A stretch of DNA of 49,611 bases from a virus: IMG/VR virus record IMGVR_UViG_3300000553_000063, positions 1 through 49,611 of that record. One strand, written 5' to 3'. Both the position numbers and the translations under genes were made by a program. Shown here piece by piece: positions 1 to 49,611 of the stretch (its first letter is position 1; the number at the start of each line of letters is the position of its first letter). Under the pieces are notes generated by a model, which worked only from the letters and a program-made list of their open reading frames with translations, was not told the origin of the DNA and did not search any database.

Positions 1-366
1 ATAACCAAATTTAAAAAATATGAAAAATTAGATAATTGGATTTATGGTGATATGGGAAAGAAGCCAGATGATATTTTAAATCCAGCTGCTTTTAGTGAAG
101 AACAGGTGAACAAATTTGATGAATGGACGTTACCTAAACTTCCATATAAAAGATATTTAACTAATTGTGAGTATGATATAATAGCAAGATTTTTTGGTGT
201 AAGATTTTCTTGCAGCAGTGGAATTGATCAAAATGGTTATATAATTTTAGGAAATGGTATAGGTGAAGGTGGAATGTACTATTTGAAAGAATCTTATTTT
301 GATCTTTTAGATCAATATATGAAAGATCCTGAACTCTATATAGCTTCCAGAAAATATAATCTTTAA
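1..366 (+). CDS. Hypothetical protein, 5'-truncated by window edge, C-terminus KYNL
   Basis: The reading frame is open from base 1, so the protein probably starts outside the window; an internal ATG at position 52 would give 104 residues, but the 17 upstream codons are in frame without a stop. I do not recognise a family. The notable feature is the C-terminal tetrapeptide K-Y-N-L, which also ends four other small proteins here (at 11987, 12822, 26066 and, on the minus strand, 38142). In those the N-terminus looks like a phage capsid-targeting peptide; here the true N-terminus cannot be seen. It converges on smpB, and the two stop codons overlap. Function unknown. Confidence 0.7.
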   Translation: MTKFKKYEKLDNWIYGDMGKKPDDILNPAAFSEEQVNKFDEWTLPKLPYKRYLTNCEYDIIARFFGVRFSCSSGIDQNGYIILGNGIGEGGMYYLKESYFDLLDQYMKDPELYIASRKYNL

Positions 367-830
367 CCTTTTTTTAAATCTTTATAATTTCTATTTAGTT
401 CTCTTTTATTATCTTTTATTTTTAATGATTCTCTTTTGTCCAATGATTTTTTTCCTTTTGCGAGATAAATTGTAATTTTACAAAAACCTTCTTCATTTAT
501 AAACATTGTAACAGGTACAATAGTAAGTCCTTTTTCGGCTGTCTTAGTGCGAAGTTTCTTTAATTCCTTTTTTTTAAGTAAAAGTTTTCTTGGTCTTTTT
601 GGATCGTGATTATATCTATTACCAAATTTATATTCAGAGATATGTGCATTATTCAAATACAATTCATTACCAGTAAATGAGCAAAAACTATCTACTAGAT
701 TTACTTTACCTTCCCGAATTGATTTTATTTCTGTTCCAACAAGACAAATACCTGCTGATACTTTATCTAATAAATAATAATCATGACTTGCTTTTTTATT
801 TTTTATTGTTATTTTTGATTTTTCTATCAT
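363..830 (-). CDS. smpB: SsrA-binding protein SmpB
   Basis: SmpB binds tmRNA and brings it to stalled ribosomes for trans-translation. The 155-residue length matches the bacterial family. Family features are in order: an N-terminal ASHDYYLLDKVSAGI segment, GTEIKSIREGKVNL, a central LLLKKKELKKL basic stretch, then KGLTIVPVTMF and a lysine/arginine-rich tail (KGKKSLDKRESLK) of the kind that lies along the ribosome. Nothing essential looks missing. The ATG overlaps the TGA of the broken homing endonuclease upstream (ATGA). No tmRNA gene was recognised in the window, so the protein may use the host tmRNA or one encoded elsewhere. Phage-borne smpB is unusual; the assignment itself is strong. Confidence 0.95.
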   Translation of the reverse strand: MIEKSKITIKNKKASHDYYLLDKVSAGICLVGTEIKSIREGKVNLVDSFCSFTGNELYLNNAHISEYKFGNRYNHDPKRPRKLLLKKKELKKLRTKTAEKGLTIVPVTMFINEEGFCKITIYLAKGKKSLDKRESLKIKDNKRELNRNYKDLKKG

Positions 831-1933
831 AGTAATTTTTCAATTTCTGTGTAATTTTTGTCAATAATAAAAATGTAATTGTAACCTTCATTTAGGCATG
901 CTTGTCTTTTTAATTGATTTTGTTCTATTTCTAATTCATAAATATATTTTGATTTTATTTCTACTATTAAATTGAATTTTGGTGCATAAAAATCAGGATG
1001 GTAATAGTGCTCCTTTTCATTAAAAATATAAATAAATGATTTGGCTCTTCGTATTTCTATTTTATCATAAAATTTATTAAGAAAATCCTTTTCATATGAT
1101 CCTTGAGAATAAATATTAGTATTTTTATATTTTTCAATTTTAAATCTTTTCTTTTGAGTTTTTAAAAAAATATCTTCATTTTGAGCAGGATACTCAACAC
1201 CATATCTTTGTAAACAAGTTTTTTTAATTTTTTCTTTTATGTTTTCTAACTCAAAAACATTTTCAACACCATATTTCAGCATGTTTGATTTTTTTCTATC
1301 GTCTATTAATCTAATTTTGTTTGTGTTAAAGTGTTCTATTGAAATTTTTCTAAATTCATCGCTCATCATATAGTTTTCGACACCATAGTTTTTTAAACAG
1401 GTTTTTTTTTTGATTTTTCTTTTATTTCATTATTTTGTAATGGATTTTCAACACCATATTTTTCTAAACATGTTTTTTTCGATTTTTCTCTATTATTATA
1501 GTTATTTTCACCATATTTCATTAAAATTGTTTGCTTTATTTTTTCTTTTACTTCTTCTAATTGAAAAACATTTTCAACACCAAATTTTTTTAAATTGTTA
1601 TTTTTTAAAATTTCCCGTATTTTTTTAGTTTTCATAGGACTATCGACACCATATTTTTTTAAACATGTCTCTTTAGTTTTTATTATTTTACAATCAGAAC
1701 AATAATATGTTTCAGAACAACAATTAGTTTGCCTATTATAATTGAGATAATTTACTTTTTTTTTGTTTACTACAAATATCACATTTTACATTTATTTCAC
1801 ATGTGCTACCAGTAGATAAATGTTCAATAGAAATTTTAATTTTATCTTTTACCTTACCTTCATATCCTAGATTGATTAATTTTTGTTTATTTTTACTATT
1901 CAGAGTTATCTCTACTTGAGTATCTAATATCAT
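827..1933 (-). pseudogene. Free-standing homing endonuclease (KYGVEN-repeat family), broken by two frameshifts
   Basis: Three minus-strand frames together make one protein of the KYGVEN-repeat family seen six more times here. The first part (1933 to about 1757) has the usual N-terminal domain and the start of a Cys zinc site (CDIC). The middle (about 1757-1403) and last parts (to 827) carry about seven 20-24-residue repeats with consensus T-x-L-x-K-Y-G-V-E-N. The C-terminus has HPDFYAPKFNLIVEIKS, a PD-(D/E)XK-type nuclease core different from the NGLFWH type of its relatives. The breaks lie in a 9-base and a 10-base T run (A run in the coding strand). One base less in the first and one base more in the second restores a continuous protein. 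A TATATATAC box precedes the ATG. The product is probably inactive unless the runs are sequencing errors or sites of slippage. Confidence 0.85.
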
Positions 1934-1976
1934 ATTTCTTTTTTATAGTATATATTTCTAAATTTATTTTTGTTTT

Positions 1977-3074
1977 TTATTGCCATTTAATTATTATTTT
2001 ACCTTTATTACTTATCTCAGGAGAAATTTTTGGTGTATTATCAATTATAGTTTCTAAATCTATAATTGATATATTTGTTTCTGTAGTTGTTTCTACATTT
2101 GTATTTTGTATTTGTTTTATTATTTCATTATTTGAATGAATTTTAATAACTTCATTATAAACTCGTTCAACTGTTGGATGACATTTATAAATATTAGGAT
2201 CTGGATCAACATCTTTACCTATTGTTTCAGGTCTTTCTAAGCAAAATGCAATAGGAGGGGTACTCCTATATGTTCCGTGTTCGGCTAAACTATAAATTAG
2301 ATCAGATGCACAAAATAATTTACATTGACCTAAAATATATGAATATTTATAATTTTGTGTACCATTTCTATATGGTGCTCTCAATTTTGGATTAATTGAA
2401 CTACCTAAATGTATAATGTGTGTATCTGTTGTTCCTGCTAAATGCAAAATTCCTGAATCCATTGCAATTGTTATATATGATTTGTTTAATACATGCCAAG
2501 TTTGATGAATGTCTATCTTATTAATCAAATTAAGACCATTTTTGATTTTTATATCAAAAACAGGTTTACCTATTTGATAAAAACCGCTTTCACTGGCATC
2601 TTTACCAACTGCAACAACTGGAATACCATTGTCATTCAATCTATTAATTAGATCTTGCCATCTCTGTTTTTCCCAAGTCCTTGATGGCCAAGTTTTTGTG
2701 GGATGAATCACTACATATTTTTCTGGTAGATTTTCTATTGGTTTATATGTATTAGGATAAAATTGAATTTCCATTTCTTCTGGAAGTAATTGAAATCCAG
2801 CACTTAATGCGTGCAGTTGTCTAATATCCGTTCTAGGATGAAGAAAATCTTTTATTTTGAAGGTTTCGATCAATAAATCACCTTCTTCTGTATTATAATT
2901 ATCTGTTAATGTGATATATGGATAATTTTTTAAAAGATCTGGTTGATGTGTAAACACATGAATATTTTTTTTATATACTCTATTAAGATATTTAATGGTT
3001 GGAATAGCACATAGAGTATCACCGATACTATTAGATCCAACTAGTACGATTATTTTATTTAACGACATAAACAA
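1977..3074 (-). CDS. Glycosyltransferase family 9 (heptosyltransferase-like)
   Basis: The protein resembles GT9 enzymes such as WaaC/WaaF, which transfer heptose from ADP-heptose to lipopolysaccharide. The N-terminal Rossmann start is IIVLVGSNSIGDTLCAIPTI, where GxIGD is the typical motif. The second domain has YVVIHPTKTWPSRTWEKQRW, then the nucleotide-sugar site AMDSGILHLAG and HLGSS. About 60 C-terminal residues beyond the GT9 core are polar and Thr/Ile-rich, without a clear fold. The start could be residue 4 (MSLNKI) rather than residue 1. It sits between the broken endonuclease and the primase operon on the other strand. Whether it modifies host surface glycans, phage DNA or virion proteins cannot be told from the sequence. 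Confidence 0.85.
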   Translation of the reverse strand: MFMSLNKIIVLVGSNSIGDTLCAIPTIKYLNRVYKKNIHVFTHQPDLLKNYPYITLTDNYNTEEGDLLIETFKIKDFLHPRTDIRQLHALSAGFQLLPEEMEIQFYPNTYKPIENLPEKYVVIHPTKTWPSRTWEKQRWQDLINRLNDNGIPVVAVGKDASESGFYQIGKPVFDIKIKNGLNLINKIDIHQTWHVLNKSYITIAMDSGILHLAGTTDTHIIHLGSSINPKLRAPYRNGTQNYKYSYILGQCKLFCASDLIYSLAEHGTYRSTPPIAFCLERPETIGKDVDPDPNIYKCHPTVERVYNEVIKIHSNNEIIKQIQNTNVETTTETNISIIDLETIIDNTPKISPEISNKGKIIIKWQ

Positions 3075-3123
3075 ATTATTTTATTTAAACTATATCAAAT
3101 TATAATTAAAGTTTACAAAAAAT

Positions 3124-4290
3124 ATGAGTGAGCAAGAATTAGATAAAGAATATATTAAATTAAAGATACAAGAAATTTTAGATAAAGTACATACTGACCC
3201 AAGAAAAAGAAAAATTAAAGTTTTTCCTGACAGATTAAATTTTTGTTGTCCAATTTGTGAAGACAGTTTAAACCCGACAAAAAAAAGAGGCAATTTGTAT
3301 ATGAAAAATTTATTTTTCGTATGTTTTAATGAATCTGAATGTTCACGTTCATTTAATCGTTTACTTAAGACATTTAATATAGAAATCGATTTACAAAAAA
3401 AATTAGATATATACAATTATATTGATACCAATATAAGGTATAAGAAAGAGGATGATGATTTTGTTATACATAGATTGGATAGGTTAATAGATATTGATTT
3501 TCTTACAACGGCATTTAATGATAATACTTCTTCACAATTTTCAAAATTTATGCCAATTAAAATCAATTCTGCTGCTTATCAATATTTAAAATATGATAGA
3601 TTGATAGAAAATTTTGATAATATATATGAAGCAGAATATGCGATTTCACCTAAATGGAAAGAAAAAGTAATAGTATTATTGAATAAATCCGGAAAAAAAG
3701 TATTAGGTTTACAGATTCGTAATTTAAAATCAAGTAATAAAAGACTCTTTAAAACATTTAATTTTGAAAAATTACATAATATGTTACATCCGGATGATCC
3801 TTTGGATGAATTAGAAGCATTATTCTATAATAAAAGATCAAATTTTTATAATATATTAAATATTGATTGGGAAAAACCAGTAACTATTTTCGAAGGTTAT
3901 TTAGATAGCTTATTTATGAATAATAGTATAGCTGGTATAGGAATAAATTCTACGACTGACACTGAATTTTTATTTTCTGATGATTTGAATTTACGGTTTT
4001 TATACGATCAGGATTATATTGGAGTAAAAACTGCACTCTCTATGTTAGAAAAAGGTCACAAGGTTTTTTTATGGCAAAAATTAATAGATGATTTACTTAA
4101 AAATAAAGTAGATAAATATAAGGCTAAACAATATCTACTTAAAATAAAAGATTTAAATCAATTAGTTAAAGAAATAAATAATTTTGATACTTTTAGAAAA
4201 ATAAATTTAGAAAAATATTTTTCAAATGATATTTTTGATAAAATCTATTTGGATTATACTTTATATCTAAAAAATCAAACTAAAAAATGA
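3124..4290 (+). CDS. DNA primase, T4 gp61-like (zinc finger plus TOPRIM)
   Basis: This is a replication primase that makes RNA primers for lagging-strand synthesis. A zinc-binding motif lies near residues 41-73 (CCPIC, then C67 and C73), the arrangement of CHC2-type primase fingers. The catalytic TOPRIM domain shows VTIFEGYLDSLF near residue 256, with the conserved Glu, and LRFLYDQDYIG near residue 290, with the DxD that binds metal. The length of 388 residues fits T4-like primases, which lack a fused helicase. The stop overlaps the start of the following ART-like gene by four bases, and IF-3 follows, so the three genes form an operon. Start ATG at 3124 gives a complete N-terminus. Confidence 0.85.
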   Translation: MSEQELDKEYIKLKIQEILDKVHTDPRKRKIKVFPDRLNFCCPICEDSLNPTKKRGNLYMKNLFFVCFNESECSRSFNRLLKTFNIEIDLQKKLDIYNYIDTNIRYKKEDDDFVIHRLDRLIDIDFLTTAFNDNTSSQFSKFMPIKINSAAYQYLKYDRLIENFDNIYEAEYAISPKWKEKVIVLLNKSGKKVLGLQIRNLKSSNKRLFKTFNFEKLHNMLHPDDPLDELEALFYNKRSNFYNILNIDWEKPVTIFEGYLDSLFMNNSIAGIGINSTTDTEFLFSDDLNLRFLYDQDYIGVKTALSMLEKGHKVFLWQKLIDDLLKNKVDKYKAKQYLLKIKDLNQLVKEINNFDTFRKINLEKYFSNDIFDKIYLDYTLYLKNQTKK

Positions 4291-5108
4291 TTTCTAATTA
4301 TCAATATTACATAAAAAAGTTGAACGAAGGCTTAATCTCTACATATCCCATATCAAAATATTTTGAGAATTTAAAAACCTCTATTGAGTTAATAACGGAA
4401 TGTGAATTTGTAATTGCTCCAAATTTTGACAAAGAAACTTTTAAGATTGACATAAATCAACATATTTCATTTGATGAGATTCGAAAAATAAATGCGATAT
4501 GTAATAATTTTGGTTATTTTATATCCAAATTTGAAATATTTATAAATTCAAAATCTAATTTCTTAAAATATAAAAATGATACTTTTGAAAATGATATAAA
4601 AAATAATGAAAGATTAATTTTATTTTATGAATCTAAATTTGATACTGAAATAGTAGTTCCACAAAAAATATATCACGCCACAAACATTACACATTTAGAA
4701 AAAATAATGAAACATGGATTATTACCAAGATCAACTTCAAAATTACAATATCATTTGGATAGAATTTATTTTAGTTTAACTTTTAATGACTGTGAAAATA
4801 TTATAAATAAACTTAGAACTTTTGATAAATCAAATGTTGATGATTATATTATTTTGGAAATAGACACAACCAATTTTTATGAAAATAATTTTAATGATTC
4901 TAAGACTTTAGTTAAATTTAGAATTGATTCCCAATCTAATGGTATTTATACTTTTAGCAGCATACCAAAAAATAGAATAACTTTACTTAAAAAAATATAT
5001 CAAAAAAATAAAATTATTCCTTTTGATAAAATTGAAATACAAAAAAATAATATATTAATATATAATAACAATGAATTGAGTTATGAAGTCAATTTAAAAA
5101 ATAAATAA
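4287..5108 (+). CDS. ADP-ribosyltransferase-fold protein with capsid-targeting-like N-terminus
   Basis: Residues about 127-235 match the ART/KptA-like fold. There is a Y-H-A-T-N start at about residue 128, then GLLPRS, a DRIYFS strand, and a final YTFSSIPKNRI strand. This is the layout in which the NAD-binding His and Tyr/Ser lie in the first two strands. The first 130 residues are not recognised. The protein begins MISNYQYYIKKLNEG, and the paralogue at 20253-20930 begins MNYLEFVEQLKEG. Both resemble capsid-targeting peptides ending in an LxE site cut by the T4 prohead protease. T4 Alt is a packaged and injected ART, so the parallel is suggestive. A four-base overlap with the primase and a three-base gap to infC place it in one operon. 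Activity and target are not known. Confidence 0.6.
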   Translation: MISNYQYYIKKLNEGLISTYPISKYFENLKTSIELITECEFVIAPNFDKETFKIDINQHISFDEIRKINAICNNFGYFISKFEIFINSKSNFLKYKNDTFENDIKNNERLILFYESKFDTEIVVPQKIYHATNITHLEKIMKHGLLPRSTSKLQYHLDRIYFSLTFNDCENIINKLRTFDKSNVDDYIILEIDTTNFYENNFNDSKTLVKFRIDSQSNGIYTFSSIPKNRITLLKKIYQKNKIIPFDKIEIQKNNILIYNNNELSYEVNLKNK

Positions 5109-5111
5109 AAC

Positions 5112-5630
5112 ATGAAGAAAGAAGCACAACACAGAATTAATAATTTAATAAGAGTACCAAACGTTAGACTTATTGGTGATAATGTTGAAAATGGTGTTAT
5201 GGATACTAGAGATGCATTAAAACTTGCAAGAGAAATGGGATTAGATTTAGTTGAAATATCAAATGCTAATCCATACCCTATTGCAAAAATTATTGATTAT
5301 CAAAAATTTATATATGAAAAGAAGAAAAAAGACAAAGAGCAAAAAAAGAAACAAAAACAAAACGAAATTCAAATTAAAGAAATTAGATTAACACCTAATA
5401 CTGATAATCATGATTTTAATTTCAAATTAAATCACGCTAAAAATTTCTTAACTGAAAAAAATAGAGTATTGATTTCTGTTTTCTTTAAAGGACGACAAAT
5501 CAATTATAAAGAACAAGGTGAATTAATTTTATTAAGATTTGCAGATGAATTAAAAGAAATTGGTGTACCTGAAAATTTGCCTAAATTAGAAGGTAAAAGA
5601 ATGCAAATTATAGTTAAACCTAAGAAATAG
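5112..5630 (+). CDS. infC: Translation initiation factor IF-3
   Basis: IF-3 binds the 30S subunit and proofreads start-codon selection. The 172-residue length equals bacterial IF-3. The N-domain shows RVPNVRLIGDN, DALKLAREMGLDLVEIS and PYPIAKIIDYQKFIYEKKKK; the C-domain shows IKEIRLTPNTDNHDFNFKL and RVLISVFFKGR, then a C-terminal MQIIVKPKK. Both domains and the basic linker are present. It is the last gene of the primase / ART-like / IF-3 operon, three bases after its neighbour. A phage-encoded IF-3 could bias initiation toward phage messages, which here nearly all lack Shine-Dalgarno sequences and sometimes use TTG or GTG; that purpose is inference. Confidence 0.93.
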   Translation: MKKEAQHRINNLIRVPNVRLIGDNVENGVMDTRDALKLAREMGLDLVEISNANPYPIAKIIDYQKFIYEKKKKDKEQKKKQKQNEIQIKEIRLTPNTDNHDFNFKLNHAKNFLTEKNRVLISVFFKGRQINYKEQGELILLRFADELKEIGVPENLPKLEGKRMQIIVKPKK

Positions 5631-5655
5631 ATTCTTGATTCTTAAATATAGTTCA

Positions 5656-6987
5656 TTATAATATTTTAAGTAATTTTTCTCTAAATATTTTGTCTGATTC
5701 TTTAATATCAAAATAATTATCAGTTAGCCTTATTTCTGCAATATATTTTATTGGAATTCTTTTTGCATGTATTTGAATTTCAGAATATTTATTATAAAAT
5801 CTATCACCTTCGATAAAAATTCTTCCTTTGCTGGTATTAAACAGACTTCTTTCATTTTTATGATTTAGATTTTCTAAAATTTTAGTTGCTTCAAGTTGAT
5901 AATCTGAATTTTGTTCGTTAATTATACCAGAATAGATTTTTTGAATTTCTATATCATTATAGATTCTCTTTCTATTTTCAGTTAAACTATCTTCTATTGT
6001 TAAGGTGACTTTAAAGTCTTCAAAAATAGAAGGTTTAAAATATATCATAACAGGTCCATGACCTGTTTCATAACCTGAATCATTAAACCAATCAGGTGTA
6101 CAATATATTAAATCTTCTGTTCCAAATTTTTGACTTTCCAAATATTTTCTTTCTTCCCACCACTTGTCTTTTGGATTGGTTCCTTTGATTTTATCAATAT
6201 CTATATGATTTTTTAATTCATTTCTACTCATTAAATAACCAGATTCTAAAATTGAAATTGCTGATTTATAAGATGATAGATGTCTTACAGGTGGATAATT
6301 AGGTTCATTAAATACTAATCCAATACCTTGAATAGGTTGATTATTAGTTTGATAAGTAAATTCTTTATATTTTTTATTTTCTTTTACTTCATTCCAAAAG
6401 TTAACTACGCCGGGACATGTACTATCATTAATATCATGAAACATAACAATTTTAGCATATTGACCTAAATTTTTATAATCAGTTTTTACACCTTCATATG
6501 AATGATCGCCATCAATAAATACTAAATCAAAAGGTTGACCTTTAAAATCTTCACTTGTTCCAATATGTAAATTTATATGATTTTTAATATCTTCTGTTAA
6601 ATGTCTATCTTGTATATCAATACCAACAGATTTTAAGTTTGGATTTTTTAATTCTAATATATTTTTTATTAAAAGATGAGAACCACCTTTGAATATGCCT
6701 ATTTCAGCGTATGTATTTATGTCATGTTTTAATAATTCTAAAATTGCATCAGCAATTTGTTTTGGTGTTTGAAACATTGCTTCTTCGTGTCTATTTCTAA
6801 TCATAAATTGATTCCATTCACCATATGCATCTCTATCTTCTACACATAATCCATAATCACATACTAATTTGATGATATCTTTATCATTGATAGATTTTAA
6901 ATCTAGTTTGGATATATTTTCTATAAGTATTTGGTTTTTACTTTTTTGTGATATATTAAAAAATTGTTCGAATTTTCTCATTTTCAT
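5656..6987 (-). CDS. SAM-dependent methyltransferase fused to ART-like domain, capsid-targeting-like N-terminus
   Basis: The protein has two parts. Residues about 85-215 match a class I methyltransferase of the Methyltransf_24/CmcI type. The SAM-binding loop is YAEIGIFKGGSHLL, followed by SVGIDIQD, FIDGDHSYEGVKTDY and IVMFHDI. From about residue 240, RHLSSYKSAISILESGYLMSR, LIYCTPDWF and a GPVMIYFKPSIF strand resemble the ART/KptA-like folds at 4287 and 20253. The N-terminus MKMRKFEQFFNISQ resembles the capsid-targeting peptides of T4 internal proteins. It is transcribed away from the gene at 7028, and both share a palindromic TATATATATATA box. The substrate is unknown, and the ART part is the weaker call. 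Confidence 0.7.
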   Translation of the reverse strand: MKMRKFEQFFNISQKSKNQILIENISKLDLKSINDKDIIKLVCDYGLCVEDRDAYGEWNQFMIRNRHEEAMFQTPKQIADAILELLKHDINTYAEIGIFKGGSHLLIKNILELKNPNLKSVGIDIQDRHLTEDIKNHINLHIGTSEDFKGQPFDLVFIDGDHSYEGVKTDYKNLGQYAKIVMFHDINDSTCPGVVNFWNEVKENKKYKEFTYQTNNQPIQGIGLVFNEPNYPPVRHLSSYKSAISILESGYLMSRNELKNHIDIDKIKGTNPKDKWWEERKYLESQKFGTEDLIYCTPDWFNDSGYETGHGPVMIYFKPSIFEDFKVTLTIEDSLTENRKRIYNDIEIQKIYSGIINEQNSDYQLEATKILENLNHKNERSLFNTSKGRIFIEGDRFYNKYSEIQIHAKRIPIKYIAEIRLTDNYFDIKESDKIFREKLLKIL

Positions 6988-7008
6988 AATTTAAAAAACT
7001 TTATTTAC

Positions 7009-7023
7009 TTATATATATATAAA
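7009..7023. promoter_or_regulatory. Bidirectional late-type TATATATATATA box
   Basis: The 40-base gap between the divergent genes at 6987 (minus) and 7028 (plus) carries TTATATATATATAAA. It is close to palindromic, so both strands show the TTATATATA box found upstream of many genes here. It resembles the T4 late promoter TATAAATA. Confidence 0.5.
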
Positions 7024-7027
7024 TTAT

Positions 7028-7336
7028 ATGATGAACAAATTAGAAATATTATATGAAAAATATAAATTTGATTATATCTATATTAATCCTAATGATATTG
7101 ATAGTATAGAATGGGAATATGTACCTGAAGAATTAATAGATTTTGTAAGAGTAGATGAATATTTAGGTACAATTAAACTTAATAGTGTTCGTCCTGAGAG
7201 TGGTATGACCGGATCTGTTAGTGTCATGGTTTTTTATGATAAAAAAATCACTTCCGGAGAAGTGATTTTTAAATATAAATCTATTCAAAAAGAACGAAAT
7301 GTAAAATTATCAATACTTAGGAGCAAAAGTAATTAA
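7028..7336 (+). CDS. Hypothetical protein
   Basis: This 102-residue acidic protein has no recognised family. It could also start at residue 2. Alternating hydrophobic strands in its second half (TGSVSVMVFYDKK, SGEVIFKYKSI) suggest a small beta-rich fold. Its final 27 bases overlap the end of the convergent deoxyribosyltransferase-like gene. A strong perfect hairpin at 7243-7270 lies inside its coding sequence and appears to serve as the terminator of that opposite gene. Confidence 0.6.
   Translation: MMNKLEILYEKYKFDYIYINPNDIDSIEWEYVPEELIDFVRVDEYLGTIKLNSVRPESGMTGSVSVMVFYDKKITSGEVIFKYKSIQKERNVKLSILRSKSN
7241..7270 (-). terminator. Intragenic rho-independent terminator for the minus-strand gene
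   Basis: A perfect 12-base-pair stem (7243-7254 with 7259-7270) closes a CGGA tetraloop. Read on the minus strand it ends in seven Ts, a classic intrinsic terminator about 40 bases beyond the stop of the 8338-7310 gene. Read on the plus strand it ends in five Ts inside the 7028 gene, so it could also attenuate that gene. Confidence 0.7.
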
Positions 7337-8338
7337 AGTTTTAACAAATTGTTTCATTTCTTTTTCATTCCTCATAAGTTTAGATATGTGAGGAAATGTC
7401 CACATAGAAAAATCTGAAAATTTCCAATTAGACTCATTCATCCACACAAAGATTGGCTTATTCATAAACGATTGTGTTTGTAATTCACCATAAGTACCTG
7501 CCGCTGCTGCGGTATTTAGACCTAAAAATACAGCATCAGCAAGTCTAACTAAATGTTCATCACCAAACTCAATGCTCGTTGATAATGTTTTCCTTATATC
7601 ACTCATAGTAGGTTCATATTCTTCTGGTTCTGTTTCCTGTGTAAATGTTTTATATTTTTTTGCCGCAATTGCAAAATCTTTATCTTTTGTTCTATCAACT
7701 TCTTTTCTAACTGGGTTAATAATTAATGGCTTAGAATAAAGTTGTTTAGTCTTATTTGGATTTGAAATAAATTGATCTAAATAAATACCATTTACTACTC
7801 TCCTAGGATGAATTTTTCCAAATTCCTTTAAATCAATTTCTGGCAACTCACTTTCTTCAAATTCTGGATCACCATGCATATGAACTATTTTAACTTTTTT
7901 ATCTTTTTCAAATTCATTTTCCACAACAATTCTCCAACCGGCACCCACATCAACCGCCTTATCCATTCCACCTGCCAAATATAATGATTCTAATTTAAAC
8001 CCCGGATAATTTCTTTTTATATCAGCAAGAGTTGTTAAATCAAAAATATTAAGTTTATCAATTAAATTAACATAAAATTCCTTTTTTCTATTAATTAAAT
8101 ACTTCCAAATTCTATCATCAATCATATTTCTGAATTTAAGTTTGATTTTATCAATATATTCAGAAATAAAATTCTCATTCAAACTTTCACTTGTAGAAGC
8201 AATCTGCTTTAATGAATCTCTAAAGCTTAAAATATCTTCAGTAGGAGTATTTTTAAGAAAATCTAAAATATTTAATATTTCTTTTGGTGCTTCAATATTT
8301 TCATTTAAAAAATCACCATAATTAGTTATAATTTTCAT
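7310..8338 (-). CDS. Nucleoside 2-deoxyribosyltransferase-like protein with capsid-targeting-like N-terminus
   Basis: The first part begins MKIITNYGDFLNENIE, a capsid-targeting-like peptide with an LNE/NIE cleavage-type site, and continues as a helical segment to about residue 110. From residue 119 it matches the nucleoside deoxyribosyltransferase fold: LYLAGGMDKAVDVGAGWR, then RLADAVFLGLN and GTYGELQTQSF, where E285 sits where the catalytic Glu is expected, then KPIFVWMNES. Enzymes of this superfamily cleave N-glycosidic bonds of nucleosides or NAD-like molecules. The last 27 bases overlap the 7028 gene. The substrate is unknown. The combination of fold and N-terminus suggests a packaged enzyme, but that is inference. 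Confidence 0.65.
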   Translation of the reverse strand: MKIITNYGDFLNENIEAPKEILNILDFLKNTPTEDILSFRDSLKQIASTSESLNENFISEYIDKIKLKFRNMIDDRIWKYLINRKKEFYVNLIDKLNIFDLTTLADIKRNYPGFKLESLYLAGGMDKAVDVGAGWRIVVENEFEKDKKVKIVHMHGDPEFEESELPEIDLKEFGKIHPRRVVNGIYLDQFISNPNKTKQLYSKPLIINPVRKEVDRTKDKDFAIAAKKYKTFTQETEPEEYEPTMSDIRKTLSTSIEFGDEHLVRLADAVFLGLNTAAAAGTYGELQTQSFMNKPIFVWMNESNWKFSDFSMWTFPHISKLMRNEKEMKQFVKTLITFAPKY

Positions 8339-8360
8339 ATTTTTCTTTTATTTTTAATTA

Positions 8361-9944
8361 TTATCTATATATAAATTTATAAATTAAATTTCCACTATCA
8401 TATATTTTTAAAAATTGTTCATTTTCATCTATTTCCAATTTTTTATATCTCATAAAATCCTTTATATAATAGCAATTTGGTGATGTTTTTTCATAAAGTC
8501 TAAAGCCTAATTTATTATAAAAATTTTCCTGATATGACCTATCGATTGTTAAATTTATTTCCTTTGGTTGATATTTTTTGATAAAATAATCAAATATGAG
8601 TGATTCACTATTTACAATATTCATATTAAGCTTATTACAAAATCTTAATAATTCATAATTATGATCAAAAATCATTAAACTAACCAAATCTTCATTATAA
8701 AATAAACCAATTTTAATTTTAGATTTTATAAAGCCTTGAATATGATTATTTTCTAAAAAATCTTTTACTAAATTATCATTATCAATTTCTTTAATCTCAC
8801 ATTTTGATATATCAATTTCAATCGGTGTTTCATGTAGCTTATTCAAAATAATAGATTTAACTATATTTTGTTTGAATAACCAATCATCTTCCCATATGTG
8901 TATTAATTCTATGTTATTTTTTTCACATAATTCTGTTTTATTAATATGATAATCGTTATCTTTATGTTCTTCTGAATGCCAATATAATCCATTGTATTCA
9001 AATGCTAATTTTAATTCTGGCAAACAAATATCTAATTCATATGGTTTTATGATAGTTCTATTATTTAGTAATATTTCGTTATTATAATGTTCTTGAATAA
9101 AATTTAATAGCATTAATTCATTACCTGAAATGTTTGTTGTTATTGGATTACATATAGTGCAGATTGGAATATTATATCTTTTTCTATTATAATATAAATG
9201 AGGGTCTATAGTGAAATTATGATTTTTATTTTGATCACATGAAACTATATAGCAAGAATTTTTATAGTTAATTTCAATTATATCTTTATTCTTTTCTAAA
9301 ATTCGATTTATTTTAGTTATTTTTGCTTTATTTATTATTTCATTCTTTATATCATCTCTTTGAAATTGACATTTGACACCATATTTTTCAATCATTGTAT
9401 TAGATGTTTTTTCTAATGTTTTTTCATTTATTAGAGAATTAATATTTCCATATCGTTCTAAATTAGTCTCATTTATTTTATCTCTAAATTCTTTTAATTG
9501 TGCTGGATGCTCTACACCATATCTTTCTAAATTTGTATTTGCTATTTTTTTCTTTATTTCCTCTGATTGACATTGATGCTCAAATCCATATTTTTCTAAT
9601 ATTGTTTTTTTCCGTTTATCGTTAAATTCTTTGTTTTTTATTAACGCATCAACACCATATTTTTCTAATAATGTTAATTTTCTATTTTTATCATTACATT
9701 TGTAGCACAAATATTCATTATCCTTAGAGTTTTTTAAATATTTATTATATGCAAAATAGTAACTTTCTTTTTCTTCACCACATTTATCACATTTAATTAA
9801 GACTTTTTCGTGAGATGTTTTAGGTAATTGTTCAATTGGTATTTTAATTATATCTTTTACTTTGATATTACTATAACCTAATGATTCATAATAATGAATA
9901 TTTCCACCTTGAATTTTAATTGAAATTTCTGTTGTTAATAACAT
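8361..9944 (-). CDS. Free-standing homing endonuclease, KYGVEN-repeat family
   Basis: This 527-residue member shows all parts of the family. It has an N-terminal domain and a Cys4-type site (CDKCGEE, then CYKC). Five tandem repeats of about 23 residues follow, each with an L-E-K/R-Y-G core. A PD-(D/E)XK or Vsr-like nuclease core comes next, ELDICLPELKLAFEYNGLYWH, with a conserved WEDDW. The C-terminal domain of about 180 residues is shared with the other copies (NNHIQGFI, ELLRFCNKLN, TIDRSYQENFYNKLGF) and looks GNAT-like. It has its own TTTATATATAC promoter box 14 bases upstream. The gene lies between the deoxyribosyltransferase-like gene and small proteins; it is not inside a recognisable intron. 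The exact target is unknown. Confidence 0.85.
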   Translation of the reverse strand: MLLTTEISIKIQGGNIHYYESLGYSNIKVKDIIKIPIEQLPKTSHEKVLIKCDKCGEEKESYYFAYNKYLKNSKDNEYLCYKCNDKNRKLTLLEKYGVDALIKNKEFNDKRKKTILEKYGFEHQCQSEEIKKKIANTNLERYGVEHPAQLKEFRDKINETNLERYGNINSLINEKTLEKTSNTMIEKYGVKCQFQRDDIKNEIINKAKITKINRILEKNKDIIEINYKNSCYIVSCDQNKNHNFTIDPHLYYNRKRYNIPICTICNPITTNISGNELMLLNFIQEHYNNEILLNNRTIIKPYELDICLPELKLAFEYNGLYWHSEEHKDNDYHINKTELCEKNNIELIHIWEDDWLFKQNIVKSIILNKLHETPIEIDISKCEIKEIDNDNLVKDFLENNHIQGFIKSKIKIGLFYNEDLVSLMIFDHNYELLRFCNKLNMNIVNSESLIFDYFIKKYQPKEINLTIDRSYQENFYNKLGFRLYEKTSPNCYYIKDFMRYKKLEIDENEQFLKIYDSGNLIYKFIYR

Positions 9945-9957
9945 ATAGTTTTTATAT

Positions 9958-9968
9958 GTATATATAAA
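9958..9968 (-). promoter_or_regulatory. Late-type promoter box TTTATATATAC for the endonuclease gene
   Basis: The box lies 14 bases upstream of the ATG at 9944, with the spacing seen at 24217, 30532 and 41319. No Shine-Dalgarno sequence follows it. Confidence 0.5.
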
Positions 9969-10009
9969 AAATTATTGGTCCCGTTAGAAACTTTTTTAAT
10001 TACACGGAA

Positions 10010-10264
10010 TTAATTGTTATGCTTGGAGTAGTAGCGTGAAACGGTGTAATTGAACCAATTTCTTGCAACTAAGTTAGATTCAATTGTATATATCAAAAGT
10101 GGTTTAATTTGATTTAAAAAATCAAAAGTCATTGGATTTTTGAACATTACATTAGAAAACGAATTTTTAATTAAATTTTCTTCGTAATCAAAACCTGTTT
10201 CAATATTATCATTAATATGTTTTAAATCGTATAATTCTTTTATTTGTGTATCTCTCTCTATCAT
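10010..10264 (-). CDS. Small hypothetical protein
   Basis: The 84-residue protein is not recognised. It starts MIERDTQIKELYDL and has mixed charged and hydrophobic composition without a transmembrane segment or cysteines. It is the last gene of a minus-strand run (11589 to 10010) of unrecognised proteins that could be structural. The 92 bases before it contain a decayed-looking piece of coding sequence (see 10265-10356). Confidence 0.55.
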   Translation of the reverse strand: MIERDTQIKELYDLKHINDNIETGFDYEENLIKNSFSNVMFKNPMTFDFLNQIKPLLIYTIESNLVARNWFNYTVSRYYSKHNN

Positions 10265-10356
10265 TTGTTATTTTAATTTTTCTATAATTTCTTTAACTTT
10301 TTCTTTTACAATTTCATTTCTAGATTACATTGTGCTTGTGGCGTAAAAGATACATT
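10265..10356 (-). other. Gap with possible frameshifted coding remnant
   Basis: On the minus strand, the frame after the stop at 10357 reads SFTPQAQCNLEMKL and stops. A neighbouring frame reads RNEIVKEKVKEIIEKLK and stops just before the 10264 gene. Together they could be the tail of a protein broken by a small indel. Low confidence; no other signal was seen. Confidence 0.25.
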
Positions 10357-10881
10357 TTAATTGTGTCGTTCATCACTCCAGATATAATAACCATTGAATT
10401 CGTTTTCATAAGTCATTTCACCAAGTGTAGATATAACATTTAATGTTGTATCAAAAGTAATAGTCTGTTCAAAAGTATATTTTGCTGCTTCTTTATCAAT
10501 AAATGATAACGGTTTTATTTTTATACCTAAAATATCTAATGAATCTGGTAAATTATTATAAAAATCTGCTAATGCAAAAGATACAAGATTTTCTCTAATA
10601 TTTTCAATGTCTTCCTTATCAAAAATGAAGCATTTTATCACAACATTTGCTGTACCTAAAATATCACCTGACATATCATTAATTTTATATTGGTGTTTCT
10701 TTTTATCTAAAAGATCAACATATTGTTCATATGATTTGTAATATTGAACTAACATTTTAGTATATTTAGGTCCAGCAATTTTAATATTATAGAAAAATTC
10801 ATCTAATTTAACATTAGGAATTTGAAATTCTAAAATTGAATTCCATTCTGTATATTTTTGAATATTATTTATTTCGTTCAT
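10357..10881 (-). CDS. Hypothetical phage protein
   Basis: This 174-residue protein is not recognised. It has a YYKSYEQYVDLLDKKKHQYK helical segment and a long strand-rich second half (TANVVIKCFIFDKEDIENI, YTFEQTITFDTTLNVISTLG). Its position in a minus-strand run starting at 11589, three bases after its neighbour, suggests one transcript. The beta-rich C-terminus would fit a virion component, but that is only an impression. The start ATG follows directly after the previous stop. Confidence 0.55.
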   Translation of the reverse strand: MNEINNIQKYTEWNSILEFQIPNVKLDEFFYNIKIAGPKYTKMLVQYYKSYEQYVDLLDKKKHQYKINDMSGDILGTANVVIKCFIFDKEDIENIRENLVSFALADFYNNLPDSLDILGIKIKPLSFIDKEAAKYTFEQTITFDTTLNVISTLGEMTYENEFNGYYIWSDERHN

Positions 10882-10884
10882 AAT

Positions 10885-11589
10885 TTATTCGTTATTTTCT
10901 TCTTTTAAAGAATTTTTTAATTCTTCTATTTCCTCTTTTGTTATTTTTATATTATGACTAATCTTACCATCTGGATTAGAATATAAAAGTATATTTTTTT
11001 GTTTGTCTATAAGAATTATCAAATCACCAATCGTGAATTTATAATATCTAAAATCTTCTGAAAATAAAATTTTTTCACCTTTTTCTAAATGTTCTCCAAC
11101 CTTTCTTGCTAATATTTTGAGATCCCATTGAATAACACTGTTGATAATTTTTTCAGTGTTCCTATCTAAAATATCAGATGCCAATCCTTTTAAAAATTTG
11201 TAGATACACACTCCCGTAGCAATTCCTAATCCCCAATTTGCAAGAGTGCTTAATTCTTCATTCATTTCAAATGTATAAAACTCTTTTATGTGTTTCATTT
11301 TTGATTCTTTATTTTTTTTATAGTCTTCATCCTTACATTTGGCTATGAAGTCATCTAAAATATCATTTAGTATTTCTCTGACTAATTTTTTATATTCTTG
11401 TTCATCTTTAATAAGATTGATACCTTTATTTTTGATATCATCTAAAAGATCATTAAACCTTTTATTGTTTTTATAAAATTTCTTAAGTGATTGAGGTTTA
11501 GCACCTTTTCTTATATAAAAATTAATAACAGGAAAAAGTTCCTTAAATATGTCTGATTTTGCTTGTTTTTTAAAACTTGAATTTTCCAT
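10885..11589 (-). CDS. Hypothetical protein with an internal capsid-targeting-like start at residue 98
   Basis: The 234-residue frame seems to be two proteins in one. Residues 1-97 are helical and lysine-rich. Residue 98 begins MKHIKEFYTFEMNEE, which matches the N-terminal peptide seen on about a dozen other proteins here and on T4 internal proteins (MKTYQEFIAE). After it comes a hydrophobic stretch with GLGIATGVCIYKFLKGL, then a strand-rich domain (FTIGDLIILIDKQKNILLY). The downstream part could be translated from its own ATG at 11298, or the two parts could have fused. No function is recognised. An AATATATAG box lies near 11600. Confidence 0.55.
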   Translation of the reverse strand: MENSSFKKQAKSDIFKELFPVINFYIRKGAKPQSLKKFYKNNKRFNDLLDDIKNKGINLIKDEQEYKKLVREILNDILDDFIAKCKDEDYKKNKESKMKHIKEFYTFEMNEELSTLANWGLGIATGVCIYKFLKGLASDILDRNTEKIINSVIQWDLKILARKVGEHLEKGEKILFSEDFRYYKFTIGDLIILIDKQKNILLYSNPDGKISHNIKITKEEIEELKNSLKEENNE

Positions 11590-11624
11590 CTAATATCTAT
11601 ATATTATTTTTAAATTTTCATTTT

Positions 11625-11636
11625 TTATATATAAAA
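11625..11636 (+). promoter_or_regulatory. Late-type promoter box TTATATATAAAA
   Basis: The box lies 46 bases before the first gene of the 11682-12822 pair. The 92-base divergent gap also has CTATATATTA at 11598-11607, which reads as TAATATATAG for the minus-strand gene. Confidence 0.45.
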
Positions 11637-11681
11637 GTATAAAATAACTTTATACAAAATAATATTAAAAATATCATAACC

Positions 11682-11987
11682 ATGAAATATATTAAATTAT
11701 TTGAATTTAAAAAAAGAGGTAATTATCTATCAAAACAAGATCAACCAGAACCATTTAATCCATATTTGTATGACTCATTTGATGATGAAGGTAAATTTTA
11801 TATATGTTATAATTGTGATAGTAACAAATTAATACCAATAGCACTCGGCGGAATGCAACCACCACATTGGATGTGTGATAATTGTGGAGAAATGAACTTT
11901 GCACCAAAATATATGTCACCTAAGAATTATAAGGAATATTTAGAATATAAAGAATTACAAAGATCTGCAAAAAAATATAATCTGTAA
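11682..11987 (+). CDS. Small zinc-ribbon protein with MKYIKLFE N-terminus and KYNL C-terminus
   Basis: The 101-residue protein has three visible features. The N-terminus MKYIKLFEFKKR is a capsid-targeting-like peptide whose first eight residues are identical to the next gene. A four-cysteine zinc ribbon follows (CYNCDSNK, then MCDNCGEMN). The C-terminus SAKKYNL carries the shared tetrapeptide. Because both ends are conserved and the middle differs from neighbour to neighbour, the ends probably act as addressing signals and the middle as cargo. The zinc ribbon could bind nucleic acid or protein. It is followed four bases later by the DnaJ-like gene. Confidence 0.65.
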   Translation: MKYIKLFEFKKRGNYLSKQDQPEPFNPYLYDSFDDEGKFYICYNCDSNKLIPIALGGMQPPHWMCDNCGEMNFAPKYMSPKNYKEYLEYKELQRSAKKYNL

Positions 11988-11991
11988 ATTT

Positions 11992-12822
11992 ATGAAATAT
12001 ATTAAATTATTTGAACATTTTAGTGAATATTTATTCAAAAATGAATCTAAATTAAAAAATCTATTGATGGAAGATAATGATTTTATAAAAGGTGAAATTT
12101 GTTATGCCATTTCAAATATTGGATATACAAAATGGATTGCTCATAAAGATTGGAACTATAATACAATGTTAAATTGGATAACAAATGAATTTGGAAAAAT
12201 TTCAAGGTTTTGTGTTGCCTTTTCTACTTATAATGGACAAGTTTGTAATGGTGGTCATGTTCAATATCATGATAATGGTTATGCAAGTACAAATTTAAAA
12301 ACAAAGGATAACTGTGAAAACCATGATGAAATGGTTGATTTGTTTAGTGAACTGAAACTTGATAAGTTGCCTTTAGGCCAAAAGGTATATGACGTCATAT
12401 CAAAATTTGAAGTAGAACTTGATGATGAAATTGAAGCATGTTCCATTTGTGGTGGCGGTGGTGAAGCAGAATGTTGTGAATGTCAAGGTAATGGTATTAT
12501 AGAATGTAAAAAATGTGGTGGTAGTGGTGAAGATAGTGAAGGTGAAAAATGCGCGGAATGTGAAGACGGTAATATAGAGTGTCAAAATTGCAAGGGTACA
12601 GGTGAAAGCGTATGTGACCAATGTGGTGGTAATGGTGAATATAAAACTGGAGAAAAAATACCAGACCTAAACACTTGGAATAGACTGGATACCGAATGGT
12701 ATGCAATAAATGATGATTTTATGGAGAAATTAAATTCTTATCTCGGAACACTCATACTAGACGGAGAAAAGATATCAGATTTAATATTACTTGCGTCAGA
12801 AATAAAAAAATATAATTTATAA
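11992..12822 (+). CDS. Protein with DnaJ-type cysteine-rich domain, MKYIKLFE N-terminus and KYNL C-terminus
   Basis: Residues about 145-220 hold a run of CxxCxGxG-type units (CSICGGGGEAE, CCECQGNG, CKKCGGSGE, CAECEDGN, CQNCKGTGE, CDQCGGNGE). This is the zinc-binding module of DnaJ/Hsp40. There is no J domain (no HPD), so it is not a complete co-chaperone. The first 145 residues are unrecognised and contain several Trp/Tyr and a GQVCNGGHVQYHDNGY segment. The N-terminus MKYIKLFEHFSE and C-terminal IKKYNL repeat the end motifs of the preceding gene, and the two are surely paralogous at their ends. It may bind unfolded protein in the capsid or after injection; this is speculation. Confidence 0.7.
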   Translation: MKYIKLFEHFSEYLFKNESKLKNLLMEDNDFIKGEICYAISNIGYTKWIAHKDWNYNTMLNWITNEFGKISRFCVAFSTYNGQVCNGGHVQYHDNGYASTNLKTKDNCENHDEMVDLFSELKLDKLPLGQKVYDVISKFEVELDDEIEACSICGGGGEAECCECQGNGIIECKKCGGSGEDSEGEKCAECEDGNIECQNCKGTGESVCDQCGGNGEYKTGEKIPDLNTWNRLDTEWYAINDDFMEKLNSYLGTLILDGEKISDLILLASEIKKYNL

Positions 12823-13134
12823 AAAATTATCAAATGAATCTAAATGATTCAAATTTTCTTTTTTTGCTCTAATATTTTGTTGTTTTTTAGCTTTAAGATT
12901 AGAATATTTTATAGAAGAATAATTTTCTAATCCAATAGTTTTTGCTAATTTTTCTATAATTTCATTTCCATTTTTTCTAAAAGTATATTCCAATTTCTTC
13001 AATAATAATTTAATATCATCCTCCGACAACTCTTTTTGATCTTTTATTTTAGTGACCAATTCATTACCAGAGTTTTTAAATTTATACTCCAATTTTTTAT
13101 ATAATAGTTCATATTCTTTTTCTGCTAGTTTCAT
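12817..13134 (-). CDS. Small helical protein with internal duplication
   Basis: The 105-residue charged protein contains two copies of a roughly 35-residue unit. Each has KKLEY-x-F-x-x-x-GNE followed by a lysine-rich helix (residues about 13-27 and 46-60). It looks like a helical hairpin or coiled coil. No family is recognised. It overlaps the end of the convergent DnaJ-like gene by six bases. A TTAATATATAA box lies at 13151-13161 on its strand. Confidence 0.6.
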   Translation of the reverse strand: MKLAEKEYELLYKKLEYKFKNSGNELVTKIKDQKELSEDDIKLLLKKLEYTFRKNGNEIIEKLAKTIGLENYSSIKYSNLKAKKQQNIRAKKENLNHLDSFDNFL

Positions 13135-13184
13135 AGAGTGATATTTTTTGTTATATATTAATTATTAAAAACCAAGTTTAAATT

Positions 13185-13195
13185 TTTATATATAC
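13185..13195 (+). promoter_or_regulatory. Late-type promoter box TTTATATATAC
   Basis: The box lies 50 bases upstream of the endonuclease gene at 13245, in the 110-base divergent gap. The minus-strand gene has a matching box at 13151-13161. Confidence 0.45.
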
Positions 13196-13244
13196 TTATA
13201 GTGCTTTTGTATAACATATAGTACTTTTAAAATAATTTATTAAT

Positions 13245-14630
13245 ATGATAAGAGAAAAAGAAATAAATGTTCATGTCTCATATAGAAATATAGCACATTA
13301 TAAGAAATTAGGATATAATGCCGTGTTACATGAAGAAATATTAATAAAACCAACAGATTTATCATCTGTATCACATCAAAAAATTACAGCAATTTGTGAT
13401 ATTTGTGGTGTAGAAAAGATAATTGCATATCATAAATATTTAGAAAACGAAAAAAGATGTGGATATTATGGATGTAAACCTTGTGCGAATGAGAAAAGAA
13501 AGATAACAAGTATTGAACGATTTGGCTCTGATAACTATATGAAAACAAATGAAGCTAAAGAAAGAATCGCGTCAAATAATATAAAAAAATATGGTGTAAA
13601 AACCACTTTATTAGAAATGAATACTAAAAATAAGATAGATAAAACTATTTTTGATCTTTATGGTGTTGACAATATTTTATCATCAAAAACTATCATAGAA
13701 AAATCCAGAAAAACAATGTTTGAAAAATATGGTGAAAAATATTATAGAACAAGTGGTAAAGAATTAGAAATTCTGGCGTTTTTGAATAAAAATTGTGAAT
13801 ATAAAATTTTACAAAATGATACAACAGTTATAAATAAAGAATTAGATATGTACATTTCAGAATTAAATTTAGCAGTAGAATTTAATGGTATATATTGGCA
13901 TTCTGATAGGTATAAAACCAAAGATTTTCATTGGGAAAAGACCGAATTGTGTGAACAAAATAATGTAAATTTAATTCAAATATGGGAAGATGATTGGGTT
14001 TTTAGACAAGAAATTGTAAAATCAATGTTATTAAATAAGTTAAATAAAACAAAAAATAAAATATTTGCTAGAAAATGTGAAATAAAAGAAATTACTGATA
14101 ATAAATTAATTAAAGAATTTTTGATTAAAAATCATATCCAAGGTTTTGTTGGATCTCAAGTGAAATTAGGATTGTTTTATAATGCTGAATTAGTCAGTTT
14201 AATGACATTCGGTAAACAAAGAAAATCAATGGGATTAATTTCTGTGGAAAATTCTTTTGAATTGCTGAGGTTTTGTAATAAATTAGATCATAATGTAATT
14301 GGTGGTGCAAGTAAATTATTTACCTTTTTCGTAAAAAATTATAAACCAAACGAAATACTTAGTTATGCTAATAGATCATGGAGTACAGGTAATATGTATT
14401 ATACATTAGGATTCGAGTTAATAAAAAAAACACAACCAAATTATTATTATTTTGATAGAAAATGTCATAGATATAATCGATTTAATTTTAGGAAAGATGT
14501 TTTAATTAAAATGGGTTATGATAAATCTAAAACTGAATTTGAAATAATGAACGAATTACCATATTACCGAGTTTATGATTCTGGTAGTTTAAAATTTTTA
14601 TTTAAACCAAATCTAAATAAAATTCTATAA
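13245..14630 (+). CDS. Free-standing homing endonuclease, KYGVEN-repeat family, directly upstream of a DNA polymerase fragment
   Basis: The 461-residue member has an N-terminal domain, a Cys4 site (CDICGVEK, CKPC) and four repeats with an x-Y/F-G core. The nuclease core is ELDMYISELNLAVEFNGIYWH with WEDDW, followed by the shared C-terminal domain (NHIQGFVG, ELLRFCNKLDHNVIGGASKLF, ANRSWSTGNMYYTLGF). Its TAA stop is followed in the same frame by an open reading frame that becomes the fingers region of a family-B DNA polymerase. It therefore probably marks the spot where the polymerase gene was cut, like the gp43A/gp43B split of some T4-like phages. The N-terminal polymerase half is not in the window. 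Confidence 0.85.
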   Translation: MIREKEINVHVSYRNIAHYKKLGYNAVLHEEILIKPTDLSSVSHQKITAICDICGVEKIIAYHKYLENEKRCGYYGCKPCANEKRKITSIERFGSDNYMKTNEAKERIASNNIKKYGVKTTLLEMNTKNKIDKTIFDLYGVDNILSSKTIIEKSRKTMFEKYGEKYYRTSGKELEILAFLNKNCEYKILQNDTTVINKELDMYISELNLAVEFNGIYWHSDRYKTKDFHWEKTELCEQNNVNLIQIWEDDWVFRQEIVKSMLLNKLNKTKNKIFARKCEIKEITDNKLIKEFLIKNHIQGFVGSQVKLGLFYNAELVSLMTFGKQRKSMGLISVENSFELLRFCNKLDHNVIGGASKLFTFFVKNYKPNEILSYANRSWSTGNMYYTLGFELIKKTQPNYYYFDRKCHRYNRFNFRKDVLIKMGYDKSKTEFEIMNELPYYRVYDSGSLKFLFKPNLNKIL

Positions 14631-14651
14631 GAAAGAAATAATAAAATTAGA

Positions 14652-15542
14652 TTGACCGCAAAAGAAAAAAGAGAAAAAATATCAGAATTAAAAGCCAGAA
14701 TAGAAGAAACTCAAGCAGCTTATGATAGAGCTAAAGCTATGCAGCTCGCGTTAAAATTAGTAATTAATGGTACATATGGAGCATTTGCGCATCCGAAATT
14801 TGTTCTTTCAAATTCGTTCATTGCAAATGCTATCACAGCTATGGGTCGTGATGTTATTCAATATATGTTGAAAAATATAGAAAAATATTTCTATATGCAA
14901 TGGCATCTTGATACAGAATCACATAAAAAACTTGGTATCGAATATGTTGCAGAAAAAGATGGTAAATATTTTTTATTAGATAGTTTAGGTGAAAATATTC
15001 ATTATCCACATAATTCATTTTTAGAACTAATTAACAAACTTAATATTACAAGAAGTGATCTAAAAGATGATAAGAAAGAGTTAAATGGATATAATGTTTT
15101 ATATCGTAGAGATTTACATAATTTTTCAAACATTTTACAAATACCTAAGGATGAACCAATTACAATTTATGGTGATACAGATTCTGTAGCACCAGATACT
15201 ATTATATCAACGAATAATGGTGAAAAAACAATTGAAGATTTTTATAATGAGAATATAGAAAAAGGTTCGGCTGGTATAACATTAAAAGGACATGAAAGTG
15301 TTTATACTAATGATAAAATATTAAATTATGATGAAAATAAAGGTTTATATTATGCACCTGTTAGAAGAATCATAAGACATAAAGTTTGTAAAGCAAAATG
15401 GAAACTAAAAACTAAATCAGGCGAGGAAATTATAGTCACGAATGATCATTCAATGATTGTTTTTAGAGATGGTAAAAAATTAGAAGTTAAACCATCTGAA
15501 ATATTAAAAACTGATAAAATTCTTTCTATTAGAAAAAAATGA
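14652..15542 (+). CDS. DNA polymerase family B (gp43-like), middle fragment fused to N-terminal half of a split intein
   Basis: This fragment carries the fingers and part of the palm. Motif B is KLVINGTYGAF near residue 36, preceded by the helical pair typical of T4/RB69 polymerase, and motif C is YGDTD at residues 172-176. The chain then passes into an intein at Ser177 and stops at 15542. The exonuclease domain and motif A (DxxSLYPS) are absent and must be encoded outside the window. No ATG fits the 5' end: the listed start is TTG, and the frame is open back to the TAA of the endonuclease gene at 14630. The full enzyme would need protein trans-splicing with the product of 16666-17637 plus a separate N-terminal subunit. 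Confidence 0.88.
   Translation: MTAKEKREKISELKARIEETQAAYDRAKAMQLALKLVINGTYGAFAHPKFVLSNSFIANAITAMGRDVIQYMLKNIEKYFYMQWHLDTESHKKLGIEYVAEKDGKYFLLDSLGENIHYPHNSFLELINKLNITRSDLKDDKKELNGYNVLYRRDLHNFSNILQIPKDEPITIYGDTDSVAPDTIISTNNGEKTIEDFYNENIEKGSAGITLKGHESVYTNDKILNYDENKGLYYAPVRRIIRHKVCKAKWKLKTKSGEEIIVTNDHSMIVFRDGKKLEVKPSEILKTDKILSIRKK
15183..15539 (+). other. Split intein, N-terminal half (IntN, 119 residues)
   Basis: The intein begins at the Ser codon directly after YGDTD, with block A SVAPDTIISTNNGEKTIEDF (Ser as residue 1). Block B ends in TNDHSMIV, which holds the conserved T-x-x-H. LEVKPSEILKTDKIL is the usual end of the N-terminal splicing subdomain. The frame stops after a few lysines, with no endonuclease domain in it. 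Confidence 0.9.
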
Positions 15543-15552
15543 CATTTCTATA

Positions 15553-15576
15553 TTTATATATAGTTTAGGAAGGTGG
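15553..15576 (+). promoter_or_regulatory. Promoter box and rare Shine-Dalgarno sequence for the intein-associated endonuclease
   Basis: TTTATATATAG (15553-15563) is followed by AGGAAGGTGG (15567-15576), eight bases before the ATG at 15585. Almost no other gene in the window has a purine-rich ribosome site, so this gene carries its own transcription and translation signals. Confidence 0.6.
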
Positions 15577-15584
15577 TATAATTT

Positions 15585-16676
15585 ATGTACGATACTAAAA
15601 AGTTTATAAAAAAATCTATTCTAATACACGGTGATAAGTATGATTATAGTTTAGTTGAATATTCATCATCAAAAACAAAAGTTAAAATTATTTGTAAAAA
15701 ACATGGTGAATTCGAGCAATTACCAGCAAAGCATTTATTAGGTAGGGGTTGTATGATTTGTGGTGGAAGTAAAAAGAAAAATAATGAAGAATTTATAGTA
15801 AAGTCAATGGAGACACATGGTGATTTATATAATTATTCTTTATCTGATTATAAAGGAGCAAAGAAGTTAGTGAAAATAATTTGTAGAAAACATGGTATTT
15901 TTGAACAATCACCGTATAATCATATCAAAGGTTCAAAATGTCCTAATTGTTATTTAGAGTCAAAATTTAAAACAACTGAGGAATTTATTATTGACGCAAA
16001 AAAAGTTCATGCTGATTTATATGATTATTCTAAAGTTATTTATATTAAAAATAATATACCAGTTGAAATAATTTGCAAAAAACATGGTTCTTTTTTTCAA
16101 CAACCTTCTACACACTTAAACAAAGGTAATTGTCCTATTTGTGCAGAAGAAAACAAAAAATTAACTAGATTACAATTTTTATTAAATTCTATAAAAATCC
16201 ATGGTGAATTTTATGATTATTCAAAATCTATTTATATTAATAATTATACCAAAACAGAAATTATTTGTCCTTCTCATGGTTCATTTTTTCAAGCACCAAA
16301 TTATCACATGTTAGGTCAAGGTTGTCCAAGTTGTAAAAAAAGTTTAATGGAGAACTATATATCTAAAATTTTGGATGAAAATAATATAAAATATGAAAGA
16401 CAAAAAACTTTTGAGTATTGTAAAAACATAAATAATTTACCATTTGATTTTTATTTAAATGAATTTAATATTTGTATAGAATTTAATGGGAAACAACACT
16501 ATGAATCAATAAAATATTTTGGCGGTGTTGAAACTTTGAAATATATTCAACATAATGATGATATTAAAAAAGAATTTTGTAAAACAAATAATATTAAATA
16601 TTTGGAAATTTCTTATAAAGAAGAAAAACAAATTGAAGATATAATTAAAAAAGAATTAAATTTAAATGATAAATGA
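15585..16676 (+). CDS. Free-standing homing endonuclease between split intein halves (CxxHG-repeat family)
   Basis: The 363-residue protein has four tandem units of about 60 residues. Each reads H-G/A-x-x-Y-x-Y-S, then I-I-C-x-x-H-G-x-F-x-Q-x-P-x-x-H, and ends in C-x-x-C, so each is a probable zinc ribbon. The C-terminal nuclease core is LPFDFYLNEFNICIEFNGKQHY, a Vsr-like/PD-(D/E)XK pattern. The same architecture with three units is found at 40353-41243. It is not in frame with the intein. It lies between the IntN and IntC halves and ends inside the start of the C-terminal polymerase gene (11-base overlap). This matches the published fractured-gene arrangement, in which a free-standing endonuclease separates split intein halves. 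Confidence 0.88.
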   Translation: MYDTKKFIKKSILIHGDKYDYSLVEYSSSKTKVKIICKKHGEFEQLPAKHLLGRGCMICGGSKKKNNEEFIVKSMETHGDLYNYSLSDYKGAKKLVKIICRKHGIFEQSPYNHIKGSKCPNCYLESKFKTTEEFIIDAKKVHADLYDYSKVIYIKNNIPVEIICKKHGSFFQQPSTHLNKGNCPICAEENKKLTRLQFLLNSIKIHGEFYDYSKSIYINNYTKTEIICPSHGSFFQAPNYHMLGQGCPSCKKSLMENYISKILDENNIKYERQKTFEYCKNINNLPFDFYLNEFNICIEFNGKQHYESIKYFGGVETLKYIQHNDDIKKEFCKTNNIKYLEISYKEEKQIEDIIKKELNLNDK

Positions 16677-16806
16677 GATTGAATACTATTTTGATGATAT
16701 AGAATCATGTGAAATGATAGGAGAATTTGGAGAGGAATATGTTTATGATATTGAAGTAGATGATGAAACTCATACATTTATAGGTAATAATATATTGGTT
16801 CATAAT
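16666..16806 (+). other. Split intein, C-terminal half (IntC, about 47 residues)
   Basis: Block F is EYVYDIEVDDETHTFIGNN and block G is ILVHN, ending in the conserved His-Asn. It is followed by Ser as the first C-extein residue (SLYISF). Together with IntN this is a complete mini-intein of about 166 residues. Splicing would restore YGDTD joined to SLYISF. Confidence 0.9.
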
Positions 16807-17637
16807 TCTCTATACATATCGTTTGCTCCAGTAATGAAATCTTGTAATTTTAAAGGAGATGAGTTAGATTTCATATTACATCTAGATAGAGTTATTATTA
16901 AAAAATTATTCAATCAATATCTTAATATTTATGCTGGTAAATTTGGTGTGAAAAATATTCATGATTTTGAACTTGAAACAATTAACCGATCTGCACTTCA
17001 TATACAAAAGAAGCATTACATTAATAATGTTGCTTGGGAGGATGGTATTTTCTATGAAAATTTAAGTTATTTTTATCCTAAAGGTGTTGAAATTATTAAA
17101 TCTTCTACGCCACCATTTGTTAGGGAAAATATTTATGAATTCTTAAAGTATGTTTTTTCAAATCCAACAACTATAAATATTAGAAAAGTATTATTAATTG
17201 TTAAGGATTTAAAAAAACAATTTATGATGGCGGATATTGAAGATATTAGTATGACGACTTCTTGTACTAATTATCAAACAAAAGTTATTGATGATGTAAC
17301 CGATGTTGTTACGGTTAAAGGTGCACATTTTGGAGTTAAAGCCGCGGCTTTACATAATTATTTATTAAATAAAAATTCTGAATATAAAATAAAATATGAT
17401 AATATAAGAGGTGGTCGAATAAAGTATTATTATTGTAATCATCCTAAGAATAATGTTTTTGCTTATATGAGAAGTATGCATCCTTATGAAATAGTTGATA
17501 AAGAAGGTGTTAAAATTGATTACGATGAACAATTTGATGTCACATTTTTGTCAATTATCAACAGATTCTTAGAACCAATTGGGCTTCCAACAATTAATAA
17601 GAGATTATCAGTATTAAATTCAATATTTTCAATTTAA
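16666..17637 (+). CDS. IntC fused to C-terminal part of DNA polymerase family B (gp43-like)
   Basis: After IntC (47 residues) the extein runs from SLYISF, the second half of motif C, through the rest of the palm and the thumb. A KKHYINNVAWEDG segment corresponds to the KKRY motif of T4/RB69 polymerase, and GVEIIKSSTPPFVRENIYEF matches the T4 segment around GLETQKSSTPK. The C-terminus ends in LSVLNSIFSI, where T4 polymerase has its clamp-binding tail; this one ends in a hydrophobic-aromatic run and may serve the same role. The ATG overlaps the end of the endonuclease gene, suggesting coupled translation. The 276 extein residues contain no frameshift. Confidence 0.9.
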   Translation: MINEIEYYFDDIESCEMIGEFGEEYVYDIEVDDETHTFIGNNILVHNSLYISFAPVMKSCNFKGDELDFILHLDRVIIKKLFNQYLNIYAGKFGVKNIHDFELETINRSALHIQKKHYINNVAWEDGIFYENLSYFYPKGVEIIKSSTPPFVRENIYEFLKYVFSNPTTINIRKVLLIVKDLKKQFMMADIEDISMTTSCTNYQTKVIDDVTDVVTVKGAHFGVKAAALHNYLLNKNSEYKIKYDNIRGGRIKYYYCNHPKNNVFAYMRSMHPYEIVDKEGVKIDYDEQFDVTFLSIINRFLEPIGLPTINKRLSVLNSIFSI

Positions 17638-17697
17638 GATATGTGGTGAATATAATTTCAATTAATGTTAAATCAATCTTCTTTTCATTTTTAAATT

Positions 17698-17709
17698 TTA
17701 ATATATAAA
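17698..17709 (+). promoter_or_regulatory. Late-type promoter box TTAATATATAAA
   Basis: The box lies 14 bases upstream of the ATG at 17723, in the 85-base gap after the polymerase gene. The remaining gap shows no other feature. Confidence 0.5.
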
Positions 17710-17722
17710 TAAAAAATTTATT

Positions 17723-19579
17723 ATGTTACTAACCAAAGAAGTTTATGTCACAATAAATTCTAGTAGTATAAGACACTATAAAGAATTAGGTTATAAAGTT
17801 AAAGTAAGAGATAAAATTTGTATACCTATTGAGCATTTAACACATGGTAGCTTGGTTGAAATTGATGTAAAGTGTGATATTTGTGCTGGTGAAAGAAAAA
17901 TTACATATAAAAGATATGTAGATAATATTAAAAAATATGGTATTTTTTCTTGTTCAAGAAAATGTGCAAACATTAAAAGAAAAAAAACTAATTTAGAAAA
18001 ATATGGTGTGGAGAATGTTTCTAGTAATCAAATTATAAAAGACAAAAAAGTACAAACTTGTTTAAATAATTATGGTGTTGAAAATTATACACAAACAAAT
18101 AATTATAAAGAAAAATATAAAAAAACTTGTTTAGAAAAATACGGTGTAGAAAATGCCAATCAAAGTGATATAGTAAAAGAAAAAATAAAAATAACTTGTT
18201 TAGAAAAATATGGTGTAACATCGCCATTAAAAAATACAGAAATAATGAATAAGTTAATCAAAAATAATTTAGAAAAATATGGTACAGAGTTTTATATGTC
18301 AACTGAAGAATTTAAAGAAAAATCTAAACAAACAAATTTAGATAGGTATGGTGTAGAAAAATATTATAATTTTGAAAAAATAACAAATACAAATATTGAA
18401 AGATATGGTGATTGGTACACTAAAACAGATGAGTATAAGGCAAAAACCTTAAAAACAAATATGGAGAAATATGGAGAAATTAATCCAAATTGTAATAAAA
18501 ATATAAAAAACAAGTCCAATGAAACTAGAAAAATTAATAGATTAAAAGAATTAGAAAAATATAATATAGTTAATATAAATTATGATGAAGGTGTTTATAC
18601 TTTTAGATGTGATTCTGGTTGTGAGCATACTTTTGATATTAATTATGATACAATGAAAAATAGAAGAACATATAATATTAAGTTGTGTACAATTTGTAAT
18701 AATTATTTAATCCGATCTGGCGATGAAAATAATATTTATGATTTTATAAAAGAAAATTATTATGGTAAGATTATACAAAGTAGTAGAAAAATAATAACAC
18801 CACTAGAATTGGATATTTATATTCCAGAATTAAAATTGGCATTTGAATTTAATGGTTTATTTTGGCACAATGAAATAACTAAGGAAAAGAATTATCATTT
18901 AAATAAAACAGAAAAATGTGAAAAACAAGGTATTCAATTAATTCATATCTGGGAAGATGATTGGATTTATAAACAAGAAATAGTCAAATCAATAATATTA
19001 AATAAATTAGGTATGAATAATACTAAAATTTATGCTAGAAAATGTGAAATTAAAGAAATATCGGATAATAATTTAATTAGAGATTTTTTAAATCAAAATC
19101 ATTTACAAGGACATATAGGTTCAAAAATTAAAATCGGACTTTATTTTCAAGATGAATTGATTTCTTTAATGACTTTTGGTAATCGTAGAGTTGCGATGGG
19201 TAAAAAAATCACTAATCAAAATGAATATGAATTATTAAGGTTTTGTGATAAATTGAATACTAATGTTATAGGTGGTGCCAGTAAATTATTTAAATATTTT
19301 ATAAGGAATTATAGTCCGAAGGAAATCACAACTTATGCGGATAGGTCGTTCAGTCAAGGTAAATTGTATGAAATTTTAGGATTTACATTACAAAGTAAAA
19401 CTGAGCCAAATTATTATTATATTATTGATGGAATAAGACATCATAGATTTAATTTTAGAAAAGATAAATTAATTCGTGAAGGATTTGATATAAATAAAAC
19501 TGAACATGAAATAATGTTAGAAAGAAAAATTTTTAGGATATTTGATTCTGGAAATTTAAAATTTAATTATTTAATATGA
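17723..19579 (+). CDS. Free-standing homing endonuclease, KYGVEN-repeat family (largest copy)
   Basis: At 618 residues this is the longest family member, because it has eight repeats of about 23 residues (residues about 95-275) against four or five in most relatives. The N-terminal domain and Cys site (CDICAGER, CSRKC) precede the repeats. The nuclease core is ELDIYIPELKLAFEFNGLFWH with WEDDW. The C-terminal domain follows (NHLQGHIG, ELLRFCDKLNTNVIGGASK, ADRSFSQGKLYEILGF). Its closest copy in the window is 22533-24131, nearly identical over the last 300 residues. The stop overlaps the ATG of the next gene (ATGA). It is the third endonuclease gene around the broken polymerase. Confidence 0.88.
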   Translation: MLLTKEVYVTINSSSIRHYKELGYKVKVRDKICIPIEHLTHGSLVEIDVKCDICAGERKITYKRYVDNIKKYGIFSCSRKCANIKRKKTNLEKYGVENVSSNQIIKDKKVQTCLNNYGVENYTQTNNYKEKYKKTCLEKYGVENANQSDIVKEKIKITCLEKYGVTSPLKNTEIMNKLIKNNLEKYGTEFYMSTEEFKEKSKQTNLDRYGVEKYYNFEKITNTNIERYGDWYTKTDEYKAKTLKTNMEKYGEINPNCNKNIKNKSNETRKINRLKELEKYNIVNINYDEGVYTFRCDSGCEHTFDINYDTMKNRRTYNIKLCTICNNYLIRSGDENNIYDFIKENYYGKIIQSSRKIITPLELDIYIPELKLAFEFNGLFWHNEITKEKNYHLNKTEKCEKQGIQLIHIWEDDWIYKQEIVKSIILNKLGMNNTKIYARKCEIKEISDNNLIRDFLNQNHLQGHIGSKIKIGLYFQDELISLMTFGNRRVAMGKKITNQNEYELLRFCDKLNTNVIGGASKLFKYFIRNYSPKEITTYADRSFSQGKLYEILGFTLQSKTEPNYYYIIDGIRHHRFNFRKDKLIREGFDINKTEHEIMLERKIFRIFDSGNLKFNYLI

Positions 19580-20220
19580 GTAACACAAGAAATTTTGCTG
19601 AACGTGAATTAGAAATATTAGTAAAATCTTCATCATTGGATGATAGACCTATTATAGAGGAATTTATACCAGAGATACTTGCATTATGTGAAAAATTTGG
19701 AAATAGTGGCCAAAGTGGTGGTTCTGCACCATATACTGCAAATGCTTTATCATCAACGATAAAAAAATTATGTTTACAAGAACCTATTTGTCCTATAATG
19801 GGCATTGATGAGGAATGGATTGATGTATCACATTTTTTTGATACTCCTTCTTGGCAAAATAGTAGATGTCCTTCATTATTTAAAAATGAGAAGGGTGAAA
19901 TTACTTATAGTGATGCTATATTTAAAAAATCACCAGATGGTTCAACTTGGAGTGGAAAATTTTGGATGAGTAGAGAAGATTATCTAACGGGCGATAGATC
20001 TTTAATGTTGGGTGGCAATCTTTTTATCAAAGGCTTTCCTTTTGTACCTAAAACATTCTATATTGATGTTATTGAAGAAGAGGTTGCGAAAGATGATTTT
20101 GAAATGTATGTAAAAGATAAATCTCAACTTGATGAGGTATATAAATATTATGATAAGAAATGTATGTTGAAAATAAGGGACAGAAAGAGAAAATTAGAAA
20201 AAATAAATAAAAAATATTAA
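19576..20220 (+). CDS. Conserved phage hypothetical protein
   Basis: The 214-residue protein has an N-terminal NFAERELEIL segment, then KFGNSGQSGGSAPYTANAL, PICPIMGIDEEWIDV and NSRCPSLFKN. I recall this pattern from conserved phage proteins of unknown function, without a named activity. The C-terminal 70 residues are charged and helical (YKYYDKKCMLKIRDRKRKLEK). It starts inside the stop of the upstream endonuclease gene. A T-rich gap of 32 bases separates it from the convergent ART-like gene. Confidence 0.7.
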   Translation: MSNTRNFAERELEILVKSSSLDDRPIIEEFIPEILALCEKFGNSGQSGGSAPYTANALSSTIKKLCLQEPICPIMGIDEEWIDVSHFFDTPSWQNSRCPSLFKNEKGEITYSDAIFKKSPDGSTWSGKFWMSREDYLTGDRSLMLGGNLFIKGFPFVPKTFYIDVIEEEVAKDDFEMYVKDKSQLDEVYKYYDKKCMLKIRDRKRKLEKINKKY

Positions 20221-20252
20221 ACAAATAATTATTAATAATGATGGTTTTTTTT

Positions 20253-20930
20253 TTATAAATTTTCTTTTAAGATTATTATGTTTTTTGGATTGATGTTATC
20301 ATAAGTAAAATAACCTATTCTATAATTTGGATCTGTATGTAAAAATAACTTGCTATCAGAACAATTGATTTCTAACAGTAGATATTCTTTTTTAGTATTG
20401 TCAGATATTTTTAGTTGTTTTAATAAAACATTATAATTATTAAGATCATCAAATAAATATATTCTTTCTGGATGATTAGACAATCTTTTTTTTGATTTAG
20501 GATAAATCCCTTTTTTGAGAATACCTTCTTTATTTTCTTGATAAGATAAATGATATAATTTATCAGGACAAATTACCGTGTTTTTATATAAACCTTCTTC
20601 ATATTTACCTTCATATTTGATTGATACATTTTTTGTATTAATTGGCAATGTATTTATTTCTTTGAAACCATTTTTCATATCATTGCTTAATGTGATCCAA
20701 TAATAAGATGGAAAATAGCCGAGTGTATAACAATTATGATTAATCACTTCAATCAAATCCATATCATTAGTTTCAATTATTAATTTAAATTCAAGTTTGT
20801 CAATAATATCAATAGAATGTTTAATATTTATTTGATCTAAAAAATCTGTTATTATACTTGAATATTTTGTTATGTCATGTGTGGTTATTAAACCTTCTTT
20901 TAATTGTTCAACAAATTCTAAATAATTCAT
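20253..20930 (-). CDS. ADP-ribosyltransferase-fold protein, paralogue of 4287-5108
   Basis: The 225-residue protein aligns along its length with the protein at 4287. The N-termini match (MNYLEFVEQLKEGLITTHDITKY against MISNYQYYIKKLNEGLIST), as do a Y-H-L-S motif near residue 120, GIYPKSKKRLSNHPERIYLF, and a final GYFTYDNINPKNIIIL. This is the ART/KptA-like layout. The first 12 residues fit a capsid-targeting peptide with an LKE site. It overlaps the methylase gene upstream by four bases, in a three-gene operon read from 22118. Which residues are catalytic is not clear, and activity is not proven. Confidence 0.6.
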   Translation of the reverse strand: MNYLEFVEQLKEGLITTHDITKYSSIITDFLDQINIKHSIDIIDKLEFKLIIETNDMDLIEVINHNCYTLGYFPSYYWITLSNDMKNGFKEINTLPINTKNVSIKYEGKYEEGLYKNTVICPDKLYHLSYQENKEGILKKGIYPKSKKRLSNHPERIYLFDDLNNYNVLLKQLKISDNTKKEYLLLEINCSDSKLFLHTDPNYRIGYFTYDNINPKNIIILKENL

Positions 20931-21403
20931 AAGGTTATGATTAATTCTCTATTAAAAATGTGTTTTTTTCCTTCATATCTATGAATATTAAAATTTTCAT
21001 ATAAATTGCGGATGAAAGGTCTATCTTCATAAGATAGAATAATTTTTCCTTTTAATTTTTCAATTTCACATTTTAAATCTATATGAAAGTCATTTGTATA
21101 ATTTTCACAACCTTTATATAAAAATTCTCTTGTATAGTAAGGTGGATCTAAGTACCACACAACATTTTCTGTGTTATACATATTAAATATTTCTTTATAA
21201 TCTAAATGATGAATAATATCAGCATCAATTTTAGTATTATAAATATTAATATCATTGTAAATTGATAATTTAGGTTTATTTTTTAAATAATTAAATATAG
21301 AAAAATCTCCACCAAATGGCTCACAATAAATTTCTATATTTTCAGGAATAAATTTGCTTATAAAGGAATCGAACAATTCTCTTTTTTTGTGACCGTATAT
21401 CAT
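20927..21403 (-). CDS. Compact D12-class DNA adenine N6-methyltransferase (Dam-like)
   Basis: The family transfers methyl groups from SAM to adenine in DNA. The SAM motif EPFGGDFSIF is at residues 28-37 and the catalytic DPPY at residues 86-89 (VVWYLDPPYYTREFLY). IILSYEDRPFIRNLY and a C-terminal RELIITL strand fit the end of the fold. At 158 residues it is much shorter than typical Dam (about 270); the target-recognition region between the two motifs is almost missing. It could be a minimal active enzyme or a degraded one. It overlaps its neighbours by four bases on both sides. Confidence 0.75.
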   Translation of the reverse strand: MIYGHKKRELFDSFISKFIPENIEIYCEPFGGDFSIFNYLKNKPKLSIYNDINIYNTKIDADIIHHLDYKEIFNMYNTENVVWYLDPPYYTREFLYKGCENYTNDFHIDLKCEIEKLKGKIILSYEDRPFIRNLYENFNIHRYEGKKHIFNRELIITL

Positions 21404-22118
21404 TTAATTAAATTTAACCAGTTTTTAAATAAGTCTTGACTTTTCCGATCTCCAATAAGTTCTCTAAACATAGCAAAGGCTTTACTATCTTTATAAAGTC
21501 TATGACTGATAGTTGGAAGTTCATCAATATTTTTATTAGTGATTTCTATCTTTTTTAAGTTCAAAAACTTTTTTACGCCATAAACATCATTAAAAAAAAT
21601 ATGATAATCAGCGGCACCATTCATAACATCTTTTAATTCGCTATCACTAATTAATTTTAAATATGCTGATGCATCACTCATTGCTGCTGAATTTTTATCT
21701 GTTACACCATTTGGAAGGAAAACTGAAAATTCAATGCATGGATCTGAATCAATTTCTAATTTTTCATATTCCTCATCTATTTTTGATTGTTCTTCTTTAG
21801 ACATAGTATCATATTCTTCATAACCTTCATTTTCTAGAAAATCTTTCCATTCAATTCTTTGACCTATATTTACTCTATATTCTTGAAAATTAGTTTCATC
21901 GGGTAATAAAAGATGTTGATCGTTTATCCATTTACCGGTACTAACTGACATAATACCAAGACCATATTCTTCTAATAAATCTAGAACTTTAGAACCTAAT
22001 TGCAGGTCTAAATTTTTAGATCCTGTATAGACCTTCTTATTTTTTTAGCAGACCAAGTATCACCCATTTCTGAAAATTTCTTAGTTATCATTGTTTCGTT
22101 AAACTTTTTTATTTTCAT
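21400..22118 (-). pseudogene. Hypothetical protein with capsid-targeting-like N-terminus, frameshifted near residue 26
   Basis: A frame starting at 22118 reads MKIKKFNETMITKKFSE and stops soon after. The following frame is open from about 22040 and continues as KVYTGSKNLDLQLGSKVLDL, through an internal ATG at 21951, to 21400. One extra A in the seven-A run at 22040-22046 would join them into about 238 residues. The downstream part has acidic segments (YEEYDTMSKEEQSKIDEEYEK) and no recognised domain. The N-terminus belongs to the capsid-targeting-like group, which supports 22118 as the real start. It could be a real mutation, an assembly or sequencing error, or slippage. It is the first gene of the operon with the methylase and the ART-like gene. 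Confidence 0.65.
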
Positions 22119-22185
22119 AATTCAATTTTTTAATTTAGTTTTATATATTAAAAAATAAATTTGAAAAATATTCCTGTTTTAAAAA

Positions 22186-22512
22186 TCATATTCCTAAAAT
22201 ATCCTTTATTTGATCGTTATTGTGAATTTTTTTTAATTTTTTTAATTTTTCTTTTCTAAGATTTTTAAGATAAAAATTCAATTCTTCGTCTAAAAATTTG
22301 TCCATTTTTGAAACACTATAAGATAAAGGTCCAATTTTTTGAGTAAGTCTATCTTTAAATAACCATCCATTATGTTCTTTAATGAAACACCCATCAATAT
22401 CTATCCTTTTAATCTCGTAAGTTGCTGTAAGCATTTTTATTATTTTAAGTGGTACATTCATAAAAAAATCTATTTCGTAATGTCCATCACAATTTCTTTT
22501 AAAATCTAACAT
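22186..22512 (-). CDS. Hypothetical protein
   Basis: The 108-residue protein starts MLDFKRNCDGHYEIDFFM and has an even mix of strands, then a lysine-rich C-terminal helix (LRKEKLKKLKKIH). No family is recognised. It lies 21 bases downstream of the homing endonuclease at 22533 on the same strand and may be cotranscribed with it. The 67 bases beyond it, before the ATG at 22118, contain a TTAATATATAAAACT box on the minus strand. Confidence 0.55.
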   Translation of the reverse strand: MLDFKRNCDGHYEIDFFMNVPLKIIKMLTATYEIKRIDIDGCFIKEHNGWLFKDRLTQKIGPLSYSVSKMDKFLDEELNFYLKNLRKEKLKKLKKIHNNDQIKDILGI

Positions 22513-22532
22513 TTAAATTGTATTGAGTTTTA

Positions 22533-24131
22533 TTATTTTTTCTTATCTAGATAAATATATTTTAAATTTCCAGAATCATATATTCTACAAATTCCTCTTT
22601 CTAACATTATTTCATGTTCTGTTTTATTTATATCAAAACCTTCTCTAACAAGTTTATCTTTTCTAAAATTAAATCTGTGACGTTTTATTCCGTCTATAAC
22701 ATAATAATAATTTGGTTCGGTTTTCTCAATAAAATCAAAACCTAAAGTTTTATATAATTTACCTTGACTGAATGATCTATCAGCATATGTTGTGATTTCT
22801 AGAGGCTTGTATTTATCAATGAAATATTTAAATAATTTACTAGCACCTCCTATTACATTAGTATTTAATTTATTGCAAAATCTTAAAAGTTCATATTCAT
22901 TTTCATTAGTTGTTTTTTTACCCATTGCAACTCTACGATTACCAAAAGTCATTAACGATACTAATTTATCTTGAAAATAAAGTCCTAATTTAACTTTTGA
23001 TCCAATAAAACCTTGAATATGATTTGTTTCTAAAAACTTTCTAATTAAATTATTATCTGATACTTCTTTAATTTCACATTTTCTAGCATAAATTTTAGTA
23101 TTATTCATACCTAATTTATTTAATAAAATAGACTTAATGATATTTTGTTTATAAATCCAATCATCTTCATAAATATGAATTAATTGTATACCTAATTTTT
23201 CACACATTTCAGTTTTAATTAAATGATAATTTTTCTCTTTATTTAACTCATTGTGCCAATAAATTCCATTGAATTCAATGCCTATTTTTAATTTAGGAAT
23301 ATAAATATCAATTTCTAAAGGTGATATAATTGAACGGGTATTATATAAAATTTCATCAATTTTTAATTCATCAACAAAGTTTTTGAGTTGGCTTTGTAAT
23401 CCTGTATTAGATTTTGTAGGATTACAAATTGTACAAAATATGGTTTTAAATGTTTTTCGGCTACTTAATAGATGCCTATGAATTGTAAAATTATGATTTA
23501 AATTACAATCACATTTCATTTCATAATTATCACCATTAATAGAAAGTACATTTAGATTTTCTAGTATTTTTTTATTAGAATTTTCTTTATTAATAATGCT
23601 TAATTTTTCTTTTATTTCTTTTGAATATGAAGGATTTTCAACACCATATTTAGTGATATTGGTTTTTTTTATTTTATTCTTTATTAATTCAGAAGAAAAA
23701 ACATTTTCAACTCCATACAATTTTAAATTTGTTTTTTTGATTTTATCCTTTACTGATTTATTTTGAGTATGATGACAACCATATATTTTTGCATCTGTTT
23801 CTTTAACTCTTTTTTGATATTCTTCAGTTTGCATATAATATTCTTTTCCAAAATTTTTAATACTTGTTTTTTTAACTTTTTCTTGAGCACATTTGCTAGA
23901 GCAAGCATAAAAATTATCATTTTTGATATTTTTTATATATTTCTGAAAAGACAATTCTTTTTCTTTATCACAAATATCACATTTTACTTTAATTTTAATA
24001 TGACTACCAGGATTCAAATCTTCTGTTTTTATTTCTACAATATCTTTTAATTTTACATCATATAATTTTGATATTAAATGTTTTATGTTCTTTTTTGATA
24101 CTTTTATTTTAATTTTATCTGTAATTATCAT
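22533..24131 (-). CDS. Free-standing homing endonuclease, KYGVEN-repeat family
   Basis: The 532-residue copy has the N-terminal domain, Cys site (CDICDKEK, CSSKC), four repeats with an x-Y/F-G core, then CDCNLNHNFTIH and CTIC. The nuclease core is EIDIYIPKLKIGIEFNGIYWH with YEDDW. The C-terminal domain (NHIQGFIG, ELLRFCNKLNTNVIGGASK, ADRSFSQGKLYKTLGF) is almost the same as in 17723-19579, so the two copies diverged recently or exchanged sequence. It carries its own TTTTATATATAC box at 24169-24180. There is no intron evidence around it. Confidence 0.87.
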   Translation of the reverse strand: MIITDKIKIKVSKKNIKHLISKLYDVKLKDIVEIKTEDLNPGSHIKIKVKCDICDKEKELSFQKYIKNIKNDNFYACSSKCAQEKVKKTSIKNFGKEYYMQTEEYQKRVKETDAKIYGCHHTQNKSVKDKIKKTNLKLYGVENVFSSELIKNKIKKTNITKYGVENPSYSKEIKEKLSIINKENSNKKILENLNVLSINGDNYEMKCDCNLNHNFTIHRHLLSSRKTFKTIFCTICNPTKSNTGLQSQLKNFVDELKIDEILYNTRSIISPLEIDIYIPKLKIGIEFNGIYWHNELNKEKNYHLIKTEMCEKLGIQLIHIYEDDWIYKQNIIKSILLNKLGMNNTKIYARKCEIKEVSDNNLIRKFLETNHIQGFIGSKVKLGLYFQDKLVSLMTFGNRRVAMGKKTTNENEYELLRFCNKLNTNVIGGASKLFKYFIDKYKPLEITTYADRSFSQGKLYKTLGFDFIEKTEPNYYYVIDGIKRHRFNFRKDKLVREGFDINKTEHEIMLERGICRIYDSGNLKYIYLDKKK

Positions 24132-24168
24132 AATTGAACCTTATTTTTTAGGTGGTTTATTTACATCG

Positions 24169-24180
24169 TATATATAAAAA
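24169..24180 (-). promoter_or_regulatory. Late-type promoter box TTTTATATATAC for the endonuclease
   Basis: The box lies 37 bases upstream of the ATG at 24131, in a divergent gap of 116 bases. The opposite gene has its own box at 24217-24227. Confidence 0.45.
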
Positions 24181-24216
24181 TTATCTATTACTGTTTTAAA
24201 AAATAACATTTATTTT

Positions 24217-24227
24217 TTAATATATAC
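24217..24227 (+). promoter_or_regulatory. Late-type promoter box TTAATATATAC for the amidoligase-like gene
   Basis: The box lies 20 bases upstream of the ATG at 24248 and matches the box consensus on this strand. Confidence 0.5.
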
Positions 24228-24247
24228 TTGAAAATATTGTCTCAAGA

Positions 24248-25651
24248 ATGAAAATTTATTCCAATGAATACATTACAGATTTTGATAAATTAAAGAACGC
24301 AATCATAGGTTTTGAATTTGAATTTTATACTGATAGATCCTACTATAAATTACTTGAGTTATTAAATAATGAATTGACTCCTATAAAGACACATGGATTT
24401 AGAAAATATCACTCTTCTTTCAAACCAGATGAGAACAATTTTAAACTGGAGCCTGATCTTTCTGGTGGTCCTGAATTAGTTGAGTTAATCACAGGTCCTT
24501 TACCTTATGTTAATGCTAAGATTATTTTACTAAAAATTCTAAAAGTTTTAGATAAATATGCCAGAACTGATGAAAAGTGTTCGATTCATATAAATATATC
24601 ATTTGAGGATAATGAGGATGGAAAGGTATTAGATAATTTAAATCAATTGAAATTAATTTTACAAGTTGATGAAGATTATATTTATAATTTTTTTCCAGAA
24701 AGAAAGAACAATATTTATGCAAAAAGTGTTAAAAATTTAATTCCTTTCAAGGGATTTGATTTTTCAATTAATGCAATTGATATAATTCAGACTAACTTAC
24801 AATTACCTGATACAAAGTACTTTGGTATAAATTTTAAAACAGTTGAAAAGGGTAGATTAGAATGGCGTTATATTGGTGATAAAGATTATCATAAAAAAAC
24901 AGCGGAAATTCTTTCATTAATGGATTATTTTATTTCATTGACTTGGAATTGTTTGAATGAAAAATTGGACGAAGAAGATTTAAAAAAGTTGGAAAATTAT
25001 TTATTTGAAAATATCAATACATTTAAAACTTTTTCAAGTTATGATGATTTTATTGCAGAATTTCCAACGATTGATATTCAAGTAGATAAATTAAGTGAAT
25101 ATGGTGTTATAAAAGGATATTATGATACAATTTATAATGATATTTATGAAATAGTGAGAAATATTTACAATCTAAAGAATTGTATAATAAATTATGATAC
25201 ACAAGTGAATAGGATAGAATTAGTTGATGCAACTTTTAAGACCATTTTTGATTTAGATAATTTAGATTTTATTGAGTGCTCAATGAATAGTGGTAGGTAT
25301 AATAGTTGCAATTTTATTTCATCTGAATTAGTAAATGGTACTATTCACGGTGGTCAAATTGTTGATAGTACGATTATTAATTCTAAAATTGAAAATGCTA
25401 AAATAGATAAAGAATCTGAAGTAAGTGATTCTTATTTATATCAATGTAATATTGATGGTATTGTTAATGGTGATTCAGTTTTAAGATTGTGTAAATTGGG
25501 ACCAAATGTCGAGATTGCAGATTCTGTTAGAATTGTAACAGACACTAATAATTATTTTCATACTGCACCTGCAAGTGACAATAAAAAAGGTGGGCCTGCA
25601 GATGATCTAAAATCACTAAAAATTCCGGATACAAAAGGAAAAAAATGGTAA
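24248..25651 (+). CDS. Amidoligase-like (COOH-NH2 ligase) protein with C-terminal repeat region
   Basis: The first 240 residues match the putative amidoligase family, relatives of glutamate-cysteine ligase that join a carboxyl to an amine using ATP. IGFEFEF is at residues 20-26, then GGPELVELITGPLPY, CSIHINISF with the metal/nucleotide-site residues, and GRLEWRYIGD. The last 150 residues have short repeating strands with turn asparagines (DLDNLDFIECSMNSGRYNS, VNGTIHGGQIVDSTIINS, NGDSVLRLCKL), as in a small beta-helix or pentapeptide-like stack. A polar tail follows. It starts a rightward run with 25656 and 26070. The substrate is unknown; a cell-wall or peptide target is possible. Confidence 0.7.
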   Translation: MKIYSNEYITDFDKLKNAIIGFEFEFYTDRSYYKLLELLNNELTPIKTHGFRKYHSSFKPDENNFKLEPDLSGGPELVELITGPLPYVNAKIILLKILKVLDKYARTDEKCSIHINISFEDNEDGKVLDNLNQLKLILQVDEDYIYNFFPERKNNIYAKSVKNLIPFKGFDFSINAIDIIQTNLQLPDTKYFGINFKTVEKGRLEWRYIGDKDYHKKTAEILSLMDYFISLTWNCLNEKLDEEDLKKLENYLFENINTFKTFSSYDDFIAEFPTIDIQVDKLSEYGVIKGYYDTIYNDIYEIVRNIYNLKNCIINYDTQVNRIELVDATFKTIFDLDNLDFIECSMNSGRYNSCNFISSELVNGTIHGGQIVDSTIINSKIENAKIDKESEVSDSYLYQCNIDGIVNGDSVLRLCKLGPNVEIADSVRIVTDTNNYFHTAPASDNKKGGPADDLKSLKIPDTKGKKW

Positions 25652-25655
25652 AACA

Positions 25656-26066
25656 ATGAAAATTGATAGATTTGAACAATTAAACGAAAAGAAAGGTAAA
25701 TATAAACCTGTCGGTGAATATATTTGGAAAAAATATTTAGCAAATGAAAATTTTCCTTCTATGTATTTTTTAAAAAAAGTAAAAGAATGGGATGACGTTT
25801 CTACTAACCTGCCATTTCTTTATTTTTCCCAAATTCATTTTACAAAACATCTTAGAGCAGGTAATGTTGATTCGTTAAATAGTTCAGATTTAAAAGTTTT
25901 TTTAGAAATTTCAAAAGAAGTAGAAGAATTCGGAGAAATGACAGTAAAACATGGAAATTATACAGGTGCTTTTGAGATTCATATGATGTTTAAAGATAAA
26001 GATAAATTAGAAAAATTTATGCCAGAGATTGAAATGTTTAAGTCGGCAGAAAAATATAACTTATAG
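25656..26066 (+). CDS. Small protein with capsid-targeting-like N-terminus and KYNL C-terminus
   Basis: The 136-residue protein begins MKIDRFEQLNEKKG, where QLNE looks like a T4-type protease site, and ends SAEKYNL. The body contains a KVKEWDDVSTNLPFLYFSQ segment and a FEIHMMFKDKDKLEKFM strand-helix, with no cysteines and no recognised family. It follows the amidoligase-like gene by four bases and precedes the 26070 gene by three, so the three are cotranscribed. The middle is unlike the other KYNL proteins, so the shared ends are not simply inherited with one domain. Confidence 0.6.
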   Translation: MKIDRFEQLNEKKGKYKPVGEYIWKKYLANENFPSMYFLKKVKEWDDVSTNLPFLYFSQIHFTKHLRAGNVDSLNSSDLKVFLEISKEVEEFGEMTVKHGNYTGAFEIHMMFKDKDKLEKFMPEIEMFKSAEKYNL

Positions 26067-26069
26067 AAA

Positions 26070-26492
26070 ATGTCACAATTTTTAGATAAAAAAGATAAAG
26101 GTTTTTACACACCAAGTGTAGCAGGACCAGAAGGTAAACTTCCATTTGCTGGTACAAATGCTGGTGGTGATAATAGAATTAAAAATTTTAAGGAATTTTT
26201 TGGTGAATATAGAAAAGGCTCAAATAAATTTGGCAAATTAGTCAGCAGAATTATGGAGTTCCTTCGTTTACCAGAATTCAAAAATCATATTGATGAAAAT
26301 GATGGATTGAGATTTGAACTTGTCGATTTTGAGACAAGATCACATATAAATATAGATAAAATTAAACAATTATTGCAAGGAGATCATAACTTATACAGTT
26401 TCGATATAGATATAGATGATAAATATATCACATTTTCCAATATTAAAAAGACATACAAAGATAGATATGTCAGTGGAAGAAAAGAGAAATAA
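26070..26492 (+). CDS. Hypothetical phage protein
   Basis: The 140-residue protein starts MSQFLDKKDKGFYTPSVAGP and has a glycine-rich segment (GKLPFAGTNAGGDNRIKNF), then a helix with SRIMEFLRLPEFKN and a C-terminal strand region (YSFDIDIDDKYITFSNI). There is no recognised family. It closes the amidoligase-like run. The 90 bases after it show only a 19-codon ATG frame and no strong regulatory signal. Confidence 0.55.
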   Translation: MSQFLDKKDKGFYTPSVAGPEGKLPFAGTNAGGDNRIKNFKEFFGEYRKGSNKFGKLVSRIMEFLRLPEFKNHIDENDGLRFELVDFETRSHINIDKIKQLLQGDHNLYSFDIDIDDKYITFSNIKKTYKDRYVSGRKEK

Positions 26493-26582
26493 AAATACTA
26501 AAATTTTTTAAAACTATTATGCAAATCTTCAAACCTTATGAAGTTATTATGATAGAAATATTAAAAATATATAGTTAAAGTT

Positions 26583-28136
26583 ATGAAAAGAAAAAATTTA
26601 GGTGAAATTTTATTGGTAGGTTTAGTCGTACTGATTCTTTCTGGTTTAGCAGCATTTTTTTCTATTTTTGGATTAACAAAATTGTATGTTAGTCCATTGA
26701 TGTATTTTGTTGCTGGTGGTATAGAATTTGGAAAATTAGTTGCTGTAACTATAATATACAGACATTGGAAAGATATTAAAAAATTCTGGTGGTCTTGGTA
26801 TTTAGTATTTGCAACCGTAATTGTTATGTTTTTAACATCTCTTGGCATTTATGGTTTTTTAACTAGTATCTATCAAAAAACTATGACTAAAGTTGAATAT
26901 AGAGATGGACAAATAAAATTGGCAGATAATAAGAAAACGCTATTTGTTAATCAATTAGATAGAATAAATAAATCTATAGAAAGCGATAATAATAGAATTA
27001 ATATATTATCAAATGTTCGTGGTTCACAGGAAAGAAGAATTGATACATTATATCAAAGAAAATTAAATTCAGATGCTCGTAATGCACAAAAATATATTGG
27101 TGATCAAAATGACCAATTGAAAGTTTTGAATCAAGATATGACAGAAAGAATGAAACAAGCTTCGGTAGCCAATGATTCTATTGCATTTTACGATCAAAAG
27201 ATATTAACATTAAAATCATCAGATGTTTCCAATGAAATCGGACCATTTAAATATATTTCTGAATTTACAGGTATATCATTAAATAAAATGGTTAATATTT
27301 TGAGTTTAATTATTTTATTTGTATTCGATCCTTTAGCAATAGGTTTTTTACTTGTTTTTAATTATTTATTAATGAATAACAAGATGGAAGAAAAGGAAAA
27401 GGAAGAGGAAGAAAAGGAAGAGGAAGAAAAGGAAGAGGAAGAAAAGGAAGAGGAAGAAAAGGAAGAGGAAGAAAAGGAAGAGGAAGAAAAGGAAGAAATT
27501 AAAGAAGCGGAAATAATTCCAACAAAAATTGAAGAAATTCAGGAAGAAATAACAATTCCAGAAGAAATTAAAGAAGAAGAAGTAGTTCCTGTTAAAGAAG
27601 AAGTAGTTCCAGCAGAAATTCAGGAAGAAATAACAATTCCAGAAGAAATTAAAGAAGAAGAAGTAGTTCCTGTTAAAGAAGAAGTAGTTCCAGCAGAAAT
27701 TAAAGAAGCAGAAATAGTTGAAATTTTAACTCCTGTTGTTGAAGAAGAAATATTAATTGATATAATGCTTTCTGGTGATACGAAATCTAATGGAACATGG
27801 ACGGTATTATATCCAAAAAATCCAAAAGGAACATTTGAAAATGCTCATAATCCATACACTCGTTATATTGGCGCAACAAAAGGTGTGTTTTATGCATTTG
27901 AATGGAAACCAGAAGTTGTTGTGCCAGAAGTTGTTGTGCCAGAAGTTGTTGTGCCAGAAGTTGTTGTGCCAGAAGTGCAAGAACCCGTTTCAGAAACAAA
28001 AAAATTGACTGAAATAGAAGAATTTCTTGGATATTTTAGTAAAAATGATGATGCTAAAGACACAAATAATTATAATGAATTTGAACCAAAACAAGTAGGT
28101 AGAGTTAATGTTGCACATTTTATTCCAAGAAATTAA
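26583..28136 (+). CDS. Membrane protein with coiled coil and low-complexity EEEEK / VVVPE repeat tail
   Basis: Two transmembrane segments lie near the N-terminus (residues about 8-30 and 70-95) with a third hydrophobic segment in between. A helical coiled-coil stretch of about 130 residues with IKLADNKKTLF and RINKSIESDNNRI follows, and a last membrane segment near residues 235-260 (ILSLIILFVFDPLAIGFLLVF). After this comes a tail of tandem repeats: six EEEEK units, two copies of a 27-residue E/P/V unit and four VVVPE units, then FYAFEW and a short acidic end. No family is named. The acidic tail would face the cytoplasm or the capsid interior. It lies directly upstream of a homing endonuclease. 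Confidence 0.65.
   Translation: MKRKNLGEILLVGLVVLILSGLAAFFSIFGLTKLYVSPLMYFVAGGIEFGKLVAVTIIYRHWKDIKKFWWSWYLVFATVIVMFLTSLGIYGFLTSIYQKTMTKVEYRDGQIKLADNKKTLFVNQLDRINKSIESDNNRINILSNVRGSQERRIDTLYQRKLNSDARNAQKYIGDQNDQLKVLNQDMTERMKQASVANDSIAFYDQKILTLKSSDVSNEIGPFKYISEFTGISLNKMVNILSLIILFVFDPLAIGFLLVFNYLLMNNKMEEKEKEEEEKEEEEKEEEEKEEEEKEEEEKEEEEKEEIKEAEIIPTKIEEIQEEITIPEEIKEEEVVPVKEEVVPAEIQEEITIPEEIKEEEVVPVKEEVVPAEIKEAEIVEILTPVVEEEILIDIMLSGDTKSNGTWTVLYPKNPKGTFENAHNPYTRYIGATKGVFYAFEWKPEVVVPEVVVPEVVVPEVVVPEVQEPVSETKKLTEIEEFLGYFSKNDDAKDTNNYNEFEPKQVGRVNVAHFIPRN
27401..27495 (+). repeat. Tandem 15-base repeat (AGGAAGAAAAGGAAG)
   Basis: About six near-perfect copies encode E-E-E-E-K in the tail of the membrane protein. 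The pattern invites copy-number change by slippage. Confidence 0.85.
27534..27695 (+). repeat. 81-base tandem duplication
   Basis: Two copies start with GAAATTCAGGAAGAAAT at 27534 and 27615, encoding a 27-residue unit with ITIPEEIKEEEVVPVKEE. A third, truncated unit follows at 27696. Confidence 0.85.
27912..27974 (+). repeat. Tandem 15-base repeat (GAAGTTGTTGTGCCA)
   Basis: Four perfect copies encode V-V-V-P-E. The antisense strand is Q-rich and open, but this is a consequence of the repeat. Confidence 0.85.
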
Positions 28137-28142
28137 ATCTTT

Positions 28143-29720
28143 ATGATTAAAACGAGAGAAATAAAAGTAAAAGTTTCAAATGCTACTATTAAGCATTATA
28201 GATCTAAAGGATATGAATGTGAAATAAAAAGTTTTATAACTGTTAAAACTGAAGATTTGATGATTCAATCTACAGTTAAGATAGTTGCGATTTGTGATAT
28301 TTGTGGTGAAGAAAAAATAGTAGAATATAGAAGATATATGAATAATATTAAAAATAAAAATTTTTATGTTTGTTCTTTATCTTGTGCACAATCTAAAATA
28401 AAAATATCTAAAAAAGAAAATCATAATGATACTAATTTTTCAAATATTGAAAAAAGAGAAAAAACTTGTGAAGAAAAATATGGAGATAAAAATTATAAAA
28501 ATATAGACCAAATTAAAAAAACTAATATAGTGAAATATGGATGTGAATTTGCCATACAAAATGATCTTATTAAAGAAAAAAGAAAAAAAACAAATGTCAT
28601 CAAATTTGGTGTAGATATACCAATCAAAAATAGTAAAATTAAAGAAAAAAGAAAAAAAACATTATTTGACAGGTATGGAAATGAAAATTTCAATAATATT
28701 GATAAAACATTAAATACAATAAAAAATGTTAATATCGATAAATTGATATCTAATTTTTCATTAAATGTGATAGATTATAAAGATAAATTGTTTGTGATAA
28801 AATGTGAAAAAGGACATAATTATAAAATTTCATATGATTTAATTTCTAAGAGAACTATTCAAAATAATTCAATTTGTACAATATGCAATCCTATAGGTGT
28901 TCAATATTCTGATGCTGAAAAACAATTGCAAAAATTTATTATGGAAAATTGTAATTATGATATAGTTACAAATAATAGATCTATAATTAAACCTTATGAA
29001 TTAGATGTCTATATATCAAAATTAAAATTAGCATTTGAATATAATGGATTATTCTGGCATAGTGAATTATATAAAGATAAAAATTATCATAAAATGAAAT
29101 TTAAAATGTGCGAAAAACAAGATATACAATTAATTCAAATACTAGAAGATGATTGGATATATAAACAAGATATAGTAAAATCTATGATTTTAAATAAATT
29201 AGGCAAATCAAATAAAATTTATGCAAGAACGTGTGAAATTAGACAAATAAATGATAACGATATGGTTAGAAATTTTCTAAATGAAAATCATATACAGGGA
29301 TTTGTTGGTTCAAATATTAAATTAGGCTTATTTTTTGAAAGTAAATTAGTTAGTTTGATGACTTTCATTAAAAAAGGAAATAATACATATGAATTAAATA
29401 GATTTTGTAATATACTAAATACTAATATAATAGGAGGAGCAAGTAAATTATTTGTATATTTTATTAAGAATTATTCATATGAAAAAATAATATCATTTTC
29501 TAATAATTTTTATTCTAATGGTCACTTATACAACATATTAAATTTTAAAAAAATAAAAGAATTAAAAGAAGATTATTCATATATAGTCAATGGTAAAAGG
29601 ATTCATAAATTTAATTTTAGAAAAAATAAAAATCAAAAAGAAACAGAAAGAGAAACAATGCTAAATAATAATTATTTGAGAATATACGATGCAGGTAAAA
29701 TTAAATTTATCTATCCATAA
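28143..29720 (+). CDS. Free-standing homing endonuclease, KYGVEN-repeat family
   Basis: The 525-residue copy has the N-terminal domain, Cys site (CDICGEEK, CSLSC), four repeats with a K-Y/F-G core, and CTIC. The nuclease core is ELDVYISKLKLAFEYNGLFWH with LEDDW. The C-terminal domain is more diverged than in its relatives: the ADRS motif seen in other copies is replaced by SNNFYSNGHLYNIL. The stop overlaps the end of the convergent neck-like gene by 14 bases. It lies six bases after the membrane protein and has no promoter box of its own in that gap. Confidence 0.85.
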   Translation: MIKTREIKVKVSNATIKHYRSKGYECEIKSFITVKTEDLMIQSTVKIVAICDICGEEKIVEYRRYMNNIKNKNFYVCSLSCAQSKIKISKKENHNDTNFSNIEKREKTCEEKYGDKNYKNIDQIKKTNIVKYGCEFAIQNDLIKEKRKKTNVIKFGVDIPIKNSKIKEKRKKTLFDRYGNENFNNIDKTLNTIKNVNIDKLISNFSLNVIDYKDKLFVIKCEKGHNYKISYDLISKRTIQNNSICTICNPIGVQYSDAEKQLQKFIMENCNYDIVTNNRSIIKPYELDVYISKLKLAFEYNGLFWHSELYKDKNYHKMKFKMCEKQDIQLIQILEDDWIYKQDIVKSMILNKLGKSNKIYARTCEIRQINDNDMVRNFLNENHIQGFVGSNIKLGLFFESKLVSLMTFIKKGNNTYELNRFCNILNTNIIGGASKLFVYFIKNYSYEKIISFSNNFYSNGHLYNILNFKKIKELKEDYSYIVNGKRIHKFNFRKNKNQKETERETMLNNNYLRIYDAGKIKFIYP

Positions 29721-30459
29721 TAAACCAACCAACTTGTGATTCGCCTTTAATTTTTTCTATAACTGCATTCATTTTTTCCGTTCCTTGTGAAATCATGTCG
29801 GCTGCATTGTATTGAAAATTTCCAGGCATATTAAAATTGAAACGTCCAACAGCTTGCCCCATTCTGATTTGTGCTAAGCCAATTAAATATTGTTTGAAAT
29901 ATACATTATCAAATAATTCTTCTTCTTCAATTCTAACATAAACTTCTAACATCATATCAGTATCTATAGTTGTTAAAAAATTTAATCTTTTACTAATATG
30001 ATTATAATTGAACCTTAATGTATTTGCAGTCATTTTGTTTATTTGATCGGCAAAATTACTAATTACAGAACGATAAACACCTAATTCACCTGCAGTTGTA
30101 ACAAATGATGTTAAAAAAGGCTGATTTGTTACACCAAGATTAATAGACAGCTGAGGCGCCTGTATTCCAAGTCGAAATAAACTAGGATTATCTACTTTAA
30201 CGATTCTTACAACGTCTTCAATTTCTGGTGGTAGAATTAAATATTGGTTTCTATGGTATTGTTCTGTAGTCATAAAATTTTTATTCATGAAATAAAATGA
30301 TTTTATTTTAGAGAACATATAATTTTTATAAAACCAATCTAATGCTTCTTCACGAATAAGACGATATATTTCTAAATCAGGGACGATTTTATCAAAAAGT
30401 CCCGAAATTGTCAAATCCGCTTGTACAATATCAACCAATTGATCAATTGTCATTGCCAT
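29707..30459 (-). CDS. Probable virion neck/structural protein (gp13-like pattern)
   Basis: The 250-residue protein begins MAMTIDQLVDIVQADLTISG, has a middle segment YLILPPEIEDVVRIVKVDN, and ends QYLIGLAQIRMGQAVGRFNF, MPGNFQYNAADMISQGTEKM and a final GWFIMDR. The pattern of an acidic helical start, a beta-rich middle and a final GRF-MPG-helix segment resembles T4-like gp13-type neck proteins. This is my impression of a distant family, not a firm match. It is transcribed leftward with a divergent TTAATATATAC box near 30480. Its neighbours are two homing endonucleases. Confidence 0.45.
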   Translation of the reverse strand: MAMTIDQLVDIVQADLTISGLFDKIVPDLEIYRLIREEALDWFYKNYMFSKIKSFYFMNKNFMTTEQYHRNQYLILPPEIEDVVRIVKVDNPSLFRLGIQAPQLSINLGVTNQPFLTSFVTTAGELGVYRSVISNFADQINKMTANTLRFNYNHISKRLNFLTTIDTDMMLEVYVRIEEEELFDNVYFKQYLIGLAQIRMGQAVGRFNFNMPGNFQYNAADMISQGTEKMNAVIEKIKGESQVGWFIMDR

Positions 30460-30531
30460 ATGTATATATTATTTAGATGTATATATTAATAAATATTTTT
30501 CTGTTCCGGTATAATTTTTGACAATAAAATA

Positions 30532-30542
30532 TTTATATATAC
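30532..30542 (+). promoter_or_regulatory. Late-type promoter box TTTATATATAC for the HNH-type endonuclease
   Basis: The box lies 16 bases upstream of the ATG at 30558, in the divergent gap of 98 bases from the neck-like gene. Confidence 0.5.
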
Positions 30543-30557
30543 AAATAAAAGTAAATT

Positions 30558-31613
30558 ATGATAATAACGAAAAAAGTCTCCTTAATAATAAATAATAGAT
30601 ATGTTAAATATTATATAAATAAAGGTTATAATGTTAAGGGTGGTCAAATAATAGAAATTAAAATTGAAGATTTAGCAAAAAGTAGTAATATCTTGATTGA
30701 AGCTGAATGTGACTGTTGTGCCAAAAAAAGAGAAGTAATGTTTGTTGCATATAATAGATACACTAAAAATCAGACGGAAGAATATTATTGTCAAAAATGC
30801 AATAATATAAAAAGAAAAATAACCGTAAAAGAAAAATATGGTGTTGATAATATACTTGAATCAGATATTATTAAAGATAAAGTAAAAAGGACTATGATTA
30901 AAAGATATGGAAATGAACACGCTTTAAATGTTCCAGAATTAAAAGAAAAAGCAAGAAAAACTAATAATGAAAGATTTGGCTGTGATTTTGCTTCCCAGAA
31001 TGAAGGCATCAAAGAAAAAATTAAAGAAGCATTTTTGAAAAATTACGGTGTGTCAACATCTTTATTAGATCCAGAAACTCAAAATAAAATATCTAAGACA
31101 AATATAGAAAAATATGGTGTGAATAATGTATTGAAATTAAAAAATTTTAGAGAAGATGGATTATTTGAAATTTATGGTGTGAAATGTCCTTTTCATTCAA
31201 TTGAAATTAAAGAAAAAATAAAAGAAACTAATTTAATTAAATATGGCTGTGAAAATCCAATGTCAAATAAGGAAATTAAAGAAAAAATGATTAAGACAAA
31301 ACAAAATTTAGGAATTTATTTGCAAGATTATCAAAGAGATGATTTCACTAATTATAGATTAAAAGTAAAATCGTTAACAAATAAAAATAGAAAATCGTTG
31401 TATGAAAATTGGACTGGGTTAGATTTTTATGATAATGAGTATATTAAAAATATTATTAATCAAAAAGATAAAAAATATCCAACAATAGATCATAAAATTT
31501 CTGTTAAATATGGGTTTGATAATAACATATCTCCGGAAGAAATTTCTAAAATTTCTAATCTATGTATAACTAAACGATGTAATAATTCGTCTAAAGGCTC
31601 CGGGTGTAGATGA
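30558..31613 (+). CDS. KYGVEN-repeat endonuclease with HNH-type nuclease domain
   Basis: The 351-residue protein shares the N-terminal domain, a Cys site (CDCCAKKR, CQKC) and seven YGV-type repeats with the other family members. It lacks the Vsr-like core and the C-terminal domain. Instead it ends YPTIDHKISVKYGF, followed by ISNLCITKRCNNSSKG, the D-H...N-L...N pattern of His-Me-finger (HNH) nucleases. It is therefore the same DNA-binding array joined to a different nuclease. It seems complete: the frame is closed and there is no sign of a lost C-terminus. Confidence 0.75.
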   Translation: MIITKKVSLIINNRYVKYYINKGYNVKGGQIIEIKIEDLAKSSNILIEAECDCCAKKREVMFVAYNRYTKNQTEEYYCQKCNNIKRKITVKEKYGVDNILESDIIKDKVKRTMIKRYGNEHALNVPELKEKARKTNNERFGCDFASQNEGIKEKIKEAFLKNYGVSTSLLDPETQNKISKTNIEKYGVNNVLKLKNFREDGLFEIYGVKCPFHSIEIKEKIKETNLIKYGCENPMSNKEIKEKMIKTKQNLGIYLQDYQRDDFTNYRLKVKSLTNKNRKSLYENWTGLDFYDNEYIKNIINQKDKKYPTIDHKISVKYGFDNNISPEEISKISNLCITKRCNNSSKGSGCR

Positions 31614-31630
31614 AAAAAAGATTTTTAAAA

Positions 31631-31641
31631 TTAATATATAA
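31631..31641 (+). promoter_or_regulatory. Late-type promoter box TTAATATATAA
   Basis: The box lies six bases upstream of the ATG at 31647, closer than at the other genes, so the first start may be affected by the position of transcription initiation. Confidence 0.4.
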
Positions 31642-31646
31642 CTCGT

Positions 31647-32294
31647 ATGAAAATTTTAAAACTCTCAGAATTCTTCATTAAAGAGAACATATCATTAATA
31701 AATCACGATGGTATATTACTTGTGGTTGATGTACAATCGAATTTTAAGAAATATTTTCCTAATGATGCGAACAGTTATCTTAAAAAATTAGATGCTTATT
31801 GTTTAGAATTTCCTTCGGGAAAAACAGAGCAGGGAGTGTATCAGATATGGGATTCTAATCGTGGTTCGAAACCAACTTATAAATTTAAAAATCAGGTTGA
31901 TTTGGTAGAGAAAAAGTATGGAATTAAGAAATTTTATTCTAAATATAAAGGTGGATTTAAAGAATGGATATATTATATATTTGATGATAAAACTCTAGAT
32001 AAGTTTTTTACAAAAAAGAATAAATTTGAAGAGGGTGATTCTTTTAAAGTCAAAGATAAAAATGAATATTTAATTTATATTGGAAATCAGCACAAATGGT
32101 TTTATGTGAATGAGGAATTGGTCAATTTATTTCAAAAATTGAGAGGAAAAAAAGTTGTATTGGTTGGTGGTGCAGACGGAGAATGTGTTCTTGATGTATA
32201 TATTGCATTAAAGGCGTTTAATGTAAAACCTATATATAATCATCAATATATTTATAGTGCAGAAACTGGTGATCCTGATTTAAAAAATAAATAA
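31647..32294 (+). CDS. Isochorismatase/nicotinamidase-like protein with capsid-targeting-like N-terminus
   Basis: The 215-residue protein begins MKILKLSEFFIKEN, a capsid-targeting-like peptide. Then GILLVVDVQSNF, with the Asp at residue 28, is the opening strand of the isochorismatase-like cysteine hydrolase fold. A final KKVVLVGGADGECVLDVYIAL carries a Cys at residue 180, where the nucleophile is expected. The catalytic Lys that should sit between them cannot be assigned by eye. Family members hydrolyse nicotinamide, isochorismate and other small amides. The order of motifs supports the fold, but activity is unproven. It heads a three-gene rightward run with the GAF-like genes. Confidence 0.55.
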   Translation: MKILKLSEFFIKENISLINHDGILLVVDVQSNFKKYFPNDANSYLKKLDAYCLEFPSGKTEQGVYQIWDSNRGSKPTYKFKNQVDLVEKKYGIKKFYSKYKGGFKEWIYYIFDDKTLDKFFTKKNKFEEGDSFKVKDKNEYLIYIGNQHKWFYVNEELVNLFQKLRGKKVVLVGGADGECVLDVYIALKAFNVKPIYNHQYIYSAETGDPDLKNK

Positions 32295-32298
32295 AAAA

Positions 32299-32310
32299 TT
32301 TTATATATAA
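32299..32310 (+). promoter_or_regulatory. Late-type promoter box TTTTATATATAA
   Basis: The box lies 19 bases before the ATG at 32330. An ATG at 32320 is out of frame and closes after 12 codons. Confidence 0.5.
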
Positions 32311-32329
32311 TAAAAAACTATGAATTTCT

Positions 32330-33034
32330 ATGATAAACACTATTTTACTTTTTGATTTATTTCAAGTTTTCCAGGATTATGGCGTAATTATAGCCATATT
32401 GGTTATGGCTGTTATTACAGCATTTTATATAATACGAAATTCAACGAAGAGGATTCATGAGCAAGAGGAAAAAATTGATACTTTATATGAAAGAATTGAT
32501 AAGTTAATGAATAAGTTTACTCATGATGATTCAACAGAATTAACAGGTAAATTTATAAGTTATGCTGAAAATGCTAATAAAATTCAGATACAGCTTTATC
32601 ATATTTTACAAACTTTTGATGCTGATAGGGTTTCAATTTATGAATTTCATAATGGTGGTAAAAATTTGGCAGGTATTGAATTTAAAAAATGTAGTAATAC
32701 ATATGAGGCTGTTGAATTAGAAACTAAACCTATTATAAAAGAAATGCAAAATTTACCACTTAGTATGAATCCTTTATGGAGTAAGGTATTAGCAACGAAA
32801 GATGATATTGTTATACCAAATGTAGAAAAATTAGAAGATACTTTTTTGAAAACATACTTAGTGACACAATCAATTAAAACTTATTATTCGTCTATTTTAT
32901 TGGATTATGGTAATAGTCCTATTGGGTTTATTACATTAGAGTATTATACTGCAGCAAGGAAATTGACGCAAGATGAACTAACAGAATTTAATGAAATTGC
33001 AATAAAAATATCAGTGTTAATAAACTTAAAATGA
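32330..33034 (+). CDS. Membrane-anchored GAF-like protein
   Basis: One transmembrane helix (residues about 15-35, VIIAILVMAVITAFYIIR) is followed by a coiled coil (RIHEQEEKIDTLYERIDKLM) and a C-terminal GAF-like domain. The latter has FDADRVSIYEFHNGGKN, NPLWSKVLATKDDIVI and GFITLEYYTAARKLT. The next gene has the same design, so they are tandem paralogues. The length and one N-terminal membrane segment recall the T4 holin t, but I do not see a direct sequence match, so lysis is only an alternative. The ligand is unknown. Confidence 0.6.
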   Translation: MINTILLFDLFQVFQDYGVIIAILVMAVITAFYIIRNSTKRIHEQEEKIDTLYERIDKLMNKFTHDDSTELTGKFISYAENANKIQIQLYHILQTFDADRVSIYEFHNGGKNLAGIEFKKCSNTYEAVELETKPIIKEMQNLPLSMNPLWSKVLATKDDIVIPNVEKLEDTFLKTYLVTQSIKTYYSSILLDYGNSPIGFITLEYYTAARKLTQDELTEFNEIAIKISVLINLK

Positions 33035-33067
33035 TAATAGAAATATTGTAAATGATCTAACAAAAAG

Positions 33068-33691
33068 ATGAACCATCAAGTAATAGATTTTATTTTTCTT
33101 TTAATTATAACATTTCTTGTGATTCTAATTTATTTGAAGCAATTCAAATCTAAGAGGGTGTCTGATAATTTAATTGGTATTTTAAATAAAAATGTTGAAT
33201 TTCTAACTGAGTATTATAGAAAGCAGGAAATTATTAACTTAAAACGCACAATACAATTATATTCTCAATTTCAAATCATATTAAAAATATCACAAGCTAA
33301 TTATATAAGTTTTTTTAAGTATGATTATTCAAGAAAATATGTGATTTTACATTTTTTACTTTCTGTTGATGATAAAGGTACAATAGTTCAGGAGAGTATG
33401 TTAGATAAATTGCCAGTGACTTCAAATTTATTAACTTTAAATATTATGAGATCTGATGATAATGATTTATATTCAATAGATGTTAATGAAATCAAAGAGA
33501 AAGATGAAAAAGTTTATCAAGTTATGAAATATAGAAATATAAGTAAGATGTTTTATCAAAATATTTATAAAGATAAAGAGAATCCATTAGGATTTATTTC
33601 TATTTCATACCAAACTGAAAATTTTAAGTTGTCTGAAGGTGACAAATTTGAAATTTTGAGAATAATTGAAAAAATAAAAACTTATTTATAA
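33068..33691 (+). CDS. Membrane-anchored GAF-like protein, tandem paralogue
   Basis: The 207-residue protein has one N-terminal transmembrane helix (FIFLLIITFLVILIYL), then a GAF-like domain with SFFKYDYSRKYVILHF and NPLGFISISYQTENFKLSEGD. It aligns with the previous gene in the same order, 33 bases downstream. The coiled coil is shorter. The sequences differ enough that the two probably bind different ligands or form a heterodimer, which is inference. No stalk or signal peptide cleavage site was seen. Confidence 0.6.
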   Translation: MNHQVIDFIFLLIITFLVILIYLKQFKSKRVSDNLIGILNKNVEFLTEYYRKQEIINLKRTIQLYSQFQIILKISQANYISFFKYDYSRKYVILHFLLSVDDKGTIVQESMLDKLPVTSNLLTLNIMRSDDNDLYSIDVNEIKEKDEKVYQVMKYRNISKMFYQNIYKDKENPLGFISISYQTENFKLSEGDKFEILRIIEKIKTYL

Positions 33692-33692
33692 T

Positions 33693-33705
33693 TTATAATA
33701 TATAC
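33693..33705 (+). promoter_or_regulatory. Late-type promoter box TTATAATATATAC
   Basis: The box overlaps the end of the GAF-like gene region and precedes the small gene at 33748 by about 40 bases. Confidence 0.35.
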
Positions 33706-33747
33706 TTTAAGATTTGGTTAAGATTACTTAACCTAAAAAAAAAATCT

Positions 33748-33927
33748 ATGGCGCTTTATAAAAAACTTAAAGAAAAAGACTTAGTTTACAATGAAAAGGA
33801 TTATCATGAATTAATTTTCAATAGACAAATTAGAGTAGATGATAAATTTATTGATGATCCTAAGTTTATCTTAGAAGAGAGTAAAAAATATTTAGTAACG
33901 ATTGGTATCCTTGAAGTTGTAGTTTAA
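33748..33927 (+). CDS. Small protein, possible S4-like
   Basis: A 59-residue frame begins MALYKKLKEKDLVYNEKDYH and ends YLVTIGILEVVV. The segment LIFNRQIRVDDKFIDDPKF followed by VTIGILEVV resembles the end of an S4 RNA-binding domain (RVDD in place of the usual VN-G pattern), but the match is weak and could be chance. Codon use looks ordinary. The stop is directly followed by a hairpin at 33928-33955, so it is probably a real gene. Confidence 0.5.
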   Translation: MALYKKLKEKDLVYNEKDYHELIFNRQIRVDDKFIDDPKFILEESKKYLVTIGILEVVV

Positions 33928-33964
33928 GGATATTTTTTTATTTCGCAAAATATCCATATCTTTG
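33928..33964 (+). promoter_or_regulatory. Inverted repeat overlapping a Bacteroidota-type promoter (TAnnTTTG)
   Basis: A perfect nine-base-pair stem (33928-33936 with 33947-33955) directly precedes TATCTTTG at 33957-33964. This is the TAnnTTTG -7 element of Bacteroidota housekeeping promoters, 19 bases upstream of the ATG at 33983. The inverted repeat could act as a terminator for the small gene or as an operator. It is the only host-like promoter I see here. Confidence 0.55.
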
Positions 33965-33982
33965 CATTCTAAATGATGGTAT

Positions 33983-34501
33983 ATGGAACTCAACAAAGAA
34001 AATGTTTATAAGTTAGTAAATATTGATGATATTAAACGATTTATCACTGGTGGTAAAGCTATTATGACCTTAGAGAGCAATAAAACTGGTCGTTGGTTTA
34101 CATACAGAATTAAGAAAGCAAAGAAAGACGAAGATAATTCACCTTTTTTCGTGTCTGTTCTCACCGGAAATGATAATGAGTCCGCATATACTTATATGGG
34201 TACTATCTTTAAGAATGATAACAAATATTTATTTAAATTAACAAAAAATTCTAAAATTGGTGAAGATGCTTTATCCTACAAAGGATTTAATTTCTTTTTT
34301 AATCTTTTGATGAATAACAAAGTTCATGAAGATATGACTATCTATCATAGAGGTGTTTGTGGTCGTTGTGGAAGAATTTTAACAGTTCCGGAAAGTTTAG
34401 TTACGGGGCTAGGCCCAGAGTGCCGTGGATTAGTTGAAAAGTGTATTAAAGATGTACGCAAGAAGAAATTACAGAAAATTAATCGTAAATTGGTGAAATA
34501 A
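33983..34501 (+). CDS. DUF6011-like protein with Cys-rich motif
   Basis: The 172-residue protein has an uncharacterised N-terminal region with RWFTYRIKKAKKDEDN. Near residues 129-150 it carries CGRCGRILTVPESLVTGLGP followed by EC, a match to the DUF6011 cysteine motif found in phage and mobile-element proteins. Its function is unknown. A rho-independent terminator follows at 34525, so it may be transcribed alone from the host-like promoter. Base use here is slightly less AT-rich than its neighbours, which may mean a separate origin. Confidence 0.7.
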   Translation: MELNKENVYKLVNIDDIKRFITGGKAIMTLESNKTGRWFTYRIKKAKKDEDNSPFFVSVLTGNDNESAYTYMGTIFKNDNKYLFKLTKNSKIGEDALSYKGFNFFFNLLMNNKVHEDMTIYHRGVCGRCGRILTVPESLVTGLGPECRGLVEKCIKDVRKKKLQKINRKLVK

Positions 34502-34524
34502 TAAATTTTTAAAATAAACAAAAG

Positions 34525-34559
34525 AGTGATTTCTTTTTAAAATAAGAAATCACTTTTTT
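34525..34559 (+). terminator. Rho-independent terminator
   Basis: An 11-base-pair stem (AGTGATTTCTT at 34525-34535 with AAGAAATCACT at 34544-34554) closes an eight-base loop and is followed by a T run. It ends the DUF6011-like transcript. Confidence 0.85.
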
Positions 34560-34564
34560 GTTTT

Positions 34565-35236
34565 ATGCAACTTAATAAATATCAACAAAATACATTTAAT
34601 AAATTATTAAAGTTCGATAGATCCTTTGTTTTTTGGCCCCGACAATGGGGTAAGAGTATTTTGTTAATATCTTATTTAGAATGGTTTGTAACTAATCATC
34701 ATCAACAAAATATTCTCTTATTAGTAAATAAGATGGCGTATTTGAACTCTATGAAAGCCAAGATTAAGACTAATTTGGGCAATCTATTATTAGATAGACA
34801 TAGAACAGATGATTTGTATTTTATAAATGAAAATTATTTAAAGTTTGGTTCTATTTATCAACCTCTTGAATTTAAACTTTACAATTTAAAGCCATCATTG
34901 ATATTATATGATGAATTTATTATTTTTGATCTTGTAGATTTATTACCTATTAAAAAATATATAGATAATTTTAATTGTAAATGTGTATTTACGTCAACAT
35001 TTATAGATTTAAGTGTAATTAAAATGCTAGATAATAAAAATGATTTTTATTTCAATATTATACCACCAAGTTTAAAAGAAGATGATAGTGACTATGCAAG
35101 GCTATATTTTACACATATGAAAGGAATAGTTAAAGAATTATCATACAAACCAGATTATTTACTAGATTATTTCGAAAAAATATATCAAAGAAAATTAAAA
35201 TTAAAACGAATTAATTTAATTGCAAATGGAATCTAA
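34565..35236 (+). CDS. Terminase large subunit-like ATPase without nuclease domain
   Basis: The 223-residue protein has the terminase-like Walker A PRQWGKSILLISYL near residue 25, LLLVNKMAYLNSMKAKI, Walker B LILYDEF near residue 116 and a motif III-like CVFTSTF. A full terminase such as T4 gp17 has over 500 residues with a C-terminal nuclease; this stops after the ATPase part. It could be an orphan ATPase, a truncated terminase or a related helicase-like protein. It overlaps the HNH gene by 17 bases, which may supply a separate nuclease. I would not call it the packaging motor without more evidence. Confidence 0.6.
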   Translation: MQLNKYQQNTFNKLLKFDRSFVFWPRQWGKSILLISYLEWFVTNHHQQNILLLVNKMAYLNSMKAKIKTNLGNLLLDRHRTDDLYFINENYLKFGSIYQPLEFKLYNLKPSLILYDEFIIFDLVDLLPIKKYIDNFNCKCVFTSTFIDLSVIKMLDNKNDFYFNIIPPSLKEDDSDYARLYFTHMKGIVKELSYKPDYLLDYFEKIYQRKLKLKRINLIANGI

Positions 35237-35498
35237 ATGCGGACTTTGTGAACGAGTTAAGGAATTAACTTTTCATCATTATATACCTAGAACTCTTCAT
35301 TCAAATAAACTTTTCAGAAAAAAATATGATATTGAATATATGAAAAAGCATGGTGTTGACTTATGTAAAGATTGTCATCATGCTGTTCATGATTTTTTTA
35401 CAGAAAAAGAGTTAGGTAAAGATTATAATGATAAAGATAAACTTTTATCTGATGAAAGAGTGAAAAATTTTTTGAGTTGGGTTAAAAAACAACATTAA
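35220..35498 (+). CDS. HNH endonuclease
   Basis: The 92-residue protein has paired cysteines CGLCER, then TFHHYIPRTLHSNKLF and HGVDLCKDCHHAVHDFFTEKE, the HNH core with a zinc site. The overlap of 17 bases with the terminase-like gene upstream suggests coupled expression, but both proteins could work independently. Its likely activity is DNA nicking or cleavage. It converges on the endolysin gene with a four-base overlap. Confidence 0.85.
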   Translation: MQMESKCGLCERVKELTFHHYIPRTLHSNKLFRKKYDIEYMKKHGVDLCKDCHHAVHDFFTEKELGKDYNDKDKLLSDERVKNFLSWVKKQH

Positions 35499-36040
35499 TA
35501 AGTTACAGGTGTGAATGATACAATTCTAAAATAATTTAAAGGTTCAATTGTTCTTTGTCTTTGCCATATACCATCACCATTAGATTGAGATCCACTTAAT
35601 CCACTTGAAGTGTTGCCTTCAATAGTAGTTCCAGATTCTTTATCCCATTTTAATACAAATCCGGTATGACCGTGCCATGTGGTACCATGCTGAAAAATTA
35701 AAATAGTTCCACAAGTAATTTTCTTTTTTCCAATTAACACATCTTTTGCTGAAATACTATTTTTTGTTTTAAAATTAATAGCCAATCCAGTTCTTATTGT
35801 TGGTGTTTTGACTTTTGCTGAATCTATACACATAGTAACAAAATATGCACAATAAGATGAACCTTTAGATCCACCACCTCTTTTGATAATATATTCTATT
35901 TTAGGACCATCATTATTTCCAGTTTTTTCGACAGTACCAACATATGATTTAGCAATAATCATATGTTTTGGTAATTGTTGACTATGCAGCAGCAATACAG
36001 GCAGCAATAATAATAGCATTAGCAAGATAAAATAACGCAT
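35495..36040 (-). CDS. Secreted CHAP-type endolysin
   Basis: The protein has a hydrophobic N-terminus (MRYFILLMLLLLLPVLLLHS) that could be a signal peptide or signal anchor. A CHAP-like cysteine amidase domain follows: the Cys at residue 64 in GSSYCAYFVTM, the His at residue 125 in WHGHTGFVLKW and the acidic residue in IEGNTSS at about 141. It would degrade peptidoglycan at lysis. It overlaps the holin-like gene by 59 bases, so the pair forms a lysis cassette. The leader could make it a SAR-like endolysin; this depends on whether the segment is cleaved. Confidence 0.75.
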   Translation of the reverse strand: MRYFILLMLLLLLPVLLLHSQQLPKHMIIAKSYVGTVEKTGNNDGPKIEYIIKRGGGSKGSSYCAYFVTMCIDSAKVKTPTIRTGLAINFKTKNSISAKDVLIGKKKITCGTILIFQHGTTWHGHTGFVLKWDKESGTTIEGNTSSGLSGSQSNGDGIWQRQRTIEPLNYFRIVSFTPVTY

Positions 36041-36284
36041 AGCTTATATTTTTTTCTTTTATAGCATTTATGGTATCAATTTCACCAAGAACCACATCAT
36101 CAACACATGCCAGTGCTAGTATACCAATTATAGCTTTTGTTAATCCTACAAATAGACTAGAATATTGTACAAAGAATCCAATTGATAAATAAGTAAGGAC
36201 TGATGATAGAATTAAAATAAGGAATAATACCGAATAAATAACATATCGTGTTTTAGTATTAAACAATTTTGATAATTTTTTCAT
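35982..36284 (-). CDS. Holin-like membrane protein
   Basis: The 100-residue protein has a basic start (MKKLSKLFNTKTRY) and three hydrophobic segments: about residues 14-36, 40-60 and 78-98. The size, three membrane segments and the overlap with the endolysin gene are typical of a holin that lets the lysin through the membrane. There is no strong sequence match, so it is called by context. A TTTTATATATAC box lies at 36300-36311 on its strand. Confidence 0.65.
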   Translation of the reverse strand: MKKLSKLFNTKTRYVIYSVLFLILILSSVLTYLSIGFFVQYSSLFVGLTKAIIGILALACVDDVVLGEIDTINAIKEKNISYALFYLANAIIIAACIAAA

Positions 36285-36299
36285 TTTAATTTTTTTATC

Positions 36300-36311
36300 G
36301 TATATATAAAA
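36300..36311 (-). promoter_or_regulatory. Late-type promoter box TTTTATATATAC for the lysis genes
   Basis: The box lies 16 bases upstream of the holin-like ATG at 36284. Confidence 0.5.
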
Positions 36312-36360
36312 AAGAAAAAATGAATTTAATTTAATATTTAAATTTCATTTATCAAGACAT

Positions 36361-38103
36361 TTACAAAGAAAATTTTTGTTCTTCAATAGTCGAAAATGAC
36401 ATTTTTTTACTTATTTTAATGATTCTATCAAAATATTGATAACCAAATGTTGAATTTTCTTTGAAATATACTTCTGGATCTAATATTATTATATTCAAAT
36501 TAAATTCTCTTGTAAAGTTTTTTAGCACTTTAAGAGTGTATTCAACATTTTTTGGCCCCATACTTGAGAATACTTCATCTAAAAATATGATATTCAATTT
36601 TCTAAATTTCAAAATCAATTTTAAGTAAGAAAGAGCAATAGCAATATTAATTTTTTTAGATTCACCTTCACTAAGCGACAAAGGATGTACTATGTTGGTC
36701 AATCTTTCATATATATTGACATTAAACTCTTCATCTATTTTTATGTTATGTGGTGAATGTAATTCATCTAAAATATCTTTAATATAAACATTTATAGGTT
36801 TTACTATGTTTTTAATGATATTCTTTCTAACACCTTTGTTAGAAAAAACTTCTTTTAGTTCTTCATGAACAAGAATATTAGAATCAATTTCTTTGATTTT
36901 TTCAGAATTTTCAAGATTCTTTAATTTTAATTCTTCGATATTTTTGGTTAATTCTGCTACTGATATATCATTTTTTATTTCACTTAGATCACCAATTTTT
37001 TTGGTAATTAATTTTAACTCATAGACAATATTGTTGAGTTGAATATTAGAATTTGTTTTTTGTTTTAAGAGTGAATCTTTTTGATTGGATATTTGTGTTA
37101 ACTTTAATATCATCTCGTTCCTATTTTTATCTAAAGTGTCTAAATTTTGATTTAAATCACTTTGTTTTGAATTTATATCACTTAAATCATGTAAATGTTT
37201 TTCATCTTTCAAATCTGAACTACAAAGTGGACAAATACCTGATTTATAAACTTTTAATTTTTTTTCTATATTTCTTATATCTACTTTAATTTCAAGTATA
37301 TCATTATTTATTATATTCTTTTGGTTATCAAAATCTTGTCTTTGTTTTTCTAATTTATCTAATTTAACATCAAATGATTGAACTTCTTTTTTCAATCTAA
37401 GATAGGGCTCTTTTTTTGTTAATTTTTCTGCTTCTAATTTTTCAATTTCTTTTTCTTTATCAAGAACACCACTTCTTTTGATCGTTATTATATTTTGATT
37501 TAATGTGTTGATTGTTTGTGTATTATTTTCTATAACGGTTTCATATTTAATTTTTTCTTCTTTGGATTGCTTTATTAATCCGTTAGTGAGTGATAAATAA
37601 TTATCAAGATCTTGAAGATTGAATAATTTATTGATGATATTTCTTTTTTCTTCTGGTGATAAATCAATAAAATTAGCAAAATCGGATACTGACATTGAAA
37701 TAAAACTTTTATATGTTTCAAAATCAAAGCCTATAATTTCTTCTTTTTTATAAGTTTTAATTTTCTTTGTTTCGTCCACATCATTAACAAATACTTTTAC
37801 TAAATTTGGCTCTAAATTTCTTTGAATTTTAATTTCGTTGGAAATATTGTTAATAAATTCAATTTGTGTTTCAAGATTTTTATTAATTCTATTTGGAAGA
37901 ATAGATTGTGGTACACGCTTTCCATTTTTACCTCTAACGATACCGAATAAAGAAAAATCAATTGATTGTTGAAAAGATGATTTACCGTTCCCATTTGCAC
38001 CAGAGCATAATATCAATTCACCAGTTAAAGTATTAAAATGTACTGTTTGTGTATTATTTCCGAAAGATTTGAAATTTTTAAGAGAAATGGATTTTATAAT
38101 CAT
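36361..38103 (-). CDS. Recombination endonuclease ATPase subunit, T4 gp46 / Rad50 / SbcC-like
   Basis: This is the ATPase partner of the gp47 (Mre11-like) nuclease, which resects DNA ends during recombination. Walker A is GANGNGKSS near residue 35. A long coiled coil is interrupted by the zinc hook CPLC near residue 290, where two subunits join. The C-terminal lobe has the ABC signature LSEGESKKINIAIAL and Walker B LNIIFLDEVF. The 580-residue length is close to T4 gp46. The gp47 partner gene is not in the window. A CATATATAAG box lies just upstream on its strand. Confidence 0.92.
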   Translation of the reverse strand: MIIKSISLKNFKSFGNNTQTVHFNTLTGELILCSGANGNGKSSFQQSIDFSLFGIVRGKNGKRVPQSILPNRINKNLETQIEFINNISNEIKIQRNLEPNLVKVFVNDVDETKKIKTYKKEEIIGFDFETYKSFISMSVSDFANFIDLSPEEKRNIINKLFNLQDLDNYLSLTNGLIKQSKEEKIKYETVIENNTQTINTLNQNIITIKRSGVLDKEKEIEKLEAEKLTKKEPYLRLKKEVQSFDVKLDKLEKQRQDFDNQKNIINNDILEIKVDIRNIEKKLKVYKSGICPLCSSDLKDEKHLHDLSDINSKQSDLNQNLDTLDKNRNEMILKLTQISNQKDSLLKQKTNSNIQLNNIVYELKLITKKIGDLSEIKNDISVAELTKNIEELKLKNLENSEKIKEIDSNILVHEELKEVFSNKGVRKNIIKNIVKPINVYIKDILDELHSPHNIKIDEEFNVNIYERLTNIVHPLSLSEGESKKINIAIALSYLKLILKFRKLNIIFLDEVFSSMGPKNVEYTLKVLKNFTREFNLNIIILDPEVYFKENSTFGYQYFDRIIKISKKMSFSTIEEQKFSL

Positions 38104-38141
38104 AAAACTTATATATGATCAAAGTGAAAAAGTTATAAAAA

Positions 38142-38217
38142 TTATAGATTATATTTAATTGCATCTTCTCTTGCATCATAATCAGATTTCCATTCAGGAT
38201 TATTTAATAGTTCCGTA
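38142..38217 (-). pseudogene. 3' fragment of a KYNL-type gene split by a TnpB element
   Basis: The frame reads TELLNNPEWKSDYDARED and ends AIKYNL before the stop. It continues the fragment at 39470-39594: joined without the element, the frame runs from PADLFYNF into TELLNNPEW with no gap. Confidence 0.8.
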
Positions 38218-39469
38218 AAATGATGTCATTTAATGACACTCTAATTTTTTTACAATTTCTTTCCTCACTCTACGGGAGCCTTCTGGCTTTCCCTCCTGAG
38301 GCGTTAATTCGGGTGAACTCAACCCTATTTTAATTCTAATTCCTTCATCCCTTATGTTCCTTGCAGCATTTAAATCCCTATCGGGAATTACACCACACTC
38401 AGGACACACCCAAGTTCTATCCTTTAATTCTAACTCTTGGTTTTTATAACCGCAAGCACCACATAATTTACTTGAAGGAAACCACCTACTAACCTCTATA
38501 ACCTCTCTTCCTTGTACCTTAAAATGGTTTTAAACCTATTTAAACTTAATTCCTGTATTGATTTTGCTAGTTTATGGTTTTTTAACATTCCTTTTACATT
38601 TAAATCCTCTATTACTATAGTTTGGTTTTCACTAAGTAATTGATTTGTAATGGAATGTAAATAATATTCCTTTATATTGTTTAATTTTTCATATGTTTTT
38701 GATAATTTAATCCTTGCTTTATTTCTGTTGTTTGATCCTTTCTTTTTTCTAGATAATTCCCTATGAAGTCTTGCTAACTTATTTTTATTCAATCGTTTAG
38801 ATTTTAAATTTTCATATCTGGTTCCTTCGGAACTGACGATGAAATCTTTAATTCCTAAATCAATTCCAATTATATGACTATCAGTATTTTCAATGGTTTT
38901 ATTGGGTCTGTCAATCAAAATGCTGAAATAATAATTACCTGATTTTGTTTTACTTAAAGTTCCTGATTTTATTGCTGACTGGTTTTTATTTAAATATTTT
39001 TCATCTGAACTAGAACATTTATAATGAATATCCTTTAAAGCATTGATTATATTGATCCTATTGCCTTTAACTCCTGAAATAGCATCAACAGGAAATCTAC
39101 AGGATTGATTTTGGTGCTTTGATTTAAATTTAGGAAAACCACTACCAGACTTAAAGAAATTTTTATAAGCAGTTTCAAGGTTAATAAGGCTTTGTTGTAA
39201 AACCTTTGAATGGCTTTCTTTCAACCATTCTTTTTTCCTGTTTTAATTCTGTTAAGTATTTTCCTGTATCTTTTATTCCTGTAGCATTATTCCAGAGTAA
39301 ATATTCGTTGATTTTATAGTTAAGGCATTGGTTATAAACATATCTAGATGATCCGAGTAATTTATTGATATAAATGATTTGATTATCAGTAGGATAGAGT
39401 CTTATTTTAATTGCCTTTAACACTCAATTCTTTAATTAATTTTTCAGTTTTTCTTTTGGATCTTTTTAG
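38218..39469 (-). mobile_element. IS200/IS605-group TnpB-only element, decayed
   Basis: A block of about 1.25 kb sits inside the short KYNL gene. It contains a tnpB with two frameshifts and no tnpA. Its 3' end carries a hairpin at 38224-38238 (TGTCA, five-base loop, TGACA), as expected at the right end of such elements. The host gene is restored without a target duplication, as expected for this group. Boundaries are inferred from the restored frame and may be off by a few bases. Confidence 0.75.
38230..39423 (-). pseudogene. tnpB: tnpB (RNA-guided nuclease family), frameshifted
   Basis: The gene starts with GTG at 39423 (LKAIKIRLYPTDNQ). A break near 39230 lies in a six-A run, where the frame changes from ELKQEK to KEWLKES. 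A second break lies near 38510, just before [10 protein letters not shown]. The three RuvC residues are all present: Asp in IGIDLGIKDF, Glu in IEDLNVKG and Asp in [11 protein letters not shown]. The zinc finger ([13 protein letters not shown]) is present as well. The C-terminal tail [14 protein letters not shown] is typical and overlaps the region where the guide RNA is normally encoded. As written the gene is inactive. Confidence 0.85.
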
Positions 39470-39594
39470 AAATTATAAAATAAATCTGCTGGAAGTTTTA
39501 CATCCATAAGTGATTCAATCTCATTTAAAAGTTTTTCTGCTTCTGGTGTATAACTTTTTTCAGTTTCAAATTCTTCAAATAACTTAATTCTCAT
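39470..39594 (-). pseudogene. 5' fragment of a KYNL-type gene split by a TnpB element
   Basis: The frame begins MRIKLFEEFETEKS, a capsid-targeting-like N-terminus, and runs to PADLFYNF, where the element begins and a stop follows. The whole gene would have coded about 66 residues with both end motifs. It lies three bases from the 39598 gene. Confidence 0.8.
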
Positions 39595-39597
39595 TTT

Positions 39598-40356
39598 TTA
39601 ATTTAATTTTTCAAACCACCATTTAAAATAATAGTAATTGTTGCCCTCTACATGATATGTATGGTCTTTAACTTTGATTATTACATAAGGTTTATTATCA
39701 CTATTCATATTATATCCCAGAACTTCAACAGTTTGGTCGGCATTCATTTCATATAATTTGCCCATTGTATCTTTAACTCTATTTTCATTTTTCATATTTT
39801 TATAGAGTCCTTTTTCAGGAATGAACCATTTTTCTAATTTTTTATAAAAGAAATTACTTAATTTAAGTTTATAAGCATTATCAAATCTATATTGATATTC
39901 TGGTTCATAAAATAATTCAGACTCTAATTTAGGTCTAATCAAACCATTAAAATTTCTATATGCCGCAAAATATTCATTTTCATCGTATTGAAAAGATAAA
40001 AAAACATCAAGTTTTAGATTATTATTTTCAAATATCCTTAATATTTTGAGATTTTTAAATAAATCTAAATCTTCTAAGAAAGCATCTGGCTCTTTTTCAA
40101 TTAAATCACTCTGACTTTTTACTCCTTTCATAATTTGATTTAAATTAGCAACCAAACCAGATTGACGGGCATAAAAATCACAATATGGGCTATCCTGATA
40201 ATTATAATATGATGCATGTGGATCTTGTGCAAAAGCATATTGACCTCCACCGCCTTGTGTACCCATAGGTTCCAGACCAAATTGAAATTGTTGGAATTCT
40301 GAGCCTTCATTAATGCTATTTAAAAAAGAATATCTTGAATATTTTAATACTTTCAT
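39598..40356 (-). CDS. Hypothetical protein with capsid-targeting-like N-terminus
   Basis: The 252-residue protein begins MKVLKYSRYSFLNSINEGSE, where INEG fits the (L/I)-x-E site of the T4 prohead protease. A glycine- and tyrosine-rich stretch follows (GTQGGGGQYAFAQDP), then a helix-rich middle (LFKNLKILRIFENNNLKL). The C-terminal domain of about 60 residues has beta strands and aromatic residues (YVIIKVKDHTYHVEGNNYYY). That end resembles small SH3-like or ubiquitin-like folds, but no family is named. The start overlaps the stop of the upstream homing endonuclease (ATGA). Confidence 0.6.
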   Translation of the reverse strand: MKVLKYSRYSFLNSINEGSEFQQFQFGLEPMGTQGGGGQYAFAQDPHASYYNYQDSPYCDFYARQSGLVANLNQIMKGVKSQSDLIEKEPDAFLEDLDLFKNLKILRIFENNNLKLDVFLSFQYDENEYFAAYRNFNGLIRPKLESELFYEPEYQYRFDNAYKLKLSNFFYKKLEKWFIPEKGLYKNMKNENRVKDTMGKLYEMNADQTVEVLGYNMNSDNKPYVIIKVKDHTYHVEGNNYYYFKWWFEKLN

Positions 40357-41243
40357 TTGAATATTTCATTTAATTTTTCTTCAATTTTATTAATTTCCTT
40401 ATAATTAATTCTATGTAAGATAATGTTATTTTCTTTACAGTATATATTCTTTATTTCATCTCGTTTTTGTATTTCTAATAAGGAGTTTTTCCATTCAGGT
40501 TTTTCAATAAAATGCTGTTCACCATCAAATTCTATACATATATTATATTTAGGTAAGTAAAAATCAAATGGTAAAGGAAGTATATTTCTACAATCAGCAA
40601 ATCTTTTTTCTCTTTTAAATTTTATGTTTTTGTTTTTTAGAAAATTTGAAATTTTTTCTTCTCCTTTAGAATTTTTACAAATTTGACAACCAAATCCTCT
40701 TAGATGTGAACTGGCAGATTGTTTGAAAATGCCATGTTTTTTACATATTATTTTCATTTTTTTAGTAACATTTTCATATTTAATTAATGAATAATCATAT
40801 CTATTACCATGAATTTCTTTTGATCTATATACAAAATCTTCAGTGGATTCACATTTATTTTTGGCAAAACATTTATAACAAATGCAGCCTTTTAAATGAA
40901 TATATGGTATTTGTTCAAATATTCCATGTTTTTCACATATGATTTGAATTGAAGTTGATCTATTTTTATAATTAACTAATGAATAGTCATATTTATTACC
41001 ATGAATTTCTTTTGCCTTTTTAATAAAGTTTGCAGTACCTTTTATTTTTTTAATTATGTAACATTTAAAACATTCACTATTTATATGACATCTTGGTGTT
41101 TGTTCAAATATACCATGCTCTGGACAAATTATTTTTATTTTTTGATCATAATTTATATATTCTACAAGTGAATAATCATATTTATTGCCGTGTTTTATTC
41201 TAGCCTTTTCTATAAAAATTTCATTTGTTAATTTTTTACCCAT
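40353..41243 (-). CDS. Free-standing homing endonuclease, CxxHG-repeat family
   Basis: The 296-residue protein has three tandem units of about 62 residues with the same layout as in the intein-associated endonuclease: HGNKYDYSLVEY, IICPEHGIFEQTP and a C-x-x-C end. The nuclease core is LPFDFYLPKYNICIEFDGEQHF. It is the second member of its family here. Its TTTTATATATAAA box lies at 41264-41276. It sits next to the 39598 gene and not inside an intein or intron. Confidence 0.85.
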   Translation of the reverse strand: MGKKLTNEIFIEKARIKHGNKYDYSLVEYINYDQKIKIICPEHGIFEQTPRCHINSECFKCYIIKKIKGTANFIKKAKEIHGNKYDYSLVNYKNRSTSIQIICEKHGIFEQIPYIHLKGCICYKCFAKNKCESTEDFVYRSKEIHGNRYDYSLIKYENVTKKMKIICKKHGIFKQSASSHLRGFGCQICKNSKGEEKISNFLKNKNIKFKREKRFADCRNILPLPFDFYLPKYNICIEFDGEQHFIEKPEWKNSLLEIQKRDEIKNIYCKENNIILHRINYKEINKIEEKLNEIFK

Positions 41244-41263
41244 ACTTTACTTTTTTTCATATG

Positions 41264-41276
41264 TTTATATATAAAA
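41264..41276 (-). promoter_or_regulatory. Late-type promoter box TTTTATATATAAA
   Basis: The box lies 21 bases upstream of the endonuclease ATG at 41243, in a 102-base divergent gap with three TATATATA-like boxes in total. Confidence 0.45.
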
Positions 41277-41318
41277 TTTTAATTTTTAATTTTTATATAT
41301 ATTTCAGGTATTACAAAA

Positions 41319-41331
41319 TTTTATATATAAA
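41319..41331 (+). promoter_or_regulatory. Late-type promoter box TTTTATATATAAA for the 41.3-48 kb operon
   Basis: The box lies 15 bases upstream of the ATG at 41346 and drives the rightward run of five closely spaced genes. Confidence 0.55.
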
Positions 41332-41345
41332 GAAAAAACTCTACT

Positions 41346-41738
41346 ATGTCAGAAGAATTAAACAAAGAAGATGTAAAGAAAAAAGTGGTTTCTAAAAAAA
41401 GAGAATCTACTGAACAATATCAGTATATAGCTGGGGAAAATGAGGAATTAATTATGGACAAGCCTTCTGAATCGTTAAAAAAATTAGTTAAAGAAGAAGT
41501 TTTAGTAAAAAAAGAGCCTATCTCTAAACCTATCGTTAAATCAAATAAAGAATTATATGAATCTTATATTAAGGAATTGAAGAAATTTTCTTTAAGTATA
41601 AATGGAGATATTATTTATGATTCTAGTATAGATAAAACAGGAAAATCACCAGTTAAATTTGAAAATGATTATTTTATTCTTTATGGTAAGAAATATTCTT
41701 ATAATGGATTGAAAATCCAAAAAATAAATATTAGATGA
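41346..41738 (+). CDS. Hypothetical protein, first gene of the internal/tail-like operon
   Basis: The 130-residue protein starts MSEELNKEDVKKKVVSKKRE, has a charged disordered first half with EEVLVKKEPISKPIVK, and ends in a short beta-rich part (FENDYFILYGKKYSYNGLKI). No family is recognised. The next gene begins one base after its stop, so it is cotranscribed with the large genes downstream. The role may be in assembly or scaffolding, but nothing in the sequence proves this. Confidence 0.55.
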   Translation: MSEELNKEDVKKKVVSKKRESTEQYQYIAGENEELIMDKPSESLKKLVKEEVLVKKEPISKPIVKSNKELYESYIKELKKFSLSINGDIIYDSSIDKTGKSPVKFENDYFILYGKKYSYNGLKIQKINIR

Positions 41739-41739
41739 A

Positions 41740-44154
41740 ATGGAATTAAAAAATATTCATAATCGTAAAGATTTTTTAAAGATTAATGAAGTTTTTGGTG
41801 CTACTGGTGGTGGTGTTGGCTCTAATGATGGATTTGCTAGTACTGGAAAATTGAAAGATTCTTTACTTGGAAAATTATTTAATGGTATTTTCAAAGGTAT
41901 TGGTTGGTTATGGAGAAAATCAAAAGAAAATTTTATAATTAATAGATTAATAGCACAATTAATTAATGAATTGATGAGAGGTACAATATTATTTTGTCTT
42001 GATAATGATATAAATTTAAGAAGTGGTCAAATGTTTAGTGGGTCAACAATTAAAAGTAGTGATGATAATGAATCAAATTTTATTCAAGATGATTCGTTAT
42101 CAGGAACAACAACTGGTCAAACTCAAGCAAAAGAACCTATTATGAGTAGGGAAGAGTTAATAAAAAAAATTGAAATATTAAAGAAAGATATTATTGAAGA
42201 TCGAAATGCAGTTAAAAGTAAAGAGAGTAATATACAACAAAATGAGAGAAATTTAAATGATAATCCTCCTAAAACTCAGGCAGAAAGATTAAAAAAACAA
42301 CAATTCATAGATTCACAAAAATCTGAATTACAAAAGCGAAGAGAAGGATTAAAGATTTCACAAGAAGAATTAATTAAATTAGAAGAACAATTAAAAAAAT
42401 TGGGAAATCCAGAAGTTGCTCCAGCAAAAATAAGTTTTGAAAAACTTGAAAAAGCTTGTAAAGAAAAATATCAATTTGTTGCTACGTCTGATGATCCTGG
42501 TGTAGATGCAATGAGTTTGGGTGCAGTTGCTTATCCTGAATTTGTTAAAAATTTTCAAGAAAGATTTAAAACCAAGTTTATTAAAATTGGTGATAAATTT
42601 ACAATTATTAGACAAGGAATACTAACATCTATTGAGACATATGATGTTGATACAGTTAAAGGTACAATTTCTTATTATTATGATAAAAAATTAGAAACGG
42701 TGTCTGCTACTAAATTGTTATCTAATGGATTTCCTAGTTTTAAAGGCGCGAAAGAACAAGCAGAAGCATTTTTAAAGAATCATATCAATGAATATGATAA
42801 TATGAATGATGAAGAAAAAAAGAGAATAGAAATAGTATATATGAATTATGCTATAATTAATGCTATGAGAGAAGTTCAAAGATCTGCAATTGCTGAAAAT
42901 TTTCAATATTTAATTGAGGAAGGAGCAACAGTTGAAATTAAGCCAGAAGAACCTAGAGCTGGACAAGTTAGTGTTGCAAAAGGGGTTTCTCAAAATCTTG
43001 GAGTTTCTGTCACTGTTGGTGATATATTAACTGTGAGAGATAAAAATAAATTCAAAGATGATAAAGGTGAAGAATTTAAGGTTAAAATTAATGACGTAAA
43101 TCTTGCAGAAATAGAAAAAACTATTCAAAAATTAGATGAAGGTATTGATGATAGTGATATAACTAAATACAAATTATCAAAAGAAAAGTATGGTGATATA
43201 AATATTAGAAAAAAGGTATCTACTTATGTGAATCCCTATAACTTAAAAATGATTCAAGGTTCAGCAGAAAAATTAATGTTACCGACAAAAGGAGAAGGCA
43301 GCAATGATAATAAAGAAGCTTTGAGATTAAGATGGAACAAGGAAGTGAATAAGGTATATGCTGGATTTACAAATATAATGGATATTCAAAGTGTTGATAT
43401 AACTAAAGATGATTTTGGAAGCAAATTAAATAATGATAAAGTAAATCAAAAAATAGAAAAGAATGTTTCAAATATCAGTTTTGAAAAGAACGTTGCTGTG
43501 GTTCAAGAAAAATTACCAATTGAACAAAATGAAGCAATTTTATCTTCTTTAGCTGGCGCATGGTCATTTTATTCATTTAGTTATAATAATTATAATTTCA
43601 TGACTTCTATTGCACCTGTTAAACCAACTAGTTCAGATTTCTATTTATTTATGGTGACAAAAGCATTTACTGATGTAGATGCTAGTAATTTTACTATTGT
43701 CGATGATGAATCTCTCAAAATTTTTAAAGGTAGAATGTCCGATAATGTCGCTATTAATTTTAAACAAATTAATATTTATTTTTTAATGAATAAAAATACT
43801 AAATTTCCTTCTGGTTCATCAAAATCACAAACTAATAAAGTTATAGTATTCAATCATATATTTTTCAAGGATGGAAAAAAAGGATTTTTTATTTGTAAGC
43901 CAAATGAAAAATTTAATAATATAACAATAACTGATGATCTTATAAAGAATATGGATATAAAAAATTATTTAACTACAGTCAGCACAAAATCTTGTCATAA
44001 ATTCATAGATCCAGATATCAATAATTGGACACAAAGTTTAAATCTATCTAACAATTCAAATGAATTAAATTTCTGTAGTTTTGATCATAATGTACCAGGA
44101 TTTTTAGATGATAAAATGAAAGATAATCTTAAGTTGATTACAAGTAAAATGTAA
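41740..44154 (+). CDS. Large probable internal virion protein with LKINE N-terminal site
   Basis: The 804-residue protein begins MELKNIHNRKDFLKINEVFG, where KINE fits a prohead-protease-type site. A glycine-rich segment (GATGGGVGSNDGF), an amphipathic segment (LLGKLFNGIFKGIGWLWRK) and a strongly charged coiled coil (residues about 140-225, LKKDIIEDRNAVKSKESN) follow. A long body of alternating strands and helices without cysteine clusters makes up the rest. No enzyme motif is seen. Length, coiled coil and position in the operon suggest a packaged or core protein, like T4 gp22/Alt-type components. That is inference. Confidence 0.5.
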   Translation: MELKNIHNRKDFLKINEVFGATGGGVGSNDGFASTGKLKDSLLGKLFNGIFKGIGWLWRKSKENFIINRLIAQLINELMRGTILFCLDNDINLRSGQMFSGSTIKSSDDNESNFIQDDSLSGTTTGQTQAKEPIMSREELIKKIEILKKDIIEDRNAVKSKESNIQQNERNLNDNPPKTQAERLKKQQFIDSQKSELQKRREGLKISQEELIKLEEQLKKLGNPEVAPAKISFEKLEKACKEKYQFVATSDDPGVDAMSLGAVAYPEFVKNFQERFKTKFIKIGDKFTIIRQGILTSIETYDVDTVKGTISYYYDKKLETVSATKLLSNGFPSFKGAKEQAEAFLKNHINEYDNMNDEEKKRIEIVYMNYAIINAMREVQRSAIAENFQYLIEEGATVEIKPEEPRAGQVSVAKGVSQNLGVSVTVGDILTVRDKNKFKDDKGEEFKVKINDVNLAEIEKTIQKLDEGIDDSDITKYKLSKEKYGDINIRKKVSTYVNPYNLKMIQGSAEKLMLPTKGEGSNDNKEALRLRWNKEVNKVYAGFTNIMDIQSVDITKDDFGSKLNNDKVNQKIEKNVSNISFEKNVAVVQEKLPIEQNEAILSSLAGAWSFYSFSYNNYNFMTSIAPVKPTSSDFYLFMVTKAFTDVDASNFTIVDDESLKIFKGRMSDNVAINFKQINIYFLMNKNTKFPSGSSKSQTNKVIVFNHIFFKDGKKGFFICKPNEKFNNITITDDLIKNMDIKNYLTTVSTKSCHKFIDPDINNWTQSLNLSNNSNELNFCSFDHNVPGFLDDKMKDNLKLITSKM

Positions 44155-44170
44155 AAAATTATAAAATGAA

Positions 44171-44599
44171 ATGAAGATAAAATATGCAAATTTCATATTA
44201 GAACAACTTGATTTTCAAAAATTTAAACAAGAATATGACACTGTTCGTGATAATCTTGAAGATTTTTGGGGATTATTACAAGATAAAATAGAAGAATTTA
44301 GTGAAACAAATTCAAGAGATATGAAGGAAGTATCTGTTTATAATCAAAAAATCAGGGATGATAGAAACAATAAACCTAATATTGTACCTCCTGTGAATGC
44401 AATTGTACCTACTATACCAGCGCCATCTGCCATTACGGCTTCAAATATAAGACCTTTTTCTAAAGATGATACTGCAACTTTGTTGAAGAAATTGAGAAAT
44501 CCTAAATTTAAAAATCAATATAAAGAAATAAAAGCTTTAATAGATGAAAGAAATAAAAAATCAATGAAGACTCAAAATATGATAAAAAAATCTAAATAA
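44171..44599 (+). CDS. Hypothetical protein with capsid-targeting-like N-terminus
   Basis: The 142-residue protein starts MKIKYANFILEQLDFQKF, where ILE fits the protease-site pattern. It has a helical first half (YDTVRDNLEDFWGLLQDK), a proline-rich linker (NIVPPVNAIVPTIPAPSA) and a basic C-terminal helix (KALIDERNKKSMKTQNMIKK). No family is recognised. It is embedded in the operon, 16 bases after the previous gene and two before the next. Confidence 0.55.
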   Translation: MKIKYANFILEQLDFQKFKQEYDTVRDNLEDFWGLLQDKIEEFSETNSRDMKEVSVYNQKIRDDRNNKPNIVPPVNAIVPTIPAPSAITASNIRPFSKDDTATLLKKLRNPKFKNQYKEIKALIDERNKKSMKTQNMIKKSK

Positions 44600-44601
44600 C
44601 T

Positions 44602-45039
44602 ATGAAATATTTAAATGATTATAAATTATTTTTAGAAATGAATAATCCTAATACACCACAAGGTTATTTAAATTCATTATCAAAAGGTTCAAAAAAACCT
44701 AATTTAATTAATAAACCTACAAATAATCAACAAAATCAAAAACAACAAACACCAACTGAAGAAGTAGATACAATTTTACAACAAACTGAGGAACAAAAAG
44801 CACAAATTGTTGCTAGAAAAGATATTATAGAGAAAGGTTTATTGAATAATATTCAAACTTTAGAACCTGAAAATCAAAAAGATGTAAAAACACAAGTTAA
44901 TGATTATAAAGATCAAGTTAAAGAATTCGATAAAACCGTAAAACAAATTGGCAATTTAAATCAATCACTTAAAAAATCAGAGAAACCTGGTAGATTTTCT
45001 TCACAAATTCAAAAAGCCAGAACACAAATAAACAAATAA
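44602..45039 (+). CDS. Hypothetical protein with capsid-targeting-like N-terminus
   Basis: The 145-residue protein begins MKYLNDYKLFLEMNNP, where LFLE fits the protease-site pattern. It has a Gln/Asn-rich linker (NKPTNNQQNQKQQTPTEEV) and a long charged helix (VNDYKDQVKEFDKTVKQIGNL). A packaged scaffold or core protein is plausible, but no enzyme motif is present. Five bases separate it from the large hydrophobic protein downstream. Confidence 0.55.
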   Translation: MKYLNDYKLFLEMNNPNTPQGYLNSLSKGSKKPNLINKPTNNQQNQKQQTPTEEVDTILQQTEEQKAQIVARKDIIEKGLLNNIQTLEPENQKDVKTQVNDYKDQVKEFDKTVKQIGNLNQSLKKSEKPGRFSSQIQKARTQINK

Positions 45040-45044
45040 CATAA

Positions 45045-47963
45045 ATGTCTAAAATAGATGATAAATATATTGATGCTCTACAAGATTTTACAGCAGCATT
45101 AGGTGATGTCGTTAAAACATTAAAAGAACAACAAAAAATAGACAAATCTGATGTTGTTAATGAAATGCTTAAGAACATACCTAATAGCTTAGAACTTATT
45201 GTTAATGATTTAAAGAAAGTTAGAAAGGATACACATAATATTAAAAATAACACAGAAACTATTCTGAAAGAGGTTAAAGCAGCAAGAAAGGCAAAAGAAA
45301 CTGGAATGTTTGATAGTGTTGTAGATCCGAAGAACAAAAATAAAATTGTTGACGGCATAAAAGTAGTTATTCTAATTGCTTCTGGTGTCTTAGCCTTAGG
45401 TATGGCATTTAAAATTATTGGAAAGGTTGATTTTTTATCTGTTATTTCATTATCAAGTGCAATGTTGATGATGTCAATATCATATAAGAAGATTGGAGAT
45501 ATAAAAGGACTAGATTATAAAAAAATTTTTATGATATCATCTGTGTTGCCATTAATGGCTGTTGGATTAGTAGCATCTGCATATATTTTAAAGGCATTTC
45601 CAAATTTTACATTAATGCAAGGAATATCAATGATGCTGGTTGGTGGTTCACTTGGAATTGCAACATATTTAGTATTTAAATCATTAGAAAAAATTAATCT
45701 TAAATCCTTAATAATTGTTCCTTTAATTCCTATTATATTGCCTTTGATAGCATTAGGACTTGTAAAAGCATCATATATTTTAAAAGACGTTAAGACATTA
45801 TCATTAACCCAAGTGTTTTCTATCGCTTTAGTTGGTCTTGCATTAGGTATTGCAACAATTGGTATAGGATTAGCATTAAAAGGAATGAAAAATGTTACTT
45901 GGAAAGAAATGTTATCATTACCTGTGATGATTCCTTTGATTGCAGGTGGTATTGTTATTGCAAGTATTATTTTTCAAGCTTTTGTACCAATAAAGGATCC
46001 TATAAAATTATTAGTTGGTAGTTTAGCTATTGGATTATCAATTTTGATTTTTACTCCTGCTATTTATTTTCTAGGAAAAATGAGTATACCTCAAATTATT
46101 AAAGGTAGTTTAGCAGTATTGGCTGTTTCAGGTGCTATACTAGGTGTTGCTTGGATATTTTCATATCTACCAACACAAATGAAGTATCCAGAATTTATGT
46201 GGACGCTTGGTACAGGGCTAGCAATTTTAGCTTTTGGCTTACTTCAAATCGGATTAGGATTCGTTGCAACAAATCCTTTCTTTTGGGTAGGAATACCTGC
46301 GATGCTTGCAGTTGCTGCATCTATGGTTGGTGTTTCTTATATAATAGATAAGGGTAAATGGGATGGTGAATATCCATCATTAGATTGGGCATTAGGTGTT
46401 GGTGCATCATTAGGTGCGTTTAGTCTTGTTGCTATTGCAGCTGCAATAGGTGGAATTATGAATGCTGTTACTACACTTTTTACAGGCAAAGATCCATTAG
46501 CTACGTTGGCACAAAGTATGGTAGATGTATCTTGGAAATTACAAGCAGGTAAATGGAACGATAATTATCCTTCTGTTGAGTGGGCTGCATGTGTTGGTTT
46601 AGCTTTAATGGGATTTGCAGCAGTTACAACATTAGCATCTGCAAGTAAATTAGTAAGTGGAATTTTGAATTTTTTTTCAGGTGATAAAGATCCATTAGAT
46701 ACGTTAACACAAAGTATGGTAAATGTATCTTGGAAATTACAAGCAGGTAAATGGAATGATAATTATCCATCATTGGGATGGGCAGCAGGTGTTAGTGCAG
46801 CATTAATAGCATTTGCAGGAATAACTACTATGTCTAGTGCTTCTAAATTTATATCAAGTGTTTTTTCATTTTTTAGTGCAGATAAAGGTGATCCCTTGGT
46901 GTCGTTAGCAAGAAGTATGACTCAGGTTTCATGGATTTTAACGACAGGAAAATACGATTTTTATCCATCAAAAAATTATACAGACTCTGTTTCATATCTC
47001 ATGATAACAATGTCTAATATTGTTAATAAAGGTGATTTTGATTCTGGAAAGGCAGCAGAGTTTTTAAATTCTAATAGTTTTATTATACCTGCACTTAATT
47101 CTTGGATGCAAATGATATCTAAAAATGATTTTTCTAAAATTCCAACAAATTTACTTAGTGATCAATTAGCTTATCATATTATTACTATGGGAAACACTAT
47201 TAAAAATTGGCATACTTCTCAGGAGGAAGCTTTGAAATTTTTACAATCTATTAATTTTATTGTTCCGGCTATTACATCATTTACATCTTTGCCAGAGGTT
47301 CCAATTTCATTTTTAGTTAGTATGATGAATATGAGACTCGCTTTAGGTGAAATATCTAAAGGTGTATCTAATTTTGGTAGTATTGATCTTATGTTTGCTA
47401 ATAATATTAAAACTATTGCATCTGCATTTAAGGTTTTGGGAGAATTGAAACCTGTTCCTGATAATGCAATTCAAAGTTTTAATAAATTTTTACAATATTT
47501 GAATAAAATGCCAGAAAAATTATTTTCTTTTGATGTAAAAATTAATGCAATTAAAAAATTAGCAGATTCATTATTAAATTTATCAACATCATTAAATACT
47601 CTTAATGGTAGTTTGACAGGTTTTTTAGATATGTCAAAAGGTTTGTTTTTAATAAGTATAATAGATGAGGTTAAATTAGGAAATGTTTTGCAATCAATAG
47701 AAAAACATAATTCTGCACTTAAAATTGTCAATAAAATGCCAGAAGAACAGGCAAATTTATTATCAGTTATTAAATCTTTATATGAAACTGTACCACAAAT
47801 TTCTGCACAAACGAAAGAAATTAATAAAAATGAAGAAAATTTGGCAGAAAAAAAGAAACAAGAACAATTTTATAGCGATATATCTGATATTAAATCTCTA
47901 TTATATCAATTTCTAGATTATATCGATCAACCATCACAAAATGGAAGTTTTCATTCTATATAA
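45045..47963 (+). CDS. Large hydrophobic repeat protein, putative tail tape-measure-like
   Basis: The 972-residue protein has a charged coiled-coil N-terminus (residues 1-100). Many hydrophobic helices with glycine- and alanine-rich repeats follow (residues about 105-620), then an amphipathic C-terminal half. Repeats of about 65 residues begin YPS-x-x-W at residues 443, 508 and 574, with a related start at 640. Each ends with a DPL-x-x-L-x-x-S-M-V segment, SWKLQAGKW and a hydrophobic helix. Large hydrophobic repeat proteins in phage structural operons are often tape measures, and the size fits, but T4 gp29 itself is not matched. An alternative is a multi-pass membrane protein. Confidence 0.5.
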   Translation: MSKIDDKYIDALQDFTAALGDVVKTLKEQQKIDKSDVVNEMLKNIPNSLELIVNDLKKVRKDTHNIKNNTETILKEVKAARKAKETGMFDSVVDPKNKNKIVDGIKVVILIASGVLALGMAFKIIGKVDFLSVISLSSAMLMMSISYKKIGDIKGLDYKKIFMISSVLPLMAVGLVASAYILKAFPNFTLMQGISMMLVGGSLGIATYLVFKSLEKINLKSLIIVPLIPIILPLIALGLVKASYILKDVKTLSLTQVFSIALVGLALGIATIGIGLALKGMKNVTWKEMLSLPVMIPLIAGGIVIASIIFQAFVPIKDPIKLLVGSLAIGLSILIFTPAIYFLGKMSIPQIIKGSLAVLAVSGAILGVAWIFSYLPTQMKYPEFMWTLGTGLAILAFGLLQIGLGFVATNPFFWVGIPAMLAVAASMVGVSYIIDKGKWDGEYPSLDWALGVGASLGAFSLVAIAAAIGGIMNAVTTLFTGKDPLATLAQSMVDVSWKLQAGKWNDNYPSVEWAACVGLALMGFAAVTTLASASKLVSGILNFFSGDKDPLDTLTQSMVNVSWKLQAGKWNDNYPSLGWAAGVSAALIAFAGITTMSSASKFISSVFSFFSADKGDPLVSLARSMTQVSWILTTGKYDFYPSKNYTDSVSYLMITMSNIVNKGDFDSGKAAEFLNSNSFIIPALNSWMQMISKNDFSKIPTNLLSDQLAYHIITMGNTIKNWHTSQEEALKFLQSINFIVPAITSFTSLPEVPISFLVSMMNMRLALGEISKGVSNFGSIDLMFANNIKTIASAFKVLGELKPVPDNAIQSFNKFLQYLNKMPEKLFSFDVKINAIKKLADSLLNLSTSLNTLNGSLTGFLDMSKGLFLISIIDEVKLGNVLQSIEKHNSALKIVNKMPEEQANLLSVIKSLYETVPQISAQTKEINKNEENLAEKKKQEQFYSDISDIKSLLYQFLDYIDQPSQNGSFHSI
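46371..46961 (+). repeat. Three tandem units of 195-198 bases in the tape-measure-like gene
   Basis: The units begin with the YPS codons at 46371, 46566 and 46764. The second and third share a nearly identical segment (CAAAGTATGGTA at 46512 and 46710) exactly 198 bases apart. Confidence 0.8.
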
Positions 47964-47992
47964 TTTTTAATTCCTAAACTTTATTTAAAAAT

Positions 47993-48011
47993 ATTGCTAT
48001 ATATTAGCAAT
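47993..48011 (+). terminator. Hairpin after the operon, possible terminator
   Basis: A perfect seven-base-pair stem (ATTGCTA with TAGCAAT) closes a five-base loop, about 30 bases after the last stop of the operon. There is only a weak T run after it, so termination is uncertain. Confidence 0.45.
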
Positions 48012-48025
48012 AGAACCTATTTTCC

Positions 48026-48038
48026 TTAATATATAAAA
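48026..48038 (+). promoter_or_regulatory. Late-type promoter box TTAATATATAAAA
   Basis: The box lies 14 bases upstream of the ATG at 48052 and matches the box consensus. Confidence 0.5.
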
Positions 48039-48051
48039 ATAAAGCTTAATC

Positions 48052-48477
48052 ATGAGGAGATTTTTACATTTATATAGATATATGAAATTGCTTAAAAAGA
48101 ATAAAAAAATATTAGGTGATTCTAGAATCAACAATAACCCAAATCCACTTGGAATTCAATATGATTGGATTTATAGATTATATACTGTATTAAATTTGCC
48201 ATTTGAGGATAAAGAAAATATTGATAAATATGGATATTATTATATGGACAACATGGTACAACTTCATGTTGTTGAGATAAATAAATATTTATTTGATTTA
48301 GGCATTTTAGAATATGTAGAATTAGATACAAAAAATATTAAGCAAATAGATAATAATAATATAAAAATTGTGCTTAAGTTTAAATATATGAATCTTAAAA
48401 CATTAGCAAGATTTATTGTGATTTTCACACCTCTTTTATTTATTGCCGGACTAGTAACTCTTTTTATTTTATTATAG
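48052..48477 (+). CDS. Hypothetical protein with C-terminal membrane anchor
   Basis: The 141-residue protein starts MRRFLHLYRYMKLLKKNKK, a basic amphipathic segment, has a cytosolic-type middle (YDWIYRLYTVLNLPFEDKE) and ends with one transmembrane helix, FIVIFTPLLFIAGLVTLFIL. It is a tail-anchored protein by layout. No family is recognised. A later Met (residue 11) is also possible as start. The 57 bases after it hold only the promoter box of the tnpB gene. Confidence 0.6.
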   Translation: MRRFLHLYRYMKLLKKNKKILGDSRINNNPNPLGIQYDWIYRLYTVLNLPFEDKENIDKYGYYYMDNMVQLHVVEINKYLFDLGILEYVELDTKNIKQIDNNNIKIVLKFKYMNLKTLARFIVIFTPLLFIAGLVTLFILL

Positions 48478-48497
48478 AAAAAATGAGATTTTTTTAA

Positions 48498-48507
48498 TTA
48501 TATATAC
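48498..48507 (+). promoter_or_regulatory. Late-type promoter box TTATATATAC upstream of tnpB
   Basis: The box lies 28 bases upstream of the TTG start at 48535, so this tnpB would be transcribed with the phage's own late-type genes. Confidence 0.4.
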
Positions 48508-48534
48508 TTACAGAAAAATAATTATTTTGTAGGT

Positions 48535-49611
48535 TTGTTAAAGTCATATAAATATAGAATATATCCTAATCAAGATCAAAAGAAAATAATGGCTAAAATT
48601 TTTGGTCAGGTTAGATTTGTATATAACCTTGGTTTAGAAACTAAAATTTCAGCATATTTAGGCAATAAAGTTAATTTAACTTGTTTTAATTTATCGAATC
48701 AAGTTAAAGAATTAAAGGACACAGAATGTCCTTGGTTAAATGAGTCACCCGCACAAGCATTACAAATGAGTTTAAGAAATTTAGATAATGCTTACACAAA
48801 TTTTTTTAGAGGATATGGCTTTCCTAAATTTAAAAATAGATATGGAAAACAATCATTTCAATTACCTCAAGGAATTCATTTATCAAATGATAAAAAACAA
48901 ATATTCATACAAAAATTAAAATATGTGAATATAGATCTACATAGAGAATTTAAAGGAGAAATTAAAACTATAACTGTTAGTAAATCAATAACTAATAAAT
49001 ATTATGTGTCCATATTAGTTGAAAATAATATATCTAAGCCAGAAAAGAAAAAAATAAATGATTCAACTTCAATTGGCTTAGATTTAGGAATAAAAGATTT
49101 TGTAATAACTTCAGATGGAATGAAATTCAAGAACCAAGATTTCTTCAAATCTGCTATGAATGAACTAAGGATTGAGCAGCGATCCTTAGCAAGAAAAATC
49201 AAAGGATCAAATCATTATTTAAGACAAAAAATGGTGCTTGCTCTTTTACACGAACATATCCGTAATCAAAGACAAGATTATTTACATAAGATTTCCAGAT
49301 ACTTGGTTGATAATTATGATACAATCTGTATGGAGGATCTTAATGTGTCTGGAATGGTTAAAAATCATAAATTAGCAAGAGCAATTAGTGATATGGGTTG
49401 GAGTGAATTTAAATCTATGATTGAATATAAGTGTGATTGGTATGGAAAAAATTTAAGTGTAATAGGAAGATTTGATCCATCATCAAAAACTTGTAATGTT
49501 TGTGGGACAATCAATAAGGATTTAACTTTAAATGATAGAGAATGGACTTGTAAAAAATGTGGTTCTATACACGACAGGGACAACAATGCTGCTATAAATA
49601 TAAAAAAATTT
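48535..49611 (+). CDS. tnpB: tnpB, apparently intact, truncated by window end
   Basis: A frame from a TTG start (LKSYKYRIYPNQDQ) stays open for 359 codons to the window edge. It shows the whole TnpB layout: the N-terminal wedge-like region with QVRFVYNLGL and GFPKFKNRYGKQSF, RuvC-I IGLDLGIKDF (D183), RuvC-II CMEDLNVSG (E267), WYGKNLSVIGRFDPSSKTC, a zinc finger (CNVCGTINKD, CKKCG) and RuvC-III HDRDNNAAINI (D347). No break is seen, unlike the copy at 38230-39423. The guide-RNA region and right end must lie beyond the window. No tnpA is seen on the left. The TTG start matches the non-ATG start (GTG) of the other copy. Confidence 0.88.
   Translation, partial: MLKSYKYRIYPNQDQKKIMAKIFGQVRFVYNLGLETKISAYLGNKVNLTCFNLSNQVKELKDTECPWLNESPAQALQMSLRNLDNAYTNFFRGYGFPKFKNRYGKQSFQLPQGIHLSNDKKQIFIQKLKYVNIDLHREFKGEIKTITVSKSITNKYYVSILVENNISKPEKKKINDSTSIGLDLGIKDFVITSDGMKFKNQDFFKSAMNELRIEQRSLARKIKGSNHYLRQKMVLALLHEHIRNQRQDYLHKISRYLVDNYDTICMEDLNVSGMVKNHKLARAISDMGWSEFKSMIEYKCDWYGKNLSVIGRFDPSSKTCNVCGTINKDLTLNDREWTCKKCGSIHDRDNNAAINIKKF

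What the first reader, a model, noticed from the sequence alone, without database searches (positions are those of the whole stretch)
14652..17637. DNA polymerase broken at motif C by a split intein, with a homing endonuclease between the halves
The first polymerase fragment ends YGDTD followed by an IntN (block A, T-x-x-H block B). The second starts with an IntC ending in VHN, followed by SLYISF. Together they give a complete mini-intein of about 166 residues with Ser at position 1 and Ser at +1, inserted inside the catalytic motif C. Between the halves lies an out-of-frame endonuclease of the CxxHG-repeat/Vsr-like type with its own promoter box and ribosome site. The polymerase can be active only after trans-splicing. 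The arrangement follows the fractured-gene split inteins described in metagenomic phage genes; the insertion in motif C of a T4-like polymerase, with this endonuclease family, seems unusual.
Basis: partly seen in the sequence, partly recalled or inferred. Interest (0 to 1): 0.9.

Follow-up and report, generated by a model that had tools for sequence, protein, structure and literature searches.

The report
Phage polymerase rejoined by split intein
A huge phage encodes its DNA polymerase in separate pieces, two of which should be stitched together by a self-cutting protein (a split intein) with a homing-nuclease gene between its halves; this arrangement is already known from several phages, and what this copy adds is a clear case of the nuclease having been exchanged while the intein around it stayed put.

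Summary
ORF 14652-15542 ends in polymerase motif C, YGDTD, followed by a 119-residue IntN. ORF 16666-17637 starts with a 47-residue IntC ending VHN, followed by SLYISF. Between them, out of frame, lies a treble-clef-repeat (CxxHG) endonuclease with a Vsr-like catalytic domain. Joining the exteins gives YGDTDSLYISF, the sequence found in uninterrupted relatives.

The architecture is not new. Aeromonas phage Aes508, Tenacibaculum phage PTm1, Lak phages, PA5oct and MIJ3 carry split inteins at the same site with a nuclease between the halves. Among 81 loci (80 from IMG/VR plus the window) I count 59 split and 22 cis inteins there. The Aes123 homologue has a crystal structure and splices in vitro.

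First, the polymerase is in three pieces: the exonuclease/motif-A part is not in this record and lies about 90-100 kb away in relatives. Second, the nuclease has been exchanged: the closest intein (91% identical) carries a different nuclease family, and DNA homology breaks at the nuclease cassette edges. The closest nuclease (74%) is free-standing in a phage whose motif C is uninterrupted.

Verdict: a real new member of a known kind, of moderate interest.

The parts
13245..14630 (+). Flanking free-standing homing endonuclease (HEG1, DUF7487/phrog_3339 type) directly upstream of the polymerase fragment; homologues sit in the same place in L008, L009 and L012
14652..15182 (+). 43B-1 extein: polymerase segment from just before motif B to motif C YGDTD (177 residues)
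   Evidence: DNA_pol_B 1.2e-9, phrog_1918/262; aligned with uninterrupted 43B of relatives
15183..15542 (+). IntN, 119 residues plus stop; Ser1, block B TNDH
15554..15562 (+). TTATATATA promoter-like box, kept in relatives L004, L006 and L007 ahead of a different nuclease
15567..15576 (+). Shine-Dalgarno-like AGGAAGGTGG of the nuclease gene; unusual for this genome; start of the exchanged cassette lies between the box and here
15585..16676 (+). HEG2: CxxHG treble-clef-repeat endonuclease with C-terminal Vsr/EDxHD-like nuclease domain, in a frame different from both polymerase fragments
   Evidence: DUF4379/DUF723, phrog_559; model nearest to I-Bth0305I and Vsr
16666..16806 (+). IntC, 47 residues, blocks F and G, ends VHN; start overlaps the nuclease stop by 11 bases
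16807..17637 (+). 43B-2 extein: polymerase from SLYISF (second half of motif C) to the C-terminus
   Evidence: phrog_262 7.7e-30, phrog_1918 7.4e-27
17723..19579 (+). Flanking free-standing homing endonuclease (HEG3, DUF7487 type) downstream of the polymerase

Best explanation
The C-terminal half of a T4-type family B DNA polymerase (43B) is encoded as two genes whose products are joined after translation by a naturally split mini-intein inserted in motif C (YGDTD^S). Inferred steps: IntN and IntC associate, Ser1 and Ser+1 carry out the acyl shift and transesterification, the terminal Asn of IntC cyclises, and a continuous 43B is released. 43B then pairs non-covalently with 43A (exonuclease plus motif A), encoded elsewhere in the genome. 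The nuclease gene between the halves is a mobile passenger that drives, or once drove, the IntN-nuclease-IntC cassette into uninterrupted alleles. In this lineage the nuclease is not the family usual for this intein; it was exchanged with a CxxHG-repeat nuclease by recombination at the cassette edges. Sequence, junctions, uninterrupted alleles and exchange are shown; splicing, cleavage and the direction of the exchange are inferred.
For: All splicing residues present; homology to 9HTH, whose parent intein splices. Exteins rejoin to YGDTDSLYISF as in uninterrupted L008-L013 and L016. Purifying selection on both intein halves (pN/pS 0.10-0.32), exteins (0.16-0.36) and HEG2 (0.27-0.43). Same layout annotated in Aes508 and PTm1 and published for MIJ3. 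43A unlinked in G001-G003. Homing footprint in related cassettes L002/L004. Sharp loss and return of DNA homology with L006 at the nuclease edges. Gap nucleases of this type do not form one clade (p-AU 1.4e-6), nor do their inteins (p-AU 0.026).
Against: No splicing, cleavage or polymerase data for this sequence. The Aes123 parent intein splices only about 30% in vitro, so efficiency is uncertain. 43A was not seen in this incomplete record. Support for the window-L058 intein pairing is moderate (94/56), so the direction of nuclease exchange is unsettled. The fold match of HEG2 is weak by E-value (0.0099).
Confidence: 0.88

Rival explanations
1. The intein halves no longer splice; 43A, 43B-1 and 43B-2 assemble non-covalently into a working polymerase, as the 43A/43B of Aeromonas phage 25 do.
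For: Split T4-like polymerase pieces can assemble without covalent joining (PMC2988022); 43A is a separate polypeptide here in any case.
Against: All catalytic intein residues are kept and both halves are under purifying selection; the break lies inside motif C with intein halves attached to both sides.
Confidence: 0.07
2. HEG2 does not mobilise the intein; it is a hitch-hiker that entered the gap from the free-standing pool, or by targeting the earlier nuclease cassette, and spreads for itself.
For: Its closest relative (74%) is free-standing two genes upstream of an uninterrupted 43B. It brings its own SD-like leader. 11 of 59 split inteins persist with no nuclease at all.
Against: L064 and L071 also carry CxxHG nucleases in the same gap, so the pairing recurs, and L071 shares the leader TATATATAGTTTAGGAAGGTG with the window, which fits transfer between split-intein cassettes. 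No cleavage-site data exist.
Confidence: 0.35
3. The locus is a decaying pseudogene or a misassembly, and a continuous polymerase exists.
For: The record is a fragment, so a second polymerase gene cannot be excluded.
Against: The same split recurs in many independent contigs and in isolated phages; frames are intact and under purifying selection.
Confidence: 0.03

Closest known systems
Aeromonas phage Aes508/Aes123 gp43 with the PolB1 split intein (PDB 9HTH)
   Same: Three-piece polymerase (43A, 43B-1, 43B-2), split intein at the same DTD^S site, typical split position, Vsr-like nuclease between the halves
   Different: 43A is adjacent rather than unlinked; its nuclease is phrog_22677, without CxxHG repeats; 43B-1 also holds a group I intron; intein is cysteine-less and only about a third identical in IntN
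Tenacibaculum phage PTm1/PTm5 split polymerase
   Same: 43A, then two ORFs, 43B-1/IntN, 'VSR endonuclease', IntC/43B-2
   Different: 43A on the same strand a few kb away; different nuclease family
Pseudomonas jumbo phages MIJ3 / PA5oct split PolB
   Same: Motif C split intein with a homing nuclease carrying DUF723 repeats between the halves; published (PMC6892783)
   Different: First fragment holds the whole N-terminal polymerase (no separate 43A); the nuclease has a Hef-like C-terminal half
Split inteins of Lak and related huge phages, and IMG/VR contigs L058-L137
   Same: Same site, same split, nuclease usually between the halves
   Different: 42 of 59 splits carry the Vsr-type nuclease; only L064 and L071 share the CxxHG type with the window
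I-Bth0305I (EDxHD homing endonuclease)
   Same: Predicted catalytic domain of HEG2 has it as nearest solved fold (3r3p, prob 1.00, E 0.0099)
   Different: HEG2 uses treble-clef CxxHG repeats for DNA recognition; no significant sequence match in the PDB

Membership tests
Naturally split intein (typical split at the endonuclease position) | N-terminal splicing blocks with Ser/Cys/Thr at position 1 and TxxH in block B | tested here: met
   S1, TNDH; intein_Nterm 1.4e-11
Naturally split intein (typical split at the endonuclease position) | C-terminal blocks F and G ending His-Asn, followed by Ser/Cys/Thr +1 | tested here: met
   VHN then Ser; intein_Cterm 3.9e-6
Naturally split intein (typical split at the endonuclease position) | IntN about 100-120 and IntC about 35-50 residues on separate ORFs | tested here: met
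   119 and 47 residues in different frames
Naturally split intein (typical split at the endonuclease position) | Trans-splicing activity | not testable with these tools
   needs co-expression
Fractured gene (Dassa et al. 2009): split intein with a free-standing nuclease ORF between the halves | Independent nuclease ORF between IntN and IntC in a conserved host gene | tested here: met
   15585-16676 between the halves, inside polymerase motif C
Fractured gene (Dassa et al. 2009): split intein with a free-standing nuclease ORF between the halves | Nuclease of the family usual at this site (Vsr-type, phrog_22677) | tested here: not met
   HEG2 scores with the CxxHG profile only; the Vsr-type profile does not match it; phrog_559 instead
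EDxHD / Vsr-like homing endonucleases | Catalytic domain fold of I-Bth0305I / Vsr | tested here: inconclusive
   best PDB hits 3r3p (prob 1.00, E 0.0099) and 1vsr (prob 0.96, E 0.37); model pTM 0.36
EDxHD / Vsr-like homing endonucleases | Site-specific DNA cleavage and homing | not testable with these tools
   needs biochemistry; only homing footprints of related cassettes were seen
T4-like split polymerase 43A/43B | 43B fragment spanning motif B to the C-terminus | tested here: met
   phrog_1918 and phrog_262; uninterrupted 453 aa 43B in relatives
T4-like split polymerase 43A/43B | Separate gene for exonuclease plus motif A | tested here: inconclusive
   absent from this record, present about 90-100 kb away in relatives G001-G003

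The most novel reading that the evidence does not exclude
The motif C split intein acts as a stable docking site through which different homing nucleases turn over by precise cassette exchange, and in this lineage the newcomer targets the resident nuclease cassette or nearby DNA rather than the intein's own insertion site, so that one selfish element has been taken over by another.
Probability: 0.3. Interest if true: 0.6.

Novelty: new member of a known kind. Interest (0 to 1): 0.38.

Why it matters
Uninterrupted alleles, alleles with either nuclease, nuclease-free splits and cis inteins all occur at one site among related huge phages, so the histories of intein, nuclease and host gene can be separated and the order of events in the birth and upkeep of split inteins becomes testable. 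It also adds natural split inteins that could be tried as protein-joining tools. The basic architecture itself is already documented.

Tried and rejected
Rfam at gathering thresholds: nothing in the window, so no recognised group I intron. tRNA scan: none. Polymerase exonuclease domain inside the window: none. Close relatives of HEG2 by pattern scan of viral contigs: only two weaker loci. HEG2 profile against PDB sequences: nothing significant, so a fold search was used. Dassa et al. 2009 is not in the paper library, so what I say of it rests on citations in papers read and on my own knowledge. A single origin of CxxHG nucleases in this gap was considered and rejected by AU tests. HEG2 as a recombinant of the Vsr-type nuclease was considered: between the junctions the DNA alignment with L006 falls to about 50-69% with many gaps, against 71-89% in the flanking intein and extein.

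Full report
Check of the observation. The first (14652-15542, TTG start) carries polymerase motif B (KLVINGTYGAF) and reaches motif C, YGDTD, followed by a 119-residue IntN. The last (16666-17637) starts with a 47-residue IntC and goes on as SLYISF and the polymerase C-terminus. Pfam Intein_splicing, NCBIfam intein_Nterm and intein_Cterm and the PHROG polymerase families all match. The solved Aes123 PolB1 intein (9HTH) matches IntN at 4e-11, and PolB16 inteins match IntC at about 6e-5. All splicing residues are present.

The gap ORF (HEG2) has CxxHG treble-clef modules and a C-terminal nuclease domain. An AlphaFold model (mean pLDDT 82, pTM 0.36, so domain arrangement is uncertain) is nearest in the PDB to the catalytic domain of the homing endonuclease I-Bth0305I (prob 1.00, E 0.0099) and, after spurious hits, to Vsr (prob 0.96, E 0.37). 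The E-values are weak, so I treat the fold class as likely, not proven.

Promoter box and ribosome site. TTATATATA occurs 20 times on both strands and 16 of these lie within 80 nt upstream of gene starts, so the box upstream of HEG2 is probably a real promoter element of this phage. AGGAAGGTGG upstream of HEG2 is unusual: 44 of 54 predicted genes have no 4-nt match to the SD consensus. IntC-PolC starts inside the last codons of HEG2, which suggests translational coupling (inference).

The polymerase is in three pieces. The record holds no polymerase exonuclease domain. In relatives with larger contigs (G001, G002, G003) a 493-494 aa gene with exonuclease domain and motif A (FDFASLYPTTMR or FDFSSLYPTTMR) lies about 90-100 kb from 43B, on the opposite strand; it belongs to PHROG 2062, 'DNA polymerase'. 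It corresponds to gp43A of Aeromonas phages. For phage 25 the separated 43A and 43B co-purify and are active (PMC2988022).

Precedents. Aes508 has 43A, a Seg-like nuclease, 43B-1/IntN, a VSR-type nuclease and IntC/43B-2 in a row. PTm1 has nearly the same layout. PA5oct and MIJ3 have a split motif C intein with a nuclease between the halves, described in print for MIJ3; the PA5oct nuclease carries the related DUF723 repeats. Lak phages have it too. A profile search of IMG/VR gave 80 loci. With the window these sort into 59 split and 22 cis inteins. Of the split ones 42 have the Vsr-type nuclease, 3 the CxxHG type (window, L064, L071), 1 the DUF7487 type, 11 none, and 2 run off the contig (near-duplicates not removed; classified by profiles I built from session sequences).

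Mobility. Relatives L008-L013 and L016 have uninterrupted motif C, YGDTDSLYISF; their exteins are 70-92% identical to the window's in protein. L002 and L004 share the intein-nuclease cassette at mostly 97-99% DNA identity (91-100%), while the flanking exteins lie mostly at 79-93% with one stretch at 98% near the end of PolC; the step falls at the intein boundary. That is the expected footprint of homing, seen in cassettes that carry the Vsr-type nuclease.

Nuclease exchange. The window's intein is closest to L006 (= L058), 91% in protein, and L006 has the Vsr-type nuclease. DNA homology runs through the IntN stop and CTATATTTATATATAG, is lost across the nuclease, and resumes at AAATGATAAA. The closest HEG2 relative (74%) is free-standing two genes upstream of an uninterrupted 43B in L012/L013. 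Holding the three CxxHG-bearing inteins together is rejected (p-AU 0.026), and so is holding the three gap nucleases together (p-AU 1.4e-6). L071 shares the window's nuclease leader (TATATATAGTTTAGGAAGGTG), so the donor may have been another split-intein cassette rather than a free-standing gene. Which nuclease came first in this lineage is not settled. Replacement of one free-standing homing nuclease by another at the same place is known in T4 relatives (SegH and Hef replacing mobC and mobE, cited in PMC2988022).

Function. Both intein halves, both exteins and HEG2 show purifying selection, pN/pS 0.10 to 0.43. Trans-splicing, cleavage and polymerase activity are inferred from homologues; none was measured here. 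That the polymerase is active only after trans-splicing is reasonable but not shown.

Verdict. Site and architecture are already documented, so this is a new member of a known kind. The added value is the unlinked 43A and the exchange of nucleases inside a conserved split intein.

Noticed in passing
827-1782, 8361-9944, 13245-14630, 15585-16676, 17723-19579, 22533-24131, 28143-29720, 30558-31613, 40353-41243: Nine homing-endonuclease-like genes or remnants fill about 12.0 kb, 24% of the window; 827-1782 looks broken and 30558-31613 has only the N-terminal half in common with the others.
   Followed up: partly
19576-20220: Protein matching Tad3, an inhibitor of type I Thoeris defence (Pfam PF25185, 3.6e-22), directly downstream of a homing endonuclease.
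   Followed up: no
48535-49611 and 38496-39224: IS605 OrfB/TnpB-like proteins, the first running off the end of the record.
   Followed up: no
4287-5108 and 20253-20930: Two proteins that look alike (NEGLISTYPISKYF / KEGLITTHDITKYS) with no Pfam match; function unknown.
   Followed up: no
20927-21403: Short protein matching only the C-terminal part of D12-class adenine methyltransferases (7.6e-14), perhaps truncated.
   Followed up: no
whole window, for example 15554-15562: TTATATATA box strongly enriched upstream of genes (16 of 20 occurrences), a candidate promoter element of this phage group.
   Followed up: partly
L079 versus L076; L125 versus L116: Sister inteins at the motif C site, one cis and one split with a nuclease (support 100/97 and 99/93), suggesting repeated conversion between cis and split forms.
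   Followed up: no
L007:5092-5980: The split-intein gap holds two extra ORFs of unknown function besides the nuclease.
   Followed up: no
L036 and L034: The separate 43A gene also has homing endonuclease genes next to it, which hints at a role of such nucleases in separating 43A from 43B.
   Followed up: no
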